NCBI GenBank assembly: GCA_029067805.1
Contig: JAIEDW010000323.1
Location: 1-43,371 of the forward strand
DNA from: Lachnospiraceae bacterium
Lineage (GTDB): Bacteria > Bacillota > Clostridia > Lachnospirales > Lachnospiraceae
DNA: 43,371 bases
Direction: 5' to 3'
The position numbers were made by a program, and so were the translations under genes. The stretch's first letter is position 1, and each line of letters begins with the position of its first letter. The notes under the pieces were generated by a model. The model worked only from the letters and a program-made list of their open reading frames with translations. It was not told the origin of the DNA and searched no databases. Below are positions 1 through 43,371 of this stretch, piece after piece.

Positions 1-983
1 AGCTTGTAGAGTGTCAGATTAATGCGATGATCCGTGACGCGTCCCTGCGGAAAATTGTAAGTCCTGATCTTTTCCGAACGATCTCCCGTACCAATCTGAC
101 TTCTTCGAAGCTCCGCCTCCGCGTCATGACGCTGCTGCTGCTCCATATCATAGAGCTTTGATTTTAACAGCGCAAACGCCTTCGCTTTATTTTGAAGCTG
201 CGATTTCTCCGTCTGACTGTACACCACAATGCCCGTAGGATAGTGGGTCAGACGCACAGCCGAATCCGTCGTATTGACGCACTGACCGCCATTTCCCGAT
301 GCACGCATCACGTCAACACGGATATCTTTTTCATCAATCACAATGTCGATATCCTCATCAACCTCGGGCATAACCGCCACACTGATGGTCGAAGTATGGA
401 TTCTTCCACCGCTCTCCGTTTCGGGCACACGCTGCACACGATGTACACCGCTCTCGTACTTCATGCGCGAGTAAGCGCCCTGTCCGGTAATGACAAACTG
501 CACCTCTTTCATGCCGCCGATACCAATCTCGTCAACATTCAGCAACTCGACTCTCCAACGTCTTCCCTCGGCGTAGTGAACATACATTCGATATATCTCC
601 GCTGCAAACAATGCCGCTTCATCTCCGCCTGCGCCTGCTCTGATTTCCACGATGACATTTTTCTCGTCATTTGGATCCTTTGGCAAAAGCAGGACTTTCA
701 GCTCCGTTTCCAGTTCCTCGATGCGTTTTTTCGCCTCGTTCAGCTCCTCCTTGAGCATCTCGCGCATTTCCTCGTCACTCTCCGAATCGAGCAGCGAAAG
801 TGAATCCGAGACTGTTTCGTTGCATTTTTTGTATTCTTTATACGCTTCCACGATCGGCGTCAGATCACTCTGCTCTTTCATCAACGCCCGAAAACGCGCT
901 TGATTTTCCGCCACCGTCGGCTCGTTTAACTCGTTTAAAATCTCCTCGAAACGGTGCAGTAAATCCTCCAATTTATCAAACAT
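1..983 (-). CDS. prfA: Peptide chain release factor 1, partial (C-terminus off left edge)
   Basis: This is class I release factor RF1, which recognises UAA/UAG stop codons and triggers peptidyl-tRNA hydrolysis on the ribosome. The frame opens with ATG at 983 ([15 protein letters not shown]) and stays open to base 1, giving about 327 of the roughly 357 residues usual for RF1. Visible landmarks are the coiled N-terminal domain, the segment [14 protein letters not shown], and the catalytic GGQ loop in [17 protein letters not shown], whose glutamine is the target of PrmC. It starts 3 bases after the prmC stop, and its ribosome binding site (GGAGGG) lies inside the end of prmC, so the two are almost certainly co-transcribed and coupled. 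The missing part is only the C-terminal tail. RF2 is unlikely because the start and the surrounding GGQ sequence match RF1. Confidence 0.97.
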
Positions 984-986
984 TTT

Positions 987-1847
987 TTAACCCTCCAAAT
1001 TTGCTTTTACCACACGGTCTAACCCCGCATAGTCCTTGATAACCTCTATTTCTTGAAAGCCGCTCTCCTGCAGCAGAACGCTGACGGCATCTGCCTGATC
1101 GTACCCGATCTCAAAAAAAATCATCGCGCTCTTTCTCATATATGACGGGGCCTTTTTGATAATTTCCCGATAAAAATAAAGTCCGTCCTCCTTACCGTCA
1201 AGCGCAAGTAACGGCTCATGGTCCTTTACCTCGGGCATCAATGTCGGAATCACGCCGCTTGCGATGTACGGCGGATTGGATATGACAATATCAAATAATC
1301 GATCATGCGTCTTATCCGATACATAACCTTCTAACGGCTCAAACAAGTCCCCCTCAAGAAAAGCGGCGCTTAATCCAAGCCTTTTTGCGTTCTCCTCCGC
1401 TATCAAAAGCGCATCCTTTGAGATATCAATGCCGATACCCTCGCACTCGTTGCTGTATTTTAACAGACTTAAAATGATACAACCCGAACCCGTACACAAA
1501 TCCAGAATCCGCATACCGTCACTCATGTGGCGCATTGCCTCCTCAACCAGAATCTCCGTGTCCTGTCTTGGAATGAGCGTATGCTCGTTGACGCAAAACG
1601 ACAGTCCCATGAACTCCTGTTCTCCCGTGATATGCTGCAACGGAATGTGCGCGCTGCGCTGTTCTATCGTCCTCTTATAAAATTCCTCCTCAAGCGGACT
1701 GCGCTCGCTCTCTCCGTGAACCAAAAGCGCATTCCTGTCCGTACGGCATATATATTCAAGCAACAGTCTTGCGTCCAGCGCCGCCTCTGCGATATCAGCC
1801 TTTTTCAGCTTCTCTGTGCCATAGTCATATAATTCCCTGTAGGTCAT
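987..1847 (-). CDS. prmC: Release factor glutamine N5-methyltransferase PrmC (HemK)
   Basis: PrmC methylates the glutamine of the GGQ motif of release factors using S-adenosylmethionine. The 286-residue protein has the usual length, with an N-terminal helical release-factor-binding domain (about 1-90) and a Rossmann methyltransferase domain. The SAM-binding motif I is DLCTGSGCI at residues 116-124, and the diagnostic NPPY motif that holds the substrate glutamine is at 191-194 (ISNPPYIAS). The start ATG overlaps the stop of the upstream yqhQ-like gene by 4 bases (ATGA), a sign of translational coupling, and the gene leads directly into its substrate gene prfA. This adjacency is widespread in bacteria and supports the assignment. 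Confidence 0.96.
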   Translation of the reverse strand: MTYRELYDYGTEKLKKADIAEAALDARLLLEYICRTDRNALLVHGESERSPLEEEFYKRTIEQRSAHIPLQHITGEQEFMGLSFCVNEHTLIPRQDTEILVEEAMRHMSDGMRILDLCTGSGCIILSLLKYSNECEGIGIDISKDALLIAEENAKRLGLSAAFLEGDLFEPLEGYVSDKTHDRLFDIVISNPPYIASGVIPTLMPEVKDHEPLLALDGKEDGLYFYREIIKKAPSYMRKSAMIFFEIGYDQADAVSVLLQESGFQEIEVIKDYAGLDRVVKANLEG

Positions 1848-2809
1848 GACTCTGCTTCTTCCGATTCCGGCAGATTTTCATTCGTATATCCGAACTCTTC
1901 TCTTAGATATGCTTTCCAGTCAAACACAGACTCCACGGACGCGATCGCAACCCGAATCATATCCTCGTCCGGCTCCTTAGTCGTAAGCTTTTGCAGCCAG
2001 AGTCCCGGCCTTGATATCACCTGTACCAACACGTTATTGCTTCTTCCCGCAAGCCGTATCAACTCATAGGAAATTCCCGCGATCACAGGTACCAGCAAAA
2101 GCCGAATCACAATTTTGAGCGCGATATTGTCAACTCTGATAAAGAAAAACACAATGACACTGACAAGCACAACAAAAAGAAGAAAGCTTGTACCACAGCG
2201 TTTATGCTGTCTGGAACTGCGCATCACATTCTTTACATTTAACGGTCTGCCTCTTTCGATGCAGTTGATGCATTTGTGCTCTGCGCCGTGATACCTATAC
2301 AAACGCTTGATATCCTCCATGAGCGAGATACCCGCGATATATGCAACAAAAATCAGAATTCGAATCAGTCCCTCAAAAATCGCGATCAAGCTTGCATTTC
2401 TGACTACTTTCCCAAGCAGATCTGATAACAGAAACGGAAGTACCATAAAAAGCGCTACTGCAATGATCACAGAGACCGCTACCGTGATACCCATCATAAT
2501 ATCGTCCGATTTGCTTCCGTTCTTCTTCTCTGACTCCTCGCCGTCCTCCTCGTAAAAGGAAGCTGAATGCATTGTCACCTTCATACCGAGCACAAGGGAA
2601 TCGATAAACGAAAAGATTCCTCTGATAAACGGAATTTTTGTAATTTTTTTATCTGCACAGATTCCTTTATACTCCTCAACCTGTATATCAATCTCACCAT
2701 CGGGCTTTCTCACGGCAACAGCATACTTGTCACCATTCTTCATCATCACACCCTCTAAAACTGCCTGACCGCCAATACCCGAATAGTGCATTTTATTCTT
2801 TTTTGCCAT
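1844..2809 (-). CDS. DUF1385 (YqhQ-like) membrane protein
   Basis: This is a 321-residue member of the DUF1385 family (B. subtilis YqhQ), whose biochemical function is not established. The N-terminus carries the family hallmark GGQAVLEGVMMKN. Hydrophobic membrane segments follow (around residues 105-125, 140-160, 205-225 and 230-245), and the family motif YRYHGAEHKCINCIE sits between them. I prefer ATG at 2809 (MAKKNKMHYSG) over the in-frame ATG at 2815, because the AAAGGAG site lies 9 bases from the former and only 3 from the latter. It follows rpmE and its terminator and overlaps prmC by 4 bases, so it heads the yqhQ-prmC-prfA unit. No promoter is evident in the 2810-2848 gap, so transcription may come partly from readthrough of the rpmE terminator. 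Confidence 0.9.
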   Translation of the reverse strand: MAKKNKMHYSGIGGQAVLEGVMMKNGDKYAVAVRKPDGEIDIQVEEYKGICADKKITKIPFIRGIFSFIDSLVLGMKVTMHSASFYEEDGEESEKKNGSKSDDIMMGITVAVSVIIAVALFMVLPFLLSDLLGKVVRNASLIAIFEGLIRILIFVAYIAGISLMEDIKRLYRYHGAEHKCINCIERGRPLNVKNVMRSSRQHKRCGTSFLLFVVLVSVIVFFFIRVDNIALKIVIRLLLVPVIAGISYELIRLAGRSNNVLVQVISRPGLWLQKLTTKEPDEDMIRVAIASVESVFDWKAYLREEFGYTNENLPESEEAES

Positions 2810-2848
2810 CTCCATACTCTCCTTTTGTTACATGCAAAAGTTGGATAC

Positions 2849-2885
2849 AAAAAGGGTTGAGATAAATGCTTACCTCAACCTTTTT
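2849..2885 (-). terminator. Rho-independent terminator after rpmE
   Basis: On the minus strand a 12-base arm (AAAAAGGTTGAG) pairs with CTCAACCCTTTTT across a 12-base loop, with one bulged G. The 3' arm ends in a T-run. It starts 8 bases after the rpmE stop codon. The stem also reads as a terminator-like A/T-flanked hairpin in the other direction, but no plus-strand gene precedes it. It probably attenuates transcription into the yqhQ-prmC-prfA genes rather than blocking it, since no other promoter is obvious for them. Confidence 0.8.
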
Positions 2886-2892
2886 CCGCTTC

Positions 2893-3099
2893 TTATTTGC
2901 TTTCTACGCCGTACTTTTTGTTAAATCTCTCAATACGTCCGCGAGCCGCAGCAGATTTCTGCTGTCCCGTGTAGAAGGGGTGGCATTTTGAACAAATTTC
3001 CACGTGGATTTCAGGCTTTGTCGAACCTGTCACGAATGTATTTCCGCAGTTGCAGGTAACCGTTGCCTGATGATAATTCGGATGTATTCCCTCTCTCAT
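2893..3099 (-). CDS. rpmE: Ribosomal protein bL31 (zinc-binding type)
   Basis: This is large-subunit ribosomal protein bL31, a small protein that bridges the two ribosomal subunits. I place the start at ATG 3099 ([11 protein letters not shown], 68 residues) because the GAGAGGTG site lies just upstream of it. An in-frame GTG at 3108 would overlap that site. Cysteines at 16, 18, 36 and 39 form the C-x-C...C-x2-C zinc-binding set of the C+ type of L31, so this is the zinc-dependent form rather than the zinc-free paralogue YtiA. It has its own promoter in the gap after rho and its own terminator. Adjacency to rho is typical of Firmicutes. Confidence 0.97.
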
Positions 3100-3165
3100 C
3101 TTTTTCACCTCTCTATAAATGAAATATTTATTTACAAAAGTTCAATGCTATAAACAAGCTTAATC

Positions 3166-3194
3166 AGTATATCATACGTTTTTCATATGTGCAA
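3166..3194 (-). promoter_or_regulatory. Sigma-A type promoter of rpmE
   Basis: On the minus strand TTGCAC is followed after exactly 17 bases by TATACT, about 65 bases upstream of the rpmE start. Both hexamers match the housekeeping consensus in five of six (-10) and four of six (-35) positions. It lies in the 153-base gap between rho and rpmE, which shows no convincing rho terminator, so rpmE may also receive readthrough from rho. Confidence 0.7.
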
Positions 3195-3252
3195 GCACTT
3201 TTTATAATTTTCCTATCCGATTTTACCATAATGCTTTTTGCAACTTTTTATG

Positions 3253-4638
3253 TTAAATTATTCGCATACTTTTGACTTTGCTGACAACTTCCCGATTGTT
3301 CTTTGCCTGTGCAAAAAGATCCAGAATCTTGTCAACCGCTTCCTCGGATTTCAAACCGTTTAATGCCTTACGCATAATATTGATCGCCTCAAGCTCGTCT
3401 GCATCCAAAAGCAGATCCTCGCGCCTTGTTCCCGATTTCGGGATATCGATTGCTGGAAAAACTCTCTTTTCGGAAAGCCTTCTGTCAAGCACCATCTCCA
3501 TGTTGCCCGTTCCCTTAAATTCCTCGTACACCACATCGTCCATCTTGGAACCGGTATCGACAAGCGCCGTCGCAAGGATTGTAAGACTTCCGCCCTCACG
3601 CATGTTTCTCGCCGCACCGAAAAACCGTTTCGGCATATGGAGTGCCGCCGGATCAAGACCGCCCGAAAGCGTACGTCCACTGGGCGGAACCGTAAGGTTG
3701 TAGGCACGCGTAAGGCGCGTGATGCTGTCAAGCAGGATACATACATCTTTTTTGTGCTCCACAAGACGCTTTGCACGCTCGATTACCATCTCCGACACGC
3801 GCTTGTGATGCTCGGGAAGTTCGTCAAATGTGGAGTAGATCACCTCCACATTCGGTCCCTGTATTGCCTCTTTGATGTCCGTCACTTCCTCCGGACGTTC
3901 ATCAATCAGCAGAATGATCATATGCATGTCGGGCACATTGGACAAAATTGATTTCGCCACTTCCTTTAATAAGGTCGTTTTACCTGCCTTCGGCGGCGAT
4001 ACGATCATACCACGCTGTCCTTTTCCAACAGGACTCATCAAGTCCATAATTCGCATTGCCACGCTGGACTGAGCGGTTTCAAGCCGTATTCGCTCATTAG
4101 GAAAAATCGGCGTCATATCCTCAAAATTGCGTCTTCTTGCCGCAATTTCAGGCGGATAGCCATTGATTTTTTTCAAATATAAAAGCGCGCTGAATTTTTC
4201 GTTCATTGTCTTGATGCGGGTATTTCCCTCTATGATATCACCCGTGCGCAGGTTAAAGCGACGTATCTGGCTTGGCGCCACATAAACATCATTCTCTCCC
4301 GGAAGAAAATTATCACTTCTGATAAATCCAAAACCATCCGCCATGACCTCCAAAATTCCCTTTGCAGTCATTCCGCTGTCAAGTTCTGTGGGATAGCCCT
4401 CCTGTGGTTTATCGCCGTCTGCCTGAGGCTGCTGCGGTCTTTCATGTCTGCTGTCACGCATACCCTTTAACACAGGCTTTGGCTCAATATCCTTTCCATC
4501 CGCCTTGTCTTTGTCGTCCTCCTCCAGCATGCGCTCAACCAATTCCGCTTTTTTCAACGTGCTGATTCCTTTGAGCCCGCGCGCCTTTGCAATCTCACGC
4601 AGTTCCAACAGACCAAGTGATTCATATTTTTCTCTCAT
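3253..4638 (-). CDS. rho: Transcription termination factor Rho
   Basis: Rho is a hexameric RNA-dependent ATPase helicase that ends transcription of untranslated RNA. The 461-residue protein shows the N-terminal SAP-like Rho_N helix bundle (residues 4-36, LGLLELREIAKARGLKG) and a charged linker rich in Asp/Lys/Gln (about 40-90). Next come the cold-shock-like RNA-binding fold (GILEVMADGFGFIRSDN) and the RecA-type ATPase domain. That domain carries the Walker A SPPKAGKTT, the Walker B region VCILLDSITR and the C-terminal motif SGTRREDLLLD. The start follows an AGGAGG site at 5-base spacing. It is a single gene with its own promoter upstream and rpmE downstream. The linker is longer than in E. 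coli Rho (419 residues), which is common in Clostridia. Confidence 0.98.
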   Translation of the reverse strand: MREKYESLGLLELREIAKARGLKGISTLKKAELVERMLEEDDKDKADGKDIEPKPVLKGMRDSRHERPQQPQADGDKPQEGYPTELDSGMTAKGILEVMADGFGFIRSDNFLPGENDVYVAPSQIRRFNLRTGDIIEGNTRIKTMNEKFSALLYLKKINGYPPEIAARRRNFEDMTPIFPNERIRLETAQSSVAMRIMDLMSPVGKGQRGMIVSPPKAGKTTLLKEVAKSILSNVPDMHMIILLIDERPEEVTDIKEAIQGPNVEVIYSTFDELPEHHKRVSEMVIERAKRLVEHKKDVCILLDSITRLTRAYNLTVPPSGRTLSGGLDPAALHMPKRFFGAARNMREGGSLTILATALVDTGSKMDDVVYEEFKGTGNMEMVLDRRLSEKRVFPAIDIPKSGTRREDLLLDADELEAINIMRKALNGLKSEEAVDKILDLFAQAKNNREVVSKVKSMRII

Positions 4639-4715
4639 GAATGCCTCCTAATATATCAATTTAAAACAATGGGAAAATTGTTCCGAAATGCTTCATAGAA
4701 ATTGATTTCACTGAC

Positions 4716-4744
4716 ATTATAACGCATCTTTTCAAAAATAGAAA
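4716..4744 (-). promoter_or_regulatory. Probable sigma-A promoter of rho
   Basis: On the minus strand a perfect TATAAT (-10) lies about 78 bases upstream of the rho start codon. The matching -35 at 17-base spacing is weak (TTTCTA, three of six). The long 5' leader could allow the autogenous control known for rho in other bacteria, but I see no clear structure proving that here. Confidence 0.5.
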
Positions 4745-4754
4745 GAAGAATTTA

Positions 4755-4783
4755 TTGCGAAGTGCAAAAAATTATTATACAGT
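4755..4783 (+). promoter_or_regulatory. Possible promoter of the malic enzyme operon
   Basis: TTGCGA is followed after 17 bases by TACAGT, within an AT-rich stretch that also contains TATACA and TATAGT as alternative -10 boxes. The match is moderate. It lies in the 204-base divergent gap between rho and the malic enzyme gene, which otherwise contains the rho promoter and no reading frame. Confidence 0.4.
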
Positions 4784-4842
4784 ATATAGTGTGAGAAAAC
4801 TTCTAAATATGTTAAAAAAATATCAAATGAAAGGATTATTCT

Positions 4843-6009
4843 ATGACACTTCAAGAAAAAGCCCTGGAACTTCACAAAGAATGGAACGGAAAGATTGAAA
4901 CAGTATCGAAAACCCCTGTAAAATCGAGAGAGGCGCTCTCGCTTGCCTACACGCCCGGCGTTGCCGAACCGTGCAAGGTCATTGCAGAGGATAAAGATGC
5001 CGCCTATCAGTATACAATGAAAGCAAACACTGTGGCAGTCGTTTCCGACGGAAGCGCGGTTCTTGGTCTTGGCAATATCGGACCTTACGCGGCGATGCCC
5101 GTCATGGAAGGGAAGGCTGTTTTATTTAAGGAATTTGGCGGTGTGAATGCTGTCCCCATCTGCCTTGACACACAGGATACGGAGGAAATCATCAAAGCGG
5201 TCACCTGGCTTGCACCTGCCTACGGTGGCATCAATCTCGAAGATATCAGCGCGCCGCGCTGTTTTGAAATTGAAGAGCGTTTGAAGGAAATCCTTGATAT
5301 TCCCGTGTTCCACGATGATCAGCACGGTACAGCGATCGTCGTACTCGCGGGCATTATCAATGCGCTCAAGGTTGTCAAAAAACAAAAAGAAGACTGCAAG
5401 GTGGTCGTAAACGGCGCGGGAAGTGCGGGTGTTGCCATTACAAAGCTTTTGCTCACATACGGTTTTAAAAATGTGATCATGTGTGACAAGGTGGGCATTG
5501 TTTCCACCTCGACAAAGGGGCTTAACTGGATGCAGGAAAAAATGGCAAAAATCACCAATCCCAATAACGAAACGGGCACACTTGCCGACGCGTTAAAGGG
5601 CGCGGACATTTTTGTAGGCGTTTCCGCACCAAATATCGTGACTGCCGATATGGTAAAGTCCATGGCGCCCGACTCCATTTTGTTCGCTATGGCAAACCCT
5701 ACGCCCGAAATTATGCCCGATGTGGCAAAAGCTGCCGGTGCAAGAGTTGTCGGCACAGGAAGAAGCGATTTTCCGAATCAGGTAAACAATGTGGTTGCTT
5801 TTCCGGGAATCTTTAAGGGCGCGCTCGAAGGACGCGCTACGCAGATTACCGAGGAGATGAAGCTTGCCGCCGCAAACGCGATTGCAAGCCTTGTTCCCGA
5901 AGAGGAGTTAAATGAAGACAATATCATGCCCGAAGCATTTAATCCGAAGGTTGCGGAGCTTGTTGCGGAAGCTGTAAAATCTCACATTTCCTCAAACGAA
6001 AGGCAGTGA
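4843..6009 (+). CDS. NAD(P)-dependent malic enzyme (oxaloacetate-decarboxylating)
   Basis: This cytoplasmic enzyme oxidatively decarboxylates malate to pyruvate and CO2, reducing NAD(P). The 388-residue length is that of the short bacterial malic enzymes, as opposed to the 560-residue form. Landmarks are SLAYTPGVAEPC (about 29-40), the catalytic and metal-binding region IPVFHDDQHGTAIV, and the Rossmann dinucleotide-binding motif VVNGAGSAGVAITK. The C-terminal region reads VGTGRSDFPNQVNN. The start follows AAAGGA at 7-base spacing. It overlaps or abuts the DUF4364 gene downstream, with which it forms a two-gene plus-strand unit. Cofactor preference cannot be decided by eye, though the clostridial enzymes of this size are mostly NAD-linked. 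Confidence 0.93.
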   Translation: MTLQEKALELHKEWNGKIETVSKTPVKSREALSLAYTPGVAEPCKVIAEDKDAAYQYTMKANTVAVVSDGSAVLGLGNIGPYAAMPVMEGKAVLFKEFGGVNAVPICLDTQDTEEIIKAVTWLAPAYGGINLEDISAPRCFEIEERLKEILDIPVFHDDQHGTAIVVLAGIINALKVVKKQKEDCKVVVNGAGSAGVAITKLLLTYGFKNVIMCDKVGIVSTSTKGLNWMQEKMAKITNPNNETGTLADALKGADIFVGVSAPNIVTADMVKSMAPDSILFAMANPTPEIMPDVAKAAGARVVGTGRSDFPNQVNNVVAFPGIFKGALEGRATQITEEMKLAAANAIASLVPEEELNEDNIMPEAFNPKVAELVAEAVKSHISSNERQ

Positions 6010-6014
6010 TTTTG

Positions 6015-6530
6015 ATGACGCAGGATCCCTTAACACTCTATAAGCTTATTCTTTTATATATGCTTGACCGGGTGGACTTTAAGCTTACAAGCGCACAGAT
6101 CAGCAGTTTTATTCTGGAAAAAGAATATACCAATTATATGACGCTGCAACAGGTCATTTCCGATCTGCTTGATGCGGAACTGATCCAAGCGGAAACGCTT
6201 AGAAACCGCACTTATTACGCGATCACTGACGAGGGACAAAAGACGCTGTCCTATTTCGGAAACCGCATCGGTAACGCGATTATCGAAGACATTCACGCCT
6301 TTCTCAAGGAAAAGAACCTGGAACTCAAAAACGAGGCATCCATCACGGCAAACTATGATAAGTCCGTAACGGGCGGATATGACGCAGAACTGACCGCAAA
6401 AGAAAAAAACGTTGAGCTTGTCAAAATCAAGCTCAACGTTCCTACCGAAGAAATGGCGGAAACACTGTGTGACAGCTGGCACAATAAAAACCAGCAGATT
6501 TATAAATATCTGATGCAGGAATTATTCTGA
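6015..6530 (+). CDS. DUF4364 family winged-helix protein
   Basis: This protein of about 171 residues belongs to the clostridial DUF4364 family, seemingly a PadR/MarR-like winged-helix DNA-binding fold. The N-terminal half (TLYKLILLYMLDRVDF, then LTSAQISSFIL and a YYAITDEGQKTLSYF wing) looks like a helix-turn-helix with a wing, and the C-terminal half is a mixed alpha/beta domain. I chose ATG 6015 because AAAGG at 5999-6003 is 11 bases away. The GTG at 6006 overlaps the malic enzyme stop and is too close to that site, and a TTG at 6012 is possible. It overlaps the convergent rarA gene by 9 bases at its 3' end. Its coding sequence also contains an inverted repeat that acts, in all likelihood, as the rarA terminator on the other strand. 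A regulatory role is inferred from fold only. Confidence 0.85.
   Translation: MTQDPLTLYKLILLYMLDRVDFKLTSAQISSFILEKEYTNYMTLQQVISDLLDAELIQAETLRNRTYYAITDEGQKTLSYFGNRIGNAIIEDIHAFLKEKNLELKNEASITANYDKSVTGGYDAELTAKEKNVELVKIKLNVPTEEMAETLCDSWHNKNQQIYKYLMQELF
6402..6440 (-). terminator. rarA terminator embedded in the convergent DUF4364 gene
   Basis: A perfect 13-base inverted repeat (AACGTTGAGCTTG, 6408-6420, and its complement at 6428-6440) with a 7-base loop is followed on the minus strand by a run of T residues and then C/T-rich sequence. This is the form of an intrinsic terminator. It lies 82-120 bases past the rarA stop, inside codons of the opposite-strand gene (encoding VELVKIKLNV). Read on the plus strand the hairpin has no T-run, so it would not be expected to stop the host gene's own transcript. 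Confidence 0.8.
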
Positions 6531-7862
6531 ATCGGATTTTTCCGCCTCACTCTTAATACGCTTCATATGTTCTCTGATCTTTTTCTCATACCCATTCCAC
6601 GAAGGCTCATAGTATGCTTTTCCTTTCAGCTCGTACGGAAGATACTGCTGCTCTACATAGTGGTTTGGGTAATCGTGGGCGTATTTATAGCCCGTTCCGT
6701 GTCCCAACTTCGCCGCCCCCTTATAATGTGCATCCTGTAGATGCGTCGGTATCGGCAGACTGCCGCTTTTTTTGATTTCTTCGGATGCCGCAAAGATTGC
6801 GTTGCACGCCGCATTGCTCTTAGGTGCGCACGCCACATAAGATGCTGCCTGTGAAAGAATGATTTGTGCCTCGGGCATACCGATGCGCTCCACCGCAAGC
6901 GATGCGCTCACCGCCACATTTAACGCCATCGGATCCGCATTTCCGACATCCTCCGACGCGCAGATCATAATGCGGCGCGCAATAAAAGCCACGTCCTCGC
7001 CTGCATAGAGCATTCTTGCAAGATAGTAGACAGCCGCGTCCGGATCAGAGCCTCTCATGCTTTTGATAAAAGCCGATATCGTGTCATAGTGATTATCGCC
7101 GCCCTTGTCGTAGCGCACACGACGTTTTTGGATACACTCCTGCGCCACACCGATATCAATGTGGATTTTGCCGTCCTCACTCCTGTCGGTCGTCATGACG
7201 CCAAGCTCTACCGCATTAAGGGCATGTCTTGCATCTCCTCCCGAAAGCTCGGCGAGAAAGGAAAGGGCCTCCTCGTCAATCTCTGCGTCAAAGCTTCCCA
7301 TTCCCTTTTCCTTATCATAGACTGCACGTCTGATCAGTTCCTTGATATCCTCTTTTTCAAGCGGCTTTAACTCAAATACGATGGAACGTGAAATCAGGGC
7401 GGAATTAACTTCAAAGTACGGATTTTCCGTCGTCGCTCCGATTAAAATGATCGTGCCGTCCTCAACAAACGGAAGCAGATAATCTTGCTGACTCTTGTTG
7501 AAACGGTGTATCTCGTCAATAAATAAAATCGTACGCTTTGCATACATTGCAAGCGTATCTTTTGCTTTGTTTACCACCTCTTCCATGTCCTTTTTTCCGG
7601 CAGAGGTCGCATTGATCTGCATAAAATCGGCGCTCGTCGTATTGGCGATCACTTTTGCAAGCGTCGTTTTTCCCGTTCCGGGCGGACCGTAAAACAAAAC
7701 TGAACTGATCTTGTCCGCCTTGATCGCACGATACAACAGCTTATCTTTTCCGATAATATGCGATTGACCTACCACCTCATCAAGAGTGGTAGGTCTGATT
7801 CTCGAGGCAAGCGGAGATTCCTTCTCCTTTGCCGTATTTCTCATATACTCAAACAAATCCAT
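6522..7862 (-). CDS. rarA: Replication-associated recombination protein A (RarA/MgsA AAA+ ATPase)
   Basis: RarA is a cytoplasmic AAA+ ATPase related to clamp-loader subunits and eukaryotic WRNIP1, acting at stalled replication forks. The 446-residue length is normal. The N-terminus has LASRIRPTTLDEVVGQ, then Walker A GPPGTGKT at 59-66, Walker B ILFIDEIHRF at about 112-121, sensor 1 ILIGATTENP, and the C-terminal tetramerisation region ending in PNHYVEQQYLP. The start follows AAGGGG. It is the last gene of a minus-strand run (11-base gap after the EAL gene) and converges on DUF4364 with a 9-base 3' overlap. A 10-base perfect inverted repeat lies near its 5' end (7766-7795). Conserved motifs look intact. 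Confidence 0.96.
   Translation of the reverse strand: MDLFEYMRNTAKEKESPLASRIRPTTLDEVVGQSHIIGKDKLLYRAIKADKISSVLFYGPPGTGKTTLAKVIANTTSADFMQINATSAGKKDMEEVVNKAKDTLAMYAKRTILFIDEIHRFNKSQQDYLLPFVEDGTIILIGATTENPYFEVNSALISRSIVFELKPLEKEDIKELIRRAVYDKEKGMGSFDAEIDEEALSFLAELSGGDARHALNAVELGVMTTDRSEDGKIHIDIGVAQECIQKRRVRYDKGGDNHYDTISAFIKSMRGSDPDAAVYYLARMLYAGEDVAFIARRIMICASEDVGNADPMALNVAVSASLAVERIGMPEAQIILSQAASYVACAPKSNAACNAIFAASEEIKKSGSLPIPTHLQDAHYKGAAKLGHGTGYKYAHDYPNHYVEQQYLPYELKGKAYYEPSWNGYEKKIREHMKRIKSEAEKSDSE
7766..7795 (-). repeat. 10-base perfect inverted repeat inside the 5' end of rarA
   Basis: GACCTACCAC (7766-7775) and its exact complement (7786-7795) flank a 10-base loop within the codons for PTTLDEVVGQ. 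No T-run follows on either strand, so it is not a terminator. It may be an mRNA hairpin near the start of translation, or a chance result of conserved codons. Confidence 0.5.
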
Positions 7863-7873
7863 ATATGGTCCCC

Positions 7874-9532
7874 TTAAAGTTTCTGCTCAAATACTTTCCT
7901 CGGCAGCGGTTTATCGAAATAAAAGCCCTGCGCCATAAAACAACCGTATTCTTTTAAAAGCCGTATCTGTTCGATAGTTTCCACGCCCTCGCAGATTGTT
8001 ACCATGCCCATTTCCTGTGCAATCGCTATAATGTACTTGAGCACGGCGCGATTCTTCGCCGACAGTCCCTGTTTGTTTTCATCCAAAAAGCTTTTGTCAA
8101 TTTTAATCACGTTCCACGGAATATCGCGGATTAAGTTAAACGAAGAATACCCCACACCAAAGTCGTCTACCGACGTGCTGATTCCGTACGTCCGCAAACC
8201 GTAGACCAGTTCCTTCAAATCATTAAAGTTGACGTCCGTGGTCGTTTCCGTCAGCTCAATCTCAATATATTCGTACGGAACGTGGTACTTATTAATGATA
8301 TCAAGGATATTCTGTAAAAGATGGCTGTTTCCGAAATGGCATCGCGAAAAATTAACAGACACCTTTACGACACGTCTTCCCTCGTCCAACCAGCGGCGTA
8401 TGTCAGCACATACATGATCGAGCATGTAAAAGTCAAGTGCACAGATATCTCTGCTGCGTTCCAAAATGGGAATAAATTCATCAGGCGGCACCACTTTATC
8501 ATCATGATACCAACGACAGAGAGCCTCGGCTCCCTTTAGCTTGTAATCCTTCATAAACACCTTGGGCTGATAGTATACCATAAACTCTTCGTTCTTGATT
8601 GCGTCGGGAAACATCGTTTCGATGCGCTTGCGCTCATACGACGCTTTCAACAGCTCGTCATTATAAAATACCTCGTAAGATCTTCTGCTTTGTCTTGCCA
8701 TCCTCAGCGCCGCGCTTGCCTTATCCATAAGATCCGATGGGTACCGGACACGCTCGTCCGCCATATAATACCCCGCATACGCAGTGATCAAAGCACACTC
8801 GCTCGTATCCTGTGTGACCACTTCAAAGCCTCGCATATGCGCCGTCACCTTGTCAAGATGCGTCTTCAAAAACAGAACGACAAAGCTGTCTCCGCCAATC
8901 CTGCATACAATTTCTTTATCCCCCAAATATTCCTCAAGGCTCTCGATATAATCCATCATGATCTTTGTGCCTTTTTCTCTGCCAAAGCGCTGGTTCACCA
9001 CTGAAAAATGCTTGAGATTAAAATGGCATACACCGTAGTTTTTGATCTTGTCCTCTCGAATCAAGGTATTGACATATTGTGTAAAATAATTCAGGTTATA
9101 CATCCCCGACTGCGTATCATGGAAAGTCAGTTCGTCTGTGATATGCGTTAGTCTGCTTCTTCCGTTATAAGCATAAAGGCATCTTTGCAGTACACCAACT
9201 CTGACCGTTTCATTCTCATCCCACTCGATGCCGTCATTTACTTTATAGAACGTATAAACCGCCACACCGCCTCCGCCTAACGTTTCGCGCTTGATATATG
9301 CGGCGCTCTCATCAGGTTCCGCACCGTGATACATTGTGACATATTCGCCCTGTTTCTTTCGTTCCATGCCTACCGTATCGTAAAAACGCACATCGATCTT
9401 TGCCACGCGCAAAACCTTACAAACTTCGTCAAGCGCGGCTTCCACTTCCGGAGAATGCACGTCGGATACATCTGCAATATTAATATGAAAATGATCCATC
9501 GCATCAGCGTACTTTTCTGCGTCAAATCCCAT
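7874..9532 (-). CDS. GGDEF-EAL protein, probable c-di-GMP phosphodiesterase
   Basis: This 552-residue soluble protein has three parts: an N-terminal sensory-like region of no recognised family (1-150), a degenerate GGDEF domain (about 155-290) and an EAL domain (about 300-550). The diguanylate cyclase signature has become GGDSF (about residues 211-215), so cyclase activity is doubtful. The EAL domain keeps its catalytic set: YQPKV, the EAL triplet in GAEALCRW, VNFSR, ELTET, DDFGVGYSS, KIDKSF, EGVET and QGFYFDKPL. It is therefore likely to hydrolyse c-di-GMP. No membrane segment is visible. The start follows GGAGG at 6-base spacing, 13 bases downstream of the PocR-sensor gene, so input may come from that partner. 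Its physiological output is unknown. Confidence 0.9.
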   Translation of the reverse strand: MGFDAEKYADAMDHFHINIADVSDVHSPEVEAALDEVCKVLRVAKIDVRFYDTVGMERKKQGEYVTMYHGAEPDESAAYIKRETLGGGGVAVYTFYKVNDGIEWDENETVRVGVLQRCLYAYNGRSRLTHITDELTFHDTQSGMYNLNYFTQYVNTLIREDKIKNYGVCHFNLKHFSVVNQRFGREKGTKIMMDYIESLEEYLGDKEIVCRIGGDSFVVLFLKTHLDKVTAHMRGFEVVTQDTSECALITAYAGYYMADERVRYPSDLMDKASAALRMARQSRRSYEVFYNDELLKASYERKRIETMFPDAIKNEEFMVYYQPKVFMKDYKLKGAEALCRWYHDDKVVPPDEFIPILERSRDICALDFYMLDHVCADIRRWLDEGRRVVKVSVNFSRCHFGNSHLLQNILDIINKYHVPYEYIEIELTETTTDVNFNDLKELVYGLRTYGISTSVDDFGVGYSSFNLIRDIPWNVIKIDKSFLDENKQGLSAKNRAVLKYIIAIAQEMGMVTICEGVETIEQIRLLKEYGCFMAQGFYFDKPLPRKVFEQKL

Positions 9533-9545
9533 AGGAATCCTCCAT

Positions 9546-10799
9546 CTATTTCATTTCCAACTGCGGTATTGCCACCCGCACAGTGGTGCCTTCATTCTGT
9601 GTCGATTCAAAGATAATGCTTCCCGAAAGCTGTCCGACAAGCATCCTTAAAATGAAAAACTCTTTCTCATCTTCATCGTTATAGCTTCCCATATTCATAC
9701 TTGCGTGCTGCATGTATTTGTTTAAATTGATCCTGTCTTCCTCCGACATGCCTACGCCGTTATCGCTTACTTCAACAATCAACATGTCCGCATAATCAAT
9801 CTTTTCCGAATACATGTTTATTTTTAGGATACCGTTTCTTGTAAAATTATTTCCAAGTTTGATCATAATGGATATCAGCTGTTTCAACCGTCCCGTATCG
9901 CCGAAAAAGCGCAGTGACAAGCTCTCTGAGGTATTGATGTTTATTTTGTTTCCGTTTTTCTTGATACTGCCTCGCTGCGACATGATCGCATCATTTACGA
10001 TACTTCTGAAATTATAGGCCGTTTCACTTAATGCCAGATCTCCGTCCGTCATCTTCGCATACTCGATCGTATTTCCAAATGCCGCAAAAATCTCCTTGCC
10101 GTTTTTTACAAGCACATCAAGCGACGTTACCATCGCGTCGTGGTCGTTCTTCTCGGCGGAAAGCCTTACACTCTCCATCCAAAGATTAAAAGTATTTTCC
10201 ATGTTGGAATACATGTCAATCATATATCGCATCTGACTGCGTGACATCTGCTCAAGCTTTTGACTGTTTTTGAGCATTATGTAATTCTCGTACGCCATAT
10301 CCGACAGCAGAGTCGCAAGCTCCGTCAAAAACTTCGCCGCCTTTTGAACCTGCTCCTCGTCCACAATATGTATCTTGCGAGATGCCGCAAGAAACAGTTC
10401 CTCATCTATGCCGAGCATCTTCGCCGTCGCGCGGTCATGCGCTTCATCCGCCGGTTCTTTGCGCACCTGTCCGCCAATGATACTGCCGATCATCATATCA
10501 TCAACCATGATCGGAGCCGCATAATCAAGCAGACCGATATGACAGGTATACACGACCGGCTTCCCACTCTCATACGTCTTTACCGCACCCATTCTGTCAC
10601 ATTCCTCACAGTTACGCGCGCCCTTCTCACATTGGCGCACATGATTCATGCAAAGCTCAGTAAACCCGCTGCCCTTTGTGACAGGTATTCCGTTTTCATC
10701 CGTAATCAACGCCGCCATTCCCGCATATTCGGAAAAAGCGTCCTGTAATCGCTGTAATATTTTTATGTTGATAAGCTCTGTAAGCCTTATGTTTTCCAT
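9546..10799 (-). CDS. PocR-domain sensor with histidine-kinase-like ATPase domain
   Basis: This soluble signalling protein of about 417 residues starts with a PocR ligand-binding domain (residues 3-165; QDAFSEYAGMAALITDENG, then conserved cysteines in CEKGARNCEECDRMGA and VYTCHIGLLDYAAPI). A helical region and a C-terminal HATPase_c domain follow. The N-box is KLGNNFTRNG, G1 is VSDNGVGMS, and the domain ends TQNEGTTVRVAIPQ. I see no phosphoacceptor histidine motif (H-E/D-x-R-T-P) in the helical hairpin, which reads ENTFNLWMESVRLSA where it would be expected. I chose ATG 10799 because GGAAAGGG precedes it by about 12 bases. An in-frame TTG at 10823 abuts the upstream stop. It sits between the acyl-CoA ligase and the EAL gene. 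The ligand is unknown. Confidence 0.85.
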   Translation of the reverse strand: MENIRLTELINIKILQRLQDAFSEYAGMAALITDENGIPVTKGSGFTELCMNHVRQCEKGARNCEECDRMGAVKTYESGKPVVYTCHIGLLDYAAPIMVDDMMIGSIIGGQVRKEPADEAHDRATAKMLGIDEELFLAASRKIHIVDEEQVQKAAKFLTELATLLSDMAYENYIMLKNSQKLEQMSRSQMRYMIDMYSNMENTFNLWMESVRLSAEKNDHDAMVTSLDVLVKNGKEIFAAFGNTIEYAKMTDGDLALSETAYNFRSIVNDAIMSQRGSIKKNGNKININTSESLSLRFFGDTGRLKQLISIMIKLGNNFTRNGILKINMYSEKIDYADMLIVEVSDNGVGMSEEDRINLNKYMQHASMNMGSYNDEDEKEFFILRMLVGQLSGSIIFESTQNEGTTVRVAIPQLEMK

Positions 10800-10826
10800 A
10801 TCAATAATCAGCCCTTTCCGCAAACA

Positions 10827-12461
10827 CTATCCTCTGTTCTGCGCTGCGACAAGACTCTCCCCGCCATACATCTTGCGCAGTTTCGGCTTTTCAATCTTGC
10901 CTGTCGGATTTCTCGGAATATCGGCAAAAATAAGCTTTCTGGGACGCTTATATTTTGGAAGCTTCATACAGTAATCGTTGATTTCCTGCTCCGTTGCCTC
11001 ACAGCCGCTCTTAATCTCGATAATCGCCGCCGTAATCTCACCAAGGCGCTTATCGGGTATTCCGATTACCGCGACATCTTTTACCTTGTCGTTGGTACGC
11101 AAAAAGTCCTCAATCTGTACGGGATAAATATTTTCACCGCCACTGATTACCACATCCTTTTTGCGGTCCACAAGGAAGATAAAACCGTCCTCATCCTCCT
11201 GCGCCATATCGCCCGTAAAGAGCCATCCATCCTTTAATACCTCAGCAGTTGCCGCCTCGTCATTGTAATAACAGGTCATAACGCCGGGACCTTTGACTGC
11301 AAGTTCTCCCACGTCGCCGCGTTTCACAGTATTTTTGTTTTCATCCACAATCTTTACTTCCCAGCCATATCCAGCCTTTCCGATTGCGCCTACTTTGTGT
11401 ATGTTTTCCACGCCCAAATGAACGCAGCCGGGACCGATTGACTCACTCAGTCCATAATTGGTATCGTACTGATGATGCGGGAAAATCTTTTTCCAACGCT
11501 GTATCAGACTTTGCGGTACGGGCTGCGCGCCAATGTGCATCAATCTCCACTGTGAAAGTTCATAATCCGCAAGGTTAATATCGCCCCTGTCGATCGCGTC
11601 TAAGATATCCTGCGCCCACGGCACCAAAAGCCATACAATCGTGCACTTCTCCTTGGAAACCGCATCTAATATAAATTCCGGCTTCGTTCCCTTTAAAAGG
11701 ACTGCCTTCGAGCCCTCAAGGAAACTGCCAAACCAATGCATCTTCGCGCCCGTATGATAGAGGGGCGGAATGCATAAGAAAACGTCCTGTTTTGTCTGCC
11801 CGTGGTGATTCTGCTCAACTTTGCACGAGTGCATCAAACTCTCGTGATTATGCAGTATCGCTTTGGGAAAGCCTGTCGTTCCCGATGAAAAATAGATTGC
11901 CGCATTGTCCGCATCGGTCAATGGTATCATCGGCGTCTGGCTGGAGCAATTTACCGTGAGGCTTGTGTAATCCTCCGCAAAGCTCGGACAGTTATCGCCC
12001 ACAAAGAACAACAGCCTGTTTTTGCTGATGTTGTCGGCAATCTCCTCCACACGTCCGATAAACTCAGGTCCAAAGACAAGCACGTCCACTTCAGCTAAAT
12101 TCAAGCAGTATTCTATTTCATCGGAAGCATATCGGAAGTTTAACGGTACGGCAAGCGCACCCGTTTTTAATATTCCAAAATAAATCGGCAGCCACTCAAG
12201 ACAGTTCATCAAAAGGATTGCCACCTTATCGTCTTTTTTTACGCCTCTTTGAATCAAGAGATTCGCAAAACGATTTGCTTTCTCGTTAAATACACTCCAA
12301 GTAATTTCCCGTCGGTAATGTGTCACGGGATTCGGTTCGATCAAATCATACTCTTTCCATGTGACGCGCCTTGTTTCCTTAATCTCGGGATTAATCTCCA
12401 CAAGACAGATATCGTTTCCGTATAATTTGCAGTTTCTTTCCAAAATGTCAACTATTGGCAT
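10827..12461 (-). CDS. AMP-forming acyl-CoA synthetase/ligase
   Basis: This is a member of the ANL superfamily that activates a carboxylic acid as acyl-AMP and then transfers it to CoA. The 544 residues contain the P-loop YFSSGTTGFPKA (about 190-201), the A5-like motif YGLSES, the core GDMAQEDEDGF followed by VDRKKDVVISGGENIYP, and the C-terminal catalytic lysine in NPTGKIEK (K522). The substrate, whether a fatty acid or an aromatic acid, cannot be told by eye. The start follows AAGGAGC. A short open frame with its own ribosome binding site overlaps this start (12448-12510), and a 23-base imperfect palindrome lies 140 bases upstream. It is the first gene of the run leading to the PocR sensor, the EAL protein and rarA. 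Confidence 0.92.
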   Translation of the reverse strand: MPIVDILERNCKLYGNDICLVEINPEIKETRRVTWKEYDLIEPNPVTHYRREITWSVFNEKANRFANLLIQRGVKKDDKVAILLMNCLEWLPIYFGILKTGALAVPLNFRYASDEIEYCLNLAEVDVLVFGPEFIGRVEEIADNISKNRLLFFVGDNCPSFAEDYTSLTVNCSSQTPMIPLTDADNAAIYFSSGTTGFPKAILHNHESLMHSCKVEQNHHGQTKQDVFLCIPPLYHTGAKMHWFGSFLEGSKAVLLKGTKPEFILDAVSKEKCTIVWLLVPWAQDILDAIDRGDINLADYELSQWRLMHIGAQPVPQSLIQRWKKIFPHHQYDTNYGLSESIGPGCVHLGVENIHKVGAIGKAGYGWEVKIVDENKNTVKRGDVGELAVKGPGVMTCYYNDEAATAEVLKDGWLFTGDMAQEDEDGFIFLVDRKKDVVISGGENIYPVQIEDFLRTNDKVKDVAVIGIPDKRLGEITAAIIEIKSGCEATEQEINDYCMKLPKYKRPRKLIFADIPRNPTGKIEKPKLRKMYGGESLVAAQNRG

Positions 12462-12510
12462 TGTTATAGCTCCTTGCTTTTGTTTTTTGTCGTTCTTTCA
12501 TAAATCTCAT
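12448..12510 (-). CDS. Possible 20-residue upstream ORF (leader peptide) overlapping the ligase start
   Basis: ATG at 12510 is preceded by AGGAGTG at a good 5-base spacing and opens a frame of 20 codons. It encodes a strongly basic peptide (MRFMKERQKTKARSYNNANS). It ends in TGA at 12448-12450, past the ATG of the acyl-CoA ligase at 12461. The frame is different from that of the ligase, so translation of one could affect the other. The good ribosome binding site is the only evidence; no homology is claimed. Confidence 0.35.
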   Translation of the reverse strand: MRFMKERQKTKARSYNNANS

Positions 12511-12600
12511 TTTATCACTCCTATCCAAAAATTTCTACCGCTTTCGAAAATTTTTTGTGTAATCGTTCTCTTATGTAAATTCGACCATATAAAAACGACT

Positions 12601-12623
12601 ATGCAATTTGCACAAAATTGTAT
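12601..12623. promoter_or_regulatory. 23-base imperfect palindrome, candidate operator
   Basis: ATGCAATTT and AAATTGTAT are 9-base arms around a 5-base centre and match in 8 of 9 positions. The palindrome is in the 254-base gap between spoVAD and the acyl-CoA ligase gene. On the minus strand its first half contains a TACAAT that could serve as a -10 box, so a bound regulator would block transcription of the ligase operon. The rest of this gap is AT-rich with no reading frame apart from the small upstream ORF. Confidence 0.4.
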
Positions 12624-12715
12624 GCTTATAAAAGCCAAATTACATAATCGTTTTATAACTGTTCATTCTCTTCACAATTACATCGTTTCTATTAATAAAA
12701 TAATATGCCCAAGAT

Positions 12716-13813
12716 TTACGCGACTGCCTCTATGACAACCGCATGGGCGATTCCCGGCACGTTTTGTCCCTCATTAAACGATGTTTTATTGAGGAGCGCT
12801 CCCGTCGGAATAAATAATACTCGTTTCCATTCTTTTTGCGCAAGCTTTTTTAGGATATGCGCAGACAGCACAACTGCCGAACAGCCACATCCGCTCCCTC
12901 CTGCATGAACGTCCTGTTTCTCCGCATCATAGATGAGCATACCACAGTCATAATGATTCCCCGAAATATCAATATTCTCTTGTGATAGCAAGTTAAATAA
13001 CGCTTGTTGTCCAACACTTCCGAGGTCTCCTGTAAAAATTGCGTCGTAATCTTTAGGAGTTCTGCCGAAATCTTTCATGTGTGTTGTGATCGTCCATGCC
13101 GCTGCGGGAGCCATTGCGCAGCCCATATTCATCGAATCCTTGATACCGAAGTCCTCTATTTTCCCGACAGTAACGCCTGTTATTCCAACTTTCGAGCCAT
13201 ACTCCGATTCGAATACGTTTTTAATTTGTCTGCCGCTTTCCGACTTGCCGTTTGCATCTCCTCCCTGAAGCAGAAATGCCGCGCTTCCCGTCACGGTCCA
13301 TGACGCGTACAGCGGACGCTGGTTTCCATATTCTAACGGATAACGAAACTCCTTCTGCGCACTTGCAAAATGGCTTGAGGTGAGCGCGATAACCCGGTCG
13401 GCATAGCCCGCCGCGATACTCATACTTCCCAGCGTGAGGGATTCTCCGCAGGTCGAGCATGCCCCATACAGTCCAAAAAGCGGGATATTGTAGTCTTTGA
13501 TGCCAAAGGAGCTTGCGATATTCTGGCCAAGCAAATCTCCTGAAAATAAATAACGTATGTCATTTGATTCTGCGCAGGTCTTTTGCAGAGTGAGCGCGAC
13601 TGCCTGTTTTTGCAGTTGGCTCTCCGCTTTCTCCCAAGTATCCTCTCCAAACATGTCGTTCTTGTCGTCGCTTACTTTATCAAAGCTGCCCGCGAGCGGT
13701 CCCTCGTTCTCCATCTGCCCTACAATGTTGCCGCTTCCCATGATCAATACGGGATTTGCATATGCTACGCTTGATACGCCGAGCGGTTTGTTTTTTGCGC
13801 TGTTATTTTCCAC
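12716..13813 (-). CDS. spoVAD: Stage V sporulation protein AD (thiolase-like)
   Basis: SpoVAD is a thiolase-fold protein of the SpoVA channel that binds dipicolinic acid and loads it into the developing spore. The 365-residue protein shows the family's SSVAYANPVLIMGSGN start, the region YLFSGDLLGQN, the active-site-like segment GLYGACSTCGESL and the C-terminal GGSGCGCSAVVL. It starts with GTG at 13813, preceded by AGGAGG at 7 bases, and is about 25 residues longer than the B. subtilis protein (338). In most spore formers it lies between spoVAC and spoVAE; here neither is next to it. The gene stands alone, downstream of a sigma-A-like promoter. A sigma-G type promoter, expected for this gene, is not evident. 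Confidence 0.93.
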   Translation of the reverse strand: MENNSAKNKPLGVSSVAYANPVLIMGSGNIVGQMENEGPLAGSFDKVSDDKNDMFGEDTWEKAESQLQKQAVALTLQKTCAESNDIRYLFSGDLLGQNIASSFGIKDYNIPLFGLYGACSTCGESLTLGSMSIAAGYADRVIALTSSHFASAQKEFRYPLEYGNQRPLYASWTVTGSAAFLLQGGDANGKSESGRQIKNVFESEYGSKVGITGVTVGKIEDFGIKDSMNMGCAMAPAAAWTITTHMKDFGRTPKDYDAIFTGDLGSVGQQALFNLLSQENIDISGNHYDCGMLIYDAEKQDVHAGGSGCGCSAVVLSAHILKKLAQKEWKRVLFIPTGALLNKTSFNEGQNVPGIAHAVVIEAVA

Positions 13814-13915
13814 TTGATATCCTCCTGCTTATGCCTATTTTATATAACCTTTTGATTTTATTTTTTCTCAATTCTTTGATACTATACTTATGTTTCTATC
13901 TAATTTTAGCATTAT

Positions 13916-13944
13916 TTTATAGACACAGAACTTTCATATTGTAA
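13916..13944 (-). promoter_or_regulatory. Possible promoter of spoVAD
   Basis: On the minus strand TTACAA is followed after 17 bases by TATAAA, about 100 bases upstream of the spoVAD GTG. This resembles a housekeeping promoter. A second TATAGT lies closer to the gene but lacks a partner at proper spacing. Confidence 0.4.
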
Positions 13945-13949
13945 TTAAC

Positions 13950-13978
13950 TATACAACAAACATATTTTGGGATATAAT
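13950..13978 (+). promoter_or_regulatory. Promoter of the toxin-antitoxin pair
   Basis: A perfect TATAAT at 13973-13978 is preceded after 17 bases by TATACA. It lies 62 bases upstream of the antitoxin start and nearly back to back with the spoVAD promoter, so one regulator could affect both. Confidence 0.5.
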
Positions 13979-14040
13979 AAATTAAGAGAAATGAGATTTA
14001 CTTAGACTTGAATAATTTTAATAAAAAGGAGTAGTTTATC

Positions 14041-14262
14041 ATGTTAGCAGCGGTAAAAGGATACTATAACGGCAGCCACATCGTAATTAATGAAGATATA
14101 AACTTAAACACAGGACAAGAAGTAATTGTAACCATCTTAGATACGCAAACTCCATCCGAAAAAAAAATAGATTTAAAAAAATATATGGGTAGAGGCGAAA
14201 AAATGTTTCAGACTGATGCGCAAGATTATATAAAGGAGCTTAGGGATAGTGACAGAATATAA
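14041..14262 (+). CDS. Probable type II antitoxin (VapB-like position)
   Basis: This small protein of 73 residues begins with a short beta-rich segment (MLAAVKGYYNGSHIVINED, then GQEVIVTILD) that resembles the N-termini of antitoxins paired with PIN toxins. A charged C-terminal helix ending in YIKELRDSDRI would be the toxin-wrapping part. The start follows AAGGAG at 9 bases. It overlaps the downstream PIN gene by 14 bases, and the PIN ribosome binding site lies within its last codons, which is typical toxin-antitoxin coupling. The pair is clearly more AT-rich than its neighbours, which suggests acquisition. I cannot name the family with certainty. Confidence 0.7.
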   Translation: MLAAVKGYYNGSHIVINEDINLNTGQEVIVTILDTQTPSEKKIDLKKYMGRGEKMFQTDAQDYIKELRDSDRI

Positions 14263-14670
14263 AAAAGTATTTTTAGATACAACTCCTCTTATTTATTTTT
14301 TGGATGCGGATGCAAATTATGCTGAGAAAGTAGAGCTAATTTTGGAGAAACTTATCGAGGCAGACAAAACAATGATAACATCAACCATTACATGCACAGA
14401 ATATTTAACTTATCCATATAGAACTGGAAACACTGAAAAAATAAATACATTTTTGAATTTTTAGCAGATTGTAATATACGAATATATCCGATTGAAATCA
14501 GTATCGCCAAAAAAGCTGCTCAAATCCGTGCAGAATATAAGGATTTTAAGACAATGGATTGTCTGCAGTTAGCTACCGCCTGTCAACAAAAATGTGATTT
14601 ATTTCTTACGAACGATAAGCAACTGCGTCAATTTAACGAACTAAAATGCATGACAATTGAAGACTTTTAG
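14249..14670 (+). pseudogene. PIN-domain ribonuclease toxin (VapC-like), frameshifted
   Basis: This reads as a VapC-type endoribonuclease split by one base. The first part (GTG 14249, AAAGGAG 10 bases upstream) has the first PIN acid in VFLDTTPLIYFLD (D10) and the second in TCTEYL (E51). It ends at a TAG at 14462-14464 right after a run of five T. In the -1 frame the protein continues without interruption to TAG 14668-14670. That stretch carries the third acid in TMDCLQLATA and the fourth in FLTNDKQL. One extra T in the run (AAT TTT TTA GCA) would restore a protein of about 140 residues. It may be a real inactivating deletion, a sequencing error or slippage. No canonical slippery heptamer is present. 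Confidence 0.85.
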
Positions 14671-14696
14671 TTGCGCGAAAATAAATGCATCAGTAG

Positions 14697-14755
14697 CAAA
14701 AGGTTTTATCATATAGGCAGATTTTCCTATACAATAAAACCTTTTGTTTTTATTT
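14697..14755 (+). terminator. Intrinsic terminator between the PIN gene and trpS (probably bidirectional)
   Basis: CAAAAGGTTTTAT (14697-14709) pairs perfectly with ATAAAACCTTTTG (14734-14746). The loop contains a further short stem (ATAGG/CCTAT). On the plus strand a TTTTTATTT tail follows. The hairpin lies between the convergent ends of the PIN pseudogene and trpS and probably serves both. Confidence 0.8.
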
Positions 14756-15844
14756 CGCATACTTCTCGCTCTGCTGCTTAATCAGCTCCGCGTCTGCGAA
14801 GTAATCGATTTTCATTGCATTTTTTACTTCCGATAAGGTTTCGGCTGCCACTTCTCTTGCAGCATCGGAGCCTTTCTTTAAAATCCGGTAGATTTCCGGA
14901 ATATCCTTTGCGTACTCGGCACGTCTATTTCGAATTGGCTCTAACTCCTCCTGCATGACATTGTTGAGGAACTTCTTTACTTTTACATCGCCGAGTCCGC
15001 CTCTTGTATAGTGTGCTTTCATCTCGTCGAGATTTGCGTAATCGGGGCAGTAACGCTCAAAATGCTCGTCTTTTGCAAATGCCTCGAGGTATGTAAACAC
15101 GGTATTGCCCTCCAAATGTCCTGGATCGCTTACCTGTAAATGCAGCGGGTCCGTGTACATGCTCATGACTTTTGCGCGCACTTCATCCGCGCTGTCCGCA
15201 AGATAAATGCAGTTTCCGAGCGACTTGCTCATCTTTGCTTTTCCGTCCGTTCCGGGGAGTCGCTTGCATGCCTCTGCTTCCGGAATAAGCGCCTTGGGAT
15301 CGACCAAAACAGGGTTCTCGGGCGCGTAGATTGCGTTAAATTTGTGCACAATCTCCTTTGTCTGCTCAATCATGGGAAGCTGGTCTTCCCCTACCGGCAC
15401 GATATTTGCCTTACAGAATGTGATATCTGCCGCCTGACTGATCGGATAGGTAAAAAATCCCACAGGGATACTTGCCTCAAAATTGCGAAGCTGGATTTCA
15501 TTTTTTACGGTCGGGTTTCTTTGCAATCTTGAAACAGTTACAAGATTCATATAATAGAACGTAAGTTCTGTTAATTCTGAAATCTGCGACTGGATAAAAA
15601 GTGTGGACTTTGCAGGATCTAAGCCTACCGCAAGGTAGTCAAGCGCAACCTCGATCACGTTCTGGCGCACCTTTTCGGGATTCTCAAAATTGTCCGTAAG
15701 CGCCTGCGCATCCGCTACCATGATATATATTTTATCAAACTCTCCCGAGTTTTGTAATTCTACTCTTCTTCTGAGTGACCCTACGTAATGACCGATGTGA
15801 AGTCTTCCCGTAGGTCTGTCGCCTGTCAAAATTATTTTGCTCAT
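14750..15844 (-). CDS. trpS: Tryptophanyl-tRNA synthetase
   Basis: This class I aminoacyl-tRNA synthetase charges tRNA-Trp. The 364 residues include the HIGH signature (residues 16-19, in [11 protein letters not shown]) and the KMSKS loop (AKMSKSLGN, near residue 205). The active-site region reads [10 protein letters not shown] followed by PISQAADI. The start follows AAAAGGGG. It is a single gene with its own promoter about 50 bases upstream and a terminator at the end. The leader is too short for a T-box, which often controls this gene in Firmicutes, so tRNA-sensing control at this promoter is unlikely. Confidence 0.98.
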
Positions 15845-15885
15845 TTTTATTTCCCCTTTTCTGATATTCCGTTTTTCATGATTAT

Positions 15886-15913
15886 ATTATATCTGATTTC
15901 ACGTTTTTTTCAA
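15886..15913 (-). promoter_or_regulatory. Sigma-A promoter of trpS
   Basis: On the minus strand TTGAAA and a perfect TATAAT are separated by 16 bases, about 45 bases upstream of the trpS start. A second overlapping TATAAT lies 5 bases further downstream. Confidence 0.65.
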
Positions 15914-15973
15914 GCCGTTTCTGATTTCTCTGTTTTGTACAATCGAACAGGGGAAGACTTTCTCTGCTCGAGC

Positions 15974-15998
15974 GCCACTGATGTGCCACTTCAGTGGC
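15974..15998. repeat. Inverted repeat with a third internal copy, intergenic
   Basis: GCCACTGA (15974-15981) and its complement (15991-15998) form an 8-base stem. A second GCCACT (15985-15990) inside the loop can pair instead with the same AGTGGC, so two hairpins exclude each other. It lies upstream of the trpS promoter in the 295-base gap between trpS and the TPR gene. No open frame is present there, and its role is unknown. Confidence 0.5.
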
Positions 15999-16026
15999 AG
16001 ATTTCCTCTGCATCGGCGTGTACATT

Positions 16027-16062
16027 AAAAAGACCGCCGCACCTTTCGATGCGGCAGTCTTC
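16027..16062 (-). terminator. Strong terminator after the TPR/DUF4037/DUF4125 gene
   Basis: On the minus strand AGACTGCCGCA pairs with TGCGGCGGTCT (10 of 11 positions) around an 8-base loop and runs into TTTT. It lies about 80 bases past the stop of the 1070-residue gene and closes the long operon that starts near glmS. Confidence 0.88.
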
Positions 16063-16139
16063 TATTTTCCGATATGAAACCAAAAAATTTTAAATTTGAT
16101 TTGTTCCGGTATGAAGAATGTAGCGTATCGTTATACATT

Positions 16140-19100
16140 TTACTGCCCTAATACTTCTTTGCTCTCCGCTTCTTCAAAGCTCTTATATCCATAAAACTTT
16201 ATCGTGTTTGCCATAATTTCCCTTGCCACATTTTTCCCGCTTCTTGCATGTTCCACAATATATCTGCCGTACATCTCAAGCATCTTGTCGGAATAAGTGC
16301 CAAGCTCACCGCGCAAATACGTTTCATAAGATGTGTCATAAGGCAAGTCTTCCGCTGTATGGATTGTGCGGGCATTTCCCGCAAGCTTTGGATACTGCGT
16401 TGCAAACTCCTCCATCCATTTTACCTGCAGTTCAATGATCTGCTCCATGATTTCCTGCTTTTCCGCCGAAATCGCCGGAAGCTTGTCGGCAAACTGTTCA
16501 TACTCCTCGGGGGCGGTCGACGCCATCATGCGCGCATACTTTTCCTCTATCATATTTCTGCCGTTTGCGTAATTTGTCTTAAAATCATATAAATACTGCA
16601 GCAGCATATCCTCATTCCATGTCATATACTGGCTCATCCGCATAACCTTAAACGTCGGCCAATTGTTTTGGCAGCTTGCCCTTCCGCCCTCGTTCTGCAC
16701 CTTGTCAAATGCTTCAAATTCTGCCTTTGCAATCGTGAGGGAAAGCGCTGTAATGGTCGGCGCCTTCGCCATAACCGCTGTCAGCAGCGCATCGCTCTTT
16801 GCCGTAAGCTCCTCCGTATTGGCGTCGAGATAAACCTGCGCATTGCCCACAATATTTTGACGCTCCAGCTCATTGGCAAAAATCACCGCAAGCGACTCTA
16901 TCGCTGTGGTAAGCTCCTTTTCCTGTGCCTTTTTGACGCTTGTAAGGCTAATCTCCTCGACAAGCTGTATCACGGTCTTGCCTTCCATACCCTCCTCGTT
17001 GATCACCATATCGGGATTTTCGGGCATCGCCTTAAACAGCCACTTGTCATGCGGCGCATATTTTCTGTTGAGCAGATAATACAGCTTCATCGCCTGCTTT
17101 GTACACTCCGCCTTTGCAAGCTCCGCCGCCACAAGCTGTCCGCGTCTTCTCATACGGGGCAGATTATACTGACCGTTTTGCGCAAACAGAGCGCATGCCT
17201 GTGCTATTTTCCGATACCAGACGGCTTTCGGATAATATTGTGTCAGCATCTCTCTGTAGGATGTAAAGATACCTTCGTCATCTCTGAAAATCGCGCCGTT
17301 TACTGCTGCCGCAAGCGCATAGTCGTGTACGGCAAGCCAGCTCTTTACCTGTGTCAGTCCTTTTCCTTCGCCCTTGAGTGCGCCGATCAAGTCAAAGCCG
17401 AGCGTGTTCTTATAAAAGTCCTCAATCACCATAACGCCCGCTCTGTCCTTGCCGTGAAACGTTTCAATGCGTTTCACTCCCATAAACTCATCGGGCAGCT
17501 TTTCGTACGCCTCCTGAAGCGCGCTGCCGATTTTGTCATAAACCTCCTTGGTAACCCACAGGTTAAAACGCGGGCCAAAGTCATGATCCCTTGACTGGAT
17601 ATCATCAAAGCCAAAGCAGTCCGATCCTTTTCCCACAAGTCCCACGGCAATCTGCGCCTCATACTCCGAAAACTGCTCGGCAATCATGGGTTTTCCGTAC
17701 TCCTCATAATATCTGCGGCAAAGCTCTAAGCCTGTGATATCCGGCGTCAGATCCTCGTAAGTTTCATCTAACTCCTCCTCTTCTGCCGCAATATCCTCGT
17801 CCATCAAAAGCTCCGCATCGATTTCCGCCTCGTCATACACATCCTCTGCGGCATCATATACACCTTCCACTTCATCATATACGTCTTCCACGGTATCATA
17901 TATATCTTCTACTTCATCATATACGTCTTCCGTTTCGTTATATGACGTATCCCCCGCTTCAACGGCATCTTCCTGCTCCACGACGTATTCCTGCTCCACA
18001 GCATCTTCCTGCTCCACGGCATCTTCGTCCTGTACATGCTCTTCGACAAAGTCCTCCTCGACTTCAAACGCAATCTCCTCCATAACTTCCGTAATCATGG
18101 CATCGACTGCCTTATCCTCGTCGTATGGTTCGGCAAACGTTTGACTATCCTCTTGCGTCTTCTCCGTTTGGTCATACGGCTCTTTCGCCGGTTCCTCATC
18201 ACTTTGCTGCTGATGCAGTTTCTCTTTTGCAGCCGCCTTAATGTCCGCAAACGCCTGACTAATGTCAAATCTGCTCACACCATCGGCAGGACTCATAAGC
18301 TCTGTTTGCTTCATGTCTTCTTCCTCCTCCAGGGTAATCGCTGTCTGTGGCTGCTCTTCTTCTTCTTTTTTATTCTCTTTTCCGTCCTTGTCTGCTCTGA
18401 TCACGGACGCCCACCCGTCATTATCGATATCAATGCCGAGAATCCTGTCAATCTCGTCATCATCGGGTGCAGTATCCGTTTCTTCCTCTTTCGTTTCGTT
18501 TTCGTCCGCGGAATGCTCCTCGGGAATTTCCACAGGTTCCTCAGTAGCTTCCGCGCTCATCTTTTCCCGAATGATTTCAATGTTTTCGCTCAGTCGCTGA
18601 TACTGAATGTTTTCGGCTCCCAAATACTTTGCGACGCAGTTTCTGCTCTTTTCCATCGCATCAAGCGCCTTAAGATAATCCTTGTCCATATAGTAAAGAC
18701 TTCCGAGCGCGGATAATGCCGCGCTGTAGTGTGCATCGTCAACGCCAATCTCCTCAAAGATTCGGATTGCCTCCTCGGCACGCTCTTTTGCCTCCTCGTC
18801 CTGTCCAAGTTCGATACATGTGTTTGCAAGATTCGCCTGTGTGACAGCCACCTCAAACTGCACGTCTTCCTTCCCCAGAACAATCGCAAGCGCATTCTCC
18901 AGCTGCTCTTTTGCCGCGCCAAAATCTCCCATCTCCTGATAGAGCAGGCTTAAATTGTTATACAGTCCCGCAAAATAGAGATCGTCCGCTTGAAGCTTTT
19001 CAAGATAGATTGGGCGCACCTGATCGTAATAGCCAAGCGACTCCTCAAGAAGTCCTGCCGCACGGTGCGCATTCGCAACATTTAAGAGCGTCGTCGCATA

Positions 19101-19352
19101 AGGCATGGTTCCCTTAAGCCCCATTTCCTCCATCAGCGCGATTGCTTTTTTGCAGTTTGCGATTGATTTGTCATAGCTGCCTGTTTCTCTGTAAAAGCCA
19201 ATGCATTCGTTATATAACGTCAGCATCGCATCTTTATCCCCCTCGGCAAGCGCCTCCTCAATATGCGTTTCCAAAAACTGCGGAACCTCTCCCATGCGCT
19301 CCTCTGAAAAAAGCTTATCCAATTCCATCATCACCTGATTTATGTTCATCAT
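16140..19352 (-). CDS. TPR - acidic repeat linker - DUF4037 (nucleotidyltransferase-like) - DUF4125 fusion protein
   Basis: This 1070-residue protein has four parts. Residues 1-265 are tetratricopeptide repeats (for example AKEQLENALAIVLG and AKERAEEAIRIFEE). Residues 270-530 are a highly acidic linker with heptad-like (VYDEVED) and hexad-like (DAVEQE) repeats. Residues 535-870 match DUF4037, with the nucleotidyltransferase-like motif GKGSDCFGFDDIQSRDHDF near 571-590. Residues 870-1065 match DUF4125 (GGRASCQNNWPTF, then MRMSQYMTWN). No signal peptide or membrane segment is seen. The role is unknown; a nucleotidyltransferase on an RNA or protein substrate brought in by the TPR is an inference from the GS...D-x-D pattern. 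It is the last gene of the clpX-like/yczE/methyltransferase run (20-base gap) and is followed by a strong terminator. Confidence 0.85.
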   Translation of the reverse strand: MMNINQVMMELDKLFSEERMGEVPQFLETHIEEALAEGDKDAMLTLYNECIGFYRETGSYDKSIANCKKAIALMEEMGLKGTMPYATTLLNVANAHRAAGLLEESLGYYDQVRPIYLEKLQADDLYFAGLYNNLSLLYQEMGDFGAAKEQLENALAIVLGKEDVQFEVAVTQANLANTCIELGQDEEAKERAEEAIRIFEEIGVDDAHYSAALSALGSLYYMDKDYLKALDAMEKSRNCVAKYLGAENIQYQRLSENIEIIREKMSAEATEEPVEIPEEHSADENETKEEETDTAPDDDEIDRILGIDIDNDGWASVIRADKDGKENKKEEEEQPQTAITLEEEEDMKQTELMSPADGVSRFDISQAFADIKAAAKEKLHQQQSDEEPAKEPYDQTEKTQEDSQTFAEPYDEDKAVDAMITEVMEEIAFEVEEDFVEEHVQDEDAVEQEDAVEQEYVVEQEDAVEAGDTSYNETEDVYDEVEDIYDTVEDVYDEVEGVYDAAEDVYDEAEIDAELLMDEDIAAEEEELDETYEDLTPDITGLELCRRYYEEYGKPMIAEQFSEYEAQIAVGLVGKGSDCFGFDDIQSRDHDFGPRFNLWVTKEVYDKIGSALQEAYEKLPDEFMGVKRIETFHGKDRAGVMVIEDFYKNTLGFDLIGALKGEGKGLTQVKSWLAVHDYALAAAVNGAIFRDDEGIFTSYREMLTQYYPKAVWYRKIAQACALFAQNGQYNLPRMRRRGQLVAAELAKAECTKQAMKLYYLLNRKYAPHDKWLFKAMPENPDMVINEEGMEGKTVIQLVEEISLTSVKKAQEKELTTAIESLAVIFANELERQNIVGNAQVYLDANTEELTAKSDALLTAVMAKAPTITALSLTIAKAEFEAFDKVQNEGGRASCQNNWPTFKVMRMSQYMTWNEDMLLQYLYDFKTNYANGRNMIEEKYARMMASTAPEEYEQFADKLPAISAEKQEIMEQIIELQVKWMEEFATQYPKLAGNARTIHTAEDLPYDTSYETYLRGELGTYSDKMLEMYGRYIVEHARSGKNVAREIMANTIKFYGYKSFEEAESKEVLGQ
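17822..17935 (-). repeat. 21-base coding repeats (VYDEVED heptads)
   Basis: Five tandem units of about 21 bases within the TPR/DUF4037 gene encode the heptads EDVYDEV, EDIYDTV, EDVYDEV, EGVYDAA and EDVYDEA. The DNA units are similar (tcatcatatacgtcttcc and variants on the plus strand) and could change number by slippage or recombination. Confidence 0.8.
17955..18020 (-). repeat. 18-base coding repeats (DAVEQE hexads)
   Basis: About four tandem units of 18 bases in the same gene encode DAVEQE, DAVEQE, YVVEQE and DAVEAG. The DNA copies are close to identical (plus strand gcatcttcctgctccacg), which suggests recent duplication. Confidence 0.8.
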
Positions 19353-19372
19353 TATACCTCATGCCTTTCCAC

Positions 19373-20173
19373 TTACTTGACCAGGATATCAACTGTGTGC
19401 GCACCCGCGCCGATCAAGTCCGCGCGCTCGCAGACGGACATCTGGTACTGCACAAACGCCTCAAACTCCTGTTCCGAGAGCTGATTCAAAAACGGACGTA
19501 TATAGTTTGCCGCTCCGTCGGGTGATATGATCTTTATCCGCTCTAACCCCTGTGCCCGATTGAGCGCATCAATTTCCTCAATGCGCATGTAATCATACAG
19601 CGCATCCTGATCGGATATGGTCTTAAAATCCTCTGTAAAGCGTCCCTGCTGCATACACTCAAGAATATGACGCTCTTTAAATCCATATGTGATCACACTG
19701 TACTCATTCATGCAATATGCCACAAGGATTACGCCGCCTTTTTTGGTGACACGCTTTGCCTCACCAAGCGCTTTGCTTTTATCCGCAAAGCCAAACAGAT
19801 GATACATCGGTCCAAACAAAAGCGTCACATCAAAGCTTTCGTCGTCAAGCTTCTTTAAATTCATCGCATTTCCCTGTATTGCGTGCACGGAACTTGCTTT
19901 CTGTTTTAATATTCCGAGGTTATATTTAACTAACTCAACCGCGGTCACGTCATAGCCTTCGTTTGCAAGCGCCACGCTGTATCGCCCCGTTCCCGCGCCG
20001 ATATCCAAAATCTTAATGTCACGCAAGGCAGCCGCATTCTTATTTTGCGCGGCTGCCCTGTCAAGATATTCGTGTATATACTTCATCGAAACGCGAAACT
20101 CTACCTGACCGTGCCGCGAGTTTAACCGCTTTTCTTCATTAAATTTATTGTAGTATTCCTCCAGTTTCGTCAT
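19373..20173 (-). CDS. Class I SAM-dependent methyltransferase
   Basis: This 266-residue soluble protein has a Rossmann methyltransferase fold. Motif I is ILDIGAGTGRYS (residues 55-66), the acidic end of strand 2 is VTAVEL (77-82), and motif IV is DVTLLFGPMYHLF. The family is generic, and the substrate cannot be told from sequence; the TPR partner gene downstream does not settle it. It starts 3 bases after the YczE-like stop and ends 20 bases before the TPR fusion gene, so it belongs to the same transcript. The C-terminal half is longer than the minimal fold (about 80 extra residues), perhaps a substrate cap. Confidence 0.85.
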   Translation of the reverse strand: MTKLEEYYNKFNEEKRLNSRHGQVEFRVSMKYIHEYLDRAAAQNKNAAALRDIKILDIGAGTGRYSVALANEGYDVTAVELVKYNLGILKQKASSVHAIQGNAMNLKKLDDESFDVTLLFGPMYHLFGFADKSKALGEAKRVTKKGGVILVAYCMNEYSVITYGFKERHILECMQQGRFTEDFKTISDQDALYDYMRIEEIDALNRAQGLERIKIISPDGAANYIRPFLNQLSEQEFEAFVQYQMSVCERADLIGAGAHTVDILVK

Positions 20174-20176
20174 TCC

Positions 20177-20824
20177 TTATATCAGAACCTCCAGCTTTTT
20201 CTGCACCCAGGAGATGATCGGTCCCAGACAGAAGGCAGACACAATTGTCACGATTCCAAAGTTTCCTCCAAGTAGCATACCCATTATCATAAAAAATAAA
20301 TCCCACAAAATCCGCACTGCCTTAAAAGGAAGTTTCTTGACATGATCCGCAATGATAAACGGCAGCGCATCAAACGGTGACGCGCCAAGTCCCGAACACA
20401 TATATGCCGCGGCGCCCAACATAAAAATGGCAAGCGCGGGCAGCAAAAGCACGTATCTTGTTATCGTATTCTCAAAAAATCCCGCCGGCAGGATCACAGA
20501 CCAAAGCCACTTGAAAAAATCCGAAATATAGCCCAAAAAGAACATATTTCCAATCGTTCCGTAACCAATTCTGCTGATATCATAACGCAGCACAAAGCAT
20601 AACGTCACAATATGGAACAGCACAAGGCATGTACCAAAACTGAACGGAAGAAAATTGTTGATGCCCTGTGTAAAGCAGGAACAAGTATCCGTACCGAGAT
20701 TGATATCACGCAGCACAGATAAGCCAAAGCCCATCATGGTCACGCCGCCCATCATAAACGCCATACGCTTTTTAAACTTTGGCGGACGCGCAAACCAATT
20801 TAAGTTTTTCAGATTAAAACTCAT
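20177..20824 (-). CDS. YczE/YitT-type integral membrane protein
   Basis: This 215-residue protein has about five or six hydrophobic segments and the family pattern GFGLSVLRDINLGTDTCSCF, MCSGLGASPFDALPF and a C-terminal GPIISWVQK. It matches the YczE/YyaS/YitT group of unknown function. It starts inside the end of the ClpX-like gene (11-base overlap), with the ribosome binding site GAGGAG 8 bases upstream formed by that gene's last codons, so translation is coupled. The methyltransferase follows after 3 bases. Confidence 0.85.
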   Translation of the reverse strand: MSFNLKNLNWFARPPKFKKRMAFMMGGVTMMGFGLSVLRDINLGTDTCSCFTQGINNFLPFSFGTCLVLFHIVTLCFVLRYDISRIGYGTIGNMFFLGYISDFFKWLWSVILPAGFFENTITRYVLLLPALAIFMLGAAAYMCSGLGASPFDALPFIIADHVKKLPFKAVRILWDLFFMIMGMLLGGNFGIVTIVSAFCLGPIISWVQKKLEVLI

Positions 20825-22388
20825 AGAAGTTATGCTCCTCTATTTTCGGTTGTTCCGGCTTGGGCTCTTGCTTTTCCTCGATCTGCGGTTTTGCGTGTAC
20901 GTTGTCGGTCCGGATTTCTATCACGGGACCTCCCGTTCCTTCTATGTAATCACCTGTGATCGTGACTTCACCGATATTGTCGTCTTTTGGTATCTCATAC
21001 ATAATATCGAGCATAAAGTCCTCGATGATCGCACGCAGCGCCCTCGCACCCGTCTCACGCTCTTTTGCTTTCTTTGCGATTGCCGTGAGCGCGCTGTCAT
21101 CAAATTTCAGCTTTACCTCGTCAAGCTCCAAGAGCTTCTGATACTGTTTCAGAATTGCATTTTTCGGCTCTTTCAGTATTTTTACATAGCTTTCCTCGGT
21201 AAGTCCGTCCATCGGGCAGATGATCGGCAGACGCCCGATAAACTCGGGAATCATTCCGAATTTCTTGATATCCTCAACGGTCACTTTTTTCAGAATGTTC
21301 TCGTCTTTGTCAAACACATCCTTTAACTGCGCGTTAAAGCCGATGGAAGACTGTTTTGTGAGCCTTTGCTTAATAATTTCCTCCAAATCGGGAAACGCCC
21401 CGCCGCAGATAAACAAAATATTTCTTGTATTGATCGTGGTAAGCGGAACCATCGCATTTTTGCTGTTTGCGCCCACAGGCACTTCAACGTCCGCGCCTTC
21501 TAAAAGCTTTAACATGCCCTGCTGTACCGACTCTCCGCTCACGTCACGCGAAGTCGTATTTTTCTTCTTTGCAATCTTGTCAATCTCATCGATAAACACA
21601 ATGCCCTGCTCCGCCTTCTCGACATCATTGTCGGCAGCCGCAAGAAGCTTGGAAATAACCGACTCAATATCATCGCCGATATATCCCGCTTCCGTAAGCG
21701 ATGTCGCATCGGCGATCGCAAGCGGCACGTCAAGAAGCCTTGCAAGGGTTTTCACCATATAAGTCTTTCCGCAGCCTGTCGGACCAAGCAGTAAAATATT
21801 CGATTTCTCAATCTCGATATCGTCCATCGTGCCCGTAGTCACGCGCTTATAATGATTGTAAACGGCTACCGATATCACCTTTTTGGCATAATCCTGTCCG
21901 ACCACGAAATCATCAAGCTGCGCCTTAATCTTATGCGGCGCAGGCAGATTGTTGATGTTAAACACTGCCTCGTCCTTGCCTTTTTCTTTTGCCTTTTTCT
22001 TTTTTAACTTTTGACGGTTCGGAATCCCTCCGTCCCCTTGCAGATCCGCGATATTAACAAAACTGATGTTTGGAATGCGTCTTTTGTTGTTTTTGCCGTC
22101 GTTATTATCCTTGTCAAACCCCATGTTTGTATAGTTGAGCATTCCCTGATAATCGAATTGACTGACGGTATCCATCGTCTTATGCATGCAATCGGAACAT
22201 ACGGAAATATGATTCGGGAGCTTGAACATTCTTCCCGTCTTACTCTCGGGACGCCTGCAGATAAAACACACATCCTCGTAATCGTTCTCCTTCTCCTCGT
22301 CATAGTCATCGCTGCCCTCGTCCATATCGAGCATTTCCATATCCAAATCGTCCATGTCGTCTTTATTCTGCTCGTCCTTATTTCCCAT
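20814..22388 (-). CDS. ClpX-like AAA+ unfoldase with acidic N-terminal extension
   Basis: This 524-residue protein is a ClpX relative, about 100 residues longer than typical ClpX. A 37-residue Asp/Glu-rich extension precedes the zinc finger (C41, C44, C64, C67). A Lys-rich spacer (100-140) leads into the AAA+ module: Walker A GPTGCGKT 202-209, pore loop GYIG 235-238, Walker B IVFIDE 263-268. The ClpP-docking IGF loop is present (349-351). A Lys/Gln/Glu-rich tail ends in HNFYEF. The IGF loop indicates that it can work with ClpP; the extensions suggest altered substrate choice. I use ATG 22388 because GGAGG lies 5 bases upstream; the ATG at 22400 overlaps that site. Unlike usual clpX it is not beside clpP or lon but behind an HtrA protease, so it is probably a second copy. 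Confidence 0.9.
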   Translation of the reverse strand: MGNKDEQNKDDMDDLDMEMLDMDEGSDDYDEEKENDYEDVCFICRRPESKTGRMFKLPNHISVCSDCMHKTMDTVSQFDYQGMLNYTNMGFDKDNNDGKNNKRRIPNISFVNIADLQGDGGIPNRQKLKKKKAKEKGKDEAVFNINNLPAPHKIKAQLDDFVVGQDYAKKVISVAVYNHYKRVTTGTMDDIEIEKSNILLLGPTGCGKTYMVKTLARLLDVPLAIADATSLTEAGYIGDDIESVISKLLAAADNDVEKAEQGIVFIDEIDKIAKKKNTTSRDVSGESVQQGMLKLLEGADVEVPVGANSKNAMVPLTTINTRNILFICGGAFPDLEEIIKQRLTKQSSIGFNAQLKDVFDKDENILKKVTVEDIKKFGMIPEFIGRLPIICPMDGLTEESYVKILKEPKNAILKQYQKLLELDEVKLKFDDSALTAIAKKAKERETGARALRAIIEDFMLDIMYEIPKDDNIGEVTITGDYIEGTGGPVIEIRTDNVHAKPQIEEKQEPKPEQPKIEEHNFYEF

Positions 22389-22434
22389 TATTTCCTCCAT
22401 TTAGATATCTTAACCTTTATTTTGGCAAAGATTT

Positions 22435-23916
22435 TTATTCTTCTTTCAAGCCAAAGGTCACCGTAACCTGCCATTCCTCGTAGTCGCCGTCCTCTATGCG
22501 CATAAAGGTAAGCTCTGCCTTAGCGCCCGCCTCATAATAATCCAGAATATCCTGAAGCTTTGACATCGATGTTACCTTTTCGTCATCAATCGCCGTGATG
22601 ATGTCGCCTTTTTGAAGACCGGCTTCCGCCGCCGCCGAGCGTTTTAACACACTCGAAACATATACGCCCTCCGGCATATCATACACAGACACTGCCTCGT
22701 CCGACACATCGCTTCCCGATATGCCCAAAAAGGCACGTTTCTCCTCGTCGACCTTTCTCCTTGTTTCTTTTTTCACAAGCTCATCTACAATCGGCTTTGC
22801 GGTATTGATGGGAATCGCATATCCCATTCCCTCAATCGCATAATCCGCTATTTTGCTGGAATTGATACCGATAACCTCACCCTTTACGTTGAGCAGCGCG
22901 CCGCCCGAATTACCGGGATTGATTGCCGCGTCGGTCTGTATCAGACTGTCCAGAGTAATGTCCTCATCGTCCGCAAAAATATCACAGTTTAACGCGCTGA
23001 TCACGCCCGTTGTCACGGACTGACCGTATCCGAGTGAATTTCCGATCGCGATCGCAGGTTCCCCGACATCAAGCGCATCCGAATTGCCGAGCGCCGCAAT
23101 CGCAATCTCCTCCAGCGTCGAATCGGGAATGTCCTCCAGGAACACACTCACTACCGCTAAATCTTCCTCGGGTGCGGTGCCTTTTGTGTATGCCATAACC
23201 TCCAAATTGTCGATAAACTTGACATACAGATCATTCGCGTCCTCTACCACATGATAATTTGTCAGAATGAGCAGTTCTTCGTCATTTTGCGATATCACGA
23301 TACCCGAGCCGTTTGCCTCGTCTTCATACTCCTCGTCGTACCAGAAATCATAAGCCGTGTACTCATTTGTGATCGCCACCACGCAGGGCATTGCCGCCTT
23401 GACCACCTCAGTCACATCAGTCACCACAGCATATGTAGAGCTTGCCTGCTGCACGGTCTGTACGTTTCCCACCTTGACAGCGCTTTGTTTCTTTTTCTCA
23501 GTCTTACTGTCAGTATCCTGTGTTTCTTCGTTCTCTGCTTCCTCTTTTGCCTCTTCTTTGACTTTCTCTTTTGTGTCCTCTTCTATTTCCTCTGTTTCGT
23601 CTGCTTCCGGTTCCTGTGTTGTTTCCGCTTCAAGCGCTTCCTCTTTTGTGTCTTTGGAATCCCCTCTGCGCCTCGGTTTTTGCTTGATCGTATCCTCGTT
23701 AGGCTCCTCTTGCGTCTCCACCTTGTCACTCCATGCGGGAAGCGTGTCTTTTTCCGCGTCAAACCGCTCTATGGTGATACTGTTTCCTGTCTTTTCATAA
23801 GTGACATTGTCAACGCATACACGAATCGTCATCATATAAAGCGCTGCAAACATTGTACAACCCGTAATAATGAGTATGTTCTTGAAAACCGACGGCTTTT
23901 TCTTATTGTTTCTCAT
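22435..23916 (-). CDS. HtrA/DegP-type membrane-anchored serine protease with PDZ domain
   Basis: This 493-residue S1C protease starts with a short basic cytoplasmic end and one membrane segment (12-34, FKNILIITGCTMFAALYMM). A long acidic linker (60-145) on the outside face follows. The trypsin-like domain (160-380) contains the catalytic triad H222 (LTNYHVVED), D252 (EEDLAVVSV) and S337 (NPGNSGGALLN). A PDZ domain (about 400-490, EAGLQKGDIITAIDDEKV) closes the protein. It would degrade or refold misfolded envelope proteins. The linker is longer and more acidic than in most HtrA proteins. The start follows GGAGG at 6 bases. It lies 56 bases after glmS and 46 bases before the ClpX-like gene on the same strand, with no obvious terminator between. 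Confidence 0.93.
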   Translation of the reverse strand: MRNNKKKPSVFKNILIITGCTMFAALYMMTIRVCVDNVTYEKTGNSITIERFDAEKDTLPAWSDKVETQEEPNEDTIKQKPRRRGDSKDTKEEALEAETTQEPEADETEEIEEDTKEKVKEEAKEEAENEETQDTDSKTEKKKQSAVKVGNVQTVQQASSTYAVVTDVTEVVKAAMPCVVAITNEYTAYDFWYDEEYEDEANGSGIVISQNDEELLILTNYHVVEDANDLYVKFIDNLEVMAYTKGTAPEEDLAVVSVFLEDIPDSTLEEIAIAALGNSDALDVGEPAIAIGNSLGYGQSVTTGVISALNCDIFADDEDITLDSLIQTDAAINPGNSGGALLNVKGEVIGINSSKIADYAIEGMGYAIPINTAKPIVDELVKKETRRKVDEEKRAFLGISGSDVSDEAVSVYDMPEGVYVSSVLKRSAAAEAGLQKGDIITAIDDEKVTSMSKLQDILDYYEAGAKAELTFMRIEDGDYEEWQVTVTFGLKEE

Positions 23917-23972
23917 ATTGATCCTCCATACCTGATGCGCCCGCCCTTTCGCGCAGACATAAACCTTAATTA

Positions 23973-25799
23973 TTACTCCACCGTAACCGACTTTGCAAGA
24001 TTTCTGGGTTTATCCACGTCACAGCCCTTTCCGACTGCCACATAGTAGCCGAAAAGCTGCAGCGGTATGATCGCCAGCGAATTTGCAAAGTACGGATTTG
24101 TCCTTGGTAAATAAATGCAGTAATCTGCCGCTTTCTCGATATCCGTATTTCCCTCATTTGTAACTGCGAGCACAAACGCGCCTCTTGCCTTGACCTCAAC
24201 CATATTGCTCAAAGTCTTTTGGAACAGCGTATCCTGTGTGGCAACTGCCGCAACGAGCGTTCCCTCCTCAATCAGCGAAATCGTGCCGTGCTTTAGTTCT
24301 CCTGCCGCATATGCCTCCGAATGAATGTAAGAAATCTCCTTCAATTTCAGCGAGCCTTCCATGGAAATCGCATAATCAATGCCGCGTCCAATAAAGAATA
24401 CGTCCTTTGCGCCAATGTAACGGTTCGCAAAACGCTGTATTCTCTGCTTGTTTGCAAGGAGCCGCTCAATCTGTCCCGGCAGCCGCTTTAAGTCCTCTAT
24501 CATTCCTTCAAACGCATCTGCGTCAAGCATTCCTCTTACTTTTGCGAATTTCATCGCGAGCAGATACAGGGCAATTAACTGCGCGCTGTACGCTTTTGTC
24601 GTGGCAACCGCGATTTCCGGTCCCGCCCATGTATACATCACGTTATCCGCCTCGCGCGCGATGGAACTTCCCACCACGTTGACGATGCCAAGCACCTTAT
24701 GACCGAGTTTTTGCGACTGTCTGAGCGCCGCAAGCGTATCTGCCGTTTCTCCCGACTGGCTGATAACCACGACCATCGTACCATCCTCAAGAATAGGGTC
24801 CCTGTATCGAAACTCGCTTGCCACGTCCACCTCCACGGGGATACGGGCAATGCCCTCCATCACATACTTTGCGGTAACGCCTGTGTGGTACGCCGAACCG
24901 CACGCCACAATAAAAATCTTTCGGATCGCTTTGATCTCCTCATCGCTCATGCCGAGTTCCTCTATCACGACATCATTGTCCTTGATTCTGGGCATCAGCG
25001 TATCGGTCACGGTCTTTGGCTGCTCATACATCTCCTTGAGCATAAAATGCTCGTAGCCGCCCTTTTCCGCCGCGGACGCGTCCCAATCGATCGTAACAGG
25101 CTCTTTTTCGATTTCCTCCTCATCTACTGTATAGAAATGCATATGGTCCGCGCGCAGACGCACAACCTCCTGATTCTCTATAAAGTAAACCTTTCTCGTA
25201 TATTTTAAGATCGCGGGCACGTCGGATGCGATGAAACATCCGTTCTCATTTTGTCCCACGATCAACGGACTGTCCTTTCTGACCGCAAATACCTGATCGG
25301 GCTGCTCCGCAAAAATGATGCCGAGCGCATACGAACCCTGCACGCGGTGCATAACCTTTGTAATTGCCTCAAGCGGATTTCCTTTATAATAATAGTCAAT
25401 CAGATGTGCAAGCACTTCCGTATCCGTATCGGACGTAAATTTATATCCCTTTGCAAGGAGCTTTTCCTTGAGCGGCAGATAATTTTCGATAATGCCGTTG
25501 TGCACGACTGCAATGGTTTCCTCCTCGTTATAATGCGGGTGCGCATTGACATCGCTCGGCGCACCATGGGTCGCCCATCTTGTATGACCGATTCCTACTG
25601 TTCCGGGCATTGTCGCGCCGTCATGCGTCAGCTCCTCAAGCGCTTTTAAGCGTCCCACTGCCTTTTGAATCTGTATTTTTTCTCCGTCAAAAACAGCCAT
25701 TCCCGCAGAATCATATCCTCTGTACTCTAACTTTGAAAGCCCTTCAAGAATGATGGGAGCTGCCTGTTGTTTACCAATATATCCTACTATTCCACACAT
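23973..25799 (-). CDS. glmS: Glutamine-fructose-6-phosphate transaminase (isomerizing)
   Basis: GlmS makes glucosamine-6-phosphate from fructose-6-phosphate and glutamine, the first step towards UDP-GlcNAc for peptidoglycan and surface glycans. The 608 residues comprise an N-terminal Ntn glutaminase (MCGIVGYIG, with Cys2 as nucleophile; GHTRWATHG; HNGIIENY) and two SIS sugar-isomerase domains (VACGSAYHTG, ISQSGETADTL, then GRGIDYAISMEGSLKLKE). It ends in the usual DKPRNLAKSVTVE. The start follows GGAGG at 7 bases. It begins 18 bases after the stop of a GT2 gene, so there is no space for a glmS ribozyme. Placement beside surface-glycan genes fits a precursor-supply role. Confidence 0.98.
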   Translation of the reverse strand: MCGIVGYIGKQQAAPIILEGLSKLEYRGYDSAGMAVFDGEKIQIQKAVGRLKALEELTHDGATMPGTVGIGHTRWATHGAPSDVNAHPHYNEEETIAVVHNGIIENYLPLKEKLLAKGYKFTSDTDTEVLAHLIDYYYKGNPLEAITKVMHRVQGSYALGIIFAEQPDQVFAVRKDSPLIVGQNENGCFIASDVPAILKYTRKVYFIENQEVVRLRADHMHFYTVDEEEIEKEPVTIDWDASAAEKGGYEHFMLKEMYEQPKTVTDTLMPRIKDNDVVIEELGMSDEEIKAIRKIFIVACGSAYHTGVTAKYVMEGIARIPVEVDVASEFRYRDPILEDGTMVVVISQSGETADTLAALRQSQKLGHKVLGIVNVVGSSIAREADNVMYTWAGPEIAVATTKAYSAQLIALYLLAMKFAKVRGMLDADAFEGMIEDLKRLPGQIERLLANKQRIQRFANRYIGAKDVFFIGRGIDYAISMEGSLKLKEISYIHSEAYAAGELKHGTISLIEEGTLVAAVATQDTLFQKTLSNMVEVKARGAFVLAVTNEGNTDIEKAADYCIYLPRTNPYFANSLAIIPLQLFGYYVAVGKGCDVDKPRNLAKSVTVE

Positions 25800-25817
25800 T
25801 ACGAAACCTCCGCTTTT

Positions 25818-26750
25818 CTAATTCCAATAATTCCTGCTCGAACTGCACCAACGCACCGCTTTTGCAGGCAAACGCCGATACGCTTTTCCCATGCGATAGC
25901 CAATCAGCTTAAAGCCGCTTGACACAAACAGATACGGTATCAGTCGTTTCTTTTTTGTCATCCAAAGATGTCTTATCGTATCGCCCACGAGTTTTGACCC
26001 TTCGCTTTCCGAGGAAATTCCCGCAAACACTTCGGGATGGTCGCTCTGTGACACGCCTAAGTCAAAGTTTCTCCGAAACTGCTGCATACAGGTGAAATTG
26101 TGTGAATGCACCACTTCCGCCTCCGCCACATAAGCAATCTTTTTTCCCGCTTTCACAGCATGCCCCGCGTAAATCATATCCTCGTTAAAGATTGCGCGCT
26201 TTTCAAAACCGCCAAGCGCATCGTAAATCTTTCTGTTGTATGCCGAACAAACATTAGAGCAAAAAAAAGTCTTTATCCCGAGCCTTTGGATATCCGCCGT
26301 CGATTTGACGCACGATTCATCAGGATAATTAAATTTCCTTGTAAACTGCTCAATCGCACGACAATCGGGACGCGCAAGCTGCCTTGCGTATGCCGCTGCG
26401 ATGTCCTCCTCCTTCATCAGTGCATCCACGAGCTTTTGTATCAAGCTTTTGTCAGCGGGCACAGCGTCCTGCGTCATGCACACAAAAACATCCGCTGTCG
26501 AGTATTTTACAGCCTTTCTGCGCGTTCCCGCATGGTCAAACTCACGCGCGGAAAGGTGATGCACCTCAATATTTCGAAACCGCTCCAGAAACTTCGCCCC
26601 GTGAAAAAGCCGTTCAAAGTATTTTTCCTCCGTATTCATTATTATGATTTTATTAACCGGATATGTCTGCGACTCCAAACGCTCTATGATGTCGAACAAC
26701 TCCCGCGTCGGCTTGTAAGTCGGCAGAATGATGTCTACACTGTACTGCAT
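25818..26750 (-). CDS. GT2 family glycosyltransferase (rhamnosyltransferase-like)
   Basis: This 310-residue GT-A fold enzyme begins with DIILPTYKPTRELFDII, has an acceptor/donor region HAGTRRKAVKYSTADV and a DxD-like motif VCMTQDAVPAD, and includes the typical NEDMIYAGHAVKAG. It resembles dTDP-rhamnosyl transferases; the donor sugar is not certain from sequence. No membrane segments are visible, so it acts at the inner face of the membrane. It starts after GGAGAGG and lies directly ahead of glmS. The upstream LCP gene is separated from it by a terminator. Confidence 0.87.
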   Translation of the reverse strand: MQYSVDIILPTYKPTRELFDIIERLESQTYPVNKIIIMNTEEKYFERLFHGAKFLERFRNIEVHHLSAREFDHAGTRRKAVKYSTADVFVCMTQDAVPADKSLIQKLVDALMKEEDIAAAYARQLARPDCRAIEQFTRKFNYPDESCVKSTADIQRLGIKTFFCSNVCSAYNRKIYDALGGFEKRAIFNEDMIYAGHAVKAGKKIAYVAEAEVVHSHNFTCMQQFRRNFDLGVSQSDHPEVFAGISSESEGSKLVGDTIRHLWMTKKKRLIPYLFVSSGFKLIGYRMGKAYRRLPAKAVRWCSSSRNYWN

Positions 26751-26794
26751 GATCCTCTCCCAAAACAGCTTTCACACTACTATTCATAATGCCT

Positions 26795-26820
26795 AAAAGG
26801 GGGCCTTGCGCGGTCCCCTT
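26795..26820 (-). terminator. Terminator after the LCP gene
   Basis: On the minus strand AAGGGGACC pairs with GGCCCCCTT (8 of 9 positions) across a 6-base loop and runs into TTTT. It lies 12 bases after the LCP stop, separating that gene from the GT2 gene downstream. The T-run is short, so some readthrough is likely. Confidence 0.65.
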
Positions 26821-26831
26821 ATTGGCTCCTT

Positions 26832-28124
26832 TTATTCTCCATTATAACTGATTCCCGTATCCGATGCAATTTTTTTACTGCACTTCTTGACTGTATCCGA
26901 GGGTGTGTAATTTTCCTCACCAAACAAGAACTCATGTAAGAGCGATACATTTTTCTCCAAATCCACCGGTACCACTACGCTGGCACTTCCGACATGTCCG
27001 TTTGGCACGATATGATCTTCAAATGGGAAACCTGTGGTTTCTCCGATATCATAGCTTGCGATATCCTTTAACAGATCTAAGATCTCAGAAAGCTCAAGGG
27101 AAGTCATCACCTTCGGGAACACGGCGTCCGCAATCTTATTCAGGGTAGCGGGATTTAAGGTCATTGCCTTCTTTGCCACCTTGGTCAACACAGTCCGCTG
27201 TCTTGACGCACGTTCAAGGTCGCTTCCCACATAACGCACACGCGCGTAAGCTGTCGCCTGAAGTCCGTTTAATGTCTGAGTGCCTGACTTCGTAACCGGT
27301 ATATATTCTACCCCTGCTACAGCTGTGTAATTGGGCTCTCCGTTTGCATTCAACTCACCGGTTGGATGCCCTACCATGCTAATCTGATAACTGTTGATAT
27401 GCGGAATCTCCGCCTCTTTGACGTCAATCTCAATGCCACCCACAGCATCAATCACATCGATTAGTCCGTCAAAACCGATGGTAACAAAATCCTCGATATT
27501 TAAGTCGAAATTCATATTCAGCATCGCAATTGCCTGTTTATATCCGCCTTTTGCGTAAGCGGAATTTGCCTTATTATAGCTGTCGGTACTTAAATTTAAC
27601 CATGTATCGCGGTATACCGACACAAGCTTTACCTCTTTCGTATCCAGATTGATCGATGCAATCATAATGGTATCTGTACGCGTACTTTTGTCAAGCTGCC
27701 CCTCACGGGAATCGACGCCAAACAGCGCAATGTTGCGATATCCCTTCAGCGCTTCGCTCTCCATAATGCCTTCATCGATCGCCAGTTCTTCTTTTTTCTC
27801 CTCTTCCGTTATCTTTACATGCTGAATTTTGTTTGCCTTTGACATTGCCCAGCAGACACCGACAAGGATAAAGATGACCAGAAGTTCCACTACAAAGAGC
27901 GCGATCTTCCATTTCTTTTTCTTTGCTTTCTTCTTTGGTCTTGCCTTCGGCGCCGTATTCGGTCTTTTCGGCGCATTCAGCGGACGCTGCTGCCCTCTCG
28001 GTCCGGGCTGCCCGCTTGGACGCCGCTGTCCGTTTGCGGGACGCCGTCTTTGCGGCTGCCCGTTCGTCGGACGCCTTACTCCCTGTTTTCTATCCCTTTG
28101 GTTATTACCATTATAATCCTGCAT
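26832..28124 (-). CDS. LytR-CpsA-Psr (LCP) family glycopolymer transferase
   Basis: LCP proteins move finished glycopolymers from the undecaprenyl carrier onto peptidoglycan. The 430-residue protein has a cytoplasmic Arg/Pro/Gly/Gln-rich basic tail (1-70), one membrane segment (72-93, WKIALFVVELLVIFILVGVC) and the outer LCP domain. The conserved parts are NIALFGVDSREG, RTDTIMIASIN, VSVYRDTW, FVTIGFDGL and ARVRYVGSDLERASRQR. A moderate insertion (residues about 245-290) distinguishes it from the minimal family. The basic tail could contact nucleic acid or acidic lipids; that is inference. It follows the initiating sugar transferase after 60 bases and probably shares its promoter, so the polymer begun by that enzyme may be its substrate. 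Confidence 0.92.
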   Translation of the reverse strand: MQDYNGNNQRDRKQGVRRPTNGQPQRRRPANGQRRPSGQPGPRGQQRPLNAPKRPNTAPKARPKKKAKKKKWKIALFVVELLVIFILVGVCWAMSKANKIQHVKITEEEKKEELAIDEGIMESEALKGYRNIALFGVDSREGQLDKSTRTDTIMIASINLDTKEVKLVSVYRDTWLNLSTDSYNKANSAYAKGGYKQAIAMLNMNFDLNIEDFVTIGFDGLIDVIDAVGGIEIDVKEAEIPHINSYQISMVGHPTGELNANGEPNYTAVAGVEYIPVTKSGTQTLNGLQATAYARVRYVGSDLERASRQRTVLTKVAKKAMTLNPATLNKIADAVFPKVMTSLELSEILDLLKDIASYDIGETTGFPFEDHIVPNGHVGSASVVVPVDLEKNVSLLHEFLFGEENYTPSDTVKKCSKKIASDTGISYNGE

Positions 28125-28184
28125 ATTAATTACCTATGTCCCTTTCGCAGCCTTAAATTTCTTTTCTGCTTTCCAATCCAACGC

Positions 28185-29594
28185 TCAGTACGCGTTTTTG
28201 TTGACAAAGCCCTTAAAAAAGGTGAGAAATAAAATTTTAAAGTCAAATACGATTGACCAGTTTTCAATATAGTATAAGTCATATTCAATGCGTTTTCTGA
28301 TCGAAGTATCTCCCCTATAGCCGTTTACCTGTGCCCAGCCCGTAATTCCGGGGCGCACCTGATGTTTAATCATGTATCGCGGTATTTCCTCCTTAAACTT
28401 TTCGACAAAAAGAGGTCTTTCGGGACGCGGTCCGATCAAGCTCATGTCCCCCTTCAATACATTAAACAACTGCGGCAGCTCATCAATACTTGTCTTTCTT
28501 AAAATTTTTCCGACCCTTGTCACTCTCGGGTCATTCTTTTTTGTCCAGCCCTTTTTCTCGTCCTCTTCGGGCTGCTGCTCCATACTTCTGAATTTATACA
28601 TTTGAAACGGCTTATTGTGAAGCCCGACTCGCTCCTGTTTAAAAATGAGCGGTCCCTTGCTCGTAAGCTTTACGCCGACTGCCGCAAGGAGCATAAGCGG
28701 CGAAAATACAACAATTGCCACAGACGCGCCGAAAATATCCATCAAGCGCTTCGACGCACGGTTTAAGAGATTCGTAAGCGGCACGCGCCTAATATTGACC
28801 ACTGCAAGTCCGTCCAGATCCTCCAAATAAGGACGGCTTGGAATGACACTATTGTAGTCGGGAATGAATTTCGTGTGAACGCCCGACTTTTCACAGATAT
28901 TTACGATCGGTTCAAGCATGTCGTAATCCGACAGTGAAAGCGTGATGCCGATTTCGTCAAACGTCCCTTCCGAGAGCACCTCGCCCAGCATTTCGATTGC
29001 TCCGATTACCTTGACGCCTTTGTAAGAGGCTCCCACAGGCACACGGTCATCGAGAATGCCGTACACCTCGTATCCCCACTCCTGATTGGACGTAATTTTG
29101 TTGATATATTCCTCCGCCGCTCTCGAATATCCCACGAGGAGCATATGCTTTAGGTTATACCCTTTTCTGCGCACATAGCGCAGCATATGTCGTACGCCCT
29201 TTCGCATAAACGATTCTGCAAAAATATTCAGACCATAGAAAACGCCAACGATACCACGCGAGAAGTCGGGTATATTAATCGCAAAAAGCACCACCATGAT
29301 AGCCAGCAGGCCCACAGTGTTTGCCTTTATGATATTGAACACTTCGTACGCCGTCCTGGAAGTCCGCTTCGACGAGTACATATCAAATGCGTTATATAAA
29401 ATCAGATAGCCGGGTACGATTGCTATAAATGCCGCCAGATAAGTCTCTATGGGGAGAACGCCCGTTTCAGGATTGTTTCCCCTGACATAGAAGTTAATCC
29501 AGAAAAACCATGCCAGCCAATAGGTGGCTGCTATCACTAGCGCATCGAGCAGTACCAGCAGTCTGTTGAAATATTTCTGATGATCTCTTATCAA
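28185..29594 (-). CDS. Undecaprenyl-phosphate sugar phosphotransferase (polyprenol transferase, WbaP/CpsE type)
   Basis: This is an initiating enzyme that moves a sugar-1-phosphate from a UDP-sugar to undecaprenyl phosphate, the first step of a surface polysaccharide. The 469 residues contain several N-terminal membrane segments, a Rossmann-like central region (LLVGYSRAAEEY) and the C-terminal catalytic domain. The catalytic domain carries KRLMDIFGASVAIVVFSPLM, FRSM, LRKTSIDELPQLFNVLKGDMS, IGPRPE and VRPGITGWAQVNG. I accept the unusual TTG start at 29594 because GGTGAG sits close upstream and the next Met is too far inside. It has its own promoter and a 5' leader with two small hairpins. The first sugar is uncertain (glucose, galactose or GlcNAc). 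Confidence 0.95.
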   Translation of the reverse strand: MIRDHQKYFNRLLVLLDALVIAATYWLAWFFWINFYVRGNNPETGVLPIETYLAAFIAIVPGYLILYNAFDMYSSKRTSRTAYEVFNIIKANTVGLLAIMVVLFAINIPDFSRGIVGVFYGLNIFAESFMRKGVRHMLRYVRRKGYNLKHMLLVGYSRAAEEYINKITSNQEWGYEVYGILDDRVPVGASYKGVKVIGAIEMLGEVLSEGTFDEIGITLSLSDYDMLEPIVNICEKSGVHTKFIPDYNSVIPSRPYLEDLDGLAVVNIRRVPLTNLLNRASKRLMDIFGASVAIVVFSPLMLLAAVGVKLTSKGPLIFKQERVGLHNKPFQMYKFRSMEQQPEEDEKKGWTKKNDPRVTRVGKILRKTSIDELPQLFNVLKGDMSLIGPRPERPLFVEKFKEEIPRYMIKHQVRPGITGWAQVNGYRGDTSIRKRIEYDLYYIENWSIVFDFKILFLTFFKGFVNKNAY

Positions 29595-29618
29595 TCTATC
29601 TCACCCTAACTCCCCTTG

Positions 29619-29649
29619 CCTGTTAAAACAGGTTATCTGCATTGGCAGA
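29619..29649 (-). promoter_or_regulatory. Two small hairpins in the sugar transferase 5' leader
   Basis: CCTGTT/AACAGG (29619-29632) and TCTGC/GCAGA (29636-29649) are tight stems with 2- and 4-base loops in the leader between promoter and the TTG start. Neither has a T-run, so neither is a terminator. They may affect translation of the weak TTG start; this is inference. Confidence 0.4.
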
Positions 29650-29683
29650 CGCTTCAATCGGGATATTTCGGTACACCCCTCTT

Positions 29684-29712
29684 ATTTTACATGATTCGAA
29701 CAAAAAGTACAA
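29684..29712 (-). promoter_or_regulatory. Sigma-A promoter of the sugar transferase/LCP operon
   Basis: On the minus strand TTGTAC and TAAAAT stand 17 bases apart, about 90 bases upstream of the TTG start and just beyond the end of the upstream GT2 gene. The hexamers match the consensus in four and five of six positions. Confidence 0.65.
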
Positions 29713-29734
29713 TATTTTTATCAAAATTTGTAGG

Positions 29735-30715
29735 TTATCCCATAACAAGCCTTATAAGGTTTCCCCAAAGCTCCAACTGGATCTTGATATAATTTCCCAG
29801 CCGCTCCACGCGAAATTTCTGCTTATGCGCCTTTCCTTCGGGAGAAAGCAAAAGTTTTATCCCGTCTGCGAGACCCGACACATATTCTTTTCCCAAACCT
29901 TTCCTAACAAAAAATATTGTCTTAACCGAAAATCCGACCGCAAGAAACGGCAGATTGAGGAGAAGCTGTAATAGCGGCATGTTCTTGTAGACCAGATACA
30001 CACTGTTTCGCGACGCAAGCTTTGTTTTAAAGGCATTGTATCTCGAACCGCTTGTCGCGCTGCCCGCATGATATACGACGGCATTTGGCGCAAACTGATT
30101 TTGATAGCCGTGAATTTTGGCGCGATAACCGATATCAATGTCCTCAAAATACGCAAAATGTTCCTCGTCAAAAAGTCCTACCTTCTCGGGAGATAAAAGC
30201 TCTCTCCTGTAGATTGCGCCGCCTGCACACGATGCAAAGATGGCGCGGTTTTTGTCATAGCGGGCAGGATTTTTCCCTTTTCCCCGCGCAAACGCCCAGC
30301 CGAGCGCACAGTAAAAATCACCCGCATCATCCGTCTTGTCCTTGTCATAAAGCGAAATCAGCTTTGCCGATGCGGAAAATACTTTTTTTTCCCGATCGTC
30401 GTCCAGAACCCGTTCCAATTCCCGAACAAATGTTTTCTCTACTCTCGTATCATTGTTTAATAAAATCACATAAGGCGTTTCGCTCGCCTCAATTCCTTGA
30501 TTGACGGCTACGCTAAAGCCCGTGTTTTCGTTATTTTGAATCAGACGCACCTGCGGAAATTTTGTTTCAATCAAAGAAACGCTGCCGTCGGTTGATGCGT
30601 TATCGACAACGATGACCGCAACATCCGCGGTTGTGCCTGTGAAAATACTTTCCAGACATTGTTCCAGATAAGTTATCCCATTGTAATTTGGTATCACAAT
30701 TGTCGATTTTGCCAT
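29735..30715 (-). CDS. GT2 family glycosyltransferase
   Basis: This 326-residue GT-A enzyme starts with STIVIPNYNGITYLEQCLESI, has VDNASTDGS, the acceptor region GFSVAVNQGI and the metal-binding ILLNNDTRVE. The conserved EDIDIGYRAKIHGY lies near the active site. The C-terminal part has a hydrophobic stretch around LPFLAVGFSVKTIFFV that may associate with the membrane. I choose ATG 30715 (MAKSTIV), 6 bases after GGGAG, rather than the in-frame upstream start at 30739. It follows another GT2 gene by 39 bases and is the last gene of the GtrA-GT2-GT2 run. Donor sugar unknown; dTDP-rhamnose is common in this subgroup. Confidence 0.88.
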   Translation of the reverse strand: MAKSTIVIPNYNGITYLEQCLESIFTGTTADVAVIVVDNASTDGSVSLIETKFPQVRLIQNNENTGFSVAVNQGIEASETPYVILLNNDTRVEKTFVRELERVLDDDREKKVFSASAKLISLYDKDKTDDAGDFYCALGWAFARGKGKNPARYDKNRAIFASCAGGAIYRRELLSPEKVGLFDEEHFAYFEDIDIGYRAKIHGYQNQFAPNAVVYHAGSATSGSRYNAFKTKLASRNSVYLVYKNMPLLQLLLNLPFLAVGFSVKTIFFVRKGLGKEYVSGLADGIKLLLSPEGKAHKQKFRVERLGNYIKIQLELWGNLIRLVMG

Positions 30716-30754
30716 GTTTATCTCCCATGCTGCCCGCAATCGGTCATTTGTTTT

Positions 30755-32119
30755 TTATTTCCGCACACATGTCGGGTCCAAAAGAAGTCTTCCCCCTGCC
30801 TTGCGCAATTGTGCGCCGAGCCTTTTATTCAGCTTTTCCAGTGCATGTCCGCCTTCCGCTTTTTCCAGGTCCTTGATCCATTGCGGCAATTCTCTTTTTG
30901 TTTCCGCTACAAAAGTTGACTCATAGGAATGTCCTGTCACCTTCTCATAAATCGGTTGATATTCCTTGTTCACTTCAAGATTTCTGATATCCAACGCGTC
31001 AATGTTCTGATACAGATCCATGCGATTCATATAGCCCGCATAGACGAGAGGCTGTCCGCGGTAAATTCCGCTTGCAATCTTTCCGTGCTTTGCCACATAA
31101 CCTCCCACCGCTGCCAGGTCCGGTCTGTGCGTAAGCACGTTATTTCGATATTCTATTCGATAAAAACCCAGATGTTTATTGTGGCGTACATCACCTTTCC
31201 AACCCATGCGGTTTACAAAATCAATCAGCGCCTTTTTTCCCGCCTCATAAGCGTACATCTTGCTCTGCGGGTTATCCGCCGTCGAATTTTCGTGACAGCG
31301 CCAGTGATACAGCACTTTGGGCACATGCACAATTGTCTCTTCCATGCGCACAGCGCTTGCGTTCTCTCTTTCCCTGAGCAAAAGTGTGCTTACAATGCGC
31401 AACACCAGATCATAATCCTGTGAACCGTCATATTCCTTTCTGATACTGAGTTTCTTTATAAGCTGTGTTTCCACCACAGTAAAGTGGCAGATGTAGTTGT
31501 TCGTCAATATCAGATCCAAGTTAAAATCCAGTTTAAAATGCGGATCATAAAAGCTTGTCCCCGACGAGTCGCATTTATCTTCGTCCGAATACACAAGAAT
31601 CGGTCTTTTTTCGTCCTTTTTATTCTTTATCGCATGCGCCATCTCATACAGCGCATCGGGAGTGAGCATATCGTCATGATCCAAAAGCCCGCAATAATCC
31701 CCTTTTGCAAGCTCGATCGCTTTGTTTGTATTCTCCGCGATGCCGCCGTTTTCTCCAAGCCGTTCGTAACGGATCCGCGCGTCGCTGTAAGCCGCGACGG
31801 TTTCTTTCACAACATCGCTTTTACTACCGTCCGTGATGATCAGCTCCCAGTTTTCGTACGTCTGTTCAAGACAGCTGTCAATGAGCGCCTTTAAATAGAC
31901 TGCCTGTGTTTCAAACGCGGGCACCAAAATCGAAAACCGAATGTCTTTTACGCTCTTATCGTTTTTCTGCCGCGCAAGCTCGTCCTCATCGGGCTTGCGG
32001 TAGGTATAATCTTTATGGTAATTTGCCGTCATACGCTCCCACGCTGCAAAAAAAGTTTCGCTGTATCCGTTTTTTCTGCTGTAGTTAATTGTCTTTTTAA
32101 TATTTTGCGCTAAACTCAT
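30755..32119 (-). CDS. GT2 family glycosyltransferase
   Basis: This 454-residue enzyme has an N-terminal YYW-type leader region, a GT-A domain (about 60-290: FSILVPAFETQAVYLKALID, ITDGSKSD, GLLDHDDMLTP, DGSQDYDLVLR) and a C-terminal region (HRPDLAAVGGYVAK) that looks like the tail of a second, shortened domain. It is homologous to the first domain of the 659-residue glycosyltransferase at 34524-36503, sharing DHDD, LVYSDED and NNYICHF-type motifs, so the two arose from one ancestor. The start follows GAGG. It lies 13 bases after gtrA, indicating one transcript. Donor and acceptor unknown. Confidence 0.87.
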   Translation of the reverse strand: MSLAQNIKKTINYSRKNGYSETFFAAWERMTANYHKDYTYRKPDEDELARQKNDKSVKDIRFSILVPAFETQAVYLKALIDSCLEQTYENWELIITDGSKSDVVKETVAAYSDARIRYERLGENGGIAENTNKAIELAKGDYCGLLDHDDMLTPDALYEMAHAIKNKKDEKRPILVYSDEDKCDSSGTSFYDPHFKLDFNLDLILTNNYICHFTVVETQLIKKLSIRKEYDGSQDYDLVLRIVSTLLLRERENASAVRMEETIVHVPKVLYHWRCHENSTADNPQSKMYAYEAGKKALIDFVNRMGWKGDVRHNKHLGFYRIEYRNNVLTHRPDLAAVGGYVAKHGKIASGIYRGQPLVYAGYMNRMDLYQNIDALDIRNLEVNKEYQPIYEKVTGHSYESTFVAETKRELPQWIKDLEKAEGGHALEKLNKRLGAQLRKAGGRLLLDPTCVRK

Positions 32120-32132
32120 CTATTAAATACCT

Positions 32133-32570
32133 CTATCTTTTTTCAAGGAAAATCTTTCTGCTGATAAAATTATAGACCATTACGACTGCCGTTGCAAAAA
32201 TCTTGGAAACCGCAAACCAAATTGTATCGTTAAAGATCTTTAAGAAGTCGCTCGCCTCATAGCCTGCACTGCACGCAAGGAGCAGCGCCTCATTCAGACC
32301 CAGTCCTATCAAACTCAATATTACAAAAATTACAAACTCTTTTTTTCTGCTCATATCCTCCTTGCGCTCGAACACAAATTTCATGCTGAGGATATAATTA
32401 ATCACGACCGATATGGTAAAGCCGAAAAAGCCTCCGACTCCCGTCGCGAAATTTCTTGTCGTCCCGTTTATCAAAATATGGAAAAGTCCTGTAGATATCG
32501 CAAAATCAATCAAAAAACACACGACACCGACAAAACCGAATTTGACGATCTGTTCCAGTAATTTTTTCAT
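32133..32570 (-). CDS. GtrA family membrane protein
   Basis: This 145-residue protein has four hydrophobic segments and the family pattern KFGFVGVVCFLIDFAIS, GFFGFTISVVINYILS and FKFVFE-like loop (MKFVFERKED). GtrA proteins are thought to move undecaprenyl-linked sugars across the membrane for glycan decoration. The start follows GAGG at 6 bases. It heads a three-gene run with two GT2 enzymes, which fits a decoration module: a flippase-like protein with its transferases. No promoter is clear; transcription may leak through the phosphosugar mutase terminator. Confidence 0.9.
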   Translation of the reverse strand: MKKLLEQIVKFGFVGVVCFLIDFAISTGLFHILINGTTRNFATGVGGFFGFTISVVINYILSMKFVFERKEDMSRKKEFVIFVILSLIGLGLNEALLLACSAGYEASDFLKIFNDTIWFAVSKIFATAVVMVYNFISRKIFLEKR

Positions 32571-32622
32571 TTTTACCTCTATTCTGCCGCATAGACAGCT
32601 TTTTCATTCTCTCTCTTATGAT

Positions 32623-32658
32623 AACCAAAAAGCCGCTTTTCAAGGCAGCTTTTTGGTT
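32623..32658 (-). terminator. Terminator of the phosphosugar mutase gene (also reads on the plus strand)
   Basis: AACCAAAAAGC (32623-32633) and GCTTTTTGGTT (32648-32658) are exact complements with a 14-base loop that itself can pair partly. It sits 20 bases past the mutase stop. The A-tract/T-tract form is typical of intrinsic terminators, and on the plus strand it is followed by a longer T-rich tail. Confidence 0.75.
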
Positions 32659-32678
32659 TTGTTTTATTTTAAATCTTT

Positions 32679-34406
32679 TTAACTTTCGATAACAGCTTTG
32701 ACTGCATTAGTCAAATCGTCGCTCTTCTTCTGTGCGTCCTCAAGGCTGGTTCCCTTGACACCCATGTAGAATTTAATCTTCGGCTCTGTGCCGGAAGGTC
32801 TTGCGCAGCACCATGAGTCGTTTGTCAGGTCAAAGTAGAGTACATTGGACTTCGGAAGTCCTGTTGTTCCTTTCTCGTTTGTTTCCATGTTGACAACAAC
32901 ATCATTTGCGTAATCTCTAAACTGTGTCACCTGAAGCTCTCCAAACGCCTTGGGCGGATTATTTCTGAATTTATCCATGAGCGCCGCAATTTCCTTTGCG
33001 CCATCAATACCTTTCATGGTAATCGAATACTGTGTTTCCTTATAGTATCCGTATTTCTCGTAAACGTCGATCATCATATCCCAGAGCGTCATATTGTTCT
33101 TCTTGCACCATGATGCAACTTCCGCAAGCATCATCACCGCAACGATTGCATCTTTATCTCTTGCATGTGTGCCAACAAGGCAGCCATAGCTCTCCTCAAG
33201 ACCAAACGCATAGGAATTAGAGCCTGTCTGCTCAAAGAGCTTAATCTGCTCGCCGATATACTTAAATCCTGTAAGAACCTCAATCAGCTTGACATCATAT
33301 GCCGCTGTGATGGGCTTTGTCATATTTGTTGTAACAATCGTTGTTACGAGTGCGGGATTCTCGGGCATGGTGTTTGTCGCTCTTCTTTCGCGCAAAATGT
33401 ACTCCGCGATCAGCATTCCCGACATGTTTCCGGTAAACGGCACATACTCGCCGCTCTTTGTGTCAAGCGCATATACGCCGAGACGGTCCGCATCGGGGTC
33501 TGTCGCCATAACGATATCGGCGCCCTTTTCCTTCGCAAGCTTTAAGGCAAGCGTAAATGCCTTCGGATCTTCGGGATTGGGATAATCCAATGTCGTAAAG
33601 TCGGGATCCGGAAGCTCCTGCTCGGGAACAACGTAAACATTTTCAAATCCAAGCTCCTTTAACACACGTCTTACAGGGATATTTCCCGTGCCGTGGAACG
33701 GTGTGTATACAATCTTGATATCCTTAGATACTTCCTTGATAATTTCAGGGTGAATGCTCTGCTTCTTTAATTCTACCATGTACGCATCGTCAATTTCTTT
33801 GCCGATAATCTCGTAAAGTCCCTTTGCCATCGCCTCTTCCTTCGGCATAGTCTTTACGTTATGATAATCCGTGATGGCTCTTACCTCACCGATGATGCCT
33901 GTGTCATGCGGAGGCGTTACCTGTGCGCCGTCCTCCCAGTATGCCTTATATCCGTTGTACTCGGGCGGATTGTGGCTTGCCGTTACTACAACGCCTGCGA
34001 TACAGCCAAGCTTGCGCAGCGCAAACGAAAGCTCCGGTGTGGGTCTGAGCGAATCAAAGACATATGCCTTGATGCCGTTTGCCGCAAGGCAGCGTGCCGT
34101 TTCATCCGCAAACTCAGGACTCATGCGTCTTGAGTCGTAAGCGATCGCAACGCCCTTTGATGCGCCGCCCTGTTTGATGATATAGTTTGCAAGACCTTGT
34201 GTTGCCTTACGAACCGTATAGATATTCATTCTGTTTGTACCTGCTCCGATGATTCCGCGCAGACCGCCGGTACCAAACTCAAGTTCTTTGTAGAAGCGTT
34301 CCTCGATTTCGCTTTCATTGTCCTTAATCTTTAAAAGCTCATCCTTTGTCGCTTGGTCAAAGTAATCATCTTTGAGCCAAAAGTTAAATTCGTCCATAAA
34401 ACTCAT
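32679..34406 (-). CDS. Phospho-sugar mutase (phosphoglucomutase/phosphomannomutase)
   Basis: This cytoplasmic enzyme interconverts hexose-6-phosphate and hexose-1-phosphate, feeding nucleotide-sugar synthesis. The 575 residues show FGTGGLRGIIGAGTNRMN (44-61), the phosphoserine loop TASHNPPEYNGYK (S144), the metal-binding DPDADRLG and the phosphate-binding RPSGTEPKIKFY near the C-terminus. I use ATG 34406 because GGAGGT lies 6 bases ahead; the ORF could begin 12 codons earlier but without such a site. It has its own promoter and terminator inside the glycan cluster. Glucose and mannose specificity cannot be separated by eye; the length matches the clostridial PGM type. Confidence 0.94.
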   Translation of the reverse strand: MSFMDEFNFWLKDDYFDQATKDELLKIKDNESEIEERFYKELEFGTGGLRGIIGAGTNRMNIYTVRKATQGLANYIIKQGGASKGVAIAYDSRRMSPEFADETARCLAANGIKAYVFDSLRPTPELSFALRKLGCIAGVVVTASHNPPEYNGYKAYWEDGAQVTPPHDTGIIGEVRAITDYHNVKTMPKEEAMAKGLYEIIGKEIDDAYMVELKKQSIHPEIIKEVSKDIKIVYTPFHGTGNIPVRRVLKELGFENVYVVPEQELPDPDFTTLDYPNPEDPKAFTLALKLAKEKGADIVMATDPDADRLGVYALDTKSGEYVPFTGNMSGMLIAEYILRERRATNTMPENPALVTTIVTTNMTKPITAAYDVKLIEVLTGFKYIGEQIKLFEQTGSNSYAFGLEESYGCLVGTHARDKDAIVAVMMLAEVASWCKKNNMTLWDMMIDVYEKYGYYKETQYSITMKGIDGAKEIAALMDKFRNNPPKAFGELQVTQFRDYANDVVVNMETNEKGTTGLPKSNVLYFDLTNDSWCCARPSGTEPKIKFYMGVKGTSLEDAQKKSDDLTNAVKAVIES

Positions 34407-34480
34407 ACTGCTACCTCCACAATTCAATATTTGTATTGCCAAGAAATATTTTCCTTGACTGTTAAATTTTACATAATTCT

Positions 34481-34509
34481 ATTAAACCAAAAAAACAGAA
34501 ATTTTTCAA
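34481..34509 (-). promoter_or_regulatory. Sigma-A promoter of the phospho-sugar mutase
   Basis: On the minus strand TTGAAA and TTTAAT stand 17 bases apart, about 75 bases upstream of the mutase ATG. An 8-base inverted repeat (TTCCTTGA, 34451-34458, and TCAAGGAA, 34506-34513) spans the promoter and overlaps the -35 box. Confidence 0.6.
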
Positions 34510-34523
34510 GGAATTGTACAAAA

Positions 34524-36503
34524 TTAACATGGTTTTTCGACGCGCAGCGAATAATCACTGTGATCAAGCGAAAAATTGGGATTATAGTAGGGGTCACCCT
34601 TCTCCAAAAACGCCTTCCATTTCTCGCGAAAACGCGCCGATTCCTCCTCGTAACGCTTCGCCTTCGCCTCATCTTCCACATCCACACCGCGCGAAGCCGA
34701 CTCAAAGTGGTAAAGCTCCGCAAACGGCGTAAACACGTTCAAATAGCCCTTTTCTCTGACCCGAAGGCAGAAATCCACATCATTTAACGCTACTTTAAAT
34801 TCCTCGTCCAGTCCGCCAAGCGCATCATAGATGCTCTTTTTCACCATAAGACACGCGCCCGTGACAGCCGACACATTCTGCGCATAGCAAAGCCGTCCCA
34901 TATATCCGAGGTTGTCGTAATTGATTTTATAGTGTGTGTGCCCTGCCGTTTTGTGTGCGCCGAGCCCCACGACCACACCCGCATGCTGTATCGTCCTGTC
35001 GCCGTAATAAAGCTTTGCGCCGACCGCCCCCACGTCGGGACGCTGCGCATACATCAGCATTGCCTCAAGCCAGTTCATTGAAATGACCTGCGTGTCATTA
35101 TTTAATAACAGCAGATATTCTCCTGTCGCAAAGCCTGCGCCAAAGTTGTTAATGCGGGAATAATTGAATTCTCCTTTATAAGTAACTACTGTTATTTTTT
35201 CTTCATTCTCCAATGTCTGATAGTAGTCAAACGTCGCTTTTTCGGCGCTGTTGTTTTCGATTACGATAATTTCATAATTCTCATAGGTGCTGCGCTCCTT
35301 AATCGAATCGATGCAGCGTCTTAAATCGTCCACATGATCCTTGTTTGGTATCAAAATCGAAATTTTATCCACACGCGCAATCTCATATTTTATCTCAAAG
35401 ATGGTATCAAACGCTCTTGTGCCCTTGATCTCAAAGTTCTTAAAGCCACAGCTTTGTAAGTGCGCCGCAACTGCGCCTTTTGCCGCCGCAATCGCGTATG
35501 GTTTTGCGCTGATATCGCTTGCCACGCTCGCTTTGTGGGAACGCCAGTAATACATCAGCTTTGGCACATGGACCACCTTTTTGGCGTTTGCGGTGAGGCG
35601 TAAGATCATGTCGTGATCCTGACTGCCGTCGAATCCGCTGCGAAACAGCTCTGTGCCCTCCAAGAGCGCACGCGCAAACACGCTAAAATGACAGATGTAA
35701 TTGTTTGCACGAAGGTTGTCGGGCGCAAAGTCGGGCTTAAAGTGCAGCGTGATCATGTTGTCAATGCTGTCGCCCTTAAAGGTCGTTTCGTCGCAGTAAA
35801 TATAGTCTGCCCCCTGTTCGTTGATAACCTTCACATACTCGTACAAAACAGACGGGTGAAGCACGTCATCATGGTCAAACAACCCGATATATTCGCCTGT
35901 CGCCATTTCATAACACCTGTTTGTATTTCCCGAAATGCCCTCGTTCTTCTCAAGCCGTCTGTATACGATGCGCTTGTCCTGTTCCATATATTCCCTGCAG
36001 CGCGCTTCCACCTCGTCATGTTCGTGGTCGGAACCGTCTGCAAGACATAACTCCCAGTTTTGATACGTCTGCGCAAGGACCGATTCGATCATCTCGTTTA
36101 AGAAATTGAGCGGAGTGTTATACAAGGGCACAAGAATACTGATCTTCACCATACGCGCAAATGTTTCCTGACTCTGCCTTTTTGCCTCCTCGGGCGAAGG
36201 AAAGCTTGCCGTACCGTGCAGTTTTTTTGCCTGTGCCTCGATTTTTTTCTGTTTGAGCTTCCTTGCGATTCCTTTTGGACCGCCTAAGTTGCGCAGTCTT
36301 CTGTAATTGCGCAGTCCCCAATGCATTGTCTGTCTTAAGGGCTTTGACGCTTTCCAAAGCGGATTGTTTTTGATGCGGTCAAGTTGAAACTGTAAATTGT
36401 CCGCCTCGTTTTTGGCATCCGCAAGTCTTCCCGCCAGTGCCGCGGCACGCGCTTTTTCCTGCTCATACGCCTGTTTGTAATCCATGTCTTTCTCGTTTTC
36501 CAT
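34524..36503 (-). CDS. Two-domain GT2 glycosyltransferase with N-terminal coiled coil
   Basis: This 659-residue enzyme has an N-terminal coiled coil (about 8-46), a linker rich in Lys/Gln, and two complete GT-A domains. Domain 1 (118-330) has SILVPLYNT, ADGSDHEHDE, GLFDHDDVLHP (D210-D213) and DGSQDHD. Domain 2 (378-600) has SILIPNKDH, VIENNS, LLLNNDTQV (D470) and LNDVDFCLRV. Both metal-binding sites look intact, so it could add two kinds of linkage, as in bifunctional polymerising GT2 enzymes. The start follows AGGGG at 8 bases. It is the last of three related GT2 genes and 120 bases ahead of the mutase start. It is a paralogue of the enzymes at 36545 and 38634. Confidence 0.88.
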   Translation of the reverse strand: MENEKDMDYKQAYEQEKARAAALAGRLADAKNEADNLQFQLDRIKNNPLWKASKPLRQTMHWGLRNYRRLRNLGGPKGIARKLKQKKIEAQAKKLHGTASFPSPEEAKRQSQETFARMVKISILVPLYNTPLNFLNEMIESVLAQTYQNWELCLADGSDHEHDEVEARCREYMEQDKRIVYRRLEKNEGISGNTNRCYEMATGEYIGLFDHDDVLHPSVLYEYVKVINEQGADYIYCDETTFKGDSIDNMITLHFKPDFAPDNLRANNYICHFSVFARALLEGTELFRSGFDGSQDHDMILRLTANAKKVVHVPKLMYYWRSHKASVASDISAKPYAIAAAKGAVAAHLQSCGFKNFEIKGTRAFDTIFEIKYEIARVDKISILIPNKDHVDDLRRCIDSIKERSTYENYEIIVIENNSAEKATFDYYQTLENEEKITVVTYKGEFNYSRINNFGAGFATGEYLLLLNNDTQVISMNWLEAMLMYAQRPDVGAVGAKLYYGDRTIQHAGVVVGLGAHKTAGHTHYKINYDNLGYMGRLCYAQNVSAVTGACLMVKKSIYDALGGLDEEFKVALNDVDFCLRVREKGYLNVFTPFAELYHFESASRGVDVEDEAKAKRYEEESARFREKWKAFLEKGDPYYNPNFSLDHSDYSLRVEKPC

Positions 36504-36544
36504 CGTACTTTCCCCTCTTATTTTTCATTCTCTCGATAACGCTG

Positions 36545-38608
36545 TTATAATTCAAAATGATCTAAAATCACAAACTGCCTTCTGTGCCCACACTTTACGA
36601 CAATGCCGACACTATACTTTCCTTTTGGAATCTGCGCGGCATCAAATTTCACGCAGATACCCGAAAGAGCCGTGTTTACCGTGCGGTGTTCCTCCGCAAA
36701 AAGCGCCTCTGCATCGCGGCGCAGTTTCGGAAACAGTTCTGCCTCATAAAAGTTAAAGTGTGGAGTAAAAATCCAGAGCTTTTTGACGAGCTTTGCATTA
36801 TTTCGTTTGCGCAAAACATGCCAACCGTCAATCGTCACTATACCGTCTTCCTGCGCAATTTTGTCAATATGAAACAGATGACGGTCTTCCCCTGTCAGCT
36901 TATTATATAGTTTGGCAAGCCGGACGTGAGATTGCTTTAATTTCGATTGAACGGTTATCCGAATAAACCACATTAAAAGCGGTCTGTATTCTTTCGCATT
37001 CTTTGTAAACGGCTTTAACTCCACAGTAATTGGCTTTAACTGCGTCGTTTTGTCACACGGGTATTGATAATTGATATGGTACGCCGCGTCCTTCTCCCAC
37101 TGTACAAGGTTTGGACTGTAAAAAGGATCGGGCATCTGAACCTTGGGCGATGCCCACGGATGCTTGTCATACAATTTTCGCTTTTCGCGCAAAAGCCGCG
37201 CCTGTTTTTCGGGCGTGGTGTCCTCTCCGCGGCTGAGTGACTCGTGATGAACTAAAAAGGCGCTGTTTACAACGACATTGTATAATCCCATTTGATAAAG
37301 CCGAAAGCATAGCTCAACATCATTATACGCCACTGCAAGTTCCTCGTCAAAACCACCCGCGCGCTCAAACTTCTTGCGTGACACCATCATGCATGCCGCT
37401 GTCACGGCAAGCATATTGTAATCCGCAAGGTTGTGCCCGTGATAGAGATTCCCTTCGTCCGGCATTCCGCAAAGCTTATGCGCCGGTCCGACTGCCATGT
37501 TTGTAATGCCCGCATGCTGGATCAAATTGCCGTCGGGGTAACGGAGTTTGATGCCCACAGCCCCCACATGCTCCATCGCCGCATAGCGCGTCATCTTTGC
37601 AAGCCACCTTCCGTCCGACTGCGTTTCGTCGACCTCAATGTCATCATTTAAAAATAACAGAAAATCCCCCTCTGCCGCTTTTGCGCCGCGATTACACATC
37701 TGTGAAAAATTAAATTCCGCTTTCTCGTAAAGATACTTCGCGCCGCACTCCTCCAAAAAAGCGTTTATGCGCATGCGATTGTCATCCTTGCTGCCGTTAT
37801 CCACAATGATCAGCTCGTAATCCATGTCTTTTGCGCACTGCCGAAATGTTTCAATGCATCGCTTCAAGGTTTGCAGGTTATCCTTTGATGGGATAATTAC
37901 GGACAACCGTCCAAGGTTTGCGCGCGTTCCGCCAATGCGCACAGCATCGGTTTTCTCAAAAATATCCTGTTTAAAACAGTCAAGCTCGTTCTTTCCGGAG
38001 AGTTTGTTATTGGTATAAAGCGTCTCGGAGATATGAACAAATTGATCCTCCCCATGCGTACCGTCCCGCATCGCGGCTACTCTGCGCGAAAGGGATCTTA
38101 CAAGTTCGCAAAGCGGCATATCGCCGCCAAACGCGTCTAAAACTTCCGTAATCACCTGTCCTTTCAGCGCAAAAATACTGCCAATATAAAAAAACGATTC
38201 CAGTGTATCCGGCGAAAACTCCGGCTTAAACCAAGGCTCTCCCCGCAAAAGACCATGTGTGGTCTTTTCTTCAATTGAATACAACTCCTTAGGCGTTCCA
38301 TAGTAATCCTCGTCCGCATAGACCACCAACGCCTCCCTATGCTCCGAAAACGCCCTTGCGATCAACGCACACGCTTCATCACACAGTACACCGTCCTCGC
38401 GGACAAACAGATAAATTGTTTCCCGCTCGATGCGCTCTGCACAGCTCTTGCCTAACACAGCCTTTACGCTGTCCTTACACGAAGAAAAGGGAAACACGCA
38501 AATCGGTTTCCCCGTATCTTTGATATCAGCGGTATTTGCAATCTCTCTGTCCTTGAGCCACTGCAAATACGGTGTGCACTGTGCAAAAAGCTCTTTTTTA
38601 TAATCCAT
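36545..38608 (-). CDS. GT2 glycosyltransferase with degenerate first domain and C-terminal beta module
   Basis: This 687-residue paralogue of its two neighbours has an N-terminal half (60-200) that keeps the outline of the first GT-A domain (YLFVREDG, VVYADED, WFKPEFSPDTLESFFYIG) but lacks the DHDD and QDHD motifs. An intact GT-A domain (235-460) follows: SVIIPSKDN, IVDNGSKDD, FLNDDIEVD (D322, D323), YNDVELCF and HHESLSRGED. The C-terminal 100 residues are a beta-rich module (GIVTIDGWHVLRKRNN to FVILDHFEL) like that of the next gene. I use ATG 38608, 9 bases after AGAGG, as the in-frame start at 38647 lies inside the neighbour. Donor sugar unknown. Confidence 0.87.
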   Translation of the reverse strand: MDYKKELFAQCTPYLQWLKDREIANTADIKDTGKPICVFPFSSCKDSVKAVLGKSCAERIERETIYLFVREDGVLCDEACALIARAFSEHREALVVYADEDYYGTPKELYSIEEKTTHGLLRGEPWFKPEFSPDTLESFFYIGSIFALKGQVITEVLDAFGGDMPLCELVRSLSRRVAAMRDGTHGEDQFVHISETLYTNNKLSGKNELDCFKQDIFEKTDAVRIGGTRANLGRLSVIIPSKDNLQTLKRCIETFRQCAKDMDYELIIVDNGSKDDNRMRINAFLEECGAKYLYEKAEFNFSQMCNRGAKAAEGDFLLFLNDDIEVDETQSDGRWLAKMTRYAAMEHVGAVGIKLRYPDGNLIQHAGITNMAVGPAHKLCGMPDEGNLYHGHNLADYNMLAVTAACMMVSRKKFERAGGFDEELAVAYNDVELCFRLYQMGLYNVVVNSAFLVHHESLSRGEDTTPEKQARLLREKRKLYDKHPWASPKVQMPDPFYSPNLVQWEKDAAYHINYQYPCDKTTQLKPITVELKPFTKNAKEYRPLLMWFIRITVQSKLKQSHVRLAKLYNKLTGEDRHLFHIDKIAQEDGIVTIDGWHVLRKRNNAKLVKKLWIFTPHFNFYEAELFPKLRRDAEALFAEEHRTVNTALSGICVKFDAAQIPKGKYSVGIVVKCGHRRQFVILDHFEL

Positions 38609-38633
38609 AGCTTCTGTCCTCTTTTTTCGCCTT

Positions 38634-40718
38634 TTACGCGTCCTCAATCACCAGCTTTTTCTCCATGTTCCGATAAAGCCTCTGCCTTGAACATGCGTCC
38701 TTTGCGGTCATCCAGAGCTCGTAAGCGCCGGGCGCGAGCGTTCCCTCAAAGATCCAACTGCAAAATCCTGTAAGCTCCACGTTGACCTCGCCGGGTAAAA
38801 TTGCCGCGACATCTTTTCTGTAACGTTTCTGCACGGGCAACTCCCAAACACTCCCCTCTTCGTTTACCAAAAGCATCTTATATTGATAGCGCGCATTGTC
38901 GGCGCCGGGTACATAAGCCCAGCCCTTGATGAGATAATACGATTTTTTACGCTCGCCGTTCTTTGTCACGGCTTTCACAAATTTTTCCTTTCCGCACTCC
39001 TCGACCACAACCATGATCGCATTGTTCATGGTGTTAAAATCAGGCAGCTTTTTCCCCTCTAACAGCTTATCATCGCAGTCGGACAAATTGACAAGTTCAT
39101 ATCCCTCCAGCCAACGGCTGATATATTCGGGACTGCCGCTGTTCATCACTGTACCGATAAACGGATCCTGTCGGTAAAGCCTTCTGTGTCTTTTATACAA
39201 CAGGTTTCTCTCCGCCGTCAGACGCTTCAGTTTCGCTTCGTCCTGCATATCGTCGCCGCGGCTTAATGATTCATGATGATAAAACACGACATCGTTTCGC
39301 TGCACGTTGTAAAGTCCCTTACTGCAAAGCCGAAAACACAGATCTACATCATTGTACGCGACCGCAAGCTCCTCAAAAAGCCCGCCAAGCGCCAAATAGT
39401 AATCCTTGCGCATCATCAAACATGCCGCCGTAACACCGATCATATCATAGATAAAACGATTTCTGCCATAGTAATACGAAACGCTGTCATCAAACTTTTT
39501 TAGCTTATGTCCGGGACCTGATACCGTGTTTGTGATACCGGCATGTTGGATCAGAGTAGAATTCGGGTACAAAAGCTTTGCGCCCACTGCGCCCACATGC
39601 TTAAGCGATGCCTGTCCCACCATTCTCAAAAGCCAGCTGTCATCCACAGCCTCCATATCGTCATTCAGCAAAAGAATATATGTTCCCTCCGCTTCCTTTG
39701 CGCCGACATTGCACATACGGGAAAAATTAAATTCCATCGGGATATAGAAATACCGAAACGGACACTCCTGTTTAAAGTTCTCAAGCGCGACGCGGACCCG
39801 CGCCGTGCTGCCGTTATCCACCACGATAATCTCAAAATTTTTATATGCCGTGTGCGCATAAATAGAACGGATACACTGCTTGAGTGTGTCTTCATTATCT
39901 TTTGACGGGATAATGATGCTGACAAGCGGCTCCTTCTCAAGTTTGTATATTGGGTAAGAAATCCCTGTCTTTTCATTGACAATCTGATACCCTTTGAGTC
40001 CGCGACGCGCCATTGCCGCTTCTCTTATCATATCATACTGACTGCCCACACCGATAAAGTCCGTGGAATGCATCAGCTCCTCCTCAATCTGAGCACGGCT
40101 CTCTCCTTTTTTGTAGGCGTGAAACAGCACCTTCTCAATATGCCCCGGACGCTTTTCGTTCTCCGTTGCCTTAAGCGCGAAATCATAAATATTTTTCCTG
40201 TAATCGTCGTTTCCGAGCCATTCGATGTCCTTGAATGCCGCCGTCCGAATCGCGAAGATATTGCCAAAGTAAAAAAACGAAAACAACGTGTCGGGCGACC
40301 ACATCGGCTTTGCCCACGGAAAAATACGGTGCACATCCTTATCATCCGCATCCGCCGGGCTGTCATCGGGACAAATCCGCCAGACATCCTCATCCGCATA
40401 CACCACATTCACCTCGGCATGGGTATCAAAATACCGCATGATCTCCCGGAAAGCATTGACCGCCATCCTGCCGTTTTCGGACACAAACAGGAGAAAATCC
40501 TTATTGTAATCGGCAAGAGAAAAATTTCTTCCACAGCGCTCCATATAGACCACGCCAAGCGACGGAAACGACTCTTCCCCACCTTCGTCCGATGTCTTTT
40601 CGTTCTCCCTGATCCACAGCAGATAAGGATCCGTCTGATACCGCAACTCGTTCTCATATTCCTCTCTGCATTTTTTATATAGTTTTTCCTGTAAAAAACC
40701 CTTTATTTTATCAAGCAT
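38634..40718 (-). CDS. GT2 glycosyltransferase with degenerate first domain and C-terminal beta module
   Basis: This 694-residue enzyme is a close relative of the one at 36545. The first domain (50-200) retains VVYADEDVW and WAKPMWSPDTLFSFFYFG but reads VSENGRMAV where a DHDD motif should be. The second domain (265-490) is intact: VSIIIPSKDN, VVDNGS, LLLNDDMEAV (D353, D354), YNDVDLCF (456-463) and HHESLSRGDD. The C-terminal 130 residues form a beta-rich module (YYLIKGWAYVPGADN). The start follows AGGGG. It lies 23 bases after the methyltransferase-kinase gene and ends 25 bases before the next GT2 start, all one transcript. The inactive first domain may bind acceptor or partner. Confidence 0.87.
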   Translation of the reverse strand: MLDKIKGFLQEKLYKKCREEYENELRYQTDPYLLWIRENEKTSDEGGEESFPSLGVVYMERCGRNFSLADYNKDFLLFVSENGRMAVNAFREIMRYFDTHAEVNVVYADEDVWRICPDDSPADADDKDVHRIFPWAKPMWSPDTLFSFFYFGNIFAIRTAAFKDIEWLGNDDYRKNIYDFALKATENEKRPGHIEKVLFHAYKKGESRAQIEEELMHSTDFIGVGSQYDMIREAAMARRGLKGYQIVNEKTGISYPIYKLEKEPLVSIIIPSKDNEDTLKQCIRSIYAHTAYKNFEIIVVDNGSTARVRVALENFKQECPFRYFYIPMEFNFSRMCNVGAKEAEGTYILLLNDDMEAVDDSWLLRMVGQASLKHVGAVGAKLLYPNSTLIQHAGITNTVSGPGHKLKKFDDSVSYYYGRNRFIYDMIGVTAACLMMRKDYYLALGGLFEELAVAYNDVDLCFRLCSKGLYNVQRNDVVFYHHESLSRGDDMQDEAKLKRLTAERNLLYKRHRRLYRQDPFIGTVMNSGSPEYISRWLEGYELVNLSDCDDKLLEGKKLPDFNTMNNAIMVVVEECGKEKFVKAVTKNGERKKSYYLIKGWAYVPGADNARYQYKMLLVNEEGSVWELPVQKRYRKDVAAILPGEVNVELTGFCSWIFEGTLAPGAYELWMTAKDACSRQRLYRNMEKKLVIEDA

Positions 40719-40741
40719 ACCTAACCCCTATTTTCGGCAGT

Positions 40742-42844
40742 TCATCCATTTTCCGAACTGTTCCCTTTTTTTATCTTTTGTTTTACAAAACATTTTGTTT
40801 TTGTTAAAATGTCCTGCCTTGACGCCTCCTCCTCAAGTTTTGCCGCAAGGATTTCGGGCAATTCCATAACCTCCATGTCAACATGAAAGCGTCCTCCGCC
40901 GGTCACGTCAATCGTGATATTCGGATCGTTATTGGCAAAGATCAGACTTCCACAGGAATGCCAAAAACCATTCGTTTCCATGTCCTTCCCCACATAAAGC
41001 CTGTCATTTAACATCACACTGCGTATGCCGACCACGCAGAAAAACGAGCACGGATCGATGCGGACGCGCACAACTTCCGGCGCAATGTCATAATCAATGC
41101 ACAGGTTTTGCAGTCCGACATAACAGCCCTTTAATTCCGCGCTATGCTCCTCGCAAAAGCCCTCACCATAGTCAAAATAAAGCTTTGCCACAAACTTTGT
41201 ATCCACATAATGACAATACCCTAACATTCCGTCGAACTCGTAGGCGCGGTTTCCGATCAGTTCCCGCATCGCGCTCACGGAAACTCTGTCGCCATTCATC
41301 CGCAACTGAAATGCCTGCTCCCGTTTCACAGCCGCATCGATGTCCTCATCCGAAAGTCCTAGAATTTCTCGCAGCAAAAGCGTTTCGCATTCTTTTCTTG
41401 TCTGGCCGCCAAGCATGTAATTATAGAATGCCCGAAAAGCAATCTCCTTAGACGAAATTTTTTCTTCCACCGTCCACTCATAGTCGATCACATGCCACTT
41501 ATCACCCTCTACAAGAATATTCGAAAAGATAAAATCAATGTTGGAAACTGCCGCATCCTCGCCGTAATGCAGCCATTCCATATATTCCATGATCAGCGTT
41601 CGAAAACCGGACATGTCATTTCTGCTTTGGCAGTCATCAAGCATCGACTCTAACGTCACACCCTTACAGTATTCAAACACCAGTCCGTTTCTGATATCGC
41701 CATCCTTCGGACTGCACTTGTTAATTTCTATTTTTGTCCCCGCATAACGCTTTGTCAAAAGCGCGTACGCCTTCTGCGTATTTTTCAGATGTTCATACGC
41801 CGCCTCCGTATCCGGAAGCTTTTCCACCTGCATCTGACCGGATGCGTTCTTTACAATTTTTGTCCGGATCGCCCACTTCGGATCCCTGTCATTTGAAAAC
41901 TTCGCATACAGCGTTTCCGGCACTCCGCCCACGACCAAAAGATAGGAATTCGAAAACAATGGGAACTCATCTTCTGCGATAATTTCATCGAACACCTGTT
42001 TTTCATCAAATAAAAGCGCCCGCTCCCTGTCAAAATTCCTGAGATTATTGGAAAGCTCGCCTTTTTTCGGAAGATACCCGTCCGAATACACAGTCGTCAT
42101 AAATTTATAATCGGGATAGGGATAATAAAAGGCATATTCCTCTATTCCCACACGTTTTAAAATCGCTTCCAGTCCATGCCTTGTAAACGTCCTTGCAGAA
42201 CCGCCCTCACGGTAGCCCTCAAGTCCCGAAAAATAAGTTCCCAGATGATCTTCACGGCAGCCCGCCCAATATTTTAATCCAAACTTATTTTCAATCGCTA
42301 TGATCAGTCTGCCATCCGGTTTTCTATGGCGATTACAGATGCGCATAAAATCCTCGTAAGGCGTATCTCCGCCAATATAAGCGTGGCCGTACTCGAACAC
42401 TCCAATCAGCATCACATAGTCAAAATCTTCTTCCAAATGCGGCTCAATATCCTTAAAATTCCCGACCTTGACAGTGATATTATCATATTCCTTGTTTCTA
42501 TATGCATTCACAAGACTGCGTTTTTTTGACAGATCAATGCATGTGACGCTCCCCGCACGTTTTGCAAGCGCTCCTGTAATCGCACCGCAGCCGGAACCAA
42601 TTTCCAGTATTTTATCCGTCTTTTTGATTGGAAGCCAGTCGATGATATTGGTGCGAAACGGCGAAAGGTGATAAAATATGGGCCAGCTCTTCTTCTCCGC
42701 GATAATCCGCGCAAACGCCGAGGGCGGATTGTTTTTGGCAATCTCCAAAAGCTCGTCCTCGATCGCGCCGTCCGTATAGAAATCCTCGCCGGAATAATCG
42801 GTCAAGTCCAGTGTCACACTGCCTACCATTTCTTTATCCGTCAT
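40742..42844 (-). CDS. Methyltransferase-kinase fusion (WbdD-like), candidate glycan chain terminator
   Basis: This 700-residue protein joins an N-terminal class I methyltransferase (about 50-250; motif I ILEIGSGCGAITGAL at 79-93, VTCIDLS, then VMLIGVFEY) to a kinase-like domain (about 320-480). That domain has a hinge-like GLVFEYCKGVTLESML, a catalytic loop with D437 and N442 at the D-x4-N spacing, and a metal aspartate D454 in HVIDYEW, like choline/aminoglycoside kinases. A beta-rich C-terminal domain (555-655) and a short helix follow. Methyltransferase then kinase is the domain order of WbdD, which caps E. coli O8/O9a chains with methyl(phosphate) groups. Its neighbours are a Wzt-type gene upstream and GT2 genes downstream. 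AAAGGAG is 13 bases from the ATG, rather far; an ATT start 12 bases earlier in frame is possible. Confidence 0.8.
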   Translation of the reverse strand: MTDKEMVGSVTLDLTDYSGEDFYTDGAIEDELLEIAKNNPPSAFARIIAEKKSWPIFYHLSPFRTNIIDWLPIKKTDKILEIGSGCGAITGALAKRAGSVTCIDLSKKRSLVNAYRNKEYDNITVKVGNFKDIEPHLEEDFDYVMLIGVFEYGHAYIGGDTPYEDFMRICNRHRKPDGRLIIAIENKFGLKYWAGCREDHLGTYFSGLEGYREGGSARTFTRHGLEAILKRVGIEEYAFYYPYPDYKFMTTVYSDGYLPKKGELSNNLRNFDRERALLFDEKQVFDEIIAEDEFPLFSNSYLLVVGGVPETLYAKFSNDRDPKWAIRTKIVKNASGQMQVEKLPDTEAAYEHLKNTQKAYALLTKRYAGTKIEINKCSPKDGDIRNGLVFEYCKGVTLESMLDDCQSRNDMSGFRTLIMEYMEWLHYGEDAAVSNIDFIFSNILVEGDKWHVIDYEWTVEEKISSKEIAFRAFYNYMLGGQTRKECETLLLREILGLSDEDIDAAVKREQAFQLRMNGDRVSVSAMRELIGNRAYEFDGMLGYCHYVDTKFVAKLYFDYGEGFCEEHSAELKGCYVGLQNLCIDYDIAPEVVRVRIDPCSFFCVVGIRSVMLNDRLYVGKDMETNGFWHSCGSLIFANNDPNITIDVTGGGRFHVDMEVMELPEILAAKLEEEASRQDILTKTKCFVKQKIKKGNSSENG

Positions 42845-42887
42845 ACGAATAACAATGCTCCTTTCTCAGATTAAAAATCTCTGATTT

Positions 42888-43371
42888 TTAATTTGTCTTC
42901 GCGTCCGTTACCGTCACCTTAGAGTCCATATCGTAATAACCCACAGTATCCTTGTCGGAAACCACAGTCACGTTCAGAGCGTCATAAAGTCTGTGGTATA
43001 CCTGAAAATCATCGCCGTTATAGCCTGTAACGCCGAAAGAAATCAGATATTCTCCGCCCTGAAGCGACATTTTCTGTGTAAAGCAGATATCCTTCACTGC
43101 TCCCGCCTTTACAGGCTCTAAAAACGCTTTCTCAAACATCGTGTTCGTGCCTGTGATTTCCGTGCCCTTTGCCGTCTTTACGGAAAACGCAAAGATTGGT
43201 GCGGGCAAATCACTGAAAAAGCGTACTCGCATGTGTATCTGAAACTCCGCGCCCTTTATGATCGCATTTGTGCGCGTACCGTGGTCGTCTACGATATAAA
43301 ACGCCTCAATTTCCGCCTCTTTTGTGCCGTATTCGAGCGTTTTGACACTCTCTTCCAATGCTTGTTGTGCA
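42888..43371 (-). CDS. C-terminal carbohydrate-binding domain of a Wzt-type ABC exporter ATPase, partial
   Basis: The frame is open from the right edge; only the last 160 residues are seen. They match the C-terminal glycan-binding domain found on Wzt ATPases of ABC-type O-antigen exporters: a beta-sandwich with DDHGTRTNAIIKGAEF, IFAFSVKTAKGTEITGTNTMFE, LQGGEYLISFGVTGYNGD and VYHRLYDALNVTVV. An in-frame TTG at 43358 has no ribosome binding site and codons continue upstream of it, so I treat the gene as truncated by the window. The ATP-binding domain and the partner permease (Wzm) would lie to the right. It is 43 bases ahead of the methyltransferase-kinase gene. Confidence 0.82.
   Translation of the reverse strand, partial: AQQALEESVKTLEYGTKEAEIEAFYIVDDHGTRTNAIIKGAEFQIHMRVRFFSDLPAPIFAFSVKTAKGTEITGTNTMFEKAFLEPVKAGAVKDICFTQKMSLQGGEYLISFGVTGYNGDDFQVYHRLYDALNVTVVSDKDTVGYYDMDSKVTVTDAKTN

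What the first reader, a model, noticed from the sequence alone, without database searches (positions are those of the whole stretch)
34524..43371. A Wzt/WbdD-like cap-and-export glycan locus in a Gram-positive genome
A Wzt-type carbohydrate-binding domain, a methyltransferase-kinase fusion and three large GT2 enzymes follow each other on one strand with gaps of 23-43 bases. In E. coli O8/O9a, WbdD (methyltransferase then kinase) caps the non-reducing end of the chain, and the C-terminal domain of Wzt recognises the cap before export. The gene and domain order here is the same, and no Wzx/Wzy pair is seen. If correct, a Clostridia cell-wall polymer would have its length set by methyl/phosphate capping.
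Basis: partly seen in the sequence, partly recalled or inferred. Interest (0 to 1): 0.8.

Follow-up and report, generated by a model that had tools for sequence, protein, structure and literature searches.

The report
Capped wall-glycan export locus, Lachnospiraceae
This stretch carries the core of a gene set by which a spore-forming gut bacterium probably builds a rhamnose-rich surface sugar chain, caps its end with a combined methyl-transfer and kinase enzyme, and exports only capped chains; it resembles a well-studied E. coli system, but the enzyme looks only distantly related and its chemistry is untested.

Summary
The window is a whole contig of a fragmented Lachnospiraceae genome; contig C354 overlaps its right end by 97 bases (99%) and carries the missing Wzt ATPase, Wzm, RmlC, a GH25 lysozyme, RmlA and RmlB. 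The 700-residue fusion is modelled confidently (pLDDT 91) as methyltransferase, protein-kinase-like domain and beta domain. WbdD is the top PDB match of the whole model. By sequence only the methyltransferase motif is alike: the kinase is not detectably WbdD's kin, the domains sit differently, and no WbdD-type coiled coil is seen. In 250 genomes of the family, 119 of 120 with this kinase also encode Wzt_C. Elsewhere methyltransferase and kinase occur as separate neighbours or fused to glycosyltransferases, mostly in Wzt loci. An initiating sugar transferase, GT2 enzymes and an LCP ligase complete the run, pointing to a rhamnose-rich wall polysaccharide exported Wzm/Wzt-style after capping. Cap chemistry and length control are inferred. 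Gram-positive precedents exist: the methyl cap of Geobacillus and the cyclophospho-rhamnose cap of C. difficile Ox247. I rate it a new variant of a known kind.

The parts
42888..43371 (-). C-terminal carbohydrate-binding domain of Wzt (residues about 290-450 of the full protein; the ATPase half lies on contig C354 of the same genome)
   Evidence: PF14524 4e-42; PDB 2r5o 6e-7, whose printed residues equal those of E. coli HS O9 Wzt; 97-base contig overlap with C354, 98.97%; full-length Wzt of a same-genus relative is 31% identical over 434 residues to E. coli HS O9 Wzt
40742..42844 (-). Methyltransferase-kinase fusion, 700 residues: SAM methyltransferase about 1-305, protein-kinase-like domain 312-505 (K342, D437, N442, D454), C-terminal beta domain about 553-661, then two helices, the last at low confidence
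   Evidence: Pfam methyltransferases; AlphaFold2 pLDDT 91.3; Foldseek top hit WbdD; conservation in 73 sequences
41330..41911 (-). Kinase domain (residues 312-505)
   Evidence: AlphaFold2 alone pLDDT 93.3; Foldseek RIO2, Bud32/PRPK, JAK2; profile vs PDB sequences GCN2 5e-4, JAK2 2e-3
38634..40718 (-). Large GT2 glycosyltransferase, probable rhamnosyltransferase of the chain
   Evidence: PF00535 2.6e-20; best BLAST label of the ORF directly downstream of the fusion in 62 of 77 loci; rhamnosyl specificity is inference
36545..38647 (-). Large GT2 glycosyltransferase (start probably at the internal ATG, 38608)
   Evidence: PF00535 1.3e-15; relatives align from residue 12-16
34524..36503 (-). Tandem GT2 glycosyltransferase (two GT2 domains), 77-98% identical in the 26 genus loci L025-L050
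   Evidence: PF00535, two stretches, 2.5e-46
32679..34442 (-). Phosphoglucomutase/phosphomannomutase, next gene of the cassette
   Evidence: PF02878-PF02880; PGM label in 49 of 80 loci, loci cut short included
32133..32570 (-). GtrA-like membrane protein (side-chain sugar donor flipping, inferred)
   Evidence: PF04138 1.7e-16
30755..32119 (-). GT2 glycosyltransferase
   Evidence: PF00535 4.9e-23
29735..30739 (-). GT2 glycosyltransferase
   Evidence: PF00535 2.8e-23
28185..29594 (-). Initiating undecaprenyl-phosphate sugar-phosphate transferase (by its domains; the WbaP/WsaP comparison is recalled)
   Evidence: PF02397 1.7e-74 with PF13727
26832..28124 (-). LytR-CpsA-Psr ligase, expected to link the chain to peptidoglycan
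   Evidence: PF03816 8.9e-33
25818..26750 (-). GT2 glycosyltransferase at the end of the run
   Evidence: PF00535 3e-12

Best explanation
The locus makes a rhamnose-rich cell-wall polysaccharide by the ABC-transporter-dependent route. A sugar-phosphate transferase starts the chain on undecaprenyl phosphate, dTDP-rhamnose comes from RmlA/B/C (RmlD is elsewhere in the genome), and the large GT2 enzymes lengthen the chain in the cytoplasm. The fusion protein then ends it: its kinase domain phosphorylates the non-reducing terminal sugar and its methyltransferase adds a methyl group, most simply to that phosphate as in E. coli O9a. The Wzt C-terminal domain binds this cap, Wzm/Wzt exports the capped chain, and an LCP enzyme links it to peptidoglycan. 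Shown: genes, order, predicted folds, conserved catalytic residues, co-occurrence. Inferred: substrate, cap chemistry, recognition, length control. Length would follow from competition between elongation and capping rather than from a WbdD-type coiled-coil ruler, which is not seen.
For: Wzt ATPase, Wzm, RmlC, RmlA and RmlB directly upstream on an overlapping contig; RmlD elsewhere in the genome, 9.7e-89. Initiator, GT2s, GtrA and LCP downstream. Kinase fold at pLDDT 91-93; the whole model's best PDB matches, ranks 1-3, are WbdD. D437/N442/D454 match WbdD D351/N356/D369 in spacing (5+12 vs 5+13); D437 in 72 of 73 (one X), N442 and D454 in 73 of 73. Kinase-positive genomes carry Wzt_C in 119 of 120, against 26 of 130 kinase-negative ones. 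Wzt_C lies 0-2.5 kb upstream, same strand, of 98 of 112 kinase places entered, one per genome. Methyltransferase and kinase occur as separate neighbouring genes in Wzt loci (L177, L178, L185; L187). Same gene order as E. coli HS O9.
Against: No chemistry of any such polymer was seen. Kinase kinship to WbdD is not detectable (hhalign probability 1%; no kinase HMM hit), and WbdD is not among the 50 rows printed of the kinase-only fold search. The WbdD fold match has TM 0.19-0.31 and rmsd 17-20 A, so the domain arrangement differs. G444 has the cassette with a strong Wzt_C but no methyltransferase or kinase after Wzt. G171, G550 and G587 have Wzt_C and the module on different contigs, with no Wzt label in the stretches fetched around the module. 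G406 has methyltransferase-kinase without Wzt_C; its locus has a Wzm-like ORF and a 252-residue Wzt-like ORF too short to hold a CBD. One divergent kinase copy, in L181, appears to have Q in place of D437.
Confidence: 0.65

Rival explanations
1. Capping and export as above, but the cap is not methyl-phosphate: either the methyltransferase methylates a sugar hydroxyl and the kinase phosphorylates another position or makes a cyclic phosphate, or the two domains act on different residues.
For: C. difficile Ox247 glycan ends in 2,3-cyclophosphoryl-rhamnose. Geobacillus and A. aeolicus have plain methyl caps. In several Lachnospiraceae loci the two activities are separate proteins.
Against: The two domains are fused or neighbouring in most of the loci examined, as in WbdD, where the methyl goes on the phosphate (for WbdD).
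Confidence: 0.22
2. The kinase-like domain is not a catalyst of capping but a structural or regulatory part, or phosphorylates the lipid carrier or the reducing-end primer.
For: Kinase sequence is far from known kinases (best PDB sequence match 5e-4). The Gram-negative plasmid relatives (Citrobacter, Pseudomonas) keep the methyltransferase strongly (about 1e-52) but score poorly on the kinase (0.067 and 0.0037), and the Citrobacter one has E-R-E-W where the motif has D-Y-E-W (read by eye). One L181 copy seems to lack D437.
Against: K342 in 71 of 73 (two R), D437 in 72 of 73 (one X), N442 and D454 in 73 of 73. In 23 divergent copies K342 is K in all 23 and D454 is D in the 21 that reach it.
Confidence: 0.1
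3. The glycan goes onto an S-layer or other surface protein rather than peptidoglycan.
For: The nearest published Gram-positive cap systems that I saw are S-layer glycans.
Against: An LCP gene sits in the same run; an LCP label appears in 5 of 80 relatives' loci, whose flanks mostly end before that distance. No S-layer protein or oligosaccharyl:protein ligase was seen in the Pfam scans of 30 window ORFs. The Lachnospiraceae R. gnavus glucorhamnan 'appears to be' peptidoglycan-anchored (PMC12413058).
Confidence: 0.08

Closest known systems
E. coli O8/O9/O9a Wzm-Wzt-WbdD O-antigen system
   Same: Gene order wzm-wzt-MTase/kinase-GTs (E. coli HS); Wzt 31% identical over 434 residues including the CBD, and Wzm 23% (using a close relative's proteins); domain order methyltransferase then kinase; WbdD is the top structural match.
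   Different: Mannan versus probable rhamnan; kinase sequence not relatable; interdomain geometry differs; C-terminal beta domain instead of WbdD's coiled coil; no outer membrane expected.
Geobacillus stearothermophilus S-layer glycan (slg) system with WsaE (PMC2943079, passages)
   Same: Gram-positive, Wzm/Wzt, rhamnan, terminal 2-O-methylation by a methyltransferase domain; Wzt predicted by the authors to bind the cap.
   Different: WsaE is methyltransferase plus two glycosyltransferases, with no kinase mentioned in the passages; protein-linked glycan.
C. difficile Ox247 (SLCT-11) S-layer glycan (PMC6254364, passages incl. abstract)
   Same: Clostridia, dTDP-rhamnose, two-component ABC exporter, phospho-rhamnose at the non-reducing end; the authors speculate on an O9a-like role.
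   Different: Cyclic phosphate, protein-linked; the words kinase and methyltransferase do not occur in the held main text.
Lcin_0519 and Lani_1194/NoeA methyltransferase-kinase families (PMC9758233, sections 8 and 9)
   Same: Kinase plus methyltransferase; Lcin_0519 homologues stand beside Wzt and a glycosyltransferase in 27% of 493 neighbourhoods, and also Wzm in 17%.
   Different: Described mainly from Proteobacteria (Lcin_0519) and from Actinobacteria, Bacteroidetes and Alphaproteobacteria (Lani_1194; Clostridium is named). Homology to the window protein was not tested; a NoeA look-up failed.
R. gnavus glucorhamnan and streptococcal polyrhamnose (Rgp/Scc) wall polysaccharides
   Same: Rhamnose backbone; ABC export in the streptococcal case (PMC11754754, passages); R. 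gnavus is also Lachnospiraceae, with a 23-gene cluster (PMC12413058, passages and section 12).
   Different: No capping enzyme is mentioned in the passages I saw; whether the R. gnavus cluster holds this fusion was not tested here.

Membership tests
CBD-dependent Wzm/Wzt polysaccharide exporters | Wzt with ABC ATPase and C-terminal Wzt_C domain in one protein | tested here: met
   Wzt_C in window; ATPase on the overlapping contig C354; both domains in one ORF in a same-genus genome, L026
CBD-dependent Wzm/Wzt polysaccharide exporters | ABC-2 permease (Wzm) beside Wzt | tested here: met
   PF01061 4.4e-17; 23% identical to E. coli Wzm, 7e-19 (relative's protein)
CBD-dependent Wzm/Wzt polysaccharide exporters | CBD binds the capped chain end | not testable with these tools
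   Needs binding assay
WbdD | SAM methyltransferase followed by protein-kinase-fold domain | tested here: met
   (kinase by predicted structure)
WbdD | Sequence homology over the kinase domain | tested here: not met
   hhalign probability 1%, no kinase HMM hit even with filters off
WbdD | C-terminal coiled coil that acts as ruler | tested here: not met
   Residues 553-661 are modelled as a beta domain (pLDDT blocks 90-97 over 551-670), followed by helices 664-676 and 680-697, the last at pLDDT about 45-54; no coiled-coil program was run
WbdD | Phosphorylates then methylates the terminal sugar | not testable with these tools
   Enzyme assay needed
Rhamnose-rich wall polysaccharide loci | dTDP-rhamnose genes plus initiator, GTs and LCP ligase | tested here: met
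Rhamnose-rich wall polysaccharide loci | Rhamnan actually present in the wall | not testable with these tools
   No chemistry available
Lcin_0519 / Lani_1194 methyltransferase-kinase families | Sequence homology to the named proteins | not tested
   Sequences not at hand; a pSymA stretch guessed from recall to hold noeA gave no hit

The most novel reading that the evidence does not exclude
About half of Lachnospiraceae genera carry a kinase-plus-methyltransferase capping module, put together independently of WbdD and shuffled between fused, split and glycosyltransferase-fused forms, that ends their main rhamnose-rich wall polysaccharide with a methyl-phosphate (or phosphate) cap. The Wzt CBD reads that cap before export, so wall-polymer length in dominant gut Clostridia is set by cytoplasmic capping.
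Probability: 0.45. Interest if true: 0.75.

Novelty: new variant of a known kind. Interest (0 to 1): 0.58.

Why it matters
If true, it extends the cap-then-export rule known from E. coli O8/O9a O antigens to the wall polysaccharide of a large family of Gram-positive gut bacteria, and names the enzyme that would set chain length. Wall glucorhamnans of R. gnavus, also Lachnospiraceae, stimulate immune cells (PMC12413058, passages), so a defined terminal cap and a single capping gene would be testable handles. The kinase part matches no Pfam family at 0.001, and comparable proteins are annotated only as methyltransferases (the E. coli HS and Citrobacter ones), which hides the link.

Tried and rejected
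Rejected: chance adjacency (cassette kept across the loci); missing transporter (found); a didermic Firmicute (no Omp85 over cut-off in 36 of 36 genus genomes, one sub-threshold match; SpoVAD in the window); a fold that is not kinase-like; kinship to WbdD by kinase sequence (the methyltransferase motif does align weakly).

Led nowhere: PDB sequence searches with the whole fusion found mainly methyltransferases and no kinase. NCBIfam gave only generic methyltransferase and GT2 models for the fusion and the GTs, under their cut-offs (for the fusion 25 of 41 rows shown). A NoeA comparison failed because the pSymA stretch had no gene table and no HMM hit. Ten literature searches showed, by title and start of abstract, no paper on a methyltransferase-kinase in a Lachnospiraceae glycan locus; two searches listed only 15 of 134 and 15 of 40 papers, the library is open-access only, and the glucorhamnan cluster paper and a review on rhamnose-rich polysaccharides were not held.

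Judged after the fact or limited: the split of Wzt_C into strong (best E 1.1e-37 or better) and weak was set. The adjacency count uses one kinase place per genome and only Wzt_C places of the strong kind; 8 of the 120 kinase-positive genomes had no printed place. Genome samples were limited to 90% completeness or better. The reading of the Gram-negative relatives' kinase region, and of misaligned rows, is by eye. On checking, I added the counter-examples G550, G587, the ATPase-only exporter of G406 and the L181 copy; I left the odds as they were.
Full report
What is there. The window is the whole of contig C250 of a fragmented genome (3.19 Mb, 460 contigs). The five ORFs of the finding are real and lie on the - strand at the stated places. 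The contig cuts Wzt: only its C-terminal domain is inside (PF14524 4e-42; PDB 2r5o 6e-7, whose printed residues equal E. coli HS O9 Wzt). Contig C354 of the same genome overlaps the window's right end by 97 bases at 98.97%. It carries, on the same strand, the Wzt ATPase half (ABC_tran 6.6e-24), Wzm (ABC2_membrane 4.4e-17), RmlC, a GH25 lysozyme, RmlA, RmlB and a cut sulfatase-fold protein. In same-genus genomes a Wzt ORF lies directly before the fusion in all 26 loci L025-L050. RmlD is elsewhere in the genome (9.7e-89).

Downstream in the window come phosphoglucomutase/phosphomannomutase, a GtrA-like protein, two GT2 enzymes, an initiating sugar-phosphate transferase, an LCP ligase and one more GT2. 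None of the 30 window ORFs scanned with Pfam matched a Wzx or Wzy family.

Who it is. SpoVAD marks an endospore-former. No genome of 36 in the genus has Omp85 over cut-off; one has a sub-threshold match.

The fusion. AlphaFold2 on window plus 72 relatives gives pLDDT 91.3 and pTM 0.84: a methyltransferase, then a kinase-like two-lobe domain (strand with K342, helix 350-366, loop 434-442, D454), then a beta domain 553-661 and two helices, the last at low confidence. Foldseek against 350,542 PDB chains ranks WbdD entries 1, 2, 3, 6 and 26, over 489-597 columns, but with TM 0.19-0.31 and rmsd 17-20 A: the same two domains, packed differently; most other rows are single methyltransferases. The kinase modelled alone (pLDDT 93.3) matches RIO2, Bud32/PRPK, JAK2 and macrolide phosphotransferases (122 matches at E 0.001 or better); WbdD is not in the 50 rows printed. 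A profile of the kinase finds GCN2 (5e-4) and JAK kinases among PDB sequences; WbdD is not in the 60 of 79 rows printed. WbdD of E. coli HS (708 residues, with D351, N356, D369, E274 and Y230 in place) aligns only over the methyltransferase motif (BLAST 7e-4; hhalign 2.4e-4, probability 44%); the kinase does not align (probability 1%; no HMM hit with filters off). A control of the kinase profile against an unrelated window GT gave probability 0.5%.

Catalytic residues. In 73 sequences N442 and D454 are invariant, D437 is D in 72 (one X), and K342 is K in 71 with two R. WbdD's D351, N356 and D369 (roles from PMC3482155 passages) are spaced 5 and 13; ours 5 and 12. In 23 divergent kinase copies K342 is K in 23, and D454 is D in the 21 that reach it. 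D437 and N442 score 19 and 20; most exceptions look like misalignment around insertions or a cut end, judged by eye, but one copy in L181 appears to have Q for D437.

Co-occurrence. In 250 genomes of the window's family (249 genera, completeness at least 90% asked), the kinase profile matches 120 and Wzt_C 145. Both occur in 119, kinase only in 1 (G406), Wzt_C only in 26, neither in 104 (Fisher p 7e-44, not corrected for shared descent). Of 112 kinase places entered, one per genome, 98 have Wzt_C within 2.5 kb upstream on the same strand, 9 more lie 2.5-5.1 kb away, and 5 have none on the same contig at that place (G171, G406, G486, G550, G587). G486 has a second kinase copy beside its Wzt_C (places). 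Of 123 genomes with a strong Wzt_C, 118 have the kinase at threshold (cut chosen after the fact). Of the other five, looser profiles find methyltransferase and kinase at the locus in four (G413, G489, G570, G573) and none in G444. Of 22 genomes with weak Wzt_C only G543 has the kinase. Outside the family the kinase is rare: 3 of the 12 positive genomes in a class sample of 291 and 2 of the 6 in a phylum sample of 299. Those three class genomes also have a Wzt-like gene in the same locus; the two phylum ones were not examined.

Modularity. Besides the 700-residue fusion, methyltransferase and kinase occur as separate neighbouring genes (L177, L178, L185, L187), as methyltransferase plus kinase-GT (L172, L176, L184, L188, L191, L193), as methyltransferase-kinase-GT proteins of about 1270-1430 residues (L168, L170, L171, L174, L181), as a 1523-residue protein without a GT label (L192), and as a kinase-RgpF-HAD protein (L169). 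Regrouping of the same two activities, mostly near Wzt, suggests that they serve one pathway. Counter-examples: G444 has Wzt followed directly by PGM. G171, G550 and G587 have Wzt_C and the module on different contigs, with no Wzt label around the module (L191-L193). G406 has the module in a locus with a Wzm-like ORF and a 252-residue Wzt-like ORF without a CBD (L190), so the module does not always go with a CBD.

Beyond Gram-positives. A search of plasmids found three records. Two hold relatives of the methyltransferase half, about 31-32% identical, directly after Wzm and a Wzt with Wzt_C: Citrobacter braakii (RmlABCD upstream, an IS630 between) and Pseudomonas asturiensis. The third, a Deinococcus methyltransferase, lies in no such locus. 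The kinase regions of the two score poorly. So this methyltransferase family and its place after Wzt cross the Gram divide.

How it most likely works, and what is known. The arrangement fits the O9a logic: lengthen, cap, recognise, export. Shown here are genes, order, predicted folds, residues and co-occurrence; cap chemistry, recognition and length control are inferred. WbdD's coiled-coil ruler is not seen, so any length control would come from competition between elongation and capping. Published precedents in Gram-positives are the 2-O-methyl-rhamnose end and Wzt of Geobacillus (PMC2943079 passages) and the 2,3-cyclophosphoryl-rhamnose end of the C. difficile Ox247 glycan, whose authors already speculated on an O9a-like role (PMC6254364 passages). 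The Wzt of Aquifex aeolicus is shown to bind a methylated cap (PMC9445017 passages). A kinome survey describes other methyltransferase-kinase families, one partly beside Wzm/Wzt (PMC9758233 sections 8 and 9). In ten literature searches I saw, in titles and starts of abstracts, no report of this module in Lachnospiraceae wall-polysaccharide loci; that speaks only for the rows listed from an open-access library. I therefore file it as working like a WbdD system, not as a WbdD member, and as a new variant of a known kind.

Noticed in passing
L052:2434-3738 and relatives among L055-L134: A GH25 lysozyme gene with a predicted N-terminal hydrophobic segment sits between rmlA and rmlC of the polysaccharide cassette in many relatives; its role there is unclear.
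   Followed up: partly
L179, L180, L195-L201: A second, divergent Wzt_C clade (33-46% to the window's Wzt where aligned) lacks the methyltransferase-kinase. L180, L196, L197 and L199 have a different methyltransferase gene just after Wzt, reminiscent of O8-type capping; the ORFs tested after Wzt in L195, L198, L200 and L201 matched no methyltransferase.
   Followed up: partly
L213 (Citrobacter braakii pF217-3) and L214 (Pseudomonas asturiensis pCC1524): Plasmid-borne Wzm-Wzt-methyltransferase glycan loci in Gram-negatives with a relative of the window's methyltransferase; the Citrobacter one follows RmlABCD.
   Followed up: partly
MT839147, MT836085, MT836982: Three unannotated records labelled Bacteriophage sp. 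from human faeces encode relatives of the fusion (37-46% identical); possibly bacterial contigs rather than phage.
   Followed up: no
L169:2921-6457: A 1178-residue protein fuses the kinase domain with RgpF (rhamnan synthesis) and a HAD hydrolase domain.
   Followed up: no
window 16140-19352: A 1070-residue protein with TPR repeats, DUF4037 and DUF4125; its neighbour at 19373-20173 is a stand-alone methyltransferase.
   Followed up: no
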